Shown: positions 1-51,291 of the stretch, in pieces
Layout: each line of letters begins with the position of its first letter
Position numbering within the stretch: position 1 is the stretch's first letter
Assembly: GCA_035574275.1 (NCBI GenBank)
Contig: DATLYY010000020.1
Location: 1 to 51,291, forward strand
Length of the DNA stretch: 51,291 nucleotides
Source of the DNA: Verrucomicrobiia bacterium
GTDB lineage: Bacteria; Zixibacteria; MSB-5A5; DSPP01
Direction of reading: 5' to 3'
Made by a program: the position numbers and the translations under genes
Notes under the pieces: generated by a model
What the model was told of the DNA's origin: nothing
What the model saw: the letters and a program-made list of their open reading frames with translations, nothing else
Databases searched by the model: none

Positions 1-197
1 TCCGTCCAAAGGGTGGTTCCCCCTGTGGCGGCATCATAGATGGTGAAGGTGACGGAATACGAGCCATCCGCCACTGGATTGCCACCGCCGTCCTTCAGGA
101 TACCTTGAAAGTTGATGAGCTGGGGGACGGCGCCAAAGGCGATGGAACCGAACAAACACACCACGACCACTCCAAGAAACGTCCGAAAGCGTTTCAT
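1..197 (-). CDS. Secreted surface-type protein, N-terminal part only
   Basis: The reading frame enters from beyond the left edge; only the first 65 codons are present. It starts at an ATG (195-197 on the plus strand) behind a good GAAAGGAGGAGCA ribosome site. The first 23 or so residues are a classical signal peptide (MKRFR, then a hydrophobic VVVVCLF stretch ending near AFGA). The mature part begins PQLINFQGILKDGGGNPV and continues with a beta-rich, YSVTFTIYDA-like stretch. Such 'NFQG.L.D..GNPV.DG.Y..TF.IYD' starts are common in secreted or surface proteins of uncultured bacteria, often large and repeat-containing. The function is not recognisable from this piece. It is transcribed divergently from the act operon. 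Confidence 0.75.
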   Translation of the reverse strand, partial: MKRFRTFLGVVVVCLFGSIAFGAVPQLINFQGILKDGGGNPVADGSYSVTFTIYDAATGGTTLWT

Positions 198-323
198 TGC
201 TCCTCCTTTCTTTTTCCCCCGTATTGAGGGGTTGTTTTTTTTTGTTTTTTTGGGCTATCCCACCCGTTAAAAAATTTAATCGGCGGCCGGCAATTTTGTC
301 AAGAAAAAAAGACGTTTTTGGGC

Positions 324-352
324 TTGACAGGCCGGAGGGGGCTTTGTAAGTT
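324..352 (+). promoter_or_regulatory. Sigma70-type promoter candidate for the act-cox operon
   Basis: TTGACA (324-329) and TAAGTT (347-352) are separated by 17 bp. The same TTGACA-17-TANNTT pattern precedes the Rrf2 gene at 14.9 kb and the SDR gene at 22.8 kb, which supports it as the housekeeping promoter form of this genome. The start codon of the first act gene is 127 bp downstream. Confidence 0.5.
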
Positions 353-409
353 CGGCTTTTTGGTGGAGTGAAAATTAGGCAGCAGGGCACAGGAAATTTT
401 TTTTAAGTC

Positions 410-433
410 CGCTTGTTATAAATTTCACAAGCG
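410..433. promoter_or_regulatory. Inverted repeat upstream of actA, possible operator
   Basis: The arms CGCTTGT (410-416) and ACAAGCG (427-433) are perfectly complementary across a 10-bp AT-rich spacer that contains TATAAA. The dyad lies between the promoter candidate and actA, where a repressor could block transcription. The binding protein is unknown. Confidence 0.35.
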
Positions 434-478
434 TCGGGCGCTTAACAGAGCGAAGCGGAGAGGAGTTTTAGGCAAAAA

Positions 479-985
479 ATGGGTCGGAAATGGCAGGTGA
501 CCCTCGCGGTTCTGGCAATTTTGGGGTACGGCGGGTGGGTGATTGCCGAGTTGAACACCAACGTCGGCTATGCCCCCGAACAGCCGCTTCCCTTTTCGCA
601 CAAAATTCACGCCGGGGACAACAAAATTCCCTGCTTGTACTGCCACGCGCCGGCGGAGAAAAGCCGGCATGCCACCGTGCCGCCGATGAACACCTGCATG
701 GGCTGCCACAAATCGGTCGCCGTCACCAAGGAAAACGTGGTCAAGCTGGCCGCCGCCTACAAAGCGGATACGGCCATCTCCTGGGTGCGGGTGCATTCGC
801 TCCCGGACTTCACCTACTTTTCTCACCGGTGGCATCTGGCAAAGGGAATCGCCTGCCAGACCTGCCACGGGCCGGTTGAAACGATGGATAAAATCGTTCA
901 AGTTCAGAAATTGAACATGGGTTGGTGCGTGGACTGTCACCGGCAGAACAAGGCCTCCACGGAATGTATCACCTGTCACAATTAA
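479..985 (+). CDS. actA: Alternative complex III pentaheme cytochrome c subunit ActA
   Basis: Membrane-anchored periplasmic pentaheme cytochrome of alternative complex III, the bc1-independent quinol:cytochrome c/oxidase oxidoreductase. Five CxxCH motifs are visible (CLYCH, CMGCH, CQTCH, CVDCH, CITCH) behind one N-terminal transmembrane helix (about residues 7-23). At 168 aa it is on the short side for the family. The identity is secured by the next five genes, which are the complete actB-F set in canonical order. The ATG at 479 follows GGAGAGGAG at somewhat long spacing; no better start fits. The stop is separated from actB by one base, so the two are co-translated. Confidence 0.93.
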   Translation: MGRKWQVTLAVLAILGYGGWVIAELNTNVGYAPEQPLPFSHKIHAGDNKIPCLYCHAPAEKSRHATVPPMNTCMGCHKSVAVTKENVVKLAAAYKADTAISWVRVHSLPDFTYFSHRWHLAKGIACQTCHGPVETMDKIVQVQKLNMGWCVDCHRQNKASTECITCHN

Positions 986-986
986 G

Positions 987-3900
987 ATGAGCGAAAACGG
1001 CCACAAAAAATTGCGGTACTGGGTGAGCTTGGAGGATTTCTCCAGCGATCCGGCAGTCGAAAAGGCCCGGCAGGAGGAGTTTTTCTCCAAACCGGAAACC
1101 GTGATGGATGAACTGGATAAAAACGGTTCGGCTTTTTCCCGCCGGGACATGCTCAAGCTGGCCGGAGTCGCCGCGGTGTTCGCCGCCGCCGGCTGCGCCC
1201 GCAAACCGGTTGAAAAATTAATCCCCTACGTCAACCAGCCGGAAGAAATCATCCCCGGCGTGCCCGTTTGGTATGCCTCCACTTGCGGGGAATGCGCGGC
1301 GGGGTGCGGCGTTCTGGTTAAAACGCGCGAAGGGCGACCGATTAAAATGGAGGGGAACCCGGATCATCCATTAAATGCCGGGAAACTGTGTGCAACGGGC
1401 CAGGCCTCGGTCTTAAACCTCTACGACCCGGACCGTTTGCGAGGTCCGGTCAAACTTTCACGCCCGGGTGGAATGAAACAGGAGGTTTCCTGGGGACAGG
1501 CGGATTCCGACATCTCCCAGTCGCTCAAAACGGCGGGGGGCAAAGTTCGGCTGCTCACCGGCACCATTCACGGGCCCGCCCGGAGACGCTTGATTGCTGA
1601 TTTTCTGAACGCCTTCCCGGGCACCCGTCACATTACGTACGACGCCATTTCAGAAGAAGAGATTCGGGTATCACAGGGTATTTGCTACGGCGAGTCGATT
1701 CTGCCGCGCTACCGTTTTGATAAAGCAGAGGTTTTGGTGCTGCTCGCCGGAGACCCGCTGGCGGGGAGCCATTCCCCGGTGGAATTCGCCCGCGGCTTTG
1801 CCGCCGGACGGAAAATCAAAGACGGCTCGATGTCGAAGGTCATCTCCTTCGAGCCGATTCTTTCGCTTACCGGAAGTTCTGCCGATGTGCACTATCAAGT
1901 CAAACCGGAGGATTTGGTCAAGGTTGCCCTGGGGTTGGCCAACGAACTGGTGGTTATTCAAGGAAAGTCGGCTTTCGCCGGAAACGGCACGGTGGTTTCC
2001 GCTCTCCGGCCGTATTCAGCCGCCACGGTTGAGAAAGAAGTTGGGCTGCCGGAGGGGAGCATCAAAGCAACCGTTTCCGAGCTCTGGAAGGCCCGCGGAA
2101 AAAGTTTGGTCTATGCCGCCGGAATGGTTTCGAAAGACCGCTCGGCGGTCGAGCTGCAGATTGCCGTCAACTTCCTGAATTCCGCGTTGGAAAACGAAGG
2201 GGTAACGGTCGACGGTGCGCTTTCGTCCAGCAACCAGTCGCAGAGTTCATTCGGCGACGTTTTGGATTTAATCGCCAATATGAAAGCGGGGAAAATCGAA
2301 GTTTTGGTAATGGCCGGCGTCAATCCGGTTTATTCGCTGCCCCCCTCGGCCGGGTTTGCCGAGGCGTTGCGGTCGGTCAAGAAAGTGGTCTATCTCGGCG
2401 ACCGGGTGGACGAAACCGGAGAGCTTTGCGACTACGTTTTGCCCACGACGCACCCGCTTGAATCGTGGGGGGATGCCGAGCCGCAAAAAGGGGTTTTTGG
2501 GCTGATGCAGCCGGCCATCGGAAAAATTTTCGACTCCCGCAGTTTTGAGGATTCGCTGCTCTCGTTCGCCCGCGGGGCCAAAGCGGGAAGCTTGGGTGTT
2601 TCCAATGAGACGTTTGCCGGGTATTTAAAGTCCGTTTGGCAAAAAGAGATTTACGCCCGCTACAATTTGGCGGGGACGTTTGATGATTTCTGGAAAAACG
2701 GTTTGCGGCGCGGGGTCTTTTCGGCTCGCAACGAGGACGCTACAGCGACCCCCCGCCGCTTTAAAATTGAATCGCTGGCGCAAATCGGCCGCCCGGCCAA
2801 AGTGGATACGCGTCATCGTCTCGTTTTGTGGGCCAACGGCCTGCAGTATGACGGCCGCCATCAGAACAACGCCTGGCTTTTGGAGACGCCTGATCCGGTT
2901 TCCAAAATCACTTGGGATAATTTTGTCTCCGTCGCCCCCAAAACAGCCGACGAGCTCGGCCTGAAGGAATCGGACGTGGTCAAACTTTCCGCTTCCGGCG
3001 TCGAAGCGGAAATTCCGGTGCACATCCAGCCCGGCTTGCACCCCGCGGTTTTGGCGGTGGCGGTCGGCTGGGGAAGGAAACGGGCGGGGCGGTACGGCGA
3101 CGGGGTCGGTGTGAACGGTTTCGGCTGGGGAAAAATTCAAAAAAACCGGCTTTTGACCGCCGCGCTCCCGGTCGAAATTTCCAAAACCGGCAAAAGCCAT
3201 CCTTTGGCCTGCGTGCAGCTCCACCATTTAATCGAACACCGGCCGATTGTGCAGGAAGCGTCCTTGGAGGAATACCGCAAAGACCCGAAGGCGGGGCATT
3301 TCGAACATCCCCTTTTCGAGCGGCAGCCCTCGATGTGGAAGCCGCACGAGTACAAGGCGGAAAAGTGGGGGATGGCGATCGATTTGAACGCCTGCATCGG
3401 CTGCAATGCCTGTGTGGTTGCCTGCCAGTCGGAAAACAACATCCCCGCGGTCGGCAAGGATCAAGTTTTGCGCGGACGAGAGATGCATTGGATGCGCATC
3501 GACCGCTACTACTCCGGCGAGCCGGAAAACCCGGAGGTGGTGCACCAGCCGATGCTCTGCCAGCACTGCGACAACGCCCCCTGCGAAACGGTCTGCCCAA
3601 CCTTGGCCACCACCCACTCGGCCGACGGCTTGAACCAGCAGATATACAACCGCTGCGTGGGAACGAGATATTGCTCGAACAACTGCCCCTACAAAGTGCG
3701 ACGCTTCAACTTTTTCCAGTACACCCATTTTTACGACGAGCCGGGGCAGTCGCCGCTTGAGCTGGTGTTAAATCCGGACGTGACCGTGCGCACCCGCGGG
3801 ATTATGGAAAAATGCACCTTCTGCGTGCAGCGCATCCGAGAAGGGAGGGAACGGGCCAAGGAATTGGGGAAAAAACTCTCGGACGGGGACATCGTCACTG

Positions 3901-4085
3901 CCTGCCAGCAGACCTGCCCCGGCGAGGCGATAGTTTTCGGCGATTTGAATGACCCGGAAAGCCGCGCGCACAAGCTATCCGTGCGGGAGGAGCGCGGCTA
4001 TAAAGTGATTGACATGCTGAACACCCAGCCCGCCATCACCTATCTGACCAAAATTCGCAACCGGGAAGGGGACAAAGAAGCATGA
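987..4085 (+). CDS. actB: Alternative complex III iron-sulfur subunit ActB
   Basis: Large 1032-aa subunit. The N-terminal part (about 80-780) has the molybdopterin-oxidoreductase fold, which in this family carries no Mo cofactor. The C-terminal part (about 795-1010) is a polyferredoxin domain with clear cysteine clusters ([24 protein letters not shown], a [12 protein letters not shown] group and CTFC...CQQTCP), matching the 3x[4Fe-4S] plus [3Fe-4S] set known for ActB. A conserved N-terminal YWVSLEDF leader is followed by a twin-arginine motif SRRDMLK (51-57) and a lipobox-like AAAGC (Cys70). This indicates Tat export and probably lipid anchoring on the periplasmic face. It overlaps actC by ATGA. 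Confidence 0.95.
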
Positions 4086-5464
4086 ATGCCGACACTACCA
4101 CCCGGGCCCCTTTGATTCCGGCGCGCATCACAATGACGGACGTGACCGCCGACGTGCTTCGCCCTATCGAGCGGCCGGGAAAGCTCTGGTATCTCGGGCT
4201 TTTCGTTTCCCTTGCCGCGCTGGCCTTCGGTGTCTGGGCGGTGGCCGTGCAACAGATGAAGGGGGTCGGCGTCTGGGGTTTGCGCAACCCGGTGATGTGG
4301 GCCTTTGACATCACCAATTTCGTTTTCTGGATTGGCATCGGGCATGCGGGGACGTTGATTTCCGCCATTCTCTATTTGCTCCGGCAGCGCTGGCGCACCT
4401 CCATCAACCGCTCCGCGGAAGCGATGACCATTTTCGCCGTGATGACCGCCGGGCTTTTCCCGCTCATCCACCTTGGACGCACCTGGTACGCCTACTGGCT
4501 TTTCCCCTATCCCAACGAGCGGCTTTTGTGGGTGAACTTCCGCTCCCCTTTGCTCTGGGACGTTTTTGCCGTCTCCACCTACTTCACCATATCGCTTGTT
4601 TTCTGGTATCAGGGACTCGTGCCGGATTTGGCCACCGTGCGGGATCGGGCAAAATCGAAAATCAAGAAACTTTTGTACGGTATCTTCTCGTTGGGCTGGA
4701 CCGGCTCGGCCCGGGACTGGAACCATTACGAAAAGGCGTATCTGCTTCTGGCGGCGCTTTCCACGCCGCTGGTTTTGTCCGTGCATTCCATCGTCTCCTT
4801 TGATTTCGCCGTCTCCATCCTCCCGGGCTGGCACACGACCATTTTCCCCCCCTATTTCGTGGCGGGGGCGATTTTTTCCGGTTTTGCCATGGTGATGACG
4901 TTGCTCGTCGTTTTGCGCCGGGTGTTCAGGCTCGAAGAGTACATCGGGATGCACCATCTGGAGATGATGAACAAAATCATTCTGGTCACCTCCTGGATGG
5001 TGGGGTATGCCTATATGGTGGAGGCCTTCACCGCCTGGTATTCAGAAAACCCGTTCGAGCGTTTCACCTTCTGGAACCGGGCCTTCGGCTCGATGTGGTG
5101 GTGCTACTGGATCATGGTGGTCTGCAACTTTATCATCCCGCAGATTTTCTGGTTCGGCTGGGCCCGGCGGCATATTGCAACCATGTTTATCGTTTCCATT
5201 TTCGTCAACATCGGAATGTGGTTTGAGCGTTTCACCATTATCGTCACTTCGCTGTACCGGGATTTTCTGCCGGCGAGCTGGGAAAATTACGCCCCTACCA
5301 TTTACGAAATCGGGATGACCGTTGGTTCGTTCGGCTTCTTTATGACCTTCTTTTTTCTGTTCGCACGCTTTCTGCCGTCCCTTTCGCTTGCGGAAGTGAA
5401 GGGGGTTTTGGTCAATCCTTCCGGAAAGGAATCGCACAAACATTCCGAGGTCCTGCATGGCTAA
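4082..5464 (+). CDS. actC: Alternative complex III membrane subunit ActC (NrfD-like)
   Basis: 460-aa polytopic membrane protein of the NrfD/PsrC family with about ten predicted helices. In ACIII structures ActC binds quinol and passes electrons to the ActB iron-sulfur chain. It has the typical start: a charged N-terminus with RPIERPGK, a first helix near residues 35-55, then [21 protein letters not shown]. The ATG lies in the actB stop (ATGA overlap), the usual sign of translational coupling. It ends overlapping actD by 8 bp. Confidence 0.94.
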
Positions 5465-5966
5465 GCCGGTTGCCGGTGCCGTGGTGGGTCTATTCGACGA
5501 CCCGCACGAACTTTTGAAAGCGGGAGAGGCGGCCCTCAAGCGGGGATATAAAAACCTGGATGCCTATATGCCCTATCCTGTACACGGCATAAACGAGGCA
5601 ATCGGCATCAAGCGCTCCTGGATTCCCTGGGCGACTTTGTTTGCCGGTATCACCGGAGGGAGTTTGGCCTTTTTGTTTATGTCCTGGACTTCGGCCGTGG
5701 ATTGGCCGTTAAACGTCGGCGGAAAGCCGTTCATTTCCTGGCCGGCCTTCGTTCCCATCACCTTTGAATGCACGGTGCTTTTCGCCGGGCTTACCACGAT
5801 GGTGGCGCTCTGGAGCGCCTGCCGGCTGCCGCGGCACCGGCCGAAGATTCTGGATTTGCGGCTCACCGACGACCGCTTTGCCTTGGTGGTGCCGACGGCT
5901 GGAACCGGCGCGGAGGAGGAACGTTTTTTGAAGGAGACCGGGGCTCGCGAGGTGCGCCGTGTATAA
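5457..5966 (+). CDS. actD: Alternative complex III subunit ActD (DUF3341)
   Basis: 169-aa protein of the DUF3341 family. A cytoplasmic N-terminal domain starts [14 protein letters not shown] and reaches [15 protein letters not shown]. Two transmembrane helices follow (about 60-80 and 100-120), then a short soluble tail. The conserved 'PYPVHG' stretch is diagnostic of ActD. It starts inside the actC stop region and its own stop overlaps the GTG start of actE by 8 bp. Confidence 0.93.
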
Positions 5967-6570
5967 ACGCGTGCTCCCGGTGATAGTTGTTATCGCGGTT
6001 GTCGGCTGTTCGCGGCAGAAGTCCAAACCGATGCTGGAGTACATGCCGAACATGGCCCACTCCCCGGCCGTAAAAGCGCAGGAGCGGCAGATGTTTCTGC
6101 CCGTTTCCGGCACGGTGCCGCGGGACTGGGAGGCGTACCCCTACGAAATCGGTGATACGTTGAAGGTGGCCGCCGAACTCACTAATCCTTTGCCCATGAC
6201 ACAAGATGTCCTGGAGGCCGGGCGAAAATCGTTCAACACCTTTTGCATCGTTTGCCACGGGGCTAAAGGGGATGGAAAAGGGTACATCGTTCCCAAATTT
6301 CCGCAGCCCCCCTCCCTTTTGACCGAGCGGGTGGCCAACTGGCCGGACGGGAGGATTTTCCACGTGATTTCCCGCGGCCAGCAGACCATGCCGAGCTACG
6401 CGTTCCAACTGGACCCGGCGCAGCGCTGGGCGGTGGTGCACTATGTCCGCGTTCTCCAGCGGGCGGCCCGCCCCACGCCCGCCGATTTGGAGTTGATGAA
6501 AAAGCTGGGGGTTGATTTTTCGGAAGATGAGCCGGACACGGCTGCTCCGAAAGTTTGGCCGGAGCGATAA
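5959..6570 (+). CDS. actE: Alternative complex III monoheme cytochrome c lipoprotein ActE
   Basis: 203-aa monoheme cytochrome c with a lipoprotein signal (hydrophobic VLPVIVVIAVV followed by GCS, Cys near residue 15). It has one CIVCH heme motif near residue 94 and a candidate distal Met in TMPSYAFQL. In ACIII the ActE heme is the likely exit toward the oxidase or a soluble cytochrome. The GTG at 5959 is the only start upstream of the signal peptide and overlaps actD, consistent with coupling. Confidence 0.92.
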   Translation: MYKRVLPVIVVIAVVGCSRQKSKPMLEYMPNMAHSPAVKAQERQMFLPVSGTVPRDWEAYPYEIGDTLKVAAELTNPLPMTQDVLEAGRKSFNTFCIVCHGAKGDGKGYIVPKFPQPPSLLTERVANWPDGRIFHVISRGQQTMPSYAFQLDPAQRWAVVHYVRVLQRAARPTPADLELMKKLGVDFSEDEPDTAAPKVWPER

Positions 6571-6573
6571 AAA

Positions 6574-7773
6574 ATGCACGAAAGCCCGTCAACAGCGATA
6601 AAAAATCCGGGGCCGGTGAAGGTTTCTTCCCGGGCGAAGCAGGCCCTTTTCGCTTTGGGAGGCGCCGGACTCATCGTATTTGTGGTTGGGCTTAAACTGG
6701 ATCCAACCCGGGCCTGGTCGGCCTGGCTTCTGGGGTACGTTTTCTTCCTGTTCTGGGGGCTCTGCGGGCTTTTCTTCACCGCGGTGCACCATGCCGCCGG
6801 GGCCTCCTGGTCGGTCGTCGTGCGCCGGATCGCCGAAGGGATGGCCTCCTATTTGCCGGTGGCGCTGGTGCCTTTGGCGATTATGCTTCTGGGAGTGCAG
6901 GATATCTATGCTTGGGCGCACCCGGAGCAGGCCCGCGTGCGCGCGCCGTTGGGGGCCGACAAGCTGGCGTATTTGAATCTCACCTTTTTTTCTGTCCGCA
7001 ATTTTATTTTTCTCGGAGTTTGGGTCCTGTTCGGCTGGCTGTTAATCAAGAACTCCCTCTCGCAGGATGAAAGCGGGGATGCCGGGCTTTCCCAAAGAAG
7101 TTCGCGGCTGGCTTCCATTTTCCTGCCTGTTTTCGGCATCACGTTCACCCTGGCGGTCTTCGATTTGACCATGTCGTTGGAGCCGAACTGGTATTCCACC
7201 ATTTTCGGGGTGTACTGCTTTGCCGGGCTTTTCCAAAGCGGGATGGCGTTTCTGGCGATCGTTGCCATCTGGCTTAGGCGGCGGGGGGAACTGGCCGGGT
7301 TCTTCAACGCCAACCACCTGCAGGATATCGGCAACTGGATGTTCGCCTTTTCGGTTTTTTCCGCCTACATCGGCTTTTCCCAGTACATGCTCATCTGGTA
7401 CGCCAATCTGCCGGATGAAACCTTTTATTTGATTCTGCGCAAATCCTGGCCGTGGGGGTATCTCTTTTTGGCCATCGTCTTTTTGAAATTCCTCATTCCG
7501 TTTTTCCTTCTGATGGGTCGGGACGGGAAGCGGAACGAAAAAGTAGTCCTGACCGCCGCCTCTCTCATTATTTTGGGACAATTTCTCGATTTGTATCTGA
7601 TGATTGGGCCGGTGGTGAGCCCTCCCAAGCCGCTTTTCGGCTGGATTGAACTGGGGACTTTTGCCGCCTTCGGTTCCCTTTTCGGGATTTGTTTGTTGCG
7701 CTTCTTTGGAAAGCACTCGATTCTGGCCCACCGGGATCCGAAGCTTGCGGCCAGCGTGAACTGGAAACAATGA
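6574..7773 (+). CDS. actF: Alternative complex III membrane subunit ActF
   Basis: 399-aa polytopic protein, ActC-related but divergent, completing the actABCDEF set. About ten helices are visible, with the family-typical 'FDLTMSLEPNWYSTIFGVYCFAG' region (here about residues 191-213). In known ACIII structures ActF pairs with ActC in the membrane and is thought to contribute to proton movement rather than quinol oxidation. It starts 3 bp after actE and its TGA lies in an ATGA overlap with the next cytochrome. Confidence 0.92.
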   Translation: MHESPSTAIKNPGPVKVSSRAKQALFALGGAGLIVFVVGLKLDPTRAWSAWLLGYVFFLFWGLCGLFFTAVHHAAGASWSVVVRRIAEGMASYLPVALVPLAIMLLGVQDIYAWAHPEQARVRAPLGADKLAYLNLTFFSVRNFIFLGVWVLFGWLLIKNSLSQDESGDAGLSQRSSRLASIFLPVFGITFTLAVFDLTMSLEPNWYSTIFGVYCFAGLFQSGMAFLAIVAIWLRRRGELAGFFNANHLQDIGNWMFAFSVFSAYIGFSQYMLIWYANLPDETFYLILRKSWPWGYLFLAIVFLKFLIPFFLLMGRDGKRNEKVVLTAASLIILGQFLDLYLMIGPVVSPPKPLFGWIELGTFAAFGSLFGICLLRFFGKHSILAHRDPKLAASVNWKQ

Positions 7774-8720
7774 TGGAAGCAAAAATGGAAGAGAAAATAG
7801 AAAAATCGAACCCGTTCATCTACTTGCCGCTTTTTGCCCTCTCGGCGGCTTTGGTTTTCTGGGCTTTCGTCAGTTTTTTCAAAATCGGCCGGGAGGAGGG
7901 AAAGAAAACAGCGGCGACCCCCGGGTCCCAACCCCCCGCCCAGGCGCAAACGGTCGATTTGTCGCTTTTGTACAACTCCGCACCGGAGCTGGTGGCCCAG
8001 GGAAAGATGCTCTACGCCGTCAACTGCGCCTCCTGTCACGGGCCGACCGGACACGGAGACGGGGACCGGGCGCCGGAGTTGAATCCCCGGCCGCGCAATT
8101 TCACCACGGAAAAATTCAAATTTGGCACGGCTCCCAGTCAGCTTTGGAACACCGTCAAAGTCGGCTCGCCGGGGACGGCGATGGCCTCTTTTGAGCTGTT
8201 GCCAGCCAACGATCGAATCGCCATTATTCATTACATCCGCACCCTGATTCCGAGCCCGGCCAACGACCCGCCGGATGTAGTCGCGCAGCTTTCCGGCGGT
8301 GGCGGAGCTCCGGCCGGCGCTGCGGCGGCCGCCGCGGCGGAACCGGTCAAGGAGGGGCCGCGAATTCCGATTGTTCTGGCTCTTCGGGCCTCGGCAAAGG
8401 CCGAACCGGCGGCCGGCAAAAAACTTTCACGGTTGCCTTCGGGCGAGGGGAGAAAAATTTACGAGCGGAAGTGCGCCTCCTGTCATGGGGCCTACGGCGA
8501 AGGGGGGCAGCCGGTGGCCAAACTGGCCGTTTTTCCGTACCGCTATGCCAAAGCTCCCTCGTTGCAGAATCCACGGGCTTCGTGGCTGCAGAACCGCAAG
8601 GAGTTCGAAAGAATCGTTGTGGGGGGGCTGCCGGGAAAGCTGATGCCGGGGGAGCTCTTGACAGCTGCCGAACTGGATGCTTTATATCGATTTGTTGCCG
8701 AGTTGGCCGAAGAAAGGTAG
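7770..8720 (+). CDS. Membrane-anchored diheme cytochrome c between ACIII and oxidase
   Basis: 316-aa protein with one N-terminal transmembrane helix (about residues 17-38) and two cytochrome c domains, each with CASCH. They are joined by an Ala/Gly-rich flexible linker (GGGGAPAGAAAAAAA, near residue 180). A longer in-frame extension upstream lies inside actF and has no ribosome site, so I chose the ATG at 7770, which gives an ATGA overlap. Position and architecture suggest that it carries electrons from ActE to the CuA site of CoxB, because CoxB here lacks a fused cytochrome domain. This role is inferred. Confidence 0.88.
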   Translation: MMEAKMEEKIEKSNPFIYLPLFALSAALVFWAFVSFFKIGREEGKKTAATPGSQPPAQAQTVDLSLLYNSAPELVAQGKMLYAVNCASCHGPTGHGDGDRAPELNPRPRNFTTEKFKFGTAPSQLWNTVKVGSPGTAMASFELLPANDRIAIIHYIRTLIPSPANDPPDVVAQLSGGGGAPAGAAAAAAAEPVKEGPRIPIVLALRASAKAEPAAGKKLSRLPSGEGRKIYERKCASCHGAYGEGGQPVAKLAVFPYRYAKAPSLQNPRASWLQNRKEFERIVVGGLPGKLMPGELLTAAELDALYRFVAELAEER

Positions 8721-8721
8721 T

Positions 8722-9462
8722 ATGAAAAAAATCCGGATTTTTCTTTTGAGCGGTTTTGTGTTTTTTGGTTTTGCCGCCATTGGCTGGGCCGACGAGCCGA
8801 TTACCAACTGGCTGACCAGCCCGGAAGGCCCCCTGGCCCGGGCCGTCCGTTCCAATTTCTATTTCTCCATGGCGGCCTTTCTGCCGTTTCTGATTTTGTC
8901 GGAAGTGCTTCTGGTGTACGCCATTTTCCGCTTCAAGGCCAAGCCGGGGGGGCAGGCGGCCACTTTTCACGAGAATTTACGGCTGGAGGTATTGTGGACG
9001 GTGATACCGGCTTTGACCTTGGCCGTCACCGCTATACCGACCTTTAAGACGATGCGGGCGATGGAGGTCCCCCCCAAAAGCGACCTGGTGGTTGCGGTCA
9101 TCGGCCATCAATTCTTCTGGGAATACCGCTATCCAAAATACGGGGTTCAATTCGCCGAGGAGGCAATGGTGGTTCCGGCCGGCAAGGTGGTCACGTTGAA
9201 TCTTTCCAGCGTGGATGTGGTGCATTCCTGGTGGGTGCCGGCTTTCGGCGTAAAACAGGACGCCAACCCCGGACGCATCACCCACGCCTGGTTCCAGGCC
9301 GACAATCCTGGGCGCTACAAGGGGCAATGCGCCGAGCTTTGCGGCAAGCTGCACGCCAAAATGTACATCGACGTAAACGTGGTGACGCCGGAAGAGTTCG
9401 AGCAGTGGCTTATGAAGAAAAAAGGGGCCGCGCCGCCGGCCCAAGCGGCAGGGAGCCAGTAA
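8722..9462 (+). CDS. coxB: Cytochrome c oxidase subunit II
   Basis: 246 aa: signal peptide or first helix, second helix hairpin (about residues 45-105), then a periplasmic cupredoxin domain. The binuclear CuA ligands are all present: His in VVHSWW and the C-terminal CAELCGKLHAKM cluster (about 203-214, two Cys, Glu, His, Met). No heme c domain is fused, unlike classical caa3 subunit II, so the diheme cytochrome encoded just upstream probably fills that role. The ATG at 8722 is preceded by GAAAGG; an upstream in-frame alternative lies within the previous gene. Confidence 0.95.
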   Translation: MKKIRIFLLSGFVFFGFAAIGWADEPITNWLTSPEGPLARAVRSNFYFSMAAFLPFLILSEVLLVYAIFRFKAKPGGQAATFHENLRLEVLWTVIPALTLAVTAIPTFKTMRAMEVPPKSDLVVAVIGHQFFWEYRYPKYGVQFAEEAMVVPAGKVVTLNLSSVDVVHSWWVPAFGVKQDANPGRITHAWFQADNPGRYKGQCAELCGKLHAKMYIDVNVVTPEEFEQWLMKKKGAAPPAQAAGSQ

Positions 9463-9463
9463 G

Positions 9464-11026
9464 ATGAGCGACCGCCCCAAAGGCCTCGTCCGCTGGCTCA
9501 CCACCACGGATCATAAAGACATCGGTATTCTGTATCTGGTCACGGCGCTCTTTATGGCCGTCTTCGGCGGGGCCTTCGCCGGGCTTTTGCGCGCCCAGCT
9601 TTCAGCCGCCGACCTAAAGGTTTTAAATCCCGACCTGTACAACCAGTTTTTGTCCATGCACGGGACGGTGATGATTTTCTTCGTCATCATTCCTGCGCTT
9701 GCCGGGTTCGGCAACTACTTTGTGCCACTCTTAATCGGGGCGCGGGACATGGCCTTCCCAAAGTTAAACGCCCTTTCTTATTGGCTGGTCATCCCGGCGG
9801 CCTTCTTGATGTTCGGCAGCTTTTTCGTCCAAGGCGGTGCGGCGCAGGCGGGGTGGACCGGCTACGTGCCCTTGGCTTCGCGCCAGTTTTCCGGAACGGC
9901 GGGCGTCGATATGTGGATTTTGGGGCTGCATTTGGTCGGGCTTTCCAGTATTTTGGGGGCCATTAATTTCTTGGTCACCATCATCAACATGCGCGCCCCG
10001 GGGATGGCGTATTTCAAGATGCCCCTTTTCGTCTGGACCTGGTTCGTCAACGCCACCTTGATTTTGTTCGCCACGCCGGTTTTGGCCGGGGCGTTGACCA
10101 TGGCTTTGACCGATCGGGCCTTTGGCACCGGCTTTTTCCGCCCCTCGGAGGGGGGGGACCCGCTTTTGTGGCAGCATCTTTTCTGGTTTTACTCCCACCC
10201 GGCCGTGTACATCATGGTTTTACCGGGGATGGGAATCGTCTCGCACGTTCTGCCCGCCTTTTCCAGCAAGAAGATTTTCGGCTACAAGGGGATCGTGTAC
10301 GCCACGGCGGCCATCGGCGTCATCGGTTTTATGGTGTGGGCCCATCACATGTTCACCTCCGGCATCGACCCGCGCCTGCGGGCCTTTTTCGCCTTTATGA
10401 CGATGGTGATCGCCGTGCCAACGGGGGTCAAAATTTTTTCGTGGCTGGCGACCATTTGGGGCGGGCAGATTCGCTTCACCACGGCGATGAAGTTTGCTTT
10501 GGGATTCATCGCCCTTTTCGTGATGGGCGGTATTTCCGGGTTGACGCTGGCTGTTGTTCCCTTTGACGTGCAGGTGCACGACAGCTACTACGTGGTGGCC
10601 CACCTGCATTATGTCCTGTTCGGTGGCTCCGTGATGGCGCTTTTGGCCGGGGTTTTCTTCTGGTTTCCAAAAATGTCCGGGCGGATTTTGGATGAAAAAT
10701 TGGGGAACGTGATTTTCTGGCTTATCTTTTTGGGAATGAACATCACCTTTTTGCCGATGCACTGGCTGGGGATCGTCGGGATGGCTCGCCGTATCTATAC
10801 CTACCGGCCGGAGTTTGAGTTCTGGAATCAGGTGGCCTCCTTCGGGTATATCCTGCTTTTTGCGGGGGGGATGCTTTTGCTCTACAACATGTTCAAAACC
10901 TTGCGCAAAGGAGAGCGGGCCGCCGACGATCCGTGGGGCGCCTATCCTTTGCAAAGGACTCTGGACTGGTCGGTCTCCAGCCCGCCGCCGGTGGAAAATT
11001 TCGCCAAGATCCCCGAGATCGCATAA
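9464..11026 (+). CDS. coxA: Cytochrome c oxidase subunit I, A2-type
   Basis: 520-aa heme-copper oxidase catalytic subunit with about 12 helices. Visible signatures are DHKDIGILY at the N-terminus, MHGTVMIFF (low-spin heme ligand), the CuB/active-site stretch around YSHPAVY (about 241), AHHMFTSG (about 290, CuB His pair) and HLHYVLFGG (about 372, heme ligands). The proton-pathway Glu of A1 enzymes (HPEVY) is replaced by the Tyr-Ser form YSHPAVY. This is the hallmark of A2-type oxidases such as the Rhodothermus marinus caa3. The start is 1 bp after coxB. Confidence 0.96.
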   Translation: MSDRPKGLVRWLTTTDHKDIGILYLVTALFMAVFGGAFAGLLRAQLSAADLKVLNPDLYNQFLSMHGTVMIFFVIIPALAGFGNYFVPLLIGARDMAFPKLNALSYWLVIPAAFLMFGSFFVQGGAAQAGWTGYVPLASRQFSGTAGVDMWILGLHLVGLSSILGAINFLVTIINMRAPGMAYFKMPLFVWTWFVNATLILFATPVLAGALTMALTDRAFGTGFFRPSEGGDPLLWQHLFWFYSHPAVYIMVLPGMGIVSHVLPAFSSKKIFGYKGIVYATAAIGVIGFMVWAHHMFTSGIDPRLRAFFAFMTMVIAVPTGVKIFSWLATIWGGQIRFTTAMKFALGFIALFVMGGISGLTLAVVPFDVQVHDSYYVVAHLHYVLFGGSVMALLAGVFFWFPKMSGRILDEKLGNVIFWLIFLGMNITFLPMHWLGIVGMARRIYTYRPEFEFWNQVASFGYILLFAGGMLLLYNMFKTLRKGERAADDPWGAYPLQRTLDWSVSSPPPVENFAKIPEIA

Positions 11027-12129
11027 TGCCATTTACCTTCCGCAAAGCCGCCCGGGTTCCCAGTGCCGAAGCGGGAGCCGCCGGGGAAGTCCGCATCGCC
11101 GGCTGGCTTTTGTTTTTGGCTCTATTGGTTTTCGTCCTAATCCTTTGGGGCGGGGTGGTGCGGCTTTCCGGATCAGGGCTTTCCATCCCGGACTGGCCCC
11201 TGATCAACGGCAGCCTGCTGCCGCCGGCAACGGAGGCCGAGTGGCAGACGGTTTTTGAAAGCTATCAGAAAGTCACCCCTCCCTCCTTCGTCGAAACCCC
11301 AATGTCGGAGTTTAAAAAAATGTTCTGGATTGAATACGGCCACCGCTTTCTGGCGGCTTTGGTCGGAATCGTTTTTCTGGCCGTCTTTGTGCGGGGGTTC
11401 CGCAACGTTTCGCTCCGCCGGCAGGTGGGGGCCCACCTCATCTTTGCCGCCATGCTTCTGGTCGGGCAGGCGATTTTGGGAGGGGTGGTGGTGAAGGAGG
11501 AATTGAAGGGGGAACTGGTGGCGGCCCATCTGGGGACGGCCTTCTGGTTTTTCGGCGTGCTTTTGTGGATGGCCCTGAAACTTTCGCGGATGGAGGGAGC
11601 GATCCTGGAGCGCACCGGCCGCAAGGGGCTTGTGCTGCTTGCCTGGGCGGCCACCCTTTTTGTTTTCATCCAGATTGTCTCCGGGGGGCTGGTGGCCGGA
11701 AGCCGCGCCGGACTGGTGTTCAACACCTTTCCCAAAATCGGGGATTTTTGGATTCCTCCCGCCCATGTCCTCTGGTCTTCCGTGTACCAGCCGGCCATCA
11801 ACAACGTCTTTCAGAACCAAATCCTGATCCAGTTTTTTCACCGCTGGTGGGCCTTTATTGCCGCCGGGTTGGTCATCTGGGCGCACATAGCCGCGCTCAA
11901 GGTTTCCACCACGCCGCGGGCCCGCTTGGCGGCGCGGGGGAGCGCGGTTTTCGTCACCCTGCAAGTTATTCTGGGAATCGGCAACTTGATGATGAAGGCC
12001 CCCTTTGGGATGAGCTTGGCGCATCTGGCCACCGGCTTGAGTTTGTTCGCCCTTATGGTGATTTTAACCTATGAAGTTCGCTTCCGCTGGGAATCCCAGC
12101 CTGCTCGGTATGAAGCCCCGGTTGCTTGA
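11026..12129 (+). CDS. ctaA: Heme A synthase (COX15/CtaA family)
   Basis: 367-aa eight-helix membrane protein that oxidises the methyl of heme O to the formyl of heme A. The conserved pattern is present: GGVVRLSGSGLSIPDWPL near the N-terminus, EYGHRFLAALVG, AAHLGTAFWFF and FHRWWAF, supplying the heme-ligand histidines. I chose the ATG at 11026, which overlaps the coxA stop (TAATG); the frame extends upstream, but only inside coxA. It overlaps ctaB by 59 bp. Confidence 0.92.
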   Translation: MPFTFRKAARVPSAEAGAAGEVRIAGWLLFLALLVFVLILWGGVVRLSGSGLSIPDWPLINGSLLPPATEAEWQTVFESYQKVTPPSFVETPMSEFKKMFWIEYGHRFLAALVGIVFLAVFVRGFRNVSLRRQVGAHLIFAAMLLVGQAILGGVVVKEELKGELVAAHLGTAFWFFGVLLWMALKLSRMEGAILERTGRKGLVLLAWAATLFVFIQIVSGGLVAGSRAGLVFNTFPKIGDFWIPPAHVLWSSVYQPAINNVFQNQILIQFFHRWWAFIAAGLVIWAHIAALKVSTTPRARLAARGSAVFVTLQVILGIGNLMMKAPFGMSLAHLATGLSLFALMVILTYEVRFRWESQPARYEAPVA

Positions 12130-12982
12130 TTTTATCAACTTGACCAAGCCGACCATCCTGCTTTTGGTGGTTCTGACCGGGGCGGCCGCTTTGGTAATGG
12201 AGGGCTCGCTTCTTTCCGAGCCGGCCGCTTTCGGGCTCGTCCTCTTCGGTTTGTCTTTGACCGCGGGGTCGGCTAACGCCTTGAACCAGTATTTTGAGCG
12301 GGACATCGACGCGGTGATGGACCGTACCAAAAGGAAGCGTCCCCTCCCGCTGAAAAACCTTTCCCCTCGGGCGGCCCTGTTTTTCGCCGTCACCATCGGC
12401 GTGGCGGCGGTTTTGCTTTTCGCGTTTCGGTTCAATCTTTTCTCGGCCATCCTGGCCTTGGGAACAATTATCTATTATGCTTTCTTTTACACCCTTTATT
12501 TGAAGCCGCGGCTGTATCAGAACATCGTCATCGGCGGGGCGGCCGGCTCGATGGCGCCGGTGATTGCCTGGGCCGCCGCCACGGGGGGGCTGAATCTGAC
12601 TCCCTGGATTTTATTTCTGATCATTTTTTTCTGGACGCCCCCCCATTTCTGGGCCCTCGCGATGTGCGTAAAAAAGGACTACGAGCGGGCCAAAATACCG
12701 ATGCTGCCGGTGGTCAAGGGGGATCGGGAAACCGCCCGGCAGATTCTGGTGTACACTTTGTGGATGGTCGCTTTCAGCCTGGCTTTGCTTTTTGTCCGCG
12801 CCGGGCTGGTTTATCTGCTTGTGGCCCTCATTTTGAACGGCATTTTCCTGCACAAGGCGTACCGCATCTGGCGTCGCGGAGCTTTTGCCGAGGCTTGGGG
12901 ACTTTTCGGCTACTCCATCGTGTATCTTTTGGTTCTGTTTTTGGGAATCATGGCGGATGCGGTCTGGCATAAAAGCTTGTAG
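12071..12982 (+). CDS. ctaB: Protoheme IX farnesyltransferase (heme O synthase)
   Basis: UbiA-family prenyltransferase of 303 aa that attaches farnesyl diphosphate to heme B, the step before CtaA. The Mg-binding motif is clear in the first loop (NALNQYFERDIDAVMDRT, about 71-88). The second Asp-rich loop (KKDYERAKIPMLPV) follows near residue 200. An alternative start at ATG 12110 would leave a shorter N-terminus beginning MKPRLLDFINLTKP, which matches the usual family start better. I list the longer frame because neither start has a convincing ribosome site. Confidence 0.92.
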   Translation: MKFASAGNPSLLGMKPRLLDFINLTKPTILLLVVLTGAAALVMEGSLLSEPAAFGLVLFGLSLTAGSANALNQYFERDIDAVMDRTKRKRPLPLKNLSPRAALFFAVTIGVAAVLLFAFRFNLFSAILALGTIIYYAFFYTLYLKPRLYQNIVIGGAAGSMAPVIAWAAATGGLNLTPWILFLIIFFWTPPHFWALAMCVKKDYERAKIPMLPVVKGDRETARQILVYTLWMVAFSLALLFVRAGLVYLLVALILNGIFLHKAYRIWRRGAFAEAWGLFGYSIVYLLVLFLGIMADAVWHKSL

Positions 12983-13009
12983 GATACCCTTGGTGGATAG
13001 GGAAAAGAG

Positions 13010-13534
13010 ATGACAAAAAATAAGAAACTCGGCTTGGCGTTCGGGGCGTTCGGCGTTTTGATGTTCGCTTTCGCCTTTGCCAATGTTCCGGCTTTCAAGC
13101 TGTTCTGCCGGAAGCTGGGATTCGGACTTTCCCCCAATAACACGGGGGCAAAGGTGGCGGATGCCAAAACGGCCGGCCGCGAAGTCGAGGTGCTTTTTAT
13201 GGGGGTGGTGGCGGGCGGGGCGCCGATCGTCTTCGAGGGGGTTGAGCCGACCAAGGAGGTGCGGCTGGGGGAACAGGCCGAAACGGCCTACCGCTTCGTC
13301 AATTTGTCCAACGATACCATCCGCTTCCGCCCCGTGCATTCGATTCTGCCGGAGGGGGCGGCCACCCGTTTTGCCCTGAAAAAATGTTTCTGTTTCGACG
13401 ACCAGACCCTTTTACCCAAACAGGAAGTGACCATGCCGGTCGTTTTCTCCATCGGTTCCGATTTGGACTCCAACGTGGAACGGGTGACCTTGAACTACAC
13501 CCTCTTCCAAAAACCACTGCACGAGGAAAAATGA
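13010..13534 (+). CDS. ctaG: Cytochrome c oxidase assembly protein CtaG/Cox11
   Basis: 174-aa copper chaperone that delivers copper to the CuB site. It has a single N-terminal helix followed by a periplasmic immunoglobulin-like domain. The copper motif CFCF is present in 'FALKKCFCFDDQTL' (about residue 125), preceded by 'RPVHSILPEGA'. The ATG at 13010 follows GGGAAAAGAG. It is part of the oxidase operon and overlaps the next small gene by ATGA. Confidence 0.93.
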   Translation: MTKNKKLGLAFGAFGVLMFAFAFANVPAFKLFCRKLGFGLSPNNTGAKVADAKTAGREVEVLFMGVVAGGAPIVFEGVEPTKEVRLGEQAETAYRFVNLSNDTIRFRPVHSILPEGAATRFALKKCFCFDDQTLLPKQEVTMPVVFSIGSDLDSNVERVTLNYTLFQKPLHEEK

Positions 13535-13683
13535 AAACCGTCGCCCTTGAAGAGCGGGAACTAAAAATCGGGCGGAAAAACCGGCGGCTGGGGACGGTTT
13601 TGATTCTTCTGGCGTTGGCTTTGATGACGGCAAGTTTTGTGTTGATGAAAATTTATCATTTCGTTCCGGCCCCGCCCAAGTAG
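13531..13683 (+). CDS. Small single-helix membrane protein in the oxidase operon
   Basis: 50-aa protein with a charged N-terminus (LEERELKIGRKNRR) and one hydrophobic helix (about residues 21-40). It starts at an ATG overlapping the ctaG stop (ATGA) with GAGG just upstream, and lies 30 bp before coxC. Small one-helix proteins at this position in cox operons are often accessory or subunit-IV-like. I cannot assign it to a family from sequence alone. Confidence 0.75.
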   Translation: MKTVALEERELKIGRKNRRLGTVLILLALALMTASFVLMKIYHFVPAPPK

Positions 13684-13713
13684 GGAAACAGGGGCCGGGC
13701 TGGAGAGGAGTTT

Positions 13714-14496
13714 ATGAGCGAAGCGCATTCCGAAACTGCCCATGCCGGGCACGGCAGCTGGTGGCCCGCCATTCTGGCCCTGGGGACCGGCTTTCTGCCG
13801 TTCGGCTTTATTGTCTTGACCTGGGGTTCCAAAGAGGCCGGCATTGTTCTTTTGGCCGTCGGTTCCCTAATCACCCTCTTCGCCATGAGCGGCTGGGTGC
13901 ATTCGGTCATTCGGGAGAAATACGCCGTGTCCTACGACGCGGGGGAATACGACTGGCTGAAAAACGGGATGAAGTTTTTCTTGATTTCGGAGGCGATGAT
14001 TTTCGGCGCCTTTTTCGCCCACCATTTCTACACCCGGGCCCATTTCGACGTCTGGCCGCCGGCCGGGGCGCCGCATCTGGATACCCGGCTGCCGGCCATC
14101 GCAACCTTGCTTCTGGTTTTTTCCTCCTTCACCATGGAGTGGGCCCACAAAGCGTTGGTCAGCGGCAAGCGGATGGCCTCCGAACGCTGGGTTTTGTTCT
14201 CCCTCTTTTTGGGGATTGTCTTTCTTTCCATTCAGGGATATGAATGGGGGCACCTGCACGAATTCGACCGGTTCGTCCACAACAAGGGGGTTTTCGGCAG
14301 CCAGTTCTACTCGATGACCGGTTTCCACGGCCTGCACGTCTCCGTCGGATTGGTCTTGCTGGCCTCCGTCTGGGTGCGGCTGAAACTGGGGCATTTTTCG
14401 GCCGGGCGGCATTTCGGCTTTCTCTCCTCCCTCTGGTACTGGCACTTTGTCGATATCGTCTGGGTGTTTCTGTTCACGACGATTTATCTGTTGTAG
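13714..14496 (+). CDS. coxC: Cytochrome c oxidase subunit III
   Basis: 260-aa seven-helix subunit. The signatures are MKFFLISEAMIFGAFFAHHFY, a FTMEWAHKAL stretch, 'SIQGYEWGHL' with 'FYSMTGFHGLHVSVGL' and the terminal 'LWYWHFVDIVWVFLF'. It starts at 13714 behind GGAGAGGAG at ideal spacing. Last gene of the operon: an intrinsic terminator begins 28 bp after the stop. Confidence 0.95.
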   Translation: MSEAHSETAHAGHGSWWPAILALGTGFLPFGFIVLTWGSKEAGIVLLAVGSLITLFAMSGWVHSVIREKYAVSYDAGEYDWLKNGMKFFLISEAMIFGAFFAHHFYTRAHFDVWPPAGAPHLDTRLPAIATLLLVFSSFTMEWAHKALVSGKRMASERWVLFSLFLGIVFLSIQGYEWGHLHEFDRFVHNKGVFGSQFYSMTGFHGLHVSVGLVLLASVWVRLKLGHFSAGRHFGFLSSLWYWHFVDIVWVFLFTTIYLL

Positions 14497-14524
14497 CTCG
14501 CGTTGAAAATAGGACAGATTTCCT

Positions 14525-14556
14525 AAAGGCAATCCGTCGGATTGCCTTTCTTTTTT
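14525..14556 (+). terminator. Rho-independent terminator of the act-cox operon
   Basis: A perfect 11-bp stem (AAAGGCAATCC, 14525-14535, with GGATTGCCTTT, 14539-14549) has a 3-nt loop and is followed by C and six T. It is ideally placed after coxC. Confidence 0.93.
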
Positions 14557-14602
14557 GGCGGGGAAAAGGAGATCCGGTTTTCTTCGCACGAGCAGAGGGC
14601 GT

Positions 14603-14631
14603 TTGCGCGGAAGGTGGTTTCCTATTATCCT
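14603..14631 (+). promoter_or_regulatory. Candidate promoter of tRNA-His
   Basis: TTGCGC (14603-14608) and TATCCT (14626-14631) with 17-bp spacing would start transcription about 25 bp before the tRNA. The elements are weaker than other promoters in the window. Confidence 0.4.
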
Positions 14632-14664
14632 TCCAATGAGGATTTGTTGAACATCCCTCCCATG

Positions 14665-14738
14665 GTGGGCATAGCTCAGCCGGTTAGAGCACCAGGTTGT
14701 GGCCCTGGGGGTCGTGGGTTCGAATCCCATTGCCCACC
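14665..14738 (+). tRNA. tRNA-His (anticodon GTG)
   Basis: Cloverleaf visible by eye. The acceptor stem is GTGGGCA (14665-14671) with TGCCCAC (14731-14737). The D arm contains AGCTCAGCCGGTTAGAGC, the anticodon stem-loop is CCAGG-TTGTGGC-CCTGG with anticodon GTG, and the T arm contains GTGGGTTCGAATCCCAT. The preceding G (14664) and position-73 C (14738) can form the extra G-1:C73 pair that defines bacterial tRNA-His. Only CA follows C73, so the 3' CCA is apparently added after transcription. Confidence 0.97.
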
Positions 14739-14783
14739 CATTTAAAACAGCGATTAGAGGCCGGCGATTGATTGCGATTTCTT

Positions 14784-14822
14784 GGTCGTGCGGAAAGCCG
14801 GTCCCCGGCTTTCCACACGACC
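14784..14822. other. Strong hairpin between tRNA-His and the Rrf2 gene
   Basis: GGTCGTG-C-GGAAAGCCGG pairs with CCGGCTTTCC-A-CACGACC across a TCC loop: 17 pairs with one C.A mismatch. No T-run follows, so it is not a standard intrinsic terminator. It may end or process the tRNA transcript, or be one of the intergenic palindromes common in this window. The remaining sequence between tRNA and promoter (14739-14900) shows no gene. Confidence 0.6.
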
Positions 14823-14901
14823 GGCGGGTTGCCGGGCGGCAACGGCCCGGACCGAATGCCGACAGCGGCGGTCGGCGATTTGAAAAATTTCCAGAAAAGG
14901 C

Positions 14902-14966
14902 TTGACAGCCGTCTTTCCGCCGTATAAATTGTGGGTGGATTCAATGGATTATTATAATCCATTGAA
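14902..14966 (+). promoter_or_regulatory. Rrf2 gene promoter with perfect 27-bp palindromic operator
   Basis: TTGACA (14902-14907) with 17-bp spacing to TAAATT (14925-14930). From 14940 to 14966 lies a perfect palindrome, TTCAATGGATTAT / T / ATAATCCATTGAA, covering the expected start of transcription just before the Rrf2 start codon. Rrf2 regulators often repress their own genes through such dyads. The same arms at the same spacing recur at 22762-22788. Confidence 0.75.
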
Positions 14967-14984
14967 AGAGAGGATGGTGCTGAA

Positions 14985-15449
14985 ATGGCCCGGTTGCTGC
15001 CGCTTTCCAAGGGGTGCCAGTATGCCATCCGCACGGCGGCCTCTCTCACACTCGAACCGCCCGGTACGGTTTTTCCCCGGCGGGAGGTCAGCCGGCGCAC
15101 CCAAATCCCATACGCCTTCGTCTCCAAAATCCTGCAGACCCTGACCCGCGGCGGGCTTTTGCGCTCCCACCGGGGCGCCAAGCGCGGTTATTCACTGGCC
15201 CGGGCACCCAAAGGGATTTCCCTTTTGGACGTGGTGACCGCCTACGACGGTCCCTTGGGGCACGAGGGCTGCCTCTTGGACGACTACAAGCTCTGCCCGG
15301 GGGAGCGGGTCTGCGCCGTGCACCACCGGCGGATGGCCGCGCAGAAAAAAATGACCGAAAGTCTCTCTTCCGTATCCGTTTCCGAGGTGGCCCGGACGCT
15401 TTTTACCCGCCGCGGCAACGGCAACTACAAACTGGCGGAGCCCGTATGA
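14985..15449 (+). CDS. Rrf2-family Fe-S transcriptional regulator (NsrR/IscR-like)
   Basis: 154-aa Rrf2 protein: N-terminal winged helix (MARLLPLSKGCQYAIR..., recognition region near residues 28-45 and 'KILQTLTRGGLLRSHRGAKRGYSLAR'), dimerisation helix, and a cluster-binding loop with three cysteines spaced C-x7-C-x5-C (GCLLDDYKLCPGERVC). Three Cys in this loop hold a [2Fe-2S] or [4Fe-4S] cluster in IscR and NsrR, which sense cluster status or NO. Its promoter carries a perfect palindrome, so autoregulation is likely. The downstream hemerythrin and stress genes make NO, oxygen or redox sensing the best guess. Related to the second Rrf2 protein of this window (36795-37316), sharing the LPLSKGCQ start, KILQTLTR and GYSLAR motifs. 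Confidence 0.9.
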   Translation: MARLLPLSKGCQYAIRTAASLTLEPPGTVFPRREVSRRTQIPYAFVSKILQTLTRGGLLRSHRGAKRGYSLARAPKGISLLDVVTAYDGPLGHEGCLLDDYKLCPGERVCAVHHRRMAAQKKMTESLSSVSVSEVARTLFTRRGNGNYKLAEPV

Positions 15450-15628
15450 ACGTATTTTGTTTTTCCTTTGCCGGGCTTGCATCCCGCGCTTGCGATCTCC
15501 CCAAGGGGGGCCTTGACCCCGGACCGGTGCCTGCCAACTCCACCGAGTTGACCCACAGGCCATCCACCCAACCCTGCCGGGCGCCGGTCCGGGAAAATTT
15601 TAAACTTCCAACGGGGGCGGGGAATTGA
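15446..15628 (+). CDS. Possible 60-aa small protein coupled to the Rrf2 gene
   Basis: The frame starts at an ATG overlapping the Rrf2 stop (ATGA) and runs 60 codons. The product begins MNVFCFSFAGL and is rich in Pro and Cys without recognisable domains. The arrangement is what coupled genes look like. However, the DNA also contains a long stem (15518-15593), and the composition is not convincingly protein-like, so it could be an untranslated structured spacer. Low confidence as a gene. Confidence 0.3.
   Translation: MNVFCFSFAGLASRACDLPKGGLDPGPVPANSTELTHRPSTQPCRAPVRENFKLPTGAGN
15518..15593 (+). other. Long stem with internal hairpin in the Rrf2-hemerythrin spacer
   Basis: CCCGGACCGGTGCC (15518-15531) pairs with GGCGCCGGTCCGGG (15580-15593), 14 pairs including one G.T. 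Inside is a second hairpin, AACTC-CACC-GAGTT. A short CCCC-AAGG-GGGG hairpin lies just upstream. There is no T-run. The folded transcript would be a branched structure between the regulator and the stress genes, possibly a processing or stability element. Confidence 0.5.
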
Positions 15629-15644
15629 AGGGAGGAAGGCCGCC

Positions 15645-15893
15645 ATGAAAATCAAAAACTTCCGGCTGCGCAACCGGGGGCTTTATTACTTTTTCCCCGG
15701 CTGGAATACCCTGCCGTTTTTCAACCGCAAGTCCAAGAGTTTAAAGCATTCCGTTGTCTTTCCTTCCGATCACAGCCCAAACCGGTTGATTCCCCCGTCC
15801 GAAACCAAAAGCGGCCGCCGGTTCGGGTTGTGGTCGTTTGGAAAGGGAGGGTTTTTGAGGCGCTTTTTTTCCCTCAACAGGAAGACCCCATGA
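15645..15893 (+). CDS. Hypothetical basic 82-aa protein
   Basis: It starts at 15645 behind an excellent GGGAGGAAGG ribosome site and its TGA overlaps the ATG of the following hemerythrin (ATGA), good evidence that it is translated. The product is strongly basic and aromatic (starts MKIKNFRLRNRGLYYFFPGW, ends in a RRFFSLNRKTP-like tail), with no transmembrane segment or known motif. I do not recognise a family. Its position suggests co-expression with the hemerythrins. Confidence 0.55.
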   Translation: MKIKNFRLRNRGLYYFFPGWNTLPFFNRKSKSLKHSVVFPSDHSPNRLIPPSETKSGRRFGLWSFGKGGFLRRFFSLNRKTP

Positions 15894-16381
15894 AACCGAC
15901 TCATACCCTCCGGGAGCACCACGACGAGTTGCGCCTCAAGGTGCAAAACTTCGAGCAGGTTTTAGCCACGCTCCCCCACCTTTCCCAGCCGGAGCTGGAA
16001 CGGGTGGTGCGGGAGCAGGTCCTCTTTCTGCGGGAGGATGTAAAAAGCCACGCCGCCGCCGAAGAGGCCTCCTTGTATCCCGAGGTTAACGCGCTTGCGG
16101 ACAATCCCGCCTTCAGCACCACCGCCACGATGGAGATCGACCATGAATATATCGCCGGCTACATCGAGCGGCTGGCGGAGATGCGCCTGGACATATCCCC
16201 GAGAAGGGTTGCCGAGTTCCAGCGGGTGGGATGGGAGCTGGTGGCGATTTTGAAGCTGCATTTTGACAAGGAGGAGCGGGTCTATCTGCCGCTTTTGGAT
16301 TCGCGCCTCACGGAAAAAGAGGTGCAAACACGCATCGTGGAAAAAATGGAAACCTTTGAAGAGGCCCGATGGTCGGAGTAG
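15890..16381 (+). CDS. Hemerythrin HHE-domain protein (copy 1)
   Basis: 163-aa four-helix cation-binding protein. The diiron ligand pattern is visible: H-x-x-x-[HE] in the first helix (REHHDEL), HAAAEEASLYPEV in the second, IDHEYIAGYIE in the third and LHFDKEERVYLPLLD in the fourth. Hemerythrin-like proteins bind oxygen or NO, or help protect and repair Fe-S proteins. The frame extends upstream to a GTG at 15830, but the ATG at 15890 matches copy 2 exactly (MKPTHTLRE) and overlaps the upstream gene. Probably a duplicate of the next gene. Confidence 0.9.
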   Translation: MKPTHTLREHHDELRLKVQNFEQVLATLPHLSQPELERVVREQVLFLREDVKSHAAAEEASLYPEVNALADNPAFSTTATMEIDHEYIAGYIERLAEMRLDISPRRVAEFQRVGWELVAILKLHFDKEERVYLPLLDSRLTEKEVQTRIVEKMETFEEARWSE

Positions 16382-16403
16382 GGGCAAGGAAGGAGCGAAT
16401 GCA

Positions 16404-16994
16404 ATGAAACCGACCCACACGCTACGAGAAGAACATGACCTGTTGATGAAAAAAATCCAAGAATTTGAGGAGGTTTTGGACGCGCTCCCCCGGGTGCCGC
16501 AGGAGGACTTGAAGCGAGTGGTGGGGCGGGAAATCGATTTCCTTCAAAGGGAGATAAAGGATCATGCCGCCGCCGAGGAAAAATACCTCTACACGGAAAT
16601 CGATTACCTCTGTGGTAACAGCCGGGGTACCGGGGTTAAGACCAGCGCCACGATGAAAATCGACCACGAATACATCGCCGCCTATATCGACCGGCTTGCG
16701 GAGATGGCCCGCGGCATCCGTTCCGAAACCATTCCGGAGTTTCAGCGCGCCGGGTGGGAACTGGTGGCGATTCTGAAACTGCATTTCGACAAGGAGGAGC
16801 AGGTCTACTTGTCGCTTTTGGATTCCCGCTTTACGGAAGAGGAAGTGGAGCGGCGGATCGTGCGGCGGATGGAACAATTTGAAAAAGAGAGCGCGTACGC
16901 CCTCCCGGCTGAAAGAAAACTCGTTCTAAAGAATAAAAGGCAAGCCGCGGGAAGCGGCGTACCGGAAACCGGATTCGAAAGAATCCAAAAATAA
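16404..16994 (+). CDS. Hemerythrin HHE-domain protein (copy 2)
   Basis: 196-aa paralogue of the preceding gene with the same MKPTHTLRE start and the same ligand helices (HAAAEEKYLYTEI, IDHEYIAAYIDRL, LHFDKEEQVYLSLLD), plus a basic C-terminal tail of about 30 residues. AAGGAG precedes the ATG. The two copies are adjacent and highly similar, so this is a tandem duplication. A third, more distant hemerythrin lies at 39137. Confidence 0.9.
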   Translation: MKPTHTLREEHDLLMKKIQEFEEVLDALPRVPQEDLKRVVGREIDFLQREIKDHAAAEEKYLYTEIDYLCGNSRGTGVKTSATMKIDHEYIAAYIDRLAEMARGIRSETIPEFQRAGWELVAILKLHFDKEEQVYLSLLDSRFTEEEVERRIVRRMEQFEKESAYALPAERKLVLKNKRQAAGSGVPETGFERIQK

Positions 16995-17003
16995 GGAGGA
17001 GTC

Positions 17004-17450
17004 ATGACCAAATTAATGCTGCAGCGCGAGCCGTTCGACTACGAGCTCGATTTTCCCCGGGAGGTGGAACGGTTTTTCTCCCGTCCCCTTTCCCGCTTCC
17101 GGGAATTTCTCTCGGAGGAATGGTTTCCTTTCGTGGACATCGCCGAGACCAAAGACGACATCGTCGTCAAGGCCGAAGTCCCCGGGATGACCAAGGAGGA
17201 TATCTCCATTTCCCTTTCAGACAACGTCTTGACCTTGCGGGGGGAAAAGAAAAAGGACAAGGAAGAAAAGGGAAAAACCTTCTACCGGATGGAGCGGAGC
17301 TGGGGCTCGTTTGCCCGTTCCTTCACCCTGCCGGCGGCCGTAGTACCGGGCAAGGTGAAAGCCGTCTATAAAGACGGGGTACTGGAAATCACCCTGCCCA
17401 AATCGGAACAGGTCAAATCCAAGGAGATTCCGATTCTGGTGGAGGATTAG
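17004..17450 (+). CDS. Small heat-shock protein, Hsp20/alpha-crystallin family
   Basis: 148-aa ATP-independent holdase. The alpha-crystallin domain runs from about residue 45 (FVDIAETKDDIVVKAEVPGM) to 140, with the conserved 'GVLEITLPK' strand. An N-terminal Phe/Arg-rich arm and an 'IPIL' C-terminal I-x-I motif needed for oligomer assembly are both present. AAGGAGGAG lies at good spacing before the ATG. It is embedded in the stress island. Confidence 0.94.
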   Translation: MTKLMLQREPFDYELDFPREVERFFSRPLSRFREFLSEEWFPFVDIAETKDDIVVKAEVPGMTKEDISISLSDNVLTLRGEKKKDKEEKGKTFYRMERSWGSFARSFTLPAAVVPGKVKAVYKDGVLEITLPKSEQVKSKEIPILVED

Positions 17451-17461
17451 CCCGCTCCAAA

Positions 17462-17494
17462 TTCCCCGCCCCGGCGGTCCGCCGGGGCGGGGAA
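17462..17494. repeat. Perfect 33-bp GC-rich palindrome
   Basis: TTCCCCGCCCCGGCGG (17462-17477) and its exact complement (17479-17494) flank a single T. It sits between hsp20 and the first CBS gene, followed by AAGGAAAGGAGG, the ribosome site of the CBS gene. In RNA it would form a very stable hairpin next to that site. There is no T-run, so not a classical terminator. Confidence 0.7.
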
Positions 17495-17512
17495 AAGGAA
17501 AGGAGGACTGGT

Positions 17513-17983
17513 ATGAAAGTCCGTGACATAATGACCAAGGCTCCGGCCTTCTGCCATCCGGATTCGAACCTGGCGGCGGCGGCGGAAAAAATGTGGTCCC
17601 ACGACTGCGGCATACTCCCGGTGGTGGATGATGAACTGGGGGTTGTGGGGGTGATTACCGACCGGGATATCTGCATCGCTTTGGGAACGAAGGACCGGAG
17701 GGCCTCCTCGGTTTCCGTGCGGGAGGTCATGACCCCCAAGGTTCATATTTGCGCTCCCGATGATGACATCCATACCGCTCTGAAGGTGATGGAAAAAGGA
17801 AGGGTGCGCCGGCTGCCGGTCGTGAACCGGGATGGAAAACTGATGGGGATTTTATCGATGGACGACATCGTCTTGGTGGCGGAGGTGAGGGTCGGCCCGA
17901 AAATGCCCGAGCTGGCCTGCGAGGAGGTGGTGGAAGCGTACAAAGAAATCCGGATACGGCCGTTTCCGGCCGTGCCGGCATAA
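17513..17983 (+). CDS. Tandem CBS-domain protein (copy 1)
   Basis: 156 aa with two complete CBS motifs: MKVRDIMT...LPVVDDELGVVGVITDRD and VREVMTPKV...RRLPVVNRDGKLMGILS. Such stand-alone CBS pairs bind adenine nucleotides and act as energy or redox sensors; the mycobacterial dormancy protein Hrp1 has this architecture. GGAAAGGAGG precedes the ATG. Paralogous to the proteins at 18315 and 19174, so the module was triplicated. Confidence 0.92.
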   Translation: MKVRDIMTKAPAFCHPDSNLAAAAEKMWSHDCGILPVVDDELGVVGVITDRDICIALGTKDRRASSVSVREVMTPKVHICAPDDDIHTALKVMEKGRVRRLPVVNRDGKLMGILSMDDIVLVAEVRVGPKMPELACEEVVEAYKEIRIRPFPAVPA

Positions 17984-17997
17984 CGGGGGTTGAGCAA

Positions 17998-18082
17998 TGG
18001 CCGCCACACTGCCCCTGCAGGCAGGTTTCGGAAAACGGGGGTTTTCACCCGGTAGCGGGGCAGACCCCCGTTCTGGCGGCCA
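17998..18082 (+). ncRNA. Candidate structured RNA element, copy 1 (three-way junction)
   Basis: Outer stem TGGCCGCC (17998-18005) with GGCGGCCA (18075-18082). The first internal hairpin is CTGCC-CCTGCA-GGCAG. A linker, GTTTCGGAA, leads to a second internal stem AACGGGGGT/ACCCCCGTT. The same plan occurs at 19663-19749 with compensating base changes. An overlapping 37-codon frame (ATG 17997 to TAA 18110) exists but has no ribosome site, so I favour RNA over protein. Confidence 0.45.
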
Positions 18083-18099
18083 AATGGAGGAAGTGGACG

Positions 18100-18303
18100 A
18101 TGAATTTTAAGAAATTCTTGATTGACTTCGCGTTCACGTTTGTCGTGGTTTTCGCTGTTACTGTGGCGGTTACCTCGATTTGGAACGTAATCTTCCACGG
18201 CTATGCCACACCGGATTGGAAAACGGCCTTTCAACTGGCGATCATCCTTGGAATTGTCATTCCCTGGACAAAATCACTGCGGCAGCCGGAAAAAACGGCT
18301 TGA
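18100..18303 (+). CDS. Small two-helix membrane protein
   Basis: 67-aa hydrophobic protein with helices at about residues 7-30 and 43-57 and a basic tail. It begins MNFKKFLIDF behind AATGGAGGAAG. No enzymatic motif; function unknown. It lies between two CBS paralogues and probably belongs to the stress operon. Confidence 0.75.
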   Translation: MNFKKFLIDFAFTFVVVFAVTVAVTSIWNVIFHGYATPDWKTAFQLAIILGIVIPWTKSLRQPEKTA

Positions 18304-18314
18304 GAGGAGGACAG

Positions 18315-18617
18315 ATGAAAGTCCGTGATATTATGGTGGAGACCCCCAGGTACTGTCGGCCCGACGCCAACTTGATTACAGCCGCGGAAACGATGTCCGT
18401 CGGCAATTGCAGTTTGCTCCCTGTCGTGGACCAGGAGGGAAAAGTGGTCGGAATAATTACCGACCGGGACATTTGCATGACTTTGGCGGGAAAAAACCAA
18501 AAGCCCTCGGACCTCCGGGTTCGGGACGCAATGTCCGGCCGGGTGCGTCGTCTACCGGTGGTCGGCCGGGATGGAAGCTCGGTCGGGATGATTTCACTGG
18601 GCGACGTCAGCGTGTAA
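18315..18617 (+). CDS. CBS-domain protein with internally deleted second CBS motif (copy 2)
   Basis: 100-aa paralogue of the flanking CBS proteins. The first CBS motif is intact (MKVRDIMVETPRYCRPDAN ... LPVVDQEGKVVGIITDRD). The second runs VRDAMSG straight into RVRRLPVVGRDG; about 21 residues present in copies 1 and 3 (the APDDDIHTAL helix region) are missing in frame, and the C-terminal extension is absent. The nucleotide pocket of the second motif is probably lost. GAGAGGAGG precedes the ATG at 18315. It could be a decaying duplicate or a specialised single-site variant. Confidence 0.85.
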   Translation: MKVRDIMVETPRYCRPDANLITAAETMSVGNCSLLPVVDQEGKVVGIITDRDICMTLAGKNQKPSDLRVRDAMSGRVRRLPVVGRDGSSVGMISLGDVSV

Positions 18618-18635
18618 CCGGAAGGGAGGAGGAAA

Positions 18636-19172
18636 ATGCCGACCAAACATATTCTGGTGCCTTTGGACGGTTCGGAAGCCGCCGAGGCGGCTTTGCCGGT
18701 TGCTGCCCGTCTGGCGGGTATGGTGGGTGCCGACATCACGCTTTTGGGAGTAGTTCAGCCGTTGGAAGGGTTCATAAGAACCCGGCATCGGGAAGTTTGC
18801 GTGGACAGTGAGTGGCCAAAACGGGTGCGCAGTGCGGTCAGTTACCTGCTTTCGGTTGCCGAGCGGCCGATTTGGAAGGGCCTTCTCATCCGGGCGGCGG
18901 TGGAAATCGGAGAAATCAACGAGGCTGTGACCGGCTACGTCCGCGCCCATTTCATCGATTTTATCATCTGGCCCCCCGTGCCTCTGGGAGAAGCAACTGA
19001 ATTCCGAACCGAAGGAGGCCGTTGGCAAAGAGCGCAGCCCGGGTCTCCGAACGGAGTTCCATCAAGAACGGGTTTCCAATTTTTGAAGGGCCGCCCCCGT
19101 AATGTCGAAGAATCGCCGTGGATTCTGGAGAATTCCACGGAAAAAACTAAACCCCAATTGACAGGAGGTTAA
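18636..19172 (+). CDS. Universal stress protein-like, C-terminus degenerate
   Basis: The N-terminal half is clearly UspA-like (KHILVPLDGSEAAEAALPVAARLAG, then helix and strand up to about residue 105). After 'VRAHFIDFIIWPPVPLG' the ATP-binding G-x2-G-x9-G(S/T) signature seen in the intact relative at 22106 (STHGRSGLGRWAFGS) is absent. About 65 residues of low-complexity, non-Usp sequence follow, and that DNA includes a CCGTGG/CCACGG hairpin (19116-19140). Most likely a Usp that lost its C-terminal motif by rearrangement, although the frame is open. GGAAGGGAGGAGG precedes the ATG. Confidence 0.7.
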   Translation: MPTKHILVPLDGSEAAEAALPVAARLAGMVGADITLLGVVQPLEGFIRTRHREVCVDSEWPKRVRSAVSYLLSVAERPIWKGLLIRAAVEIGEINEAVTGYVRAHFIDFIIWPPVPLGEATEFRTEGGRWQRAQPGSPNGVPSRTGFQFLKGRPRNVEESPWILENSTEKTKPQLTGG

Positions 19173-19173
19173 T

Positions 19174-19650
19174 ATGAAAGTCCGTGACATTATGGTGAAC
19201 ACCCCCAAATACTGCCGTCCGGATGCCAACCTGGCCTCGGCGGTGGAATTGATGTGGGTGAACGATTGCGGGTTCTTGCCGGTCGTCGATTTCGACAACC
19301 GGGTGACTGGCGTAATCACCGACAGGGATATCGCCATCGCTTTGGGAACGAGAAACCAACGGGCCTCCGATGTTTTAGTCCGCGACGTCATGACCAAGCG
19401 GGTGTACGGCTGCGCCCCGGATGACGACATTCATACGGCCTTGCAATCGATGGAAAAACATCAGGTGCGCCGGCTGCCGGTGGTGAACCCGGACGGAAAA
19501 CTGGCGGGAATTTTGTCCATCGGCGATCTCACCCTGCACGCTGAAAAGAAGGAAGGGAAAAAAATTCCCGATCTTTCCTCCGACGAGGTGGTGGAAACCT
19601 ACCAGGGTATCCGCGTGCGGCAGTTGACCGAGCAGGTGGCGCAGCTGTAG
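19174..19650 (+). CDS. Tandem CBS-domain protein (copy 3)
   Basis: 158 aa with two complete CBS motifs (MKVRDIMVNTPKYC...GVITDRDIAIALGT and VRDVMTKRVYGCAPDDDIHTAL...RRLPVVNPDGKLAGILS) and the same C-terminal 'DEVVE.Y..IR.R' tail as copy 1. It starts behind ACAGGAGG and lies 1 bp after the degenerate Usp frame. Predicted adenine-nucleotide-binding stress sensor. A structured element similar to that after copy 1 follows its stop. Confidence 0.92.
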   Translation: MKVRDIMVNTPKYCRPDANLASAVELMWVNDCGFLPVVDFDNRVTGVITDRDIAIALGTRNQRASDVLVRDVMTKRVYGCAPDDDIHTALQSMEKHQVRRLPVVNPDGKLAGILSIGDLTLHAEKKEGKKIPDLSSDEVVETYQGIRVRQLTEQVAQL

Positions 19651-19661
19651 GGAGGACGATT

Positions 19662-19787
19662 ATGGCCGCCCAACGGAACAACGTTCCGGTCTCGGAAAAG
19701 CGGGGGCCGGTCGCGGCGTACACGCGGCCTTCCCCCGCTCCGGCGGCCAATTTTCCACTTCTCTCGGATGGATTGGAGCAAGAATGA
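19662..19787 (+). CDS. Possible 41-aa small protein overlapping the structured element
   Basis: An ATG 12 bp after the CBS stop follows GGGAGG and opens a 41-codon frame. Its TGA overlaps the start of the next gene (ATGA). The product begins MAAQRNNVPVSEKRG and ends LLSDGLEQE; no known motif. The ribosome site and coupling favour translation. The covarying stems in the same DNA favour an RNA role. Both could be true, as for a leader peptide. Confidence 0.35.
   Translation: MAAQRNNVPVSEKRGPVAAYTRPSPAPAANFPLLSDGLEQE
19663..19749 (+). ncRNA. Candidate structured RNA element, copy 2 (three-way junction)
   Basis: Outer stem TGGCCGCC (19663-19670) with GGCGGCCA (19742-19749), identical to copy 1. 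The first hairpin, CGGAAC-AAC-GTTCCG, is fully different in sequence but equivalent in position. The linker GTCTCGGAA is nearly conserved. The second stem AGCGGGGG/CCCCCGCT shows a compensating A-T to G-C change against copy 1. It precedes the phosphoribosyltransferase gene. Confidence 0.45.
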
Positions 19788-20497
19788 AAACTGATGAACG
19801 CGCTGCCCATTTCTCGCCGCCATCCCGACGGGAGTTCCGGGCGGGGATGCAAAGCAGCATCACCCGCTTTGCGGACCGAGCCGATGCCGGGCGGAAGCTG
19901 GCCGAAGCGCTGAGCAAATATAAAGGGGATGATGTAGTGGTTTTGGCCCTTCCGCGCGGCGGGGTGCCGATCGGCTTGGAAGTGGCCAACTACTTGAATG
20001 CTCCGTTGGATTTGGTCATCGCCCGTAAAATCGGGCACCCTTACAGCCCGGAATATGCCGTGGCCGCCGTTTCCGAGGAAGGGGAGGTGCTGTACAACGA
20101 GAAGGAAAAAAGAAACCTTGAGCCGGCCTGGTTTGAGACCCAAATAAAAGAGAAACTGGAGGAAGCCCGCCGGCGTCGCCGGCTTTACTTGGGGGAGCGC
20201 AAGCCCGTTTCCGTGGAGGGAAAAATTGCCATCGTCGTTGACGACGGCATCGCCACCGGGCTTACGTTACGCGTTTCGCTCCTCGCGGTCAAAAATCGCC
20301 GTCCGGCCAAGCTGGTCGTGGCAGTGCCCGTCGCACCTCTTGATACGGTGGCCCGTTTGAAAAAAGAGGTGGACGACGTGGTGGTGGTGCATCTGCCCGA
20401 CAATTTTCTGGGCGCGATAGGTGCCTACTACGACGATTTCTCACAGGTGAGCGACGAGGAGGTCATAGCCATGATGGAAGGGGTGAGCGTGGGATGA
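19784..20497 (+). CDS. Phosphoribosyltransferase-domain protein
   Basis: 237-aa type I phosphoribosyltransferase-like protein. The PRPP-binding loop is clear (IAIVVDDGIATGLT, about 147-160), with an earlier 'VVLALPRGGVPIG' motif (about 51-63). This family pairs with alpha/beta hydrolases in stress and dormancy clusters (compare mycobacterial Rv0571c, which fuses the two). Here the two are separate genes three places apart. The substrate is unknown. GGAG precedes the ATG, and it overlaps the next gene by ATGA. Confidence 0.88.
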   Translation: MKTDERAAHFSPPSRREFRAGMQSSITRFADRADAGRKLAEALSKYKGDDVVVLALPRGGVPIGLEVANYLNAPLDLVIARKIGHPYSPEYAVAAVSEEGEVLYNEKEKRNLEPAWFETQIKEKLEEARRRRRLYLGERKPVSVEGKIAIVVDDGIATGLTLRVSLLAVKNRRPAKLVVAVPVAPLDTVARLKKEVDDVVVVHLPDNFLGAIGAYYDDFSQVSDEEVIAMMEGVSVG

Positions 20498-21375
20498 TTC
20501 TGTTTGCGTATCCCGAGTTTTCCGGACTGGCCCGCGAGCTTTACGCCGGCTGGGGCCTGCAGGCGGGGGACTTTGCGGTAAGCCGTTTCGCCAATCAGGA
20601 ACTGGAGGTGTCCATTGATGCCGACGTGACCGGAAGCGATTGTCTGATTTTGGGTTCGGTGGCCCCTCCGGATGAGCGGCTGTTGTCGATTCTTTTGCTG
20701 GCCCATACCATCAAACACCAGCGTTCAGGCGAACTCACCCTGCTTCTGCCCTACTTGGCCTATACCCGGCAGGATAAAATAAAACCGAAACGAAGTTTGG
20801 CTGCCCGCTGGATGGGAGCGCTCTTGCAAGCCAGCGGGGTGGACCGGGTGATCACCGTCGATATCCACAGCCATCGCGCAGAGAGCCTTCTTTCCATACC
20901 CGTCGTTTCCCTTTCGCCGGCCCCCCTTTTTTCCAAAATCATCACCGAGCAGGCCCTTCCCGACGCCACCTTGGTAGCCCCGGATGAAGGGGCGGTTTTC
21001 CGCTGCGAGGCCTTGCGCAAGGAATTGGGTTTGAGGATGCCCCTGGCTTACTTCACCAAAACCCGGACGGCGCAAGGGGTGACCTCGGAACTCCAGGGGG
21101 AGGTGGGGGAATTCGCCGTCGTTGTGGATGATATTTTGGACACCGGGGAAACTTTGGTCGCCTGCTGTCAGACCCTCCAAGAGGCGGGCGCAAAGGAAAT
21201 TCTGGTGTTGGTTACCCACGGCATCTTTACTGGAAACCTCTGGACAAAGCTCTGGGGACTTGGAGTGAAACGGATTTACGTGACCGACACGATCCCGCAA
21301 ATTCCGCCCGATCGCCGCATTAAAAAAGTTTCCGTGGCTCCTCTTATTCGAGACCATTTATTACAGCCCGCATGA
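20494..21375 (+). CDS. Ribose-phosphate pyrophosphokinase homologue (PRPP synthetase-like)
   Basis: 293 aa with the PRPP synthetase fold: an N-terminal half with 'FANQELEVSI' and 'LLLPYLAYTRQDK', the metal loop VDIHSHR (family DxHxxQ-type), and the PRPP loop VVDDILDTGET (about 208-218). It would make PRPP from ribose-5-phosphate and ATP. In this setting it may supply the neighbouring phosphoribosyltransferase rather than be the housekeeping enzyme, since it is shorter than typical PrsA (about 310-320 aa) and its core is diverged. Translationally coupled on both sides. Confidence 0.87.
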   Translation: MILFAYPEFSGLARELYAGWGLQAGDFAVSRFANQELEVSIDADVTGSDCLILGSVAPPDERLLSILLLAHTIKHQRSGELTLLLPYLAYTRQDKIKPKRSLAARWMGALLQASGVDRVITVDIHSHRAESLLSIPVVSLSPAPLFSKIITEQALPDATLVAPDEGAVFRCEALRKELGLRMPLAYFTKTRTAQGVTSELQGEVGEFAVVVDDILDTGETLVACCQTLQEAGAKEILVLVTHGIFTGNLWTKLWGLGVKRIYVTDTIPQIPPDRRIKKVSVAPLIRDHLLQPA

Positions 21376-22103
21376 AAAAAATAGCCCCCCTTGTAGAGCA
21401 AAATCTGGTTCATATCCCCATCGATGCCGACGTCTTGGAAGGGGAGCTTGTACTTCCGTCCCACTCCCTCGGGGTGGTTCTCTTCGCCCACGGCAGCGGC
21501 AGCAGCCGGAAGAGTCCGCGCAACTGCTACGTGGCCGACATCCTGCGGCAATCCGGAATTGGAACGCTTCTTTTTGACCTGCTGACGGAAAAGGAGGACC
21601 AAGTTTATGCGGCCCGTTTCGATATCGAGCTGCTTACCCGGCGGCTGGTTGCCGCCACCCGGTGGGTGATGGAGGAATCGGCAGCCAAGGAATTGCCCGT
21701 CGGATATTTCGGCGCCAGCACCGGCGCGGCGGCCGCATTACGGGCCGCCGCCCGCCTCGGCCCGACCATTAAGGCCGTGGTTTCGCGCGGTGGACGACCG
21801 GACTTGGCGTTTGCCGTTTTGGAGCGGGTGACGGCGGCCACCCTGCTGGTTGTGGGCGGATATGACCACGAGGTTATACGGCTGAACCGAAAAGCGTACG
21901 AACGGCTCTCGGCTGTAAAGGATATCGTGGTGGTTCCTGGGGCGACCCATTTGTTTGAGGAGCCTGGGACGCTCGAAGAGGTGGCCCGGCTGGCAGCGGA
22001 GTGGTTTTTAAAACATCTGCAAAAGGATGAAGGGGACAAAAAAAGCTCCATTCAGGTTTCTGACGGACGAACAGAGATCAAAACCACAAAATTTTGGAGA
22101 TAG
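21372..22103 (+). CDS. Alpha/beta hydrolase (dienelactone hydrolase-like)
   Basis: 243-aa alpha/beta hydrolase. An oxyanion-hole HGSGSSRKSPRN stretch (about 40-51), the nucleophile elbow GASTGAAA (Ser about 118), an acid near GGYDHEV and the catalytic His in GATHLFEEPG are all visible. Homologues occur beside phosphoribosyltransferases in stress regulons. The substrate is unknown. The ATG overlaps the PRPP synthetase stop (ATGA). Confidence 0.87.
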   Translation: MKKIAPLVEQNLVHIPIDADVLEGELVLPSHSLGVVLFAHGSGSSRKSPRNCYVADILRQSGIGTLLFDLLTEKEDQVYAARFDIELLTRRLVAATRWVMEESAAKELPVGYFGASTGAAAALRAAARLGPTIKAVVSRGGRPDLAFAVLERVTAATLLVVGGYDHEVIRLNRKAYERLSAVKDIVVVPGATHLFEEPGTLEEVARLAAEWFLKHLQKDEGDKKSSIQVSDGRTEIKTTKFWR

Positions 22104-22105
22104 AG

Positions 22106-22564
22106 ATGAAAACAAACGTCTTATACCGGCATATCCTCGTTCCCTTGGACGGCTCAAAGCTGGCAGAGGCGGCCCTTAAACAAGCCCTTCCGCTGACCCG
22201 GTCCCCGGGAACGCGCGTAACGTTTATTGAAGCGGTCTGGCCGATCATCGACGTTTTAAACACCGGCACGCAGGTGGCCGCCGTGGAGCGCATCCGTAAA
22301 AACGAAGCCCAAAAGTATCTTGATTCGGTGGCCCGCCGATCGGAGTGGAAGAGATTGAAAACCCAGGCCGTGGTAAAAGTCGGCCCGGCGGCCGACGTCA
22401 TCCTCGACTACGCCCGCTCCAAACGGGCCGATCTCATCGTGATGAGCACGCACGGCCGCTCGGGGCTTGGGCGCTGGGCCTTCGGCAGCATCGCCGACAA
22501 GGTCCTGCACGGCGCCACTTGCCCGGTGCTTTTAGTGCGGGCCTCCGGCAAAAGAAAACGCTGA
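22106..22564 (+). CDS. Universal stress protein, ATP-binding type
   Basis: 152-aa UspA-domain protein with both halves intact: 'HILVPLDGSKLAEAALKQAL' at the N-terminus and 'ADLIVMSTHGRSGLGRWAFGSIADKVLHGATCPVLLVR' at the C-terminus, carrying the complete G-x2-G-x9-G(S) nucleotide motif. I chose the ATG at 22106 (GGAG upstream) rather than the upstream TTG. Last gene of the stress island; about 245 bp of non-coding DNA follow. Confidence 0.92.
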   Translation: MKTNVLYRHILVPLDGSKLAEAALKQALPLTRSPGTRVTFIEAVWPIIDVLNTGTQVAAVERIRKNEAQKYLDSVARRSEWKRLKTQAVVKVGPAADVILDYARSKRADLIVMSTHGRSGLGRWAFGSIADKVLHGATCPVLLVRASGKRKR

Positions 22565-22723
22565 TGGATTGCCCTTAAGGGTCGGTTTTCACCGGGGAGC
22601 GTTTTCGCCAGCCGCACGGTTTTCCGTCTTCCATACATTTGCCTGAATCTCTTCCGTTTAATCCAATTCCGACCCGAACGGTCGGCATTTAACTGGAAAT
22701 CGAAAGAAAAGAGTAAAAAAAGC

Positions 22724-22788
22724 TTGACAGGCCGCCGATACTTAAATAGATTCTTTCTGGACTCAATGGATAAAGTGAGTCCATTGAA
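22724..22788 (+). promoter_or_regulatory. SDR gene promoter with second copy of the Rrf2 operator
   Basis: TTGACA (22724-22729), 17-bp spacer, TAGATT (22747-22752). At 22762-22788 is a 27-bp dyad with arms TCAATGGA (22763-22770) and TCCATTGA (22780-22787). Arm sequence and spacing equal those of the perfect palindrome at 14940-14966; only the centre differs. It occupies the same place relative to the promoter. The rest of 22565-22723 holds no gene I can see. Confidence 0.75.
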
Positions 22789-22809
22789 TAGAAAGGAGTG
22801 GACGACCGA

Positions 22810-22866
22810 ATGACAGAATTTCTATCCCGGACCGCGGGCTGTCATTATGTCCGTCCGGCGGGCTAA
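22810..22866 (+). CDS. Possible 18-aa leader peptide ahead of the SDR gene
   Basis: An ATG 11 nt after AAAGGAG opens an 18-codon frame beginning MTEFLSRTAGCHY and ending at 22866, overlapping the SDR start region in another frame. The only good ribosome site in the region serves this frame, not the SDR ATG. It may be a translational coupling leader. Too short to confirm. Confidence 0.35.
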   Translation: MTEFLSRTAGCHYVRPAG

Positions 22867-23635
22867 GGTGGGACGCGTGGATGGAAAGGTAGCCGTTGTC
22901 ACCGGCGGTTCGTTGGGAATCGGCCGGGCGGCCTGTTTGCTTCTGGCCCGGCAGGGAGCGGCGGTGGCCGTTACAGATGTTTTGGACAGCGAAGGCCGGG
23001 CGCTGGTGGAGGAAATCAAACGCTCCAAGGGGAAGGCCCAATTCTGGCATCTGGACGTTTCGAAGGAATCCGAGGTTGAAAAAGTTTTTGCTGATGTTGT
23101 CAAAACTTTTGGAAAGATCGACATTCTGGTCAACAACGCCGGCATCGCCGGGGTCAGCAAGCCGACCCACGAAATCACGGAAGGGGAGTGGGATCGCGTG
23201 CAGGCGGTCAACGTGAAAGGAGCGTTTTTTTGCACCAAGCACGCGGTCCCGTTCCTGCAAAAAGCGGGGGGCGGCAGCATCATCAATCTCTCCTCCATTT
23301 ACGGTATCATCAGCGCCGCGGACGTTCCCCCGTACCACGCCTCCAAAGGGGCTTTGCGCTCCATGACCAAAACGGACGCTTTGTTTTACGCCAAGGATAA
23401 AATCCGTGTCAACTCCATCCACCCCGGTTTCATCTGGACGCCGATGGTGGAAAAATACCTGCAATCGACCGGCAACGTGGAGGAAGGGCGGAAAATGATT
23501 GATTCGTTGCATCCGCTCGGCCACATCGGCGAGCCGGACGACATTGCTTTCGGGATTCTCTATCTGGCCTCCGAGGAATCCAAATTCGTCACTGGTAGCG
23601 AGCTGGTGATAGATGGGGGATACACGGCCCGATGA
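22847..23635 (+). CDS. Short-chain dehydrogenase/reductase
   Basis: 262-aa classical SDR: NAD(P)-binding VVTGGSLGIGRAA (about 16-28), NNAG (about 90), catalytic Ser in LSSIYG and YHASK (about 160-166), and the 'HPGFIWTPM' and C-terminal 'SKFVTGSELVIDGGYTAR' family features. Substrate not predictable. ATG 22847 has no clear ribosome site and a GTG at 22868 would give the standard start VGRVDGKVAVV; either is possible. The promoter carries the Rrf2-type operator, so the gene belongs to the same regulon as the stress island. Confidence 0.9.
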   Translation: MSVRRAKVGRVDGKVAVVTGGSLGIGRAACLLLARQGAAVAVTDVLDSEGRALVEEIKRSKGKAQFWHLDVSKESEVEKVFADVVKTFGKIDILVNNAGIAGVSKPTHEITEGEWDRVQAVNVKGAFFCTKHAVPFLQKAGGGSIINLSSIYGIISAADVPPYHASKGALRSMTKTDALFYAKDKIRVNSIHPGFIWTPMVEKYLQSTGNVEEGRKMIDSLHPLGHIGEPDDIAFGILYLASEESKFVTGSELVIDGGYTAR

Positions 23636-23662
23636 AAAGTTTGAAAAACGGTTCGATTTTTC

Positions 23663-23691
23663 TTGACAGAAAGATGATACAAATCATATTT
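23663..23691 (+). promoter_or_regulatory. Promoter of the decaheme operon with FNR-like dyad
   Basis: TTGACA (23663-23668), 17-bp spacer and ATATTT (23686-23691). Between them lies ATGAT-ACAA-ATCAT (23674-23687), whose core TGAT-N4-ATCA matches the CRP/FNR-family consensus centre. A site between -35 and -10 would favour repression. About 120 bp of untranslated leader follow before the decaheme gene. Confidence 0.5.
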
Positions 23692-23810
23692 TCAGTTGAC
23701 CTGATGGAACGTTCCAGTCCGCATAGGAAGAGGGGCCTCAGGAAACGGGCGGCAGACCCGTCACTCGCTAATTTTCACCACACACATCTATCGGAAGACA
23801 GGAGGGCGTC

Positions 23811-24722
23811 ATGACAAAATTGAAATGGTTTTCTTCCGGCTTTTTTGCGCTGGCCGCCGTGGCGTTCGTCGCCTGGGGGCTTTCCGCCTCCGACCCCAAG
23901 GAGGTAAAGGGGGAATACGTCGGCAGCGAAAAATGCATGGAATGCCATGCGGAAGAGATAGCGGCCGACTACCAGCATACCGTTCACTTCGGCGTGGAGC
24001 AAAACGCCCAGACGGAGTTGGAAAAAAACATGTGCGAGGCCTGCCACGGCCCCGGCTCGGCCCACATCGAAGAGCCGGAGGACAAGGGCCGCCACTGGAC
24101 CTTTAAAAAGGAGGATGGCGAGAGTTCCGAGGACTGGAACGCCGTCTGTCTGCAGTGTCACGAAAAGGGAGCACAGACCCATTTCACCGGCTCGATGCAC
24201 GAGGGGCGCGGGGTGGCCTGCGTGGACTGCCACACGGTGATGAAAAACGTATCCCCGGAAAACCAGCTGGCCAAGCCGACCGCGCCGGAGGTCTGCTTTG
24301 AATGCCATAAAATGAAAAAAATGCAGTTCCAAAAATCCTCCCACATGCCCCTGATGGAGGGGAAGCTGGCCTGCGTGGACTGCCACAACCCGCACGGTTC
24401 CCCCAACCCGGCGATGCTGATTGAAAATTCGCCGAACGAAAACTGTTTAAAATGCCATACGGAAAAAGCGGGGCCGATGCTCTGGGAGCATCCGCCGGTG
24501 CGGGAAAACTGCCTTTCCTGCCACAACCCGCACGGCTCGAACCACGACAACCTGCTCGTGGTCAAGCGTCCGCGGCTCTGCCAGCGCTGCCATATCGAGT
24601 CGCGGCATCCCACCACGCCATATTCGGAGTCCCGGCTGCACGCCATTGACCGGGGCTGTGTAAACTGCCATTCGCAAATTCACGGCTCAAACCATCCCTC
24701 CGGGATGATGTTTCTGCGATAG
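23811..24722 (+). CDS. Decaheme cytochrome c, DmsE/MtrA/PioA-like
   Basis: 303-aa periplasmic cytochrome with an N-terminal signal sequence and ten CxxCH motifs (CMECH, CEACH, CLQCH, CVDCH, CFECH, CVDCH, CLKCH, CLSCH, CQRCH, CVNCH). Length, heme number and 'CHNPHGS' spacing match the DmsE/MtrA family, whose members fill the lumen of an outer-membrane barrel and carry electrons across the outer membrane. The barrel gene follows 10 bp downstream. ACAGGAGGG precedes the ATG. Confidence 0.92.
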   Translation: MTKLKWFSSGFFALAAVAFVAWGLSASDPKEVKGEYVGSEKCMECHAEEIAADYQHTVHFGVEQNAQTELEKNMCEACHGPGSAHIEEPEDKGRHWTFKKEDGESSEDWNAVCLQCHEKGAQTHFTGSMHEGRGVACVDCHTVMKNVSPENQLAKPTAPEVCFECHKMKKMQFQKSSHMPLMEGKLACVDCHNPHGSPNPAMLIENSPNENCLKCHTEKAGPMLWEHPPVRENCLSCHNPHGSNHDNLLVVKRPRLCQRCHIESRHPTTPYSESRLHAIDRGCVNCHSQIHGSNHPSGMMFLR

Positions 24723-24732
24723 GGAGGCGGAG

Positions 24733-26943
24733 ATGAAAAAGCTCATTCTGACCATACTGACGGCCGGCTGGGCGGCCTTCACTTTCGCCCAGGAAGGAAC
24801 CACGACGGCGGGAAGCGGGGCCTACCAAACCTCCGGCTACTTTGAAGGTGGTTTCTGGCAGGTATTGAAAAACCCCGGCTCGGCCAAGTTTCAGGAATAC
24901 CGGCGGGTAGAGGAGCATATGCTCTTGAACCGTTTCGGCTTCGATTTGACGAAAGGGAAATACTATCTCAATGTTTCTGCGCGCGAGCTGGGAAAAACCG
25001 ACCAGGGAGCCAAGGCGAGCTTCGGCTTGGTACGCAAATGGAAAAACGAGGTCACCTGGTCGCAGACCCCGCACCTTTATTCCACTTCCACCAGGCAGTT
25101 TTACCTGAATGCGGGGGGAGGGGTTTTCACGCTCCCCGACAGCGTCAAGGCCGCCTTGTCAACGGGCAGCACCGCGGCGGTCACCGCCAAGCTGCAAAGC
25201 TACCTTTCCGGAGCGCAGCCCTTCGATTTGGCGGCCCGGCGCAACACGGGTGGAGCCGTCTCCGAGTGGAAACCCCGGTCGGACGTAACCGTGAAAGCCG
25301 GTTACATCAATGAACGAAAACAGGGGGGAAAGCAGTTCGGCACGGCCATCCAATTCAATGCGGTGGAACTGCCGGAGCCGATCAATTATGAAACCCACCG
25401 TTTTTCCGCCTCCGCCGAGCTGGCCCGCAAGAACTATTCGGCCGCCCTGGAATATTCCGGGCGGATTTTCAACAACAAAACCGAAACCTTGATTCGGGAC
25501 AATGCCTTCCGGGCCAGACCCGATTCGGTTGGCGCCCCCCGACGGATACGGATGGCCCTTTATCCGGACAACACGGCCCACAACTTCACCTTCACGGGCA
25601 CCTACAATCTCCCGTATAAAACCCGCAGCGTGGCGGTCGTAAGCTACGGTATCGCCAAGCAAAACGAAGATTTTTTGCCGCACACCATCAATTCCGCCAT
25701 CTCCGACACCGGCTTGGTCATCCGCCGGCGGGAGGACGGCACGATTGTCACCAGCTTGGAAGGGGAATTCAAGACCTTTGTGTTCAATTACCAGATTTCC
25801 TCCCGGCCGATGGAAAAACTGACGTTAAAGGGGAAGGCCCGTTTCTATGAATTCGCCAACGAAACTCCCGAGCTCTTGTTCACCAGCTATGTGGGTTACG
25901 ACGCCAGTTTGAGCACCCGCGGACGGGCCAGCCTGCCGTACGAATACATCAAAAGAAGCGGCGGCGTGGAGGCCGGCTATGAAATCATCCCGCAGGCCCG
26001 CGCATCGGTCGGTTACCTGCGCGAAGGAATCAGCCGCAACCACCGGGAAGTAGAGGCCTCCAACGAGGATATCTACACCGGCACTTTGGACCTGCGCCCC
26101 GCCAACTGGGTCACCGTACGCAGTTCCTACGTTCATTCGGAAAGGAAGTCGGACACCGCCAAATACCATCCCCATTTCTTCGAGGAATCGTTTCCCGAAG
26201 GGGAGGCGGTTGTCAACGTGGCAATGTCCTTGGACGAACTGCGCCGCTTCGACGTGTATAACCGGCGGCGGGATAAAGTGGAGTTGACCAGCCGGCTTTC
26301 CCCCATCGACAAAGTGGACGTCGGCTTAAACGTCAGCTTCGCCCAGGATGATTATGCTGCCGCCTACGGCTTGCAGAAGTTCTGGAATCTGGGTTGGGGG
26401 GTCGATTTTGCCTATACTCCGGTCCCCCGACTAACCCTTTTCGGCGACGTCGGACAGGATAACAACCGCGGGGAGACGGAATCCCGCTACCGCCCGGTTT
26501 ATTCCAACGTAGGGTACGACTCGCTCAACAACGACTGGAGCGGCGCTCTGCGGGACAAGTTTGAAAACTACGGCTTCGGTTTTTCGGCCGACGTCTGGCC
26601 CAAAAAGCTGACGTGGGGCGGAAATTACGGTTTTTCTTACAGCAAAAGCGAGTTGATTTCCACCTTTGTCCCAGGCGGGAATCCAAGCGGCGATGCGGTG
26701 AGCTTCCCCAGCGTTTATTACAAGCTTCACCGCCTCGGTTCGCAGCTTTCTTACCGTATCACCAGTCAAACGGCCCTTAAATTTGACTACTGGTACGAAA
26801 AGTATATCCAGACCGACTGGGCCATCGACCCGGTAGAGCCCTTCACGAATGTCACCGGCGCCACCCGCTCCATTTTTCTGGGCGCCCAGGTTCCGGACTA
26901 CGAAGCCCACGTTATGGCCTTGAAATTGAGTTACGCGTTTTAG
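24733..26943 (+). CDS. Outer-membrane beta-barrel, MtrB/PioB-like
   Basis: 736-aa protein with a cleavable signal peptide (ending near FAQEG). A long run of alternating amphipathic strands is full of Tyr/Arg/Gly and ends with ALKLSYAF, a C-terminal aromatic barrel signal. Immediately downstream of an MtrA-type decaheme cytochrome, this is the expected sheath of a trans-outer-membrane electron conduit. I see no Cys pair near the N-terminus such as MtrB of Shewanella has. No extracellular MtrC-type multiheme lipoprotein lies in the window. Confidence 0.87.
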   Translation: MKKLILTILTAGWAAFTFAQEGTTTAGSGAYQTSGYFEGGFWQVLKNPGSAKFQEYRRVEEHMLLNRFGFDLTKGKYYLNVSARELGKTDQGAKASFGLVRKWKNEVTWSQTPHLYSTSTRQFYLNAGGGVFTLPDSVKAALSTGSTAAVTAKLQSYLSGAQPFDLAARRNTGGAVSEWKPRSDVTVKAGYINERKQGGKQFGTAIQFNAVELPEPINYETHRFSASAELARKNYSAALEYSGRIFNNKTETLIRDNAFRARPDSVGAPRRIRMALYPDNTAHNFTFTGTYNLPYKTRSVAVVSYGIAKQNEDFLPHTINSAISDTGLVIRRREDGTIVTSLEGEFKTFVFNYQISSRPMEKLTLKGKARFYEFANETPELLFTSYVGYDASLSTRGRASLPYEYIKRSGGVEAGYEIIPQARASVGYLREGISRNHREVEASNEDIYTGTLDLRPANWVTVRSSYVHSERKSDTAKYHPHFFEESFPEGEAVVNVAMSLDELRRFDVYNRRRDKVELTSRLSPIDKVDVGLNVSFAQDDYAAAYGLQKFWNLGWGVDFAYTPVPRLTLFGDVGQDNNRGETESRYRPVYSNVGYDSLNNDWSGALRDKFENYGFGFSADVWPKKLTWGGNYGFSYSKSELISTFVPGGNPSGDAVSFPSVYYKLHRLGSQLSYRITSQTALKFDYWYEKYIQTDWAIDPVEPFTNVTGATRSIFLGAQVPDYEAHVMALKLSYAF

Positions 26944-26978
26944 GCGGGGGTATAAACTGGAAAGGAGAGAGTGAGACA

Positions 26979-27386
26979 ATGAAAAATAAAAGAATCATCG
27001 TCGCCGTTGCCGGCTTGGCGCTTTTGGCGGCCGGAGTTTGGGCGCAGGAGGGCAAGACCGTTTCCTCCGGCAAGGAGGTGTACACCAAGAAATGCGCCTC
27101 CTGCCACGGCAAGCAGGGGGAAGGAGTGGCCAAAATGGCCACGATGTTGAAAGCCACCATCCGCAACTGGGGTGAAGTGGCGGCAACTGCCGATACTTTG
27201 GCGGCCTGGAAAAAAATCACCACGGACGGAAAAGGGAAAATGCCCGCCTTCAAGGCAAAGCTTTCCGCTGCGGAGATGGACTCGGTGCTGGCATACGTGA
27301 AAAGTTTGACCAAGCCCGGCAAGCCGGCCAAGTCCGAGGGTGCCGAAGGAAGTGCCAAAGCGGACAGCGCCAAAGGGGCCAAATAA
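26979..27386 (+). CDS. Periplasmic monoheme cytochrome c
   Basis: 135-aa class I cytochrome with a signal peptide (ending near VWAQEG), one CASCHGKQGEG heme site (about residue 40) and a candidate distal Met in 'GKGKMPAF'. An Ala/Lys-rich tail follows. It is the last gene of the decaheme/barrel group and lies before the Rieske/cytochrome b genes, so it may shuttle electrons between the two. GGAAAGGAGAG precedes the ATG. Confidence 0.9.
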   Translation: MKNKRIIVAVAGLALLAAGVWAQEGKTVSSGKEVYTKKCASCHGKQGEGVAKMATMLKATIRNWGEVAATADTLAAWKKITTDGKGKMPAFKAKLSAAEMDSVLAYVKSLTKPGKPAKSEGAEGSAKADSAKGAK

Positions 27387-27405
27387 GTGTAACACCAGTA
27401 CTTCG

Positions 27406-27436
27406 ACCGGCCGGAGCAGGATGGGCTCCGGCCGGT
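27406..27436 (+). other. Strong 12-bp hairpin after the monoheme cytochrome gene
   Basis: ACCGGCCGGAGC (27406-27417) pairs with GCTCCGGCCGGT (27425-27436) over a 7-nt loop. No T-run follows. It may separate expression of the decaheme group from the Rieske/b group by pausing or RNA processing. Confidence 0.55.
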
Positions 27437-27500
27437 TCAATGTTCCAGGCCGGCAGGACGTTCGCCGGCGCGCGGCCTAACGATTGCAGGAAAAGGGCAG

Positions 27501-27944
27501 ATGTTGGACAAACAGAACCGCCGGGAGTTTTTGAACTTTTTTCTCGGAGGGGGTTTTCTGGCCCTCCTCGGGGCCGTTTTTTATCCGGTTTTGCGCTTCG
27601 TGATGCCGCCGGCCAAGTCGGAAGCGTTCGGCGGCTCGGTGACGGCGGCCAAAACGGGGGAACTCCCCCCCAACTCCGGCAAGATTTTTCCCCTTGGCGA
27701 CAGCCCGGGGATTCTGGTGCACACCGCCGAAGGGGAGTATAAGGCCTTCTCGGCCGTCTGCACCCATCTTTCCTGCACCGTGCAGTACCGCTCCGATTTG
27801 GGCCACATCTGGTGCGCCTGTCACAACGGCCACTATGATTTGACCGGCAAAAACGTCGCCGGCCCGCCCCCCCGTCCGCTCACCGAATATCCGGTCACCC
27901 TATCGGGCGACAACGTAATCGTCAGCCCCAGCCGCGGGGCGTAG
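27501..27944 (+). CDS. Rieske iron-sulfur protein
   Basis: 147-aa Rieske subunit: an N-terminal [12 protein letters not shown] leader with one helix (Tat-like but with an imperfect motif), then the [2Fe-2S] fold with ligands in CTHLSC and CACHNGHYD (about 91-96 and 110-118). It oxidises quinol together with the cytochrome b encoded 1 bp downstream. '[23 protein letters not shown]' resembles b6f/bc Rieske proteins of Gram-negative and anammox-type complexes. No cytochrome c1 gene follows; multiheme cytochromes take its place. Confidence 0.93.
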
Positions 27945-27945
27945 G

Positions 27946-29025
27946 ATGCGGCTTTTCCCCGCCCTCTATTCATGGGTCGGCGAGCGGGTCGATCTGGCGC
28001 CGCTCATTTATCTCATCAAGAAAAAAACGGTTCCCGACCATAAGCATTCCCTCTGGTATTACACGGGGGGAATGACCTTGTTCTTTTTCGCCATTCAGAT
28101 CGCCACCGGCATTCTGCTTTTGCTCTACTACCGGCCCAGCGCCGAGGCGGCCTACGAATCCGTGCAGTTTATCATGACCGAGGTGAAGTTCGGCTGGCTC
28201 ATCCGCTCGTTGCATTCCTGGTCGGCCAATTTGCTCATCGGGGCGCTTTTCGTGCATATGTTTTCGGTCTTTTTCATGAAGGCCTACCGCAAACCGCGCG
28301 AGCTCACCTGGTTTTCGGGATCCTTTCTTTTGTTTTTATGTCTGGCGTTCGGTTTTTCCGGTTACCTGCTCCCTTGGAACAAACTGGCCTACTTTGCCAC
28401 CAAGGTTGGAACGGACATCGCCGGACAGATTCCAATTTTGGGGCATTCCGTCCTGGTGTTTTTGCGGGGCGGGGAGGAAGTGTCGGGTGCCACTTTGACC
28501 CGATTTTTTGGTTTCCACGTGGCGATTTTGCCGGCGGCGGCCACTTTTCTTCTGCTTTTGCATCTGATTTTGGTGCAACTGCAGGGGATGAGCGTACCGC
28601 CCGCTCTCGAGAATAACCCGAATAAAAAGAGCATCCCCTTTTTTCCCCATTTTCTTTTGCGCGACCTGTTGGGCTGGCTTTTGGCGCTTCTTTTACTGGT
28701 GGTTTTGGCCTCCATTTTTCCGTGGGAACTGGGGGAAAAAGCGGATCCCTTGGCCCCCGCCCCCGCCGGCATCAAGCCGGAATGGTACTTCGTCTTCATG
28801 TTCCAGACCCTGAAGTTTCTGCCGGCGGAAATTTTGTTCATTCCCGGCGAACTGGTGGGAATCGCCGCCTTCACGGTGGGAGGCATTCTTTTGCTTTTCG
28901 TTCCGCTTCTGGACAAAAATCCGGCCGGGCGCTCGGGCCGCTGGATTAGCCGCATTGGCTGGGGGGTGGTGGTCTATATGGTGGTGTTTACGATTCTGGG
29001 ATATCTATGGCCGGCGACAAAATGA
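27946..29025 (+). CDS. Cytochrome b of a bc-type complex (b6 and subunit IV fused)
   Basis: 359-aa diheme cytochrome b. The b6-like N-terminal half has heme histidines in '[22 protein letters not shown]' and '[24 protein letters not shown]'. The subunit-IV-like half has the Qo motif PEWYF (about 280). Total of about eight helices. It pairs with the Rieske gene to form a second quinol:cytochrome c oxidoreductase beside ACIII. Its TGA overlaps the next cytochrome start (ATGA), indicating that the nonaheme protein is a subunit. Confidence 0.93.
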
Positions 29026-30299
29026 AGCGTTGGTTCAAAAAATTCGTCCGAACCGGTTCTTACGCGTCGGCACTGACCGGCTTGCTTATCTTTTCGGCCC
29101 GGGCCCAGGACACCTGCCTCGAATGCCACCGGCAGATGGAGGAAAATCTTAAGACGCCCACCTTGCATATCGAAGCGGACGTGCATTACCAGCGGGGAAT
29201 TTCCTGCGCCGGCTGCCACGGCGGCGACCCGAAGGAGGAAGACCCCGATTTGTCAATGAGTCCGGCCAGGGGATTCATCGGCGTTCCCAAACCGCAGCAA
29301 ATTCCTTCCTTCTGCGCCCGCTGCCACTCGGATGTGGAATACATGAAGCATTATAACCCCAAACTTCCCACCGACCAGCTGGCGCAGTACAGAACCTCCG
29401 TTCACGGAAAGCAACTGGCCAAGGGGGACACCAACGTCGCCACCTGTATCTCCTGCCACGGCGTGCACGGTATTCTGCGCCCCACCGATACCCGCTCCCC
29501 GGTTTTCAAGACCAATGTTCCCAAGACCTGCGCCGGCTGCCACGCCGACAAAAAAAGAATGGCCGCCTACAAAATTCCGACCAACCAGTATCACGATTAT
29601 TTGGAAAGCGTGCACGGAAAGCTGCTTTTGGAAAAAAAGGAGTTGTCCGCGGCGGCCTGCACGGACTGCCACGGCAACCACGGGGCCTCCCCGCCGGGGC
29701 TTTCGGACGTGGCGGGGGCCTGCGGGGAATGCCACCCCTCCAACCGGGATTTGTTTGAAAAATCCCCTCACAAGGAGCCGTTCCAAAAGGCAAAACTGCC
29801 GCAGTGCGCCGCCTGCCACGGCAACCACAAAGTGCTTCCGCCGACCGATGAATTTTTGGGCGTGGGGGAAGGGGCGGTCTGCGTCCAATGCCACAAGTCC
29901 GGGAGCAAAGGATACGAAACCGCGGCGGTTTTCAAGGCGTTGCTCGATTCGCTGAAGGCTGCAACGGAAGAAGCCCGCGGGCTGGTGAAAAAAGCGGAGG
30001 TGGCGGGCGTCAAGGTGGGGTTGACCAAGTTTGATTTGCGGGCCTGCGAGGACGTCATCGTCCATTCCCGCTCGGAACTGCATGCCTTCAATCTGGCCGA
30101 TTTCCGGGCCTTGATTCAGGACGGCATGACGAAGGCGGAACGGGTAAAGAAGGCCTCGCTCGTCTCGCTCGAAGACCTCGAAATCCGCCGCAAGGGCTTG
30201 ATTTTTTCGGGCGTTTTGATTCTGTTCTTGTGCATCGGCTTGTGGCTGAAAATCCGCAAGCTGGACAGGGAAAGGGGAAATCCTTCGGTCAAATCTTGA
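29022..30299 (+). CDS. Nonaheme cytochrome c with C-terminal membrane anchor
   Basis: 425 aa: signal peptide, nine CxxCH motifs (CLECH, CAGCH, CARCH, CISCH, CAGCH, CTDCH, CGECH, CAACH, CVQCH) up to about residue 295, a helical segment, and a C-terminal transmembrane helix ending in a basic tail. 'SVHGK' heme-ligand His repeats typical of NrfB/octaheme-like wires are visible. The ATG at 29022 gives an ATGA overlap with cytochrome b, so I prefer it to the ATG at 29007. It probably replaces cytochrome c1 as acceptor of Rieske electrons; inferred from position. Confidence 0.88.
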
Positions 30300-30324
30300 C
30301 AGCCCTGCCCCGCACTTGTTTATA
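30296..30324 (+). promoter_or_regulatory. Internal promoter within the multiheme cluster
   Basis: TTGACA (30296-30301) overlaps the stop of the nonaheme gene. With 17 bp spacing it is followed by TTTATA (30319-30324). It would drive the NapC-type and two cytochrome c/b fusion genes independently of the Rieske/b genes. Confidence 0.55.
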
Positions 30325-30343
30325 TGGGGGCCGAAAGTACGAT

Positions 30344-30424
30344 ATGAAAAAATCAGTTGTTCAAACGAAAAAGAATGAAAAGCCGGCCGCCGTTCTGGCG
30401 GCCGAAGGGGCCCGACAGTCATGA
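30344..30424 (+). CDS. Possible 26-aa leader peptide with hairpin
   Basis: ATG about 20 bp after the internal promoter; 26 codons (starts MKKSVVQTKKNEK), with the TGA overlapping the NapC-type start (ATGA). The end of the frame forms GGCCGCC-GTTCT-GGCGGCC. The GGCCGCC/GGCGGCC stem also closes the two structured elements of the stress island. No ribosome site, so translation is doubtful. Confidence 0.3.
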   Translation: MKKSVVQTKKNEKPAAVLAAEGARQS

Positions 30425-31857
30425 AAGGCTTTTTTTCGCGAATCTCGCGCAACCTGGTCAGTTTCTCGGGCCTTTTGGCCGCTTTCGTCTCGGCGGCCTT
30501 AATTATCACCATTCTGGCCATCGACATCCTCGGTTTTCACATCAATCCCTATATCGGAATTCTGGTTTATTTGATTCTGCCGGCCATTTTGATCGTCGGC
30601 GTGGCTTTGATTCCGGTCGGGCTGGCCCTGGAGCGGCGCCGGCAGCACCTCCAGAAGGGGCTCCCGCGGGAGCTGGCCCTGCCGCGAATCGAACTGGACC
30701 TGAATCGGCCGGATTTGCGGCGCCGGATTTCCTGGTTGGTGGCCGTTTTGGCCATTTTCCTTTCCGTGCTGTCCACGGCCGCCTACAAGGCGGTGGAGTT
30801 CATGGACTCCGTGACTTTCTGCGGCAAGGTCTGCCACGAGGTGATGGAGCCGGAGTTCGTCACCTACTCCCTGTCCCCCCATTCCCGGGTGGCCTGCGTC
30901 TCCTGCCACATCGGGCCGGGGGCCCCCTGGTTCGTCAAGAGCAAAATCTCCGGCGTGCGGCAGGTGTTTGCCGTCATGCTGAACACCTACGAAAAACCGA
31001 TCCCCACGCCGGTCGCCAACCTCCGCCCGGCCCGCGAAACCTGCGAGCAGTGCCACTGGCCGCAGAAGTTCCACGGCGAGCAGCTGCGGGTGATCACCAA
31101 ATTCTCGGAAGATGAAAAAAACACCCCGCTCAAAACCGTCCTGCTTCTGCGCACCGGCGGGGGGGACAAAAAAACCGGCATCGCCGAGGGGATTCACTGG
31201 CATATGAATATCGCCAACGAAATCACCTACATCGCCACCGATTCCGAACGGCAGGTGATCCCCTGGGTGCGGCTGAAGGATTTGTGGGGAAACGTCACCG
31301 AATACAAAACGCCGGACTTCAACCCCTCCCCGGATTCGCTGGCCAAGCTTCCCGTGCGGACGATGGACTGCGTGGACTGCCACAACCGTCCCACTCATAT
31401 CTACCGGCTTCCGGAAGAGGCCGTGGATGAGGCGATGCTGGCGCGGCAGATGAACCCGAATTTGCCATATTTGAAAAAAGTGTCGGTCGCGCTTTTGAAG
31501 GCCGAGTATCCGGACAAGCCCGCTGCCCTGGCGAAAATCAAAGGGGGGTTGGTGGGTTACTACAAACAAAACTATCCGGCCTTGGCCGTGGCTTGGGAAG
31601 AGGATGTTTTGAAAGCGGCGGAGAAGACGGCCGAAATTTACGCCAATAACATCTTTCCCAAAATGAAGATTACCTGGGGGACCTACAAAAACAACATCGG
31701 CCACCAGAATTTTCCGGGCTGCTGGCGCTGCCACGATGACAACCACACATCAAAGGAAGGGAAGTCGATCCGTCAGGATTGCGACCAGTGCCATTCCCTT
31801 TTGGCTGTGGATGAGGAAAACCCCAAACCGGTCATCGAGACGCTTCCCATTCGATAG
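30421..31857 (+). CDS. NapC/NirT-type membrane-anchored multiheme cytochrome c
   Basis: 478 aa. Two hydrophobic segments at the N-terminus (about 15-65) and a third before the heme domain (about 100-120) are followed by six heme motifs. The first is the spaced CGKVCH (CxxxCH) in 'TFCGKVCHEVMEPEF', then CVSCH, CEQCH, CVDCH, CWRCH and CDQCH. The 'CH.VM.PE' context is the quinol-oxidising NapC/NirT signature. Such proteins pass electrons from menaquinol to periplasmic partners. It probably feeds the large cytochromes encoded next. Confidence 0.87.
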   Translation: MKGFFSRISRNLVSFSGLLAAFVSAALIITILAIDILGFHINPYIGILVYLILPAILIVGVALIPVGLALERRRQHLQKGLPRELALPRIELDLNRPDLRRRISWLVAVLAIFLSVLSTAAYKAVEFMDSVTFCGKVCHEVMEPEFVTYSLSPHSRVACVSCHIGPGAPWFVKSKISGVRQVFAVMLNTYEKPIPTPVANLRPARETCEQCHWPQKFHGEQLRVITKFSEDEKNTPLKTVLLLRTGGGDKKTGIAEGIHWHMNIANEITYIATDSERQVIPWVRLKDLWGNVTEYKTPDFNPSPDSLAKLPVRTMDCVDCHNRPTHIYRLPEEAVDEAMLARQMNPNLPYLKKVSVALLKAEYPDKPAALAKIKGGLVGYYKQNYPALAVAWEEDVLKAAEKTAEIYANNIFPKMKITWGTYKNNIGHQNFPGCWRCHDDNHTSKEGKSIRQDCDQCHSLLAVDEENPKPVIETLPIR

Positions 31858-31879
31858 TTTGAAAGCGTAGGCGCCGATT

Positions 31880-34675
31880 ATGAAGACCCTGAAGAAACGA
31901 ATCTTCTTCGGGGCTTTTTTTTTCGCGGGGTTCGGCTTTTTCCCTTCCGCCTTCGCCCAAGGCCCCTCCAACGAGGACTGTCTTGCCTGTCATCAGGACA
32001 AGGAACTTTCCAAGACGCTGCCGGATGGAAGAAGCAAATCCCTCTTTGTTGAACCAAAGAAATTTGAGCACTCCGTACACGCTTCGCTCGGTTGCGTCGA
32101 TTGCCACGCCGATCTGGCCGGCACGGAAATCCCCCACAAGGAGAATCCGGCGCCGCCGCAATGCGGCGGCTGCCATTCGGACGTGGAAAAAATTTACGAC
32201 GGGAGTTTGCACGGCCGGGCGGTCCGCTCCGGCGCCCGGCTGGCCCCCCGCTGCTGGGATTGCCACGGCTCCCACGACATAAAAAAAGCGGACGCCGCCG
32301 ATTCAAGGGTGCGGCGCTACAACGTTCCATTCCTCTGCGGCCGCTGCCACAAAGAGGGTACCGAGGTCAGCCGCACCTACGACATCCCGCAGGACAGCAT
32401 TCTCACCCATTACTCCGTCTCCATCCACGGGGAGGGGCTTTTCAAAAAGGGGTTGACTGTTTCCGCCGTCTGTACGGACTGCCACACCTCGCACAACATC
32501 CTGCCCCACACCGATCCCCGTTCCAGCATATTCCGCGAGAACGTCCCCAAAACCTGCGAAAAGTGCCACGGAATGATCGAGCAGGTGCATCAAAAGGTAA
32601 TCCGCGGGGAACTCTGGGAAAAAGCCCCCAACCAGGTGCCGGTCTGCGTGGACTGCCACGCCCCACACCGGGTGCGCAAGGTATTTTACGAACTGGGGAT
32701 GGCGGACCGGGACTGTTTGAAATGCCATTCCGACCCGAAGTTGTTCACCCAGCGGGACGGCAAACGGGTTTCGCTCTTCGTGGATACGCTGGAAGTGAAG
32801 GGCTCCATCCATCGCAACACGGCCTGCGCCCAGTGTCACACGGGCGCGAGCCCGACTCACAAGCGCCCCTGCGCCACGATAAAAACCAAAGTGGACTGCT
32901 CCACCTGCCATGCCGAGGTGGTGCAAACCTACGCCGCCAGCACGCACGGGAAATTGAACGAGCGGGGAGACCCGAACGCGCCGTTCTGCCGGGATTGTCA
33001 CGGCGTTCACGGAATCAAGGAGCACCGCAATCCGAACTCCCCCACCTATCCTACCCGCGTGCCGGACCTATGCGGGCAGTGCCACCGGGAGGGGGAGAAG
33101 GCGGCCTTGCGCCTGACAGGGGAGAAGCAGAAGGTGGTCAAGAACTATGTGGAAAGTATTCACGGCAAGGGGCTTTTGCAAAGCGGGCTGGTGGTCACCG
33201 CCATGTGCACGGACTGCCACACCCCCCACCACGAACTTCCCAGCGCGGACACCGCTTCCAGCGTCAGCCGCAAGCATATCGCCGAAACCTGCGCCCAATG
33301 CCACCACGGCATTTACGAGCAGTTTGCCAAAAGCATTCACTTTCCCGGCCGGGCGCAAACGGACAAGCCGCTCCCCCTCTGCCACGACTGCCACAGCGCG
33401 CACACGATTACCCGCACGGATAAAGAGGGGTTCAAACTGGGCATCATCAACCAGTGCGGCCGCTGCCACCAGGATGTGGCGGAAAGCTATTTCGACACCT
33501 TCCACGGCAAGGTCTCCAAACTGGGGTACACGGCGGCGGCGAAATGCTACGACTGCCACGGCGCGCACGACATCCTCCCCCCCTGGGAGCCGGCCTCGCA
33601 CCTGTCCCGGCAGAACATTGTGGCCACCTGTGGGAAGTGCCATCCCGGTTCGCACCGGCGCTTCGCCGGCTATTTGACCCACGCCACCCACCACGACCGG
33701 AAAAAATACCCGGTGCTTTTCTACACCTTCTGGTTTATGACCTTTCTTTTGGTCGGCACCTTCGGTTTCTTCGGGGTGCACACGCTTTTGTGGCTCCCCC
33801 GCTCCTTTCAGGCCCTGAAGCATAGGAGAAAGCTTGAAGTCCAGCCCCACGGCAAGGAATACCTGCGGTTCGACTCGCTCCCCCGCCGGCTGCACGTTCT
33901 GGTCATCATCAGCTTTCTGGGGCTGGCCCTGACCGGGATGATGCTGAAATTCTCCTATCTGGGCTGGGCGCAATTTTTATCCCGCATTTTGGGCGGCTTC
34001 GAATCCGCCGGCTACATCCACCGCATCTGCGCCCTGATAACCTTCTTCTATTTTTCCGCTCATATTTTTGATTTGGTCCGGAGAAAAAGAAAAGAGGGGA
34101 AGAGCTGGAAGGAATTTTTGACCGGCGCCGGCTCCATGCTGCCGAATAAGCGGGACGCCGTGGAGTTCTGGCAGACCACCAAGTGGTTTCTGGGGCTGGG
34201 ACCCCGGCCGGCCTACGGCCGCTGGACCTACTGGGAAAAGTTCGACTACTTCGCCGTTTTCTGGGGAGTGACGATTATCGGCTCGACCGGCCTGGTGCTC
34301 TGGTTTCCGGAGTTCTTCACCCATTTGATCCCGGGCTGGTTTATCAACGTCGCCACCATCATCCATTCGGACGAGGCGCTTCTGGCGGTCGGGTTCATTT
34401 TCACCGTGCATTTCTTCAACACCCACTTCCGGCCGGACAAGTTCCCGATGGACACGGTGATTTTCACCGGGCGGGTCCCCGTGGAGGAGTTGAAAGCCGA
34501 CCGCCCCCGGGAATACGAGGAACTGGTGGCCTCCGGCGAGCTGGAAAAACGCTTGGTGGACCCGCTGCCGCCGGTGGTCGTCAAGACCATGAAAATCTTC
34601 GGCTGGGCGGCCCTCTCGATTGGAATTATTTTGGTTTTGCTTATTATCTGGGCGCAGATATTCGGATACCGGTGA
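31880..34675 (+). CDS. 19-heme cytochrome c fused to a cytochrome b561-like membrane domain
   Basis: 931-aa fusion. After a signal peptide (ending [11 protein letters not shown]), 19 CxxCH motifs fill about residues 30-595, from CLACH to the last TCGKCHPGS. About 25 residues later a five- to six-helix domain begins, with conserved His residues for b hemes ('[22 protein letters not shown]', '[21 protein letters not shown]', '[24 protein letters not shown]'). This resembles formate dehydrogenase gamma/HydC-type subunits. The layout is that of Geobacter CbcL, an inner-membrane menaquinol oxidoreductase with a c-heme domain fused to a diheme b domain, but with about twice the c hemes. Coupled to the next gene by GTGA. 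Confidence 0.9.
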
Positions 34676-36642
34676 AAAAGAAAAGAGGCATAGGCGGACG
34701 GGTTGGGCGGTTTCGCACGCTCGATTTTGAACGTTTGACCGGAAAACCGATAGCCGGGCTGGCGGCTCTCTTTGTTCTGACTTTGACCGCATTCGCCTGG
34801 AGTCAGGGCATAAGCAACGAGGACTGCCTTTCCTGCCATTCAGACGCCGATTTGAGCAAAACGGGGCCGTCCGGACAGAAAGTCCCGTTGTTTGTTGACC
34901 TGAAGAAATACGAAAGCTCCGTGCACGGCGGCTTCGGCTGCACGGACTGCCATTCCGATATCACCGAAATCCCCCACCCGGAAAAGTTGAAACCGGTGGA
35001 TTGTTCTTCCTGCCATGCCGAAACGGTGGAAAAGTACGGCCGCGGCGTGCACGCCACGGCCCGTGCCAAGGGGAATTTGCAATCCCCCACCTGCGTCTCC
35101 TGCCATACGCCGCACGCCATTCGGCCCGCTTCCGATCCCGCCTCCCCGACCGCCCGCCGTAACATTCCGGACTTGTGCGGAAAGTGCCACGGCGATTTGA
35201 AATTCGTGGCGGAGCAGACCGGCATCCTCTCCGCCCAGCCGTTTTTCAATTACAAGGAATCGGTGCACGGCCGGGCAAGGGAAAAGGGGGATGAAAAGGC
35301 GGCGGTCTGCTCGGACTGCCACAAAAGCCACGATTTGCTCCCCCCCAGCGACCCGCAGTCCACCATTTTCAAGGCGAACGTCCCCGCGACCTGCGGCCAG
35401 TGCCACGGCAAAGTTGCCGAGGAATACACCGCCTCTATCCACGGCCAGGCCTTGAAGGCCGGGCTTTCCCGCTCGCCGGCCTGCACGGACTGCCACGGCA
35501 TCCACACCATCAAAACAGTAATCGACCCGGCCTCGCCGGTTGCCGCGCAGGCCCTGGCACGCACCACCTGCATCCAATGCCACGAAAGCGAGGGGCTTTC
35601 CAAAGAGTACGGCCTGCCCGCCAAGCGGATCTCCACCTATCTGGACAGCTACCATGGGCTCGCCTCCCGTTTCGGCTCCAATGTGGTGGCCAACTGCGCC
35701 TCCTGCCACGGGATTCACAACATCTATCCCTCCAGCGACTCCCGTTCCCTCATCCATCCGGCCAATCTGGCGACCACCTGCGGCAGCTGCCATCCGGGGG
35801 CGTCGGAAAACTTTGCGCGAGGGAAAATCCACGTCCTTTCCTCCACGCACGACGGCGATACGGGCGCCAAGGTGGTCGGCTGGGTGACCGCCATCTATAT
35901 CGTTTTGATTGTGGTTGTCATCGGCGGAATGCTTTTGCACAACGCGGCGGACTGGCTCCGTTCGGTTTGGGGAAGCTGGCGAACGACCGGCCCGCACTTC
36001 TATTTAAAGTTCACCGTTTGGCAGCGCATCCAGCACGCCGGTCTGTTCGTCAGCTTCTTCGGGCTGGCCTTCACCGGCTTTGCCCTCACCTACCCGGAGC
36101 AGTTTTCCTGGCTTTTCGGCGAGGATGAGGAGCTGCGCTCCCTTTTGCACCGGATTTTTGCCGTCCTCTTTCTGGCCGACGGCGCCCTGCACCTCGGGCA
36201 TGTTCTCTTCTCAAAGTCCGGCCGGCGCTTCATTTTCGCCTTGATGCCGAAAAAGGCGGACTTGGCCCAACTGGTCGGAAACCTGAAGTATTATCTGGGC
36301 AGAGCCCCTTTGCCCGCCCCGGAACCGGCTTACGGCTACGTCGAAAAATCGGAGTACTGGGCGTTGGTTTGGGGGGGGATTATAATGGCCCTGACCGGTT
36401 TCGTTCTCTGGTTCCAGGACTTTTTCCTGCGCTTCCTGCCCAAATGGTCCACGGACGTCGCCACCGCCATCCATTTTTACGAAGCGGTCCTGGCGACGCT
36501 GGCCATCTTCGTCTGGCACTTCTACGCGGTCATCTTCAAGCCGGGGGTCTACCCGATGAACTGGGCCTGGATGACCGGCCGGGCGCACCGTCCGGAAGGG
36601 GAGAAAGCCGCCTCCGTGGAAGCCGAAAAACAGCCCGGCTGA
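34672..36642 (+). CDS. 11-heme cytochrome c fused to a cytochrome b561-like membrane domain
   Basis: 656-aa paralogue of the preceding fusion: signal sequence (ending [12 protein letters not shown]), eleven CxxCH motifs (CLSCH to CGSCHPGA) over about residues 45-375, then a b-type membrane domain with heme histidines in '[21 protein letters not shown]' and '[21 protein letters not shown]'. The GTG at 34672 overlaps the previous stop (GTGA); the frame continues upstream only within that gene. The two fusions share closely matching starts ([11 protein letters not shown] / [11 protein letters not shown]) and probably arose by duplication with gain or loss of heme repeats. Confidence 0.89.
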
Positions 36643-36724
36643 AGTTTCAACGGCTCCCCTTCAGAAAAGCCCCGGCCAATTGCCGATCGTAAAAGCCGCC
36701 AATTAAAAATTCCCGTAATTTTTC

Positions 36725-36781
36725 TTGACAAGCCCGCCGATACTCCTATATTAGAGGAGTCAGAGGAGTGGGCAACTCCTC
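36725..36781 (+). promoter_or_regulatory. Promoter and paired operators of the rrf2-nirK operon
   Basis: TTGACA (36725-36730), 16-bp spacer and TATATT (36747-36752). Dyad 1, ACTCCT-ATATTAG-AGGAGT (36742-36760), covers the -10 box. Dyad 2, GAGGAGT-GGGCA-ACTCCTC (36763-36781), follows at once. The shared GGAGT half-sites in alternating orientation suggest cooperative binding by the Rrf2 protein encoded just downstream. The half-site differs from that of the first Rrf2 operator. Confidence 0.7.
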
Positions 36782-36794
36782 CGAAGAGATTGAA

Positions 36795-37316
36795 ATGATA
36801 AAAATACTGCCTTTAAGCAAAGGATGCCAGAATGCCCTGCGGGTGGCGGTCTATTTCTCCACGCGGCCGGTCGGGGCCATAATCCCCCGCGAAGAGGCCA
36901 GCCGGAAGACCAAAATCCCTACTTTGTTTCTGGCCAAAATTCTTCAAACCCTGACCCGCGCCGGCGTTTTACGCTCCCATTTGGGGGCTGAACGGGGGTA
37001 TTCGCTGGCCCGCCCGGCTGGAGAGGTGAGCTTGCTGGATGTGGTGCGGGCCTATGACGGCCCGGTGGACGAAGGGGTCTGCGTATTGGACGGATCCAAG
37101 CATTGCCCGGGGGATTCCACCTGCGCCTTCCACGACTACTGGGTTGAAACCCGCCGGGATGTGGTGGCCAAACTGGCCTCTATTTCCGTGGCGGAGGCGG
37201 CGGAAATGCTTTCCCGTAAAAGAAACGACAACGGCAGCAAAAAGGCCTCGTTGCGAAAAGACATAAACGAAGAAGGAAAAACAGTACAAAAACCACAAAC
37301 CAAGGAGGAGTTATGA
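36795..37316 (+). CDS. Rrf2-family Fe-S regulator coupled to nirK
   Basis: 173-aa Rrf2 protein similar to the one at 14985 (shared LPLSKGCQ, KILQTLTR, GYSLAR, SLLDVV and AYDGP motifs), with cysteines again spaced C-x7-C-x5-C (VCVLDGSKHCPGDSTC). I chose the ATG at 36795 because it aligns with the paralogue's N-terminus; a GTG at 36768 would add nine residues. Its TGA overlaps the nirK ATG, so regulator and nitrite reductase are one operon. An NsrR-like NO/Fe-S sensor controlling nitrite reduction is the most natural reading; inferred. Confidence 0.9.
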   Translation: MIKILPLSKGCQNALRVAVYFSTRPVGAIIPREEASRKTKIPTLFLAKILQTLTRAGVLRSHLGAERGYSLARPAGEVSLLDVVRAYDGPVDEGVCVLDGSKHCPGDSTCAFHDYWVETRRDVVAKLASISVAEAAEMLSRKRNDNGSKKASLRKDINEEGKTVQKPQTKEEL

Positions 37317-38380
37317 AGAGCATCAATCCATTGGCGAAAATTCTTCTGGCGGCAACGTTGTCCGCCTTTGGGATTTTCGCGCTGGCCGGCTGCGGCGGAA
37401 GTGCCAGTGGCGACGACACCAAAAACATGGTGTACGGCTCGCCGGAATCCAAAATGTCGATGGAGCCGGCCTCCGGGCCGCTGTACGAAGGAGCGGCTTT
37501 GTCGATTGCGCCGGAAGTGAAGCCGGTGCCGAACGCCACCGAACATCACGTGCGCATCGACGTAAATCATGCCGAAGTGGTTGTCAACGATACCATCAAA
37601 TTCGTCGGCTGGCTTTTCGGCGGCGCCTATCCCGGTCCGGTTCTGCATGTTCGGCAAGGGGACAAGGTCTATTTCAAAATGACCAACCGCTCCAACGAGA
37701 CGGTCGGCATTTCCCCGCCGTCGCCTCATTCCATCGACTTCCATGCGGCGATGGTCAATCCCAAGGACAAATACCGCGAGGTGATTCCGGGCGCCACCAT
37801 CGAGTTTGAATGGACCGCCAACTATCCCGGCGTCTATATGTACCACTGCGGCTCGCCGGCCATTCTGCAGCATATGATTTACGGAATGGTCGGGATGACC
37901 ATCGTGGAGCCGAAGGACGGCTACCCCACCAAGGTGGACCGTGAGTATGCTGTCTTCCAGTCCGAACTCTATCTGGCCAAGCTGAAATCCGGGATGTACG
38001 TCACCGATATGGCCACCGCCAAGAAAAAAGAGCCGATGTTCGTCTGCTTCAACGGCCAGCCGTTCCGTCACGTCAAGGAGCCCTTGAAGGCCAAGGCGGG
38101 CGAGCGCGTCCGTTTGTACGTGTTGAACGCCGGCCCCTGCGGCACCTCCAGCTTCCACGTCGTGGGTACCCTGTTTGACCGGGTTTGGATGGAAGGGCAT
38201 CCGCAAAATGAAATGCGCGGCGCGGCAACCATCATGCTCCCCTCCTCCGGCGGCGCCATCGTGGAGTTCGTCGTGCCGGAAAAGGGGATCTACACCTTCG
38301 TGGACCACGAATTCGCCGATGTGGAAGCCGGGGCGGCCGGTTTGATTGACGCCTCCGGCGACGAAGTGGCGATGAAATAA
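37313..38380 (+). CDS. nirK: Copper-containing nitrite reductase, predicted lipoprotein
   Basis: 355-aa two-cupredoxin NO-forming nitrite reductase. Type 1 Cu ligands: His in SPHSIDFHAA, then the HCGSPAILQHMIYGM stretch (C-x7-H-x4-M). Type 2 Cu ligands: His of DFHAA, His of YHC and His of SSFHVVG in domain 2. The catalytic Asp (IDFH) and a candidate second-domain catalytic His (FNGQPFRHV) are present. The signal ends LAGCGG, a lipobox, so the enzyme is probably membrane-tethered. It converts nitrite to NO. AAGGAGGAG precedes the ATG; coupled to the Rrf2 regulator. No NO reductase of a known type is visible in the window. Confidence 0.93.
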   Translation: MKSINPLAKILLAATLSAFGIFALAGCGGSASGDDTKNMVYGSPESKMSMEPASGPLYEGAALSIAPEVKPVPNATEHHVRIDVNHAEVVVNDTIKFVGWLFGGAYPGPVLHVRQGDKVYFKMTNRSNETVGISPPSPHSIDFHAAMVNPKDKYREVIPGATIEFEWTANYPGVYMYHCGSPAILQHMIYGMVGMTIVEPKDGYPTKVDREYAVFQSELYLAKLKSGMYVTDMATAKKKEPMFVCFNGQPFRHVKEPLKAKAGERVRLYVLNAGPCGTSSFHVVGTLFDRVWMEGHPQNEMRGAATIMLPSSGGAIVEFVVPEKGIYTFVDHEFADVEAGAAGLIDASGDEVAMK

Positions 38381-38416
38381 CGGGAGCGGGGCGGAAGAAA
38401 GGCCGGTAATCTGAAA

Positions 38417-39115
38417 ATGACTGCGATGAAAAGATGCGGGAAGGGGGACTCTTCCGGAAGACAACGGCATCGCCGGCCTTTTCTTCTTTTCCTTTTGGTT
38501 TTGGTTGTGTTTGCAACAACGGCTGTGGCGGGCGGAGCGGCCGGGGCAGCTGATTCGCTTAAAGGCGACAGCATCGACCGCTGCGGCAATCCCAAAGCCG
38601 TCAGTTTCCCGCTTCAGAATCGGCCCGCTTCTTTCCAGTCGGAGGCGGTTGTCCGGCCAGGGGAGAAGCAGCTTGCAAAAGAGGGGAAGGGAACGGTCTA
38701 CTTCTTTTTGGGTTCCCTCTGCCCCTGCACGGACGCCCACAAGCACTCCATTATGGAACTGATGTCGCTGGCCCCCAAAAAGAATATCAAGCTGGTGGCG
38801 GTCTTCCCCAATAAGGGGGAGTCGGTGGAACTGATTGAACACTTCTTCAAGGGAATCGGCTTCAAGCTGGATTACATCGTCGATTCCACCAACCGGCTGG
38901 TGAAAAAATTCGGCGCCCGAAAAACGCCGGAGGTTTTTTTGGTGGATGAAAAAGGACGGGTGGTTTATTCCGGCCCGATTGACGATTCGGTGGAAAATTT
39001 GGGGCAAATCAAAAACGCCTATTTGAAAAACGCCGTGCTGGAGCTGGCCGAAGGGCGGCCCGTCACCGTTCCGCGCGCGGAGGGAAGCGGATGCTGGATT
39101 GTGCGCAACCGGTAG
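38417..39115 (+). CDS. Membrane-anchored redoxin (AhpC/TSA, thioredoxin-like)
   Basis: 232 aa: a basic N-terminus and one helix (about 20-40), then a thioredoxin-fold domain with active-site-like SLCPCTDAHKHS (about 98-109), 'KTPEVFLVDEKGRVVYSG' and a C-terminal 'GSGCWI'. The CPC plus downstream His arrangement resembles periplasmic redoxins and Sco-like proteins linked to copper sites. Next to nirK it could help load copper or maintain thiols. The electron donor and function are inferred only. Confidence 0.8.
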   Translation: MTAMKRCGKGDSSGRQRHRRPFLLFLLVLVVFATTAVAGGAAGAADSLKGDSIDRCGNPKAVSFPLQNRPASFQSEAVVRPGEKQLAKEGKGTVYFFLGSLCPCTDAHKHSIMELMSLAPKKNIKLVAVFPNKGESVELIEHFFKGIGFKLDYIVDSTNRLVKKFGARKTPEVFLVDEKGRVVYSGPIDDSVENLGQIKNAYLKNAVLELAEGRPVTVPRAEGSGCWIVRNR

Positions 39116-39136
39116 GTTTGGAAAAAGAGAAACGGG

Positions 39137-39580
39137 ATGGATATCATTGACGGCTTGTTGGGAGAACACGGCGTTTTTTACGCGCTGTTTGACTGGTACG
39201 AAAAATCGACCCGTCAAGCCCGGACGCTCGAGGACGTGCAGAAGCTGGCCCGGCCGCTGGCCGATGCCCTCATCTCCCACGCCAAACTCGAAGACAAACT
39301 CCTTTTTCCCCTGCTGGAATCGGATCGGTTCCTGCGGCGCCCCCTGCAGGTGATGGAGCGGGAGCACAGGGGGATCGAAGGGGCTCTTCTGGGGGTGGAG
39401 TCCTGCACGCGGAAAACGGAGGCCTTGGACCAGGTGCTGGCCGCCATCGAATCGGCCCGCGAACATTTTGCCAAGGAGGAGCGCATCCTTTTCCCCCGCG
39501 CCCGGCAGGTGTTGGACGAAAAACAGTTGGCCAAGCTCACCTGCCGCTGGGCCGAAGCGCGGGGAGTGGCCGTTCTCTAA
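39137..39580 (+). CDS. Hemerythrin HHE-domain protein (copy 3)
   Basis: 147-aa four-helix diiron protein: 'GEHGVFYALFDWYE', 'HAKLEDKLLFPLLE', 'MEREHRGIEGALL' and 'REHFAKEERILFPRAR' supply the His/Glu ligands. Distant from the tandem pair at 15.9-17.0 kb. In denitrification loci, hemerythrin-like proteins of the DnrN/YtfE type bind NO or repair Fe-S centres damaged by it. This fits a position just after nirK. Confidence 0.88.
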   Translation: MDIIDGLLGEHGVFYALFDWYEKSTRQARTLEDVQKLARPLADALISHAKLEDKLLFPLLESDRFLRRPLQVMEREHRGIEGALLGVESCTRKTEALDQVLAAIESAREHFAKEERILFPRARQVLDEKQLAKLTCRWAEARGVAVL

Positions 39581-39639
39581 AAAAGCTTTCCCGATCGGTA
39601 ATCTTGAATATCTTGCCTTACAAAAGAAAGGAGCGCTCT

Positions 39640-40707
39640 ATGCCTGCGCGTTGGTTTAAATTTACAGTGGTAATCCTTCTCGGCCTGTTTGCCTGCCCAT
39701 CTCTTTGGGCACAGGAAAAACCGGCCGGAAAAGTTTGGGGATACGCCTTCGGAGATTATTTTTACAAACTGCACGGCAATGCTGTCGAGGCCTCCCCTTC
39801 GCAGTATTCCACGGTGGCCAAGGACTTTCAGGCCTTCCAGTTCCGCCGGTTGCAGCTCTATTACGACCATACTTTGAGCGAAAAGTTTTTCTCCCGCTTC
39901 ATGCTGGAAGTGAACGACAAATCGCCGATGCCCGACGGGAAATTCGGCGATTTTTTAAAGGCCGCCTACGTCGAGTGGAAAAACATCATCCCAAGGTGCA
40001 ACGCCGCCATCGGCCTGTATCCGGCGCCGACCTGGAGCTGGCTTACGGAAAAGGTCTGGAACTACCGCTCGGTGGAAAAAACCATAGCCGACTTTCGCGG
40101 TATGGGGGGGTTGGGCGGGGCTTCGGATTTGGGAATCGTGCTGCGCGGGAATTTTGACGCCGCCGGCCGCTACGGCTACGGCTTTATGATTGGCAACGGC
40201 ACGGGGCAGAAAGCGGAGACCAACAAGTACAAAAAATTTTACGGGGCGTTCTCCGCCAAGCCGGTAAAAGGGATGGTTCTGGAGGCGTACGGCGACTACG
40301 AGCCGGCGGCGGATAAAAATATTTCCACCTTGAAGGGGTTTGCGGCCTATGAAACGGCCCGTTTGACCGGCGGGGTGGAGGCGGTGTATCAAACCCAGGA
40401 AAATGCAGGCAGTGCCGGGGCTGACAAAACCCCCTTCGGCATCGCTTTTTTTGCCCGGGGACCCGTCCCCTTGGTTGAAAAGCTCGCCGCCTTTGGCCGC
40501 TTCGATTTTTTCAATCCGAACACGCAGGTGACCGATTCCGGCTTCAATGAATACTTCTTTGTTACCGGGCTGGATTTCATGCCGGTCAAAAACGTCCATT
40601 TCATGCCGAATTTCTGGCTGAACAGTTTCTCGGACAAAAGCCCGGCCGGCTTGAAAAAGGATGCGGATGTGGCCTTGCGGCTGACCTTTTATTATATATA
40701 CGAGTGA
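39640..40707 (+). CDS. Outer-membrane porin-like beta-barrel
   Basis: 355 aa: signal peptide (ending SLWAQE), then strand-rich sequence with Tyr/Gly alternation, an 'FRRLQLYYDHTLSEKFFSRFMLEVND' motif seen in phosphate-selective-type porins, and a terminal LRLTFYYIYE. I chose ATG 39640 (AAAGGAG upstream) over the ATG at 39604, which lacks a ribosome site and would extend before the signal peptide. Probably lets nitrite or other anions reach the periplasmic reductases; substrate inferred. Confidence 0.83.
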   Translation: MPARWFKFTVVILLGLFACPSLWAQEKPAGKVWGYAFGDYFYKLHGNAVEASPSQYSTVAKDFQAFQFRRLQLYYDHTLSEKFFSRFMLEVNDKSPMPDGKFGDFLKAAYVEWKNIIPRCNAAIGLYPAPTWSWLTEKVWNYRSVEKTIADFRGMGGLGGASDLGIVLRGNFDAAGRYGYGFMIGNGTGQKAETNKYKKFYGAFSAKPVKGMVLEAYGDYEPAADKNISTLKGFAAYETARLTGGVEAVYQTQENAGSAGADKTPFGIAFFARGPVPLVEKLAAFGRFDFFNPNTQVTDSGFNEYFFVTGLDFMPVKNVHFMPNFWLNSFSDKSPAGLKKDADVALRLTFYYIYE

Positions 40708-40732
40708 TGCCGGCGCGGAGGGAGAAGTAAGC

Positions 40733-42109
40733 GTGCATTACCCCTGGTGGTATGTTCCGTTCCTCAATGCGCCGATGCTCATCGCCATAATTGCCGTCCT
40801 GCACGTTTTGGTTTCCCACTACGCCGTCGGCGGCGGGCTTTTTCTGGCGGTGGAAACCAGCTTCGCCTACAAGACCAAAAACACCAACTATCTTTCCTAT
40901 CTGCGCCAGCATGCCTGGTTTTTCATTCTAATCACCGTGGTGTACGGCGCCATCACTGGCGTCGGCATCTGGTGGACCATCGGGCTGGCTTCTCCTCTGG
41001 CCACCGAAACGCTCATTCACGCTTTTGTTTTCGGCTGGGCGATGGAGTATGTTTTCTTCGTTCTGGAAGTTGTCTCGGCGTTCATTTTCTTCTACTACTG
41101 GGGGCGGCTGGATGCCAAAACGCACACTCAAGTCGGCTGGATCTACGCCGCTTCGGCTTGGATAAGCTTGGTCTTAATCACCGGCATCACCGCCTTTATG
41201 CTCCATCCCGGAAGCTGGCCGCAGGACAAGGACTTCTGGACCGGCTTTTTCAACCCGCAGTTTGTGCCGCAGGTTCTCTCCCGCACGGGCGGGTCGTTCC
41301 TCTTGGCCTCCCTCTATGTCTATCTGCACGCCGCTTTTAAAGTAAAGGACCCGGCGATGCGGGACCTGATTGCCGCCCGCTCCGCCCGCCCGGCCCTGTT
41401 GGGTTCAATCCTGATTGTCCTCGGCGGGATCGGCTGGTTTCTCTACCTGCCGGAATCGGCCCAGGCGGCCCTGGCGGCCGCCAGCACGCTCAACATCATG
41501 ATGGCGATAATTTTCGCCTTGACCATCGGGGTTTTTCTTTTGCTTTACTTCGGGCCGTACAAAAATCCGGGCTGGCTCACCCCCGGTTTTGCCATCGTGC
41601 TCTTCGTGATGGGGCTTGCCGCTTTTTCCACCGGCGAGTTCGTGCGCGAAGCGGTGCGCAAGCCGTTCATTGTCTATAACGTCGTCTTGGGAAATCAGGT
41701 TCTGGCCGAGGAAGTCCCGGCGTTGAAGGCCAACGGCTATCTCGAAAGCGGCAACTGGCTGCGCGCGCATGTGGCGGCCCGCTTTCCGCAAACACTCGAA
41801 GATGGAAAAATCAACGAGGCAAAATTACTTGAACTTCCCAAATCAAACCAAGTCGAACTGGGTGAAATGCTCTTCCAGTACGCCTGCAACAACTGCCACG
41901 CCGCCAAAAACGGCATGTCGGCGGCCTCCCACCTGATGCGGGGCTGGACGGTGGAGATGATTCGCACGGTCTCCCGCGAGCCGGAAAAAATGCACTTCTT
42001 TATGCCCCCCTGGGCCGGAACGCCGGAGGAATCGGAGCTTCTGACCCGATACCTGATCTCCATCGCCCCGGCCCATCCGGCCGGGATGTATTTCGGAGAG
42101 GAAAAGTGA
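40733..42109 (+). CDS. Cytochrome bd-like oxidase subunit I with C-terminal cytochrome c
   Basis: 458-aa CydA-superfamily protein, N-terminal part with about nine helices; 'SHYAVGGGLFLAVE' and 'IHAFVFGWAMEYVFFVLEVVSAF' hold candidate b-heme His/Glu ligands. The quinol-loop motif GRQPW of true bd enzymes is replaced by VRKPF ('TGEFVREAVRKPFIVYN'). The C-terminus (about 375-450) is a monoheme cytochrome c with CNNCH and Met in FFMPPWAG. This fits the heme-c-bearing branch of the bd superfamily (OR-C type), predicted to take electrons from cytochrome c, not quinol. GTG start behind GGAGGGAGAAG. Confidence 0.87.
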   Translation: MHYPWWYVPFLNAPMLIAIIAVLHVLVSHYAVGGGLFLAVETSFAYKTKNTNYLSYLRQHAWFFILITVVYGAITGVGIWWTIGLASPLATETLIHAFVFGWAMEYVFFVLEVVSAFIFFYYWGRLDAKTHTQVGWIYAASAWISLVLITGITAFMLHPGSWPQDKDFWTGFFNPQFVPQVLSRTGGSFLLASLYVYLHAAFKVKDPAMRDLIAARSARPALLGSILIVLGGIGWFLYLPESAQAALAAASTLNIMMAIIFALTIGVFLLLYFGPYKNPGWLTPGFAIVLFVMGLAAFSTGEFVREAVRKPFIVYNVVLGNQVLAEEVPALKANGYLESGNWLRAHVAARFPQTLEDGKINEAKLLELPKSNQVELGEMLFQYACNNCHAAKNGMSAASHLMRGWTVEMIRTVSREPEKMHFFMPPWAGTPEESELLTRYLISIAPAHPAGMYFGEEK

Positions 42110-43242
42110 ATCCCGCCGATCTAATCGGCCCCACGAGTTCCCTCGGTTCCCCCGCGCCGTACTGGTTTTTGGTTTTCTTCAAGGTGTTGGGATTCATTTT
42201 ACATATGATTCCAATGAGCCTGTGGTATGCCGGAATTTTGCTCGCCCTGTTGATGCGCTGGAAACGGGGGGAGAACGGCCGTATCTGGTCGGCCCGCTTG
42301 ATGAAGCAAATGCCCCTTTGGGTGGCCTTGGGGGTCAATTTCGGCATTGTTCCCTTATTGTTCACGCAGGTATCCTATTACCAGGTTTTTTATCCCGCCA
42401 CCATTTTGATGGCCTGGTTCTGGCTTTCCGTGATTCTTCTTTTGACTCTGGCCTATTACGGCGTCTACATCTACGCCTACGGCTTGAAGGAGGGACAAAC
42501 CCTCACCCCCTTCCGTCAGGCGTCGGGATGGATTTCCGCAATTTTCTTTATTGCCATCGGTTTTTTGTTTTCCAACGCCTTCAGCTTGATGACCAATCTG
42601 GGCGGCTGGCCCGAATTGGCGGAAAAGACCGGCGTTGCGGGGGCCGTTTTGGGAACGGCTTTGAACACGGCCGACGCCACCCTTTTGCCCCGCTGGCTCA
42701 TGATGTTCGGGCTCGCCCTGACCACCACCGGCGCCTACGCCTTCGTGGATGCGGGAGTTTTTGCCCGTAAAGAATCGGACGCTTATAGAATGTGGGCCGG
42801 TTCTTTCGCGCTGGTAATCTACACGATTGGCACCGTCTGGTTCGCCCTCTTCGGCTCTTGGTATGTTTTCGGCACCTGGCATCCGGAAATCAAAGCAACC
42901 ATGTTTGCAATTCCGCTCGGAATCTTGACCCTGCTTACCGCCATCGGCCCGGGGCTGGTCTGGGTTTGCCTGTGGCTGTTCCGCAAATCGGTAAGCAAAC
43001 GCGCGGCCCTGCTGGTTGCGCTCATGCAATTAGTTGTTTTGGCGCTGAATGCCGTAAGCCGTCAGTTGGTTCAGAATCTGGAATTGAAGCAATTTCTGGA
43101 CGTCACCGCCGAACCGGTCAAAATGCAGCTTTCGCCAATCGCGTTGTTCCTGCTTTTGTTCATCTTCGGCGTAGGGGTGGTGGTCTGGATGGTGCGAAAA
43201 ATCATCGCCGTGGAGGGAAAACCGGCGGCGGCCGGTTCGTAA
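42106..43242 (+). CDS. Cytochrome bd-like oxidase second subunit
   Basis: 378-aa polytopic protein (about nine helices) starting at a GTG within the previous stop (GTGA). Its 'NFGIVPLLFTQVSYYQVFYPATILMAWFW' resembles the CydA N-terminal region, so the partner is CydA-related (CydA') rather than a classic CydB. Together with the upstream gene it should form a two-subunit terminal oxidase. I see no heme c motif. Confidence 0.82.
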   Translation: MNPADLIGPTSSLGSPAPYWFLVFFKVLGFILHMIPMSLWYAGILLALLMRWKRGENGRIWSARLMKQMPLWVALGVNFGIVPLLFTQVSYYQVFYPATILMAWFWLSVILLLTLAYYGVYIYAYGLKEGQTLTPFRQASGWISAIFFIAIGFLFSNAFSLMTNLGGWPELAEKTGVAGAVLGTALNTADATLLPRWLMMFGLALTTTGAYAFVDAGVFARKESDAYRMWAGSFALVIYTIGTVWFALFGSWYVFGTWHPEIKATMFAIPLGILTLLTAIGPGLVWVCLWLFRKSVSKRAALLVALMQLVVLALNAVSRQLVQNLELKQFLDVTAEPVKMQLSPIALFLLLFIFGVGVVVWMVRKIIAVEGKPAAAGS

Positions 43243-43249
43243 TCTTTCA

Positions 43250-43699
43250 ATGGGAAAAAGGATTCTCCTCGCCATGCTCGCCGGCGTTTTTTTGGGGCTC
43301 TCCGCTTTCACCTTTCACTACGCCGAGGGGCTTTCCTACCTGTCCAACGACCCCCGTGCCTGTGTGAACTGCCACGTGATGCGGGACAACTACGACTCCT
43401 GGCAGAAGGGAAACCACCATGCCGCCGCCACCTGCAACGACTGCCACGTGCCGCATTCCCTCGTTCCCAAACTGGTCACCAAATTGCGAAACGGCTACAA
43501 CCATTCCAAGGGGTTTACCTTTATGGATTTCCCCGAGCCGATACGAATCAAACCGGCCAATGCCATGGTCTTGCAGCGCAACTGCATCAGCTGCCACGAA
43601 AAAACGGTGCAGGACATTGCCGAGCATGATGAAACCGAAGAACAAAGCGTTTTGTGCGTCCGCTGTCACACCACGGTGGGGCACGGGGGACGAAAGTAG
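43250..43699 (+). CDS. nrfH: Tetraheme cytochrome c NrfH (quinol oxidase for NrfA)
   Basis: 149-aa NapC/NrfH-family protein with one N-terminal helix and four CxxCH motifs (CVNCHVM, CNDCH, CISCH, CVRCH). The first has the Met two residues after the His (CHVM) typical of NrfH. It oxidises menaquinol and feeds NrfA. No strong ribosome site, but it lies 7 bp after the oxidase subunit and 8 bp before nrfA. Confidence 0.93.
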   Translation: MGKRILLAMLAGVFLGLSAFTFHYAEGLSYLSNDPRACVNCHVMRDNYDSWQKGNHHAAATCNDCHVPHSLVPKLVTKLRNGYNHSKGFTFMDFPEPIRIKPANAMVLQRNCISCHEKTVQDIAEHDETEEQSVLCVRCHTTVGHGGRK

Positions 43700-43707
43700 G
43701 AGGAAAA

Positions 43708-45027
43708 ATGAACGGGTCGAAATGGAGTTATATCGGCGTCACCGCGCTGGTGGCCTTGGCGACGATTGTGGTCGTCGGGCTTCTGATGAGCATCAACGAG
43801 CGCAAACGGGAGGCGGAAAAACATTTTTTTGAGCTGGCCGAACTTTCCGAAAGGGATGTCGACCCGGCGCTCTGGGGGAAGAATTTCCCCCGCCAGTACG
43901 ACGGCTACAAGCGCACCGTGGACACCGCCCGCACCCGCTACGGCGGCAGCGAGGCGTTTCAAAAGCTGGAGGCCGACCCGGGGTTAAGGCGCATTTTCGC
44001 CGGCTACCCCTTCGGCGTCGATTACCGCGAGGAGCGGGGGCATTTCTTTTCCCTTACCGACCAGGATTTGACCGAGCGGACCAAAAAATTCAAACAGCCC
44101 GGTGCCTGTCTGCAGTGCCACGCAGGGGGGATGGCGGAAGTGTACCGCCAAGCCGGAAACGGTGACTTGATGGCCGGGTTTGAGAAAATCTGCGCCATGC
44201 CTCTGGCTGAAGCCCGCAAATTGGTCAGCCATCCGGTGGCCTGCGTTGACTGCCACGACCCGAAAACGATGCAGCTTCGCGTTACCCGCCCGGGCTTTTT
44301 GAACGGCATCAAAGCGCTGAAGGCCAGTCAAGGGATAAAGGATTACGACCCGAACCGGGATGCCACCCGTCAGGAAATGCGCAGCTTTGTCTGCGGCCAG
44401 TGCCACGTTGAATACTATTTCAAAGGGGAGAAGAAGCTCGTGACCTATCCCTGGCAGAACGGCTTGCGCGTGGAGCAGATTGAGGCCTACTACGACGAGG
44501 TGGGCTGGAAGGACTGGCTGCATCCGGAAACCGGCGCGCAAGTGCTAAAAGCCCAGCATCCCGAATTCGAACTTTGGAACCAGGGGATTCATTCCCGAAG
44601 CGGCGTGGCCTGCGCCGATTGCCATATGCCGTACAAAAGGGAAGGGGCGGTAAAAATCAGCGACCACCATGTCAAAAGTCCGCTGTTAAATGTCTCCCGC
44701 GCCTGCCAGCAATGCCACAATTACCCGGAGAAGGAGATTTTGGACCGGGCCGAAACGATTCAAAAACGGACGCGGGACTTGATGACCCGGGCCGAGGCGG
44801 CGCTTTTGCAGATGATGGATGCCGTAAAAGCGGCCAAGGGGCGGGGCGTTCCCGATGCCCGCTTGCAGGAGGCCTTGGCTTTTCACCGCAAGGCCCAGTG
44901 GCGGCTCGATTTCATCAACGCCGAAAACTCGATGGGCTTCCACGCCCCGCAGGAAGCGGCGCGCATTCTGGCCGAAGCGATCGACTACGCCCGGCAGGGG
45001 GAGATTGCCGCCCGGCAGGTCAGGTAA
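43708..45027 (+). CDS. nrfA: Cytochrome c nitrite reductase NrfA, CxxCH variant
   Basis: 439-aa pentaheme ammonia-forming nitrite reductase. Motifs in order: CLQCH, CVDCH, CGQCH, CADCH and CQQCH. The catalytic residues fit the family: Arg after the second motif (MQLRVTRP), Tyr in CGQCHVEYYF and His in QGIHSRSGVACADCH. The active-site heme motif is CxxCH instead of the usual CxxCK, a known minority type. An N-terminal helix (about 8-28) may be an uncleaved anchor. ATG 43708 lies behind AGGAGG; a longer frame reaches into nrfH but is unlikely. Confidence 0.93.
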   Translation: MNGSKWSYIGVTALVALATIVVVGLLMSINERKREAEKHFFELAELSERDVDPALWGKNFPRQYDGYKRTVDTARTRYGGSEAFQKLEADPGLRRIFAGYPFGVDYREERGHFFSLTDQDLTERTKKFKQPGACLQCHAGGMAEVYRQAGNGDLMAGFEKICAMPLAEARKLVSHPVACVDCHDPKTMQLRVTRPGFLNGIKALKASQGIKDYDPNRDATRQEMRSFVCGQCHVEYYFKGEKKLVTYPWQNGLRVEQIEAYYDEVGWKDWLHPETGAQVLKAQHPEFELWNQGIHSRSGVACADCHMPYKREGAVKISDHHVKSPLLNVSRACQQCHNYPEKEILDRAETIQKRTRDLMTRAEAALLQMMDAVKAAKGRGVPDARLQEALAFHRKAQWRLDFINAENSMGFHAPQEAARILAEAIDYARQGEIAARQVR

Positions 45028-45038
45028 GGGGCCGGCCG

Positions 45039-45434
45039 ATGCTTCTCCGCGCATTTGCCATTTGGCTCATCCTCGTTCCGCTGGCCATTCTCAACGGAAC
45101 GGTGCGCAATTACCTCTTGGTGCCGCTCGTCGGGAACGGCGCCGCCCACATTATCAGCAGCGTCACTTTAAGCATTTTGATTTTTGCCGTGGCCTGGTTT
45201 TTTATCGGCTGGATTCATCCCGCTTCCGCGCAGCAGGCCTTGGGGCTTGGCTTTTTCTGGCTGGTGCTGACGGTCTTGTTCGAATTCGGCGCGGGGCACT
45301 ACCTCTTCAAAAACCCGTGGGAAAAACTCTTGGCGGACTACGACGTTTTCAAGGGGCGCGTCTGGATACTTGTGCTGCTTGCAACCCTGTTTGCTCCGTA
45401 TGCTGCTGCCCGCATGCGCGGATTTTCTCAATAG
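45039..45434 (+). CDS. Small four-helix membrane protein of the nrf operon
   Basis: 131-aa hydrophobic protein (MLLRAFAIWLILVPLAILNG...), with helices near residues 5-25, 38-58, 68-88 and 105-125 and a 'HYLFKNPWEKLLADYDVFKGRVW' loop. It starts 11 bp after nrfA and follows GGGGCCGG, a weak ribosome site. Unknown function; proteins of this size and shape accompany electron-transport operons. I do not recognise a named family. Confidence 0.72.
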   Translation: MLLRAFAIWLILVPLAILNGTVRNYLLVPLVGNGAAHIISSVTLSILIFAVAWFFIGWIHPASAQQALGLGFFWLVLTVLFEFGAGHYLFKNPWEKLLADYDVFKGRVWILVLLATLFAPYAAARMRGFSQ

Positions 45435-45493
45435 TCGTTTTTGTCCCCCTTGCCAGGGGGGATGGGGCCCGAAGGGCCGGGGGTGTTCCGTGG

Positions 45494-45513
45494 GGGCGAG
45501 GCATGCCTCGCCC
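45494..45513. repeat. 20-bp perfect palindrome, intergenic repeat family
   Basis: GGGCGAGGCA followed by its exact complement, set between convergent genes and flanked by TGG and TTAC. Similar (T)AGGGGCG...CGCCC palindromes occur at 47576 and 47641. A nearby hairpin CCCCC-TTGCCA-GGGGG lies just upstream. These may serve as two-way terminators or be a mobile repeat family. Confidence 0.65.
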
Positions 45514-45521
45514 TTACAATT

Positions 45522-47453
45522 TTAGGCCGCTTGCCCCTTGGTGAAATTCAACAGTCCGCCGGCCAAAAGTATCTGCTTCTGCCTTTCCGTAAAGCCGTGC
45601 TTTGCTTGGAAGTTCCGGTGCTTGGTGGCGTTGCGAACTTCAATCGTCTCCGCCGAACTGGACAAAAAGTTGGTCAGCCCGGCCACCTCCAGCTTGTCCC
45701 CCTGCTCCTGCCAGTCGTAATCCTTGGGGTCGGCAAATGTCAAAGGCACGATGCCGAAGTTTATCAGATTCGTCCAGTGAATCCGGGCGAAGCTTTTGGC
45801 CAAAACCAGCTTGATTCCCAGATACATTGGCGCCAGGGCGGCATGCTCGCGGGAGCTCCCCTGCCCGTAATTGTCCCCCCCGATAATCACCCCGCCCCCT
45901 TTTTGCTGGGCCCGCTCCACAAACTTTTCATCCACCCGGAAAAAGACGAACTTCGAAATCGCCGGGATGTTGGAGCGCAAGGGCAGAATCTTGGCCCCCG
46001 CCGGCATGATATGATCCGTGGTGATGTTGTCTCCCAATTTGATTAGCACTTCGCCCGTAATTGTCTCTTCCATCGCCCCGCGGGTCGGCAAGGGTTTGAT
46101 GTTCGGCCCGCGCAAAATCTCCACCCCCTCCGGCTTTCTCACCGGCGCCAAAATCATCCGGTCATCCACGACAAACGATTTGGGCGTGGGCGTGCGGAAT
46201 CCCTTCCCCAGCTTGCGCGGGTCGGTAATCACCCCTTTCAAGGCGCAGGCCACCGCCGTCTCCGGACTCGAAAGATACACCTGCGCATCCTTGGTGCCGG
46301 AGCGCCCTTCAAAATTCCGGTTGAAGCTGCGCACCGAAACCCCGCCGGAAGGGGGCGCCTGCCCCATCCCGATGCAGGGGCCGCAGGCCGATTCGAGTAT
46401 GCGCGCGCCGGCGGCAATCAAATCGGAAAGCGCCCCGGATTTGTCCACGTTGTAAAAAACCTGCTTGGAGCCGGGGGTGACGGTCATGTCCAGCCCGGGA
46501 TAAATCCTTTTCCCCTTCAAAATCTTGGCCGCCACGGACAAATCATGGAACGAGGAATTGGTGCAGGAGCCGATGCAGACCTGGTCCACCTTCGTTCCCT
46601 CCACTTCTTTTACGGGAACGACGTTATCCGGCGAATGCGGCCGGGCAATCAAGGGCTCCAGCTTGTTCAAGTCGATGACAATTTCATCGTCATATTCCGC
46701 GTCCTTGTCCGGCCCCAAGGGCTTGTATCCCTTCGGCCGCTTCTGCGCCTTCAGATACGCCAGCGTGTTTTCGTCCGAGGGAAATATGGAAGTCGTCGCC
46801 CCCAGCTCCGCCCCCATGTTGGTAATCGTCCCCCGCTCCGGCACGGTCAGAGATTTCACCCCCGGCCCCACGTATTCAAAAATCTTTCCCACGCCCCCCT
46901 TGACGGTCAGGCGGCGCAGCATTTCCAAAATAATATCCTTCGCGGTCACCCACGGGCGCAGTTTTCCCAAGAGCAAAACCCGCACAATCTTGGGCATCGT
47001 CATATAAAAAGGCCCCCCCGCCATCGCCACCGCCACGTCCAGCCCCCCCGCGCCGATGGCCAAAGAGCCGATGCCGCCGGAAGTCGGCGTGTGCGAATCG
47101 GAGCCGAGCAGAGTCGCCCCCGGCGCGCCGAACCGTTCCAGATGCACCTGGTGGCAAATCCCGTTCCCCGGTTTGGAAAAATAAATTCCGTAGCGCGCCG
47201 CCACGCTCTGCAAATAGCGGTGGTCGTCGGCGTTTTCAAACCCGGTCTGCAGCATGTTGTGGTCCACGTAGGAAACCGAAAGCCGCGTTTTCACCTTTGG
47301 AATTCCCATCGCCTCGAACTGCAGATAGGCCATCGTGCCGGTGGCGTCCTGGGTCAGGGTCTGGTCGATTTTTATGGCCACTTCCCGGCCGGGTTTCATT
47401 TCCCCTTCGACCAAATGCGCTTCGATAATCTTTTGCACCAAATTCCGCTTCAT
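45522..47453 (-). CDS. Aconitate hydratase
   Basis: 643-aa [4Fe-4S] aconitase-family protein. The cluster-binding cysteines lie in VCIGSCTNSS (first) and SACGPCIGMG (second and third). The GSDSHTPTSGG stretch and C-terminal swivel-domain motifs (DNITTDHIMPAG, GGDNYGQGSSREHAAL) are present. It interconverts citrate and isocitrate in the TCA cycle. Shorter than AcnA (about 890 aa) and AcnB; it fits the single-chain 'mitochondrial-like' short aconitases of uncultured bacteria, and homoaconitase cannot be excluded. The ATG (47451-47453) has AAAGGA upstream; a TTG 15 bp earlier is less likely. Confidence 0.92.
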   Translation of the reverse strand: MKRNLVQKIIEAHLVEGEMKPGREVAIKIDQTLTQDATGTMAYLQFEAMGIPKVKTRLSVSYVDHNMLQTGFENADDHRYLQSVAARYGIYFSKPGNGICHQVHLERFGAPGATLLGSDSHTPTSGGIGSLAIGAGGLDVAVAMAGGPFYMTMPKIVRVLLLGKLRPWVTAKDIILEMLRRLTVKGGVGKIFEYVGPGVKSLTVPERGTITNMGAELGATTSIFPSDENTLAYLKAQKRPKGYKPLGPDKDAEYDDEIVIDLNKLEPLIARPHSPDNVVPVKEVEGTKVDQVCIGSCTNSSFHDLSVAAKILKGKRIYPGLDMTVTPGSKQVFYNVDKSGALSDLIAAGARILESACGPCIGMGQAPPSGGVSVRSFNRNFEGRSGTKDAQVYLSSPETAVACALKGVITDPRKLGKGFRTPTPKSFVVDDRMILAPVRKPEGVEILRGPNIKPLPTRGAMEETITGEVLIKLGDNITTDHIMPAGAKILPLRSNIPAISKFVFFRVDEKFVERAQQKGGGVIIGGDNYGQGSSREHAALAPMYLGIKLVLAKSFARIHWTNLINFGIVPLTFADPKDYDWQEQGDKLEVAGLTNFLSSSAETIEVRNATKHRNFQAKHGFTERQKQILLAGGLLNFTKGQAA

Positions 47454-47509
47454 TTTATATCCTTTCAACGGGCCTCAAATATTCCATCTCTCCAGCCATA
47501 CCGTCTAAC

Positions 47510-47538
47510 ATCTTACATCGGAAGATTGTTTCTGTCAA
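47510..47538 (-). promoter_or_regulatory. Promoter of the aconitase gene
   Basis: On the minus strand TTGACA (47533-47538) and TAAGAT (47510-47515) are spaced by 17 bp. The start codon is about 57 bp downstream. Confidence 0.65.
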
Positions 47539-47575
47539 TTGAGGTTTGGCAGAGGGCGAAGAAGTGTATTTGCAG

Positions 47576-47703
47576 GGGCGCATTGCAATGCGCCCACCCC
47601 TTCCCGCATCGGGAAGGGACCAGTGGTTAGGTCGTCTTTTGTAGGGGCGACTCCCCGTGGTCGCCCTTGTTTGTTTTTGCAGGGACAGGCCCCGTGCCTG
47701 CCC
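47576..47703. repeat. Cluster of three palindromic intergenic repeats
   Basis: In the 362-bp gap between aconitase and the divergent gene lie three hairpin units: GGGCGCATTG with its complement (47576-47595, perfect), AGGGGCGA...GTCGCCC (47643-47666) and AGGGACAGGC...GCCTGCCC (47681-47703). The last is followed by GTTTTTT, giving it a terminator-like look although no plus-strand gene precedes it. All share the core AGGG(G)CG/CGCCC. The rest of the gap shows only the two promoters. Confidence 0.6.
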
Positions 47704-47775
47704 GTTTTTTCTGTCCCCTCCTTACGAAGGGGGGGATTAAGGGGAGGTTAAACACGCCGCATAACCGCAAAATTC

Positions 47776-47804
47776 TTGCAAATTCCTTTTGGGTGTGTTA
47801 AACT
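47776..47804 (+). promoter_or_regulatory. Promoter of the deoxyhypusine synthase-like gene, near-leaderless
   Basis: TTGCAA (47776-47781), 17-bp spacer and TAAACT (47799-47804). The predicted transcription start (about 47811) is only about five bases before the ATG at 47816, and no ribosome site is present. Confidence 0.55.
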
Positions 47805-47815
47805 ATACCACGAAA

Positions 47816-48835
47816 ATGAAACGCGTGTTGGAAAAAGAACCGCAAATTTCCCAAGTCAGCCAGTTCACCGCCGTCCGCGCCTTCATCGACCGGAATTTTC
47901 AGCATTTCAACGCCGCCGTCGTAAAAGACGCCTGCCGCTCCTACGAACAGCTTCTCGCGGGCGGCGGAAAAATGTTTTTGGCCATGGCCGGGGCGATGAG
48001 CACCGGCGAGCTCGGCATCACGCTGGCCGAAATGATTCGCAAAGGAAAAATCCACGCCATCTCCACCACCGGCGCCAACTTGGAAGAGGATATTTTCAAC
48101 TTGGTAGCGCACAATTCCTACGAACGGGTTCCCGGCTACCGCTACTTGACCAAGGATGACGAGGAAAAACTCTTGGATCGCCATTTAAACCGCGTCACCG
48201 ACACCTGCATCCCGGAAGAAGAGGCGATGCGCCGGATCGAACGGATCATCCTCGAATACTGGCGCAAGGCCGAAGCAAAAGGGGAGCGGTTTTTCCCCCA
48301 CGAATACATGTACAGGATGATAAAAGACGGCGCGCTGGAAAAACTGTACGAAATCGACCCGCGCGATTCCTGGATGGTCGCCGCCGCCGAAAAAAACCTC
48401 CCCATCTTCGTCGGCGGCTGGGAGGATTCCACGCTCGGCAACAAGTTCGTGGCGGATTTCAAAAAAGGGAACATCAAAAAAATCTCCGTCGTCAAATCCG
48501 GCCTCGAATACATGGATGTCTTAATCGACTGGTACGAGCAAACTTCGGCCAAAGCCCCCATCGGCTTTTTCCAAATCGGCGGCGGCATCGCCGGCGATTT
48601 TCCCATCTGCGTGGTGCCCCTCTTGGAGCAGGATTTGTTCCGCGAAAACGTCAAAAAATGGGCCTACTTCTGCCAGATTTCCGACAGCACCACCTCCTAC
48701 GGCTCCTACTCCGGCGCCACCCCCAACGAAAAAATCACCTGGGGAAAGATTGCCAAGGAGACCCCCAGCTTCATCATCGAATCAGACGCCACCATCGTCG
48801 CCCCCTTGATGTTCGCCTACCTTTTAAGCGAATAG
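47816..48835 (+). CDS. Deoxyhypusine synthase-like protein
   Basis: 339-aa NAD-dependent enzyme of the deoxyhypusine synthase fold. NAD-binding 'MFLAMAGAMSTGELG' and 'HAISTTGANLEED' motifs are clear, and the catalytic-lysine stretch is present as ITWGKI (family SWGKI). The eukaryotic enzyme modifies eIF5A with spermidine, but bacteria have no eIF5A; bacterial homologues are thought to act on polyamines (homospermidine-synthase-like) and their substrate is uncertain. I chose the ATG at 47816; the TTG at 47789 lies before the promoter's -10 box and cannot be used. Confidence 0.87.
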   Translation: MKRVLEKEPQISQVSQFTAVRAFIDRNFQHFNAAVVKDACRSYEQLLAGGGKMFLAMAGAMSTGELGITLAEMIRKGKIHAISTTGANLEEDIFNLVAHNSYERVPGYRYLTKDDEEKLLDRHLNRVTDTCIPEEEAMRRIERIILEYWRKAEAKGERFFPHEYMYRMIKDGALEKLYEIDPRDSWMVAAAEKNLPIFVGGWEDSTLGNKFVADFKKGNIKKISVVKSGLEYMDVLIDWYEQTSAKAPIGFFQIGGGIAGDFPICVVPLLEQDLFRENVKKWAYFCQISDSTTSYGSYSGATPNEKITWGKIAKETPSFIIESDATIVAPLMFAYLLSE

Positions 48836-48878
48836 CGTCAGAACCCGACCTCATTCTTCTTTTGTCCCCACTACCGCC

Positions 48879-48903
48879 CCGGCAAAGACGTGCCGGAGTT
48901 TTT
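48879..48903 (+). terminator. Intrinsic terminator after the deoxyhypusine synthase-like gene
   Basis: CCGGCA (48879-48884), 6-nt loop, TGCCGG (48891-48896), then AGTTTTT. A short but well-formed stem. Confidence 0.7.
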
Positions 48904-48943
48904 AGTTAAAGCAAAAAGGTGACTCTGTCACGCAAGTATTCAA

Positions 48944-50629
48944 TTAACGGTTTGCTTTATTTATAATTTTTGTTACTTCATAAAATTTCCCAAAAAACTC
49001 ATTTCCAGGCACTGCAACAGATTTAAACTCTTCCAAGAGCAATCTCTTAAGTCGCTGCTTTGCCGTTCTTTTCTCCTCGGAAGTACCGTTCATGGCTTGT
49101 TGAACCAAGCCCGGGTTCTCACCCAAAACCTTGCTAGTGACCTGATCTGGCAATAATCCCTCTATATTTTTCTTTCCAGCGAGATTCTGCCCTAATGCAG
49201 AATAATGTGTATTTCTCTCAAAACCCAAACCTATTAAACACCTTTCAATGTCTGGCTCAGCATCTAGATCGTAGGTAATAAATATTTTCTTGCACCTGTC
49301 CTTGATAAATTTCAAAACTACCGGCTGGCTCAAAGTTCCTTTTCCTTCATATGGAAAAATTTCACCTTCAAACTTAAGTTGTCCAGTCCCATGAACTGGA
49401 TCGCGTAAGAGCTCGAAATATTCCTTATCAATGTCTCCCTCAACTAGAAGAACTGAATCTTTCTTACTAAAGAAGAGTTTTCGCCAGGGTTCAAATTCCT
49501 GATTTTCGACACCGAGCGCAAGCCCAAAAGGTTCCATCCAATTGGCCCCAGAGGTATCGACTACTACACTTTCCTTTAGTTGTTTGTAATAGACATTACG
49601 TTTCAGCAAGATATTGGATTCAGGTTTTTCTTGACTTAGCATGTAAGGGCTATGTGTGGTAGTAATTACTTGTACCTTGAATTCTTCGCTGAGATCCTGA
49701 ATGATTTTCCCGAATTCGGCTTGTGCTGACGGATGGAGAAAGCTCTCCGGCTCTTCAATTACAATTATTGGTGTAATTTTTGATGCCGACTTCACAGATT
49801 GGCTAATTTCCTTTGCCAAAAACAACGTTAGTAGAATTAACGTGCGGTTACGGGTTCCGCTTCCCCAATCATTAAGACTGACGTCGACAATCCCGGACCT
49901 CAACGTTAAGCTAAAGGGCAAGTAATCTAAGTCAAATTGTTCAATCGACAAACTGACTTTATATTTTTCTTCGAGACGACCGAGTAGTTTTGTGAGCTCT
50001 TCCTGCCTGTCTTTAGCTATTTTGCGCAGCCTCTTGTTCATAGATAATTTTATGGATTCTAACTGGCCTGCATGTTGACCAGATAGCTCAGGGAAAAAAC
50101 CGCCAAATTCGCGCCAATATCTAAATCGGGGGTCTAACTCAGTTGAATTGTAAAATAGAAAAGTTCGAGAAGTTTGGAACTTCCTCAAAACTTCCTGTGC
50201 ATTTAGACCCTCAAACTTTTTTTCCCCGATCTGAACTGTAACTTCCTGCTCATTTCTTTCGCCACCGTAAACCAGTTGTAAACACAACGTTATGCCATCA
50301 GGTGGACTTTCCAGTTTGAGCTGGGTAGCAAGAAATTCATACAAACCCGTGTCTGCACTCTTATCAACGGTTACTTCTATGGCTATTGTAATTTTCCGCT
50401 GCTTTGGTTCAGCTTCTATCCATCTGCAAAAGTCTTCCTTTACTGACAACTCTTGTTGATAACGGAAGCTGTAAGGGTCTTCCTCTTTCATAAAACCACG
50501 GAGAACTCGCACAATATTCGTTTTTCCGCAGTCGTTCTTGCCGCAAATAGCACAGTAGTAGGTAGAAAAATGAAGATCTAAGTTTTCAAGGGTTCTATAA
50601 TTTCTAATTTTAAGCTTGTTAATCTTCAT
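48944..50629 (-). CDS. OLD-family ATP-dependent nuclease (AAA ATPase plus TOPRIM)
   Basis: 561 aa. N-terminal ABC/SMC-like ATPase: Walker A GKNDCGKTN (about 30-38), a signature-like DWGSGTRNR (about 263), Walker B IIVIEEPESFLH (about 296) and switch His in TTTHSPYML. C-terminal TOPRIM nuclease: VLLVEGDIDKEYF (about 402) and the metal DLD of ITYDLDAEP. This is the class-1 overcoming-lysogenization-defect architecture shared with GajA of Gabija and other anti-phage nucleases. No helicase partner (GajB) lies next to it in the window. The gene is markedly AT-rich against all neighbours, suggesting recent acquisition. Confidence 0.9.
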   Translation of the reverse strand: MKINKLKIRNYRTLENLDLHFSTYYCAICGKNDCGKTNIVRVLRGFMKEEDPYSFRYQQELSVKEDFCRWIEAEPKQRKITIAIEVTVDKSADTGLYEFLATQLKLESPPDGITLCLQLVYGGERNEQEVTVQIGEKKFEGLNAQEVLRKFQTSRTFLFYNSTELDPRFRYWREFGGFFPELSGQHAGQLESIKLSMNKRLRKIAKDRQEELTKLLGRLEEKYKVSLSIEQFDLDYLPFSLTLRSGIVDVSLNDWGSGTRNRTLILLTLFLAKEISQSVKSASKITPIIVIEEPESFLHPSAQAEFGKIIQDLSEEFKVQVITTTHSPYMLSQEKPESNILLKRNVYYKQLKESVVVDTSGANWMEPFGLALGVENQEFEPWRKLFFSKKDSVLLVEGDIDKEYFELLRDPVHGTGQLKFEGEIFPYEGKGTLSQPVVLKFIKDRCKKIFITYDLDAEPDIERCLIGLGFERNTHYSALGQNLAGKKNIEGLLPDQVTSKVLGENPGLVQQAMNGTSEEKRTAKQRLKRLLLEEFKSVAVPGNEFFGKFYEVTKIINKANR

Positions 50630-51291
50630 TCAATCGCTCTACGCCCTATCCCATCAAACCGTAAGCCACTTTGAGCAATCTTTTAAGCTTTCCGTCAATG
50701 TTATCCATTATCGCCAAATTATCTTTCGCTTTCCCAAAAATCAACCTCCCCGGGGGTGGGTTACAAATTCACAACAACTTCAGAGTGAATTTCGCAGGGT
50801 GGGCCTTTAGTAGAGGGACGTGGGCGGGTTTTAAGGATTTTCACTAATCCATAATCCCCAATCCCTGATCCCTGTATTTGTGAGACGCGGGATTTAGCCT
50901 CGGAGAAAGAGCCGGTGTGCACACCGGCTCCCCCCAAGGCCCAAAGGCGTAGCATGATACACCACGCAAGCCCCCTTTGACGAAAGGGGGCGAAAAGCCA
51001 AAAAGCCCCTCCCCCATCAGGGCGGGGGAGTGCGGCAGTTCCACCCGGCCCCTGAGGCCAAGCCATTCCATCGGCTTGCCACCATAAGACGCGCCCAAAA
51101 GGCCCGTCTGCAAAAGCCGCCGCCCGTTCCGGGCTTGGGGCGGACGGCCCAACCAAAAAAAGCCGGAATAGAACACCAAAGCGCCGCGCAAGCGGCGCAG
51201 GGCAGCTGCCTCTTTGAAGGCAGCCAACCCAATAGAACTGAAGGGAAGGTGGCGCCTCCCCTTCACATGCCGCCCAAATCCCGCGAACCCA
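50630..51291. other. Non-coding, palindrome-rich region at the right edge
   Basis: No convincing gene in 662 bp. Frames open here lack ribosome sites and read as low-complexity Pro/Gly/Arg. Structures seen: GAGCCGGTGTG/CACACCGGCTC (about 50910-50931), GCCCCCTTT-GAC-GAAAGGGGGC (about 50971-50992), CCTCCCCC-ATCAGG-GCGGGGGAG and GCGCCGC-GCAA-GCGGCGC (about 51180-51197). These are repeats of the sort often scattered between genes in such genomes. The first about 180 bp share the AT-rich composition of the neighbouring nuclease gene. Confidence 0.5.

Follow-up and report, generated by a model that had tools for sequence, protein, structure and literature searches.

Organization of the locus

The window analysed here is the whole 51,291 nt stretch of contig DATLYY010000020.1 (assembly GCA_035574275.1), read on the forward strand, and C20 coordinates below are window coordinates. 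It contains two promoters of the form TTGACA-17-TANATT, each followed closely by an inverted repeat that we refer to as a class I operator (Table 1). The first lies in front of rrf2a, behind which stretches a cassette of stress-related genes, and we found no further strong plus-strand promoter from rrf2a to position 22724, where the second promoter begins. This one leads to an SDR-family gene and on to genes for MtrAB, Rieske and cytochrome b-type proteins. There is an additional promoter before the decaheme cytochrome gene, which carries at most a possible degenerate operator. The only Rfam match in the window is a tRNA at 14665-14738, and no family matches the inverted repeats.

Table 1. Coordinates of genes, promoters and inverted repeats discussed in the text
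Feature	Position	Strand	Remarks
Dyad 2, rrf2a promoter	14859..14875	.	CCGACAGCGGCGGTCGG; one mismatch to CCGACC-N5-GGTCGG; centre -70
Promoter of rrf2a	14902..14930	+	TTGACA-17-TAAATT
Class I operator (dyad 1), rrf2a promoter	14941..14965	+	TCAATGGATTATTATAATCCATTGA; predicted +5..+29
rrf2a, Rrf2 regulator	14985..15449	+	154 aa; recognition helix PYAFVSKILQ; cysteines 96/104/110
Stress cassette	15890..22564	+	two hemerythrin-domain proteins, Hsp20, CBS proteins, universal stress proteins, phosphoribosyltransferase, PRPP-synthetase-like protein, DLH-like hydrolase
Dyad 2, SDR promoter	22669..22685	.	CCGACCCGAACGGTCGG; perfect; centre -82, about one helical turn beyond -70
Promoter of SDR unit	22724..22752	+	TTGACA-17-TAGATT
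Class I operator, SDR promoter	22763..22787	+	TCAATGGATAAAGTGAGTCCATTGA; 8-bp arms and N9 as at 14941; predicted +5..+29
SDR-family oxidoreductase	22847..23635	+	first gene 3' of second operator
Further promoter before decaheme gene	23663..23692	+	followed by conserved CTGATGGAACG..CCGCATAGGAAGAG
DmsE/MtrA-type decaheme cytochrome	23811	+	start of gene run 23811..30299
MtrB/PioB outer-membrane protein	24733	+	
Cytochrome c	26979	+	
Rieske protein	27501	+	
Cytochrome b6-like protein	27946	+	
Multiheme cytochrome	29007	+	end of gene run 23811..30299
Class III operator, rrf2b promoter	36760..36784	+	TCAGAGGAGTGGGCAACTCCTCCGA; TTGACA at 36725; predicted +2..+26
rrf2b	36795..37241	+	50% identical to rrf2a; helix PTLFLAKILQ
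NirK-like copper protein	37313		follows rrf2b
rrf2d	C9:53277	-	
rrf2c	C9:54728		79% identical to rrf2a; helix PYAFVSKILQ, as in rrf2a

The regulator encoded at 14985

The gene at 14985 had been taken for an Rrf2 regulator in the preliminary description, and its product indeed scores far above threshold against Pfam PF02082 (E 2.8e-27, 95.9 bits, cut-off 30) and above threshold against TIGR00738 (90.3 bits, cut-off 73.3). An AlphaFold2 model of Rrf2a (mean pLDDT 81.8) has a winged helix-turn-helix and a long dimerisation helix (residues 111-129); the best 38 Foldseek matches of this model in the PDB, all at E <= 0.001, are Rrf2-type proteins, headed by RsrR, CymR, IscR and NsrR with RsrR as the best. 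The protein falls below the cut-offs of the equivalog models for NsrR (19.9 bits, cut-off 182) and IscR (48.1 bits, cut-off 207.6), and the isc operon context expected of IscR is not seen, the neighbours being respiratory and stress genes. The cysteines C96, C104 and C110 are invariant across all close paralogs and suggest an Fe-S cluster; as their C-x7-C-x5-C spacing is unlike that of IscR (C92/C98/C104), the cluster of Rrf2a is uncertain.

Two operators in the same promoter position

A pattern search of the window finds exact copies of TCAATGGA-N9-TCCATTGA at 14941-14965 and 22763-22787. At both promoters a gap of 9 nt separates the -10 hexamer from the 27-mer. These results confirm the earlier claim that arms, spacing and promoter position are the same at the two sites. 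Positions relative to transcription start refer to a predicted +1, set 7 nt after the -10 hexamer. The dyad symmetry also claimed earlier holds in full for the first site, which with its flanks is a perfect 27-bp palindrome (14940-14966), whereas the site at 22763 has an asymmetric centre and is palindromic in its arms only. Shuffled versions of the window give a mean of 0.17 matches with up to three mismatches, against the two exact matches of the real window.

Recurrence of the operator across the genome

Pattern searches of the 2.51 Mb genome return three perfect copies of TCAATGGA-N9-TCCATTGA, where base composition predicts 0.0003: both window sites and C77:49935, the latter being a 25-mer identical to 22763..22787. 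The coincidence is thus as improbable as had been supposed, although its reason may be descent together with selection, not convergence. Two further copies have two mismatches (C9:39412 and C26:37224). These five best sites all lie directly 3' of a TTGACA promoter and outside called genes, so that the scatter through coding DNA named beforehand as an argument against the proposal is not what we see. With up to three mismatches allowed there are 13 places in the genome, compared with two for the reversed pattern, and a promoter combined with a loose dyad pattern gives 21 matches, compared with four for the reversed control. Pooling several patterns, we count 13 to about 15 credible promoter sites of one layout, spanning +2..+31, of which the weakest are C31:11655, which lacks an established downstream operon, and the site of rrf2c itself. 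Candidates at C64:59659 and C22:103051, and the one-mismatch candidates, were dropped as chance or coding matches.

The regulon had been described as local; it is genome-wide, with the operator also present on contigs C77, C9 and C26. The sites can be grouped into classes I to III, between which each half-site varies at one or two bases. All five class I sites, as well as the one in the sister species described below, have AATGGA in both arms. In some class II sites just 5-7 of the 13 pairs match, which makes them poor palindromes.

As had been predicted, the scan places matches upstream of respiratory genes. Beyond the window, class I sites precede a 2-oxoacid:ferredoxin oxidoreductase set (C77:50118 onward), a C9 unit (39.9-46.7 kb) and a gene at the end of contig C26. 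The C9 unit begins with a 1036-aa protein that carries 22 doubled CXXCH stretches; next come an NHL-repeat protein, a multiheme cytochrome and a protein of 538 aa that matches no Pfam family. Class II sites are associated with rrf2d and its CcmE-like and CcmF genes, a divergent multiheme cytochrome gene, the multiheme cytochrome gene at C9:48989 and, at C9:30219, a beta-eliminating lyase gene with a ferredoxin-oxidoreductase set behind it. Class II also takes in a UDP-sugar dehydrogenase on C17 and a pair of genes on C75. The class III target is rrf2b with the NirK-like copper protein, whose score is under the model cut-off. To judge from these annotations the putative targets cohere, comprising multiheme cytochromes, CcmE/CcmF, MtrAB, Rieske/cytochrome b, ferredoxin oxidoreductases and a NirK-like protein; WD40-like and sialidase-like proteins and the sugar dehydrogenase are off this theme.

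Paralogs with graded operators

Of the five Rrf2 genes in the genome, four are close paralogs (39-79% identical), rrf2d being 54% identical to rrf2a. Each of the four has a dyad of one layout at its own promoter, with arms that differ: AATGGA at rrf2a, AGAGGA at rrf2b, AGTGGA/TCTACT at rrf2d and an intermediate site, TCGGTGGA-N9-TCTATTAA, at rrf2c. Residues Y43, A44 and S47 of Rrf2a align with L39, S40 and E43 of IscR, in which S40, E43 and Q44 make base-specific contacts (PMC9973013, PMC9338935). At positions 43/44/47 the class I proteins (Rrf2a of both species and Rrf2c) have YA-S, Rrf2d has AS-S and Rrf2b of both species has TL-A; the arginine/lysine region of the wing is conserved. Operator class and recognition helix change together, which in these few sequences fits a shift of specificity after duplication. 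We propose that the four paralogs arose by duplication, each with a graded operator at one place in the promoter. An operator search in front of 28 Rrf2 homologs (29-40% identical) of other genera in this phylum turned up no common dyad and none clearly above shuffles.

A second dyad upstream of the promoters

The preliminary description overlooked a second inverted repeat, dyad 2, which lies 5' of the -35 hexamer at the rrf2a, SDR and C77 promoters and at the rrf2a and rrf2b promoters of the sister species (G001). Its centre is at exactly -70 in four of these and at -82 in the SDR promoter; about 0.009 matches are expected by chance over the 17 regions scanned. The arms are constant in 59 of 60 bases and the five centre bases differ in all copies, which argues for constraint, with the proviso that the promoters are partly kin by descent. 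The rrf2b promoter of the window has a degenerate remnant with four mismatches. Neither window copy is among the terminator-like sites, and a role as terminator was rejected.

The core CCGAC-N7-GTCGG also covers the +1 of the fifth Rrf2 gene (C42:49577; G001 C32:13264) and of sufB (C7:2190), so that a GAC-N7-GTC core is found at the regulator's own promoter and at the suf promoter, as is characteristic of IscR/RisR-type sites. We infer that the fifth Rrf2 protein is a regulator of Fe-S assembly. Either this protein or a different one that recognises the same site may act at -70/-82 too; positions one helical turn apart suit a putative activator. Genome-wide, with one mismatch, the motif is barely over control (25 versus 17; 30 versus 27) and by itself unspecific, and the argument therefore depends on its exact position. 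Given this second dyad, control is probably exerted by more than one regulator.

Comparison with a sister species and history of the promoters

Two species of the genus were available for comparison of the operators, and their Rrf2a proteins are 85% identical. An operator at the regulator's own promoter, expected of an autoregulated Rrf2 protein, is kept in both for rrf2a (C20:14941 and G001 C13:65614) and rrf2b (C20:36760 and G001 C13:75832). These are the only two such sites in G001, compared with about 15 here, and most targets are therefore without conservation in the sequence comparison. In G001, rrf2a is followed by a porin-like gene with one CXXCH, and the MtrAB-Rieske-cytochrome b genes come immediately after it. 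In the window these are separated from rrf2a by the stress cassette and the SDR gene, and the MtrAB genes lie behind the second operator instead. Promoter similarity is greatest between the SDR promoter and that of rrf2a in G001 (z 12.7, over 115 bp upstream); it is lower between the rrf2a promoters of the window and of G001 (z 7.9) and between the two promoters of the window (z 5.8). From this likeness it is probable that a promoter-operator module was duplicated, in which case the two window copies would not be independent.

Discussion

We consider it likely that both dyads are operators of Rrf2a acting as an Fe-S repressor, where binding, repression, the cluster and its signal are inferred. 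The proposal that the Rrf2 protein at 14985 controls both units is favoured by the dyad in front of rrf2a, which the sister species has too, and by the second copy at an identical promoter position; it is weakened by the existence of three other close paralogs and by dyad 2. An Rrf2a dimer would occupy the 25-27 bp dyad just past +1, with its centre at about +17, a position comparable to that of a lac-type O1 operator. Since a dimer at +2..+30 would obstruct RNA polymerase, repression with autoregulation is the likeliest sign of control, and for both units it is from site position that repression by an Rrf2 protein is suggested. Rrf2a would then shut off its own gene and the stress cassette, the SDR-MtrAB-Rieske-cytochrome b genes, the 2-oxoacid:ferredoxin oxidoreductase and the operon of the giant multiheme cytochrome. 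If the three cysteines hold an Fe-S cluster, its alteration by an oxidant, NO or shortage of iron or Fe-S clusters would release Rrf2a and turn the redox genes on; NO is one plausible candidate for the signal in view of the YtfE-like hemerythrins and the NirK/Nrf genes nearby. A second input might come from the upstream side through dyad 2, perhaps by way of the Fe-S-assembly-type Rrf2.

One may ask whether the 14985 protein in particular is responsible. Rrf2c is 79% identical to it and, having the identical recognition helix YAFVSK, may bind the same sites; its own promoter has the intermediate operator, and the classes are only one or two bases apart per half-site. A whole set of paralogs with overlapping specificities, Rrf2a and Rrf2c perhaps as heterodimers, could therefore control both units. 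We regard this as possible though doubtful, as class I is sharply defined by AATGGA in both arms, Rrf2c's own site is not of class I, and G001 has Rrf2a with a class I site while a homolog search finds no Rrf2c there. For the downstream dyad, repression by Rrf2a, perhaps together with its 79% paralog, seems most likely.

The dyad lies entirely downstream of the predicted +1, and it might instead work in RNA, as a stem-loop at the 5' terminus with a stabilising or regulatory effect on the mRNA, present at the Rrf2 genes through common ancestry. Folding is indeed favourable at three of the four promoters examined (z -2.9, -1.8 and -2.1), and at unpaired dyad positions G-T exceeds A-C by 21 to 8. 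This excess falls to 18 versus 8 (p 0.08) without duplicates, however, the dyad at C9 rrf2d folds poorly (z +0.2, on a shortened stretch), several members of the family have 3-6 broken pairs, and no Rfam family matches. Moreover, it is the arm sequence itself that is conserved, not pairing alone, and it shifts along with the recognition helix; we think an RNA element unlikely.

That the two sites are functionless relics of one duplicated promoter is very improbable notwithstanding the likeness of the SDR and sister rrf2a promoters far past the dyad and the shared 25-mer of the SDR and C77 sites, as the arms stay constant while spacer and flanks diverge, the unrelated promoters C9:39412 and C26:37224 have the same arms around other centres, and paralog-specific arms sit at paralog promoters.

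Extending the reading of Rrf2a as repressor, we tentatively raise a two-tier circuit, in which four Fe-S Rrf2 paralogs, having divided one operator into versions of their own after duplication, would act at these graded operators past +1 and an Fe-S-assembly Rrf2 at dyad 2, in a position like that of a class I activator, so that cytochromes for extracellular electron transfer and anaerobic enzymes would need both Fe-S supply and a redox signal. Such a circuit is conceivable, but we would not count on it.

Rrf2 regulators are usually described singly, and the structures of NsrR, IscR and RsrR leave the choice of bases by Rrf2 proteins partly open. The paralogs and operators of this genome form a graded series in which the recognition helix changes to match, and they provide a natural test of that choice. 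They also open a way into the regulation of multiheme-cytochrome respiration in an uncultured Zixibacteria-type lineage; our literature search found no paper naming both Zixibacteria and Rrf2.

Comparison with known Rrf2 systems

The founding member of the family, Rrf2 of Desulfovibrio vulgaris, is cited in PMC1274295 as repressor of the hmc electron-transport operon, and on that account it resembles the present case in tying an Rrf2 regulator to a transmembrane redox operon with multiheme cytochromes. The likeness drawn here is one of role. In the present genome, by contrast, the paralogs number four, each with a graded operator of its own, and the putative targets are spread over the genome. 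NsrR of Escherichia coli and Streptomyces coelicolor shares with Rrf2a the Rrf2 fold, a three-cysteine region, a dyad operator (about 23 bp) and its own promoter as a target, for Rrf2a a putative one, and the YtfE/RIC-like hemerythrins and NirK-like gene are neighbours here. The sites described above, TCAATGGAT-N7-ATCCATTGA and relatives, differ from the NsrR consensus gATGyAT-N5-ATrCATc (PMC1274295). RisR, an Rrf2 protein of Myxococcus xanthus, binds a GAC-N7-GTC core at isc and suf and represses from the promoter (PMC9973013); dyad 2 has the same core and occurs at the sufB and fifth-Rrf2 promoters, but its flanks are CCGAC..GTCGG instead of T(t/g)GAC..GTCC, and a second set of copies is found at -70/-82 of other promoters. 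By sequence and fold the closest solved relative of Rrf2a is RsrR of Streptomyces venezuelae, an autoregulated Rrf2 protein with a wing that lacks the usual arginine (PMC9338935), from which Rrf2a differs in cysteine spacing and operator.

The promoter spacers of the SDR-family oxidoreductase gene, the third perfect operator copy (on C77), the Rrf2 paralog rrf2b, and rrf2a and rrf2b of the sister genome share the sequence GCCGATA at about the same position. Past the operator but ahead of the SDR gene begins a short open frame that has a good ribosome site (MTEFLSRTAGCHYVRPAG) and overlaps the SDR start, and at the C77 site a short open frame likewise comes next, upstream of the first enzyme gene. 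Before the decaheme cytochrome gene there is a promoter followed by CTGATGGAACG..CCGCATAGGAAGAG, both kept in the sister genome; this stretch may be a degenerate operator or the site of another regulator.

Locations of the features
Feature	Location
Promoters listed for GCCGATA	window 14902-14930, 22724-22752, 36725-36752
Short open frame	window 22810-22866
Promoter and stretch before decaheme gene	window 23663-23735
Stress genes	window 15890-22564
1036-aa cytochrome	L048 3481-6588 (C9:39980-43087)
Weak operator	L189 (C31), minus strand from 11655

The weak C31 operator is followed by a long untranslated stretch, for which Rfam gave no match, and then by a lipoprotein-like gene. On C9, a 1036-aa cytochrome with doubled CXXCH stretches (n = 22) is encoded in one operon together with a second multiheme cytochrome, a protein of NHL repeats and what is likely an outer-membrane protein; the products may form an electron conduit.

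Genes for hemerythrins, Hsp20, CBS and universal stress proteins, a phosphoribosyltransferase and a DLH-like hydrolase lie 3' of rrf2a; the corresponding place in the sister genome is without this whole set. Together they recall the mycobacterial DosR dormancy gene set.
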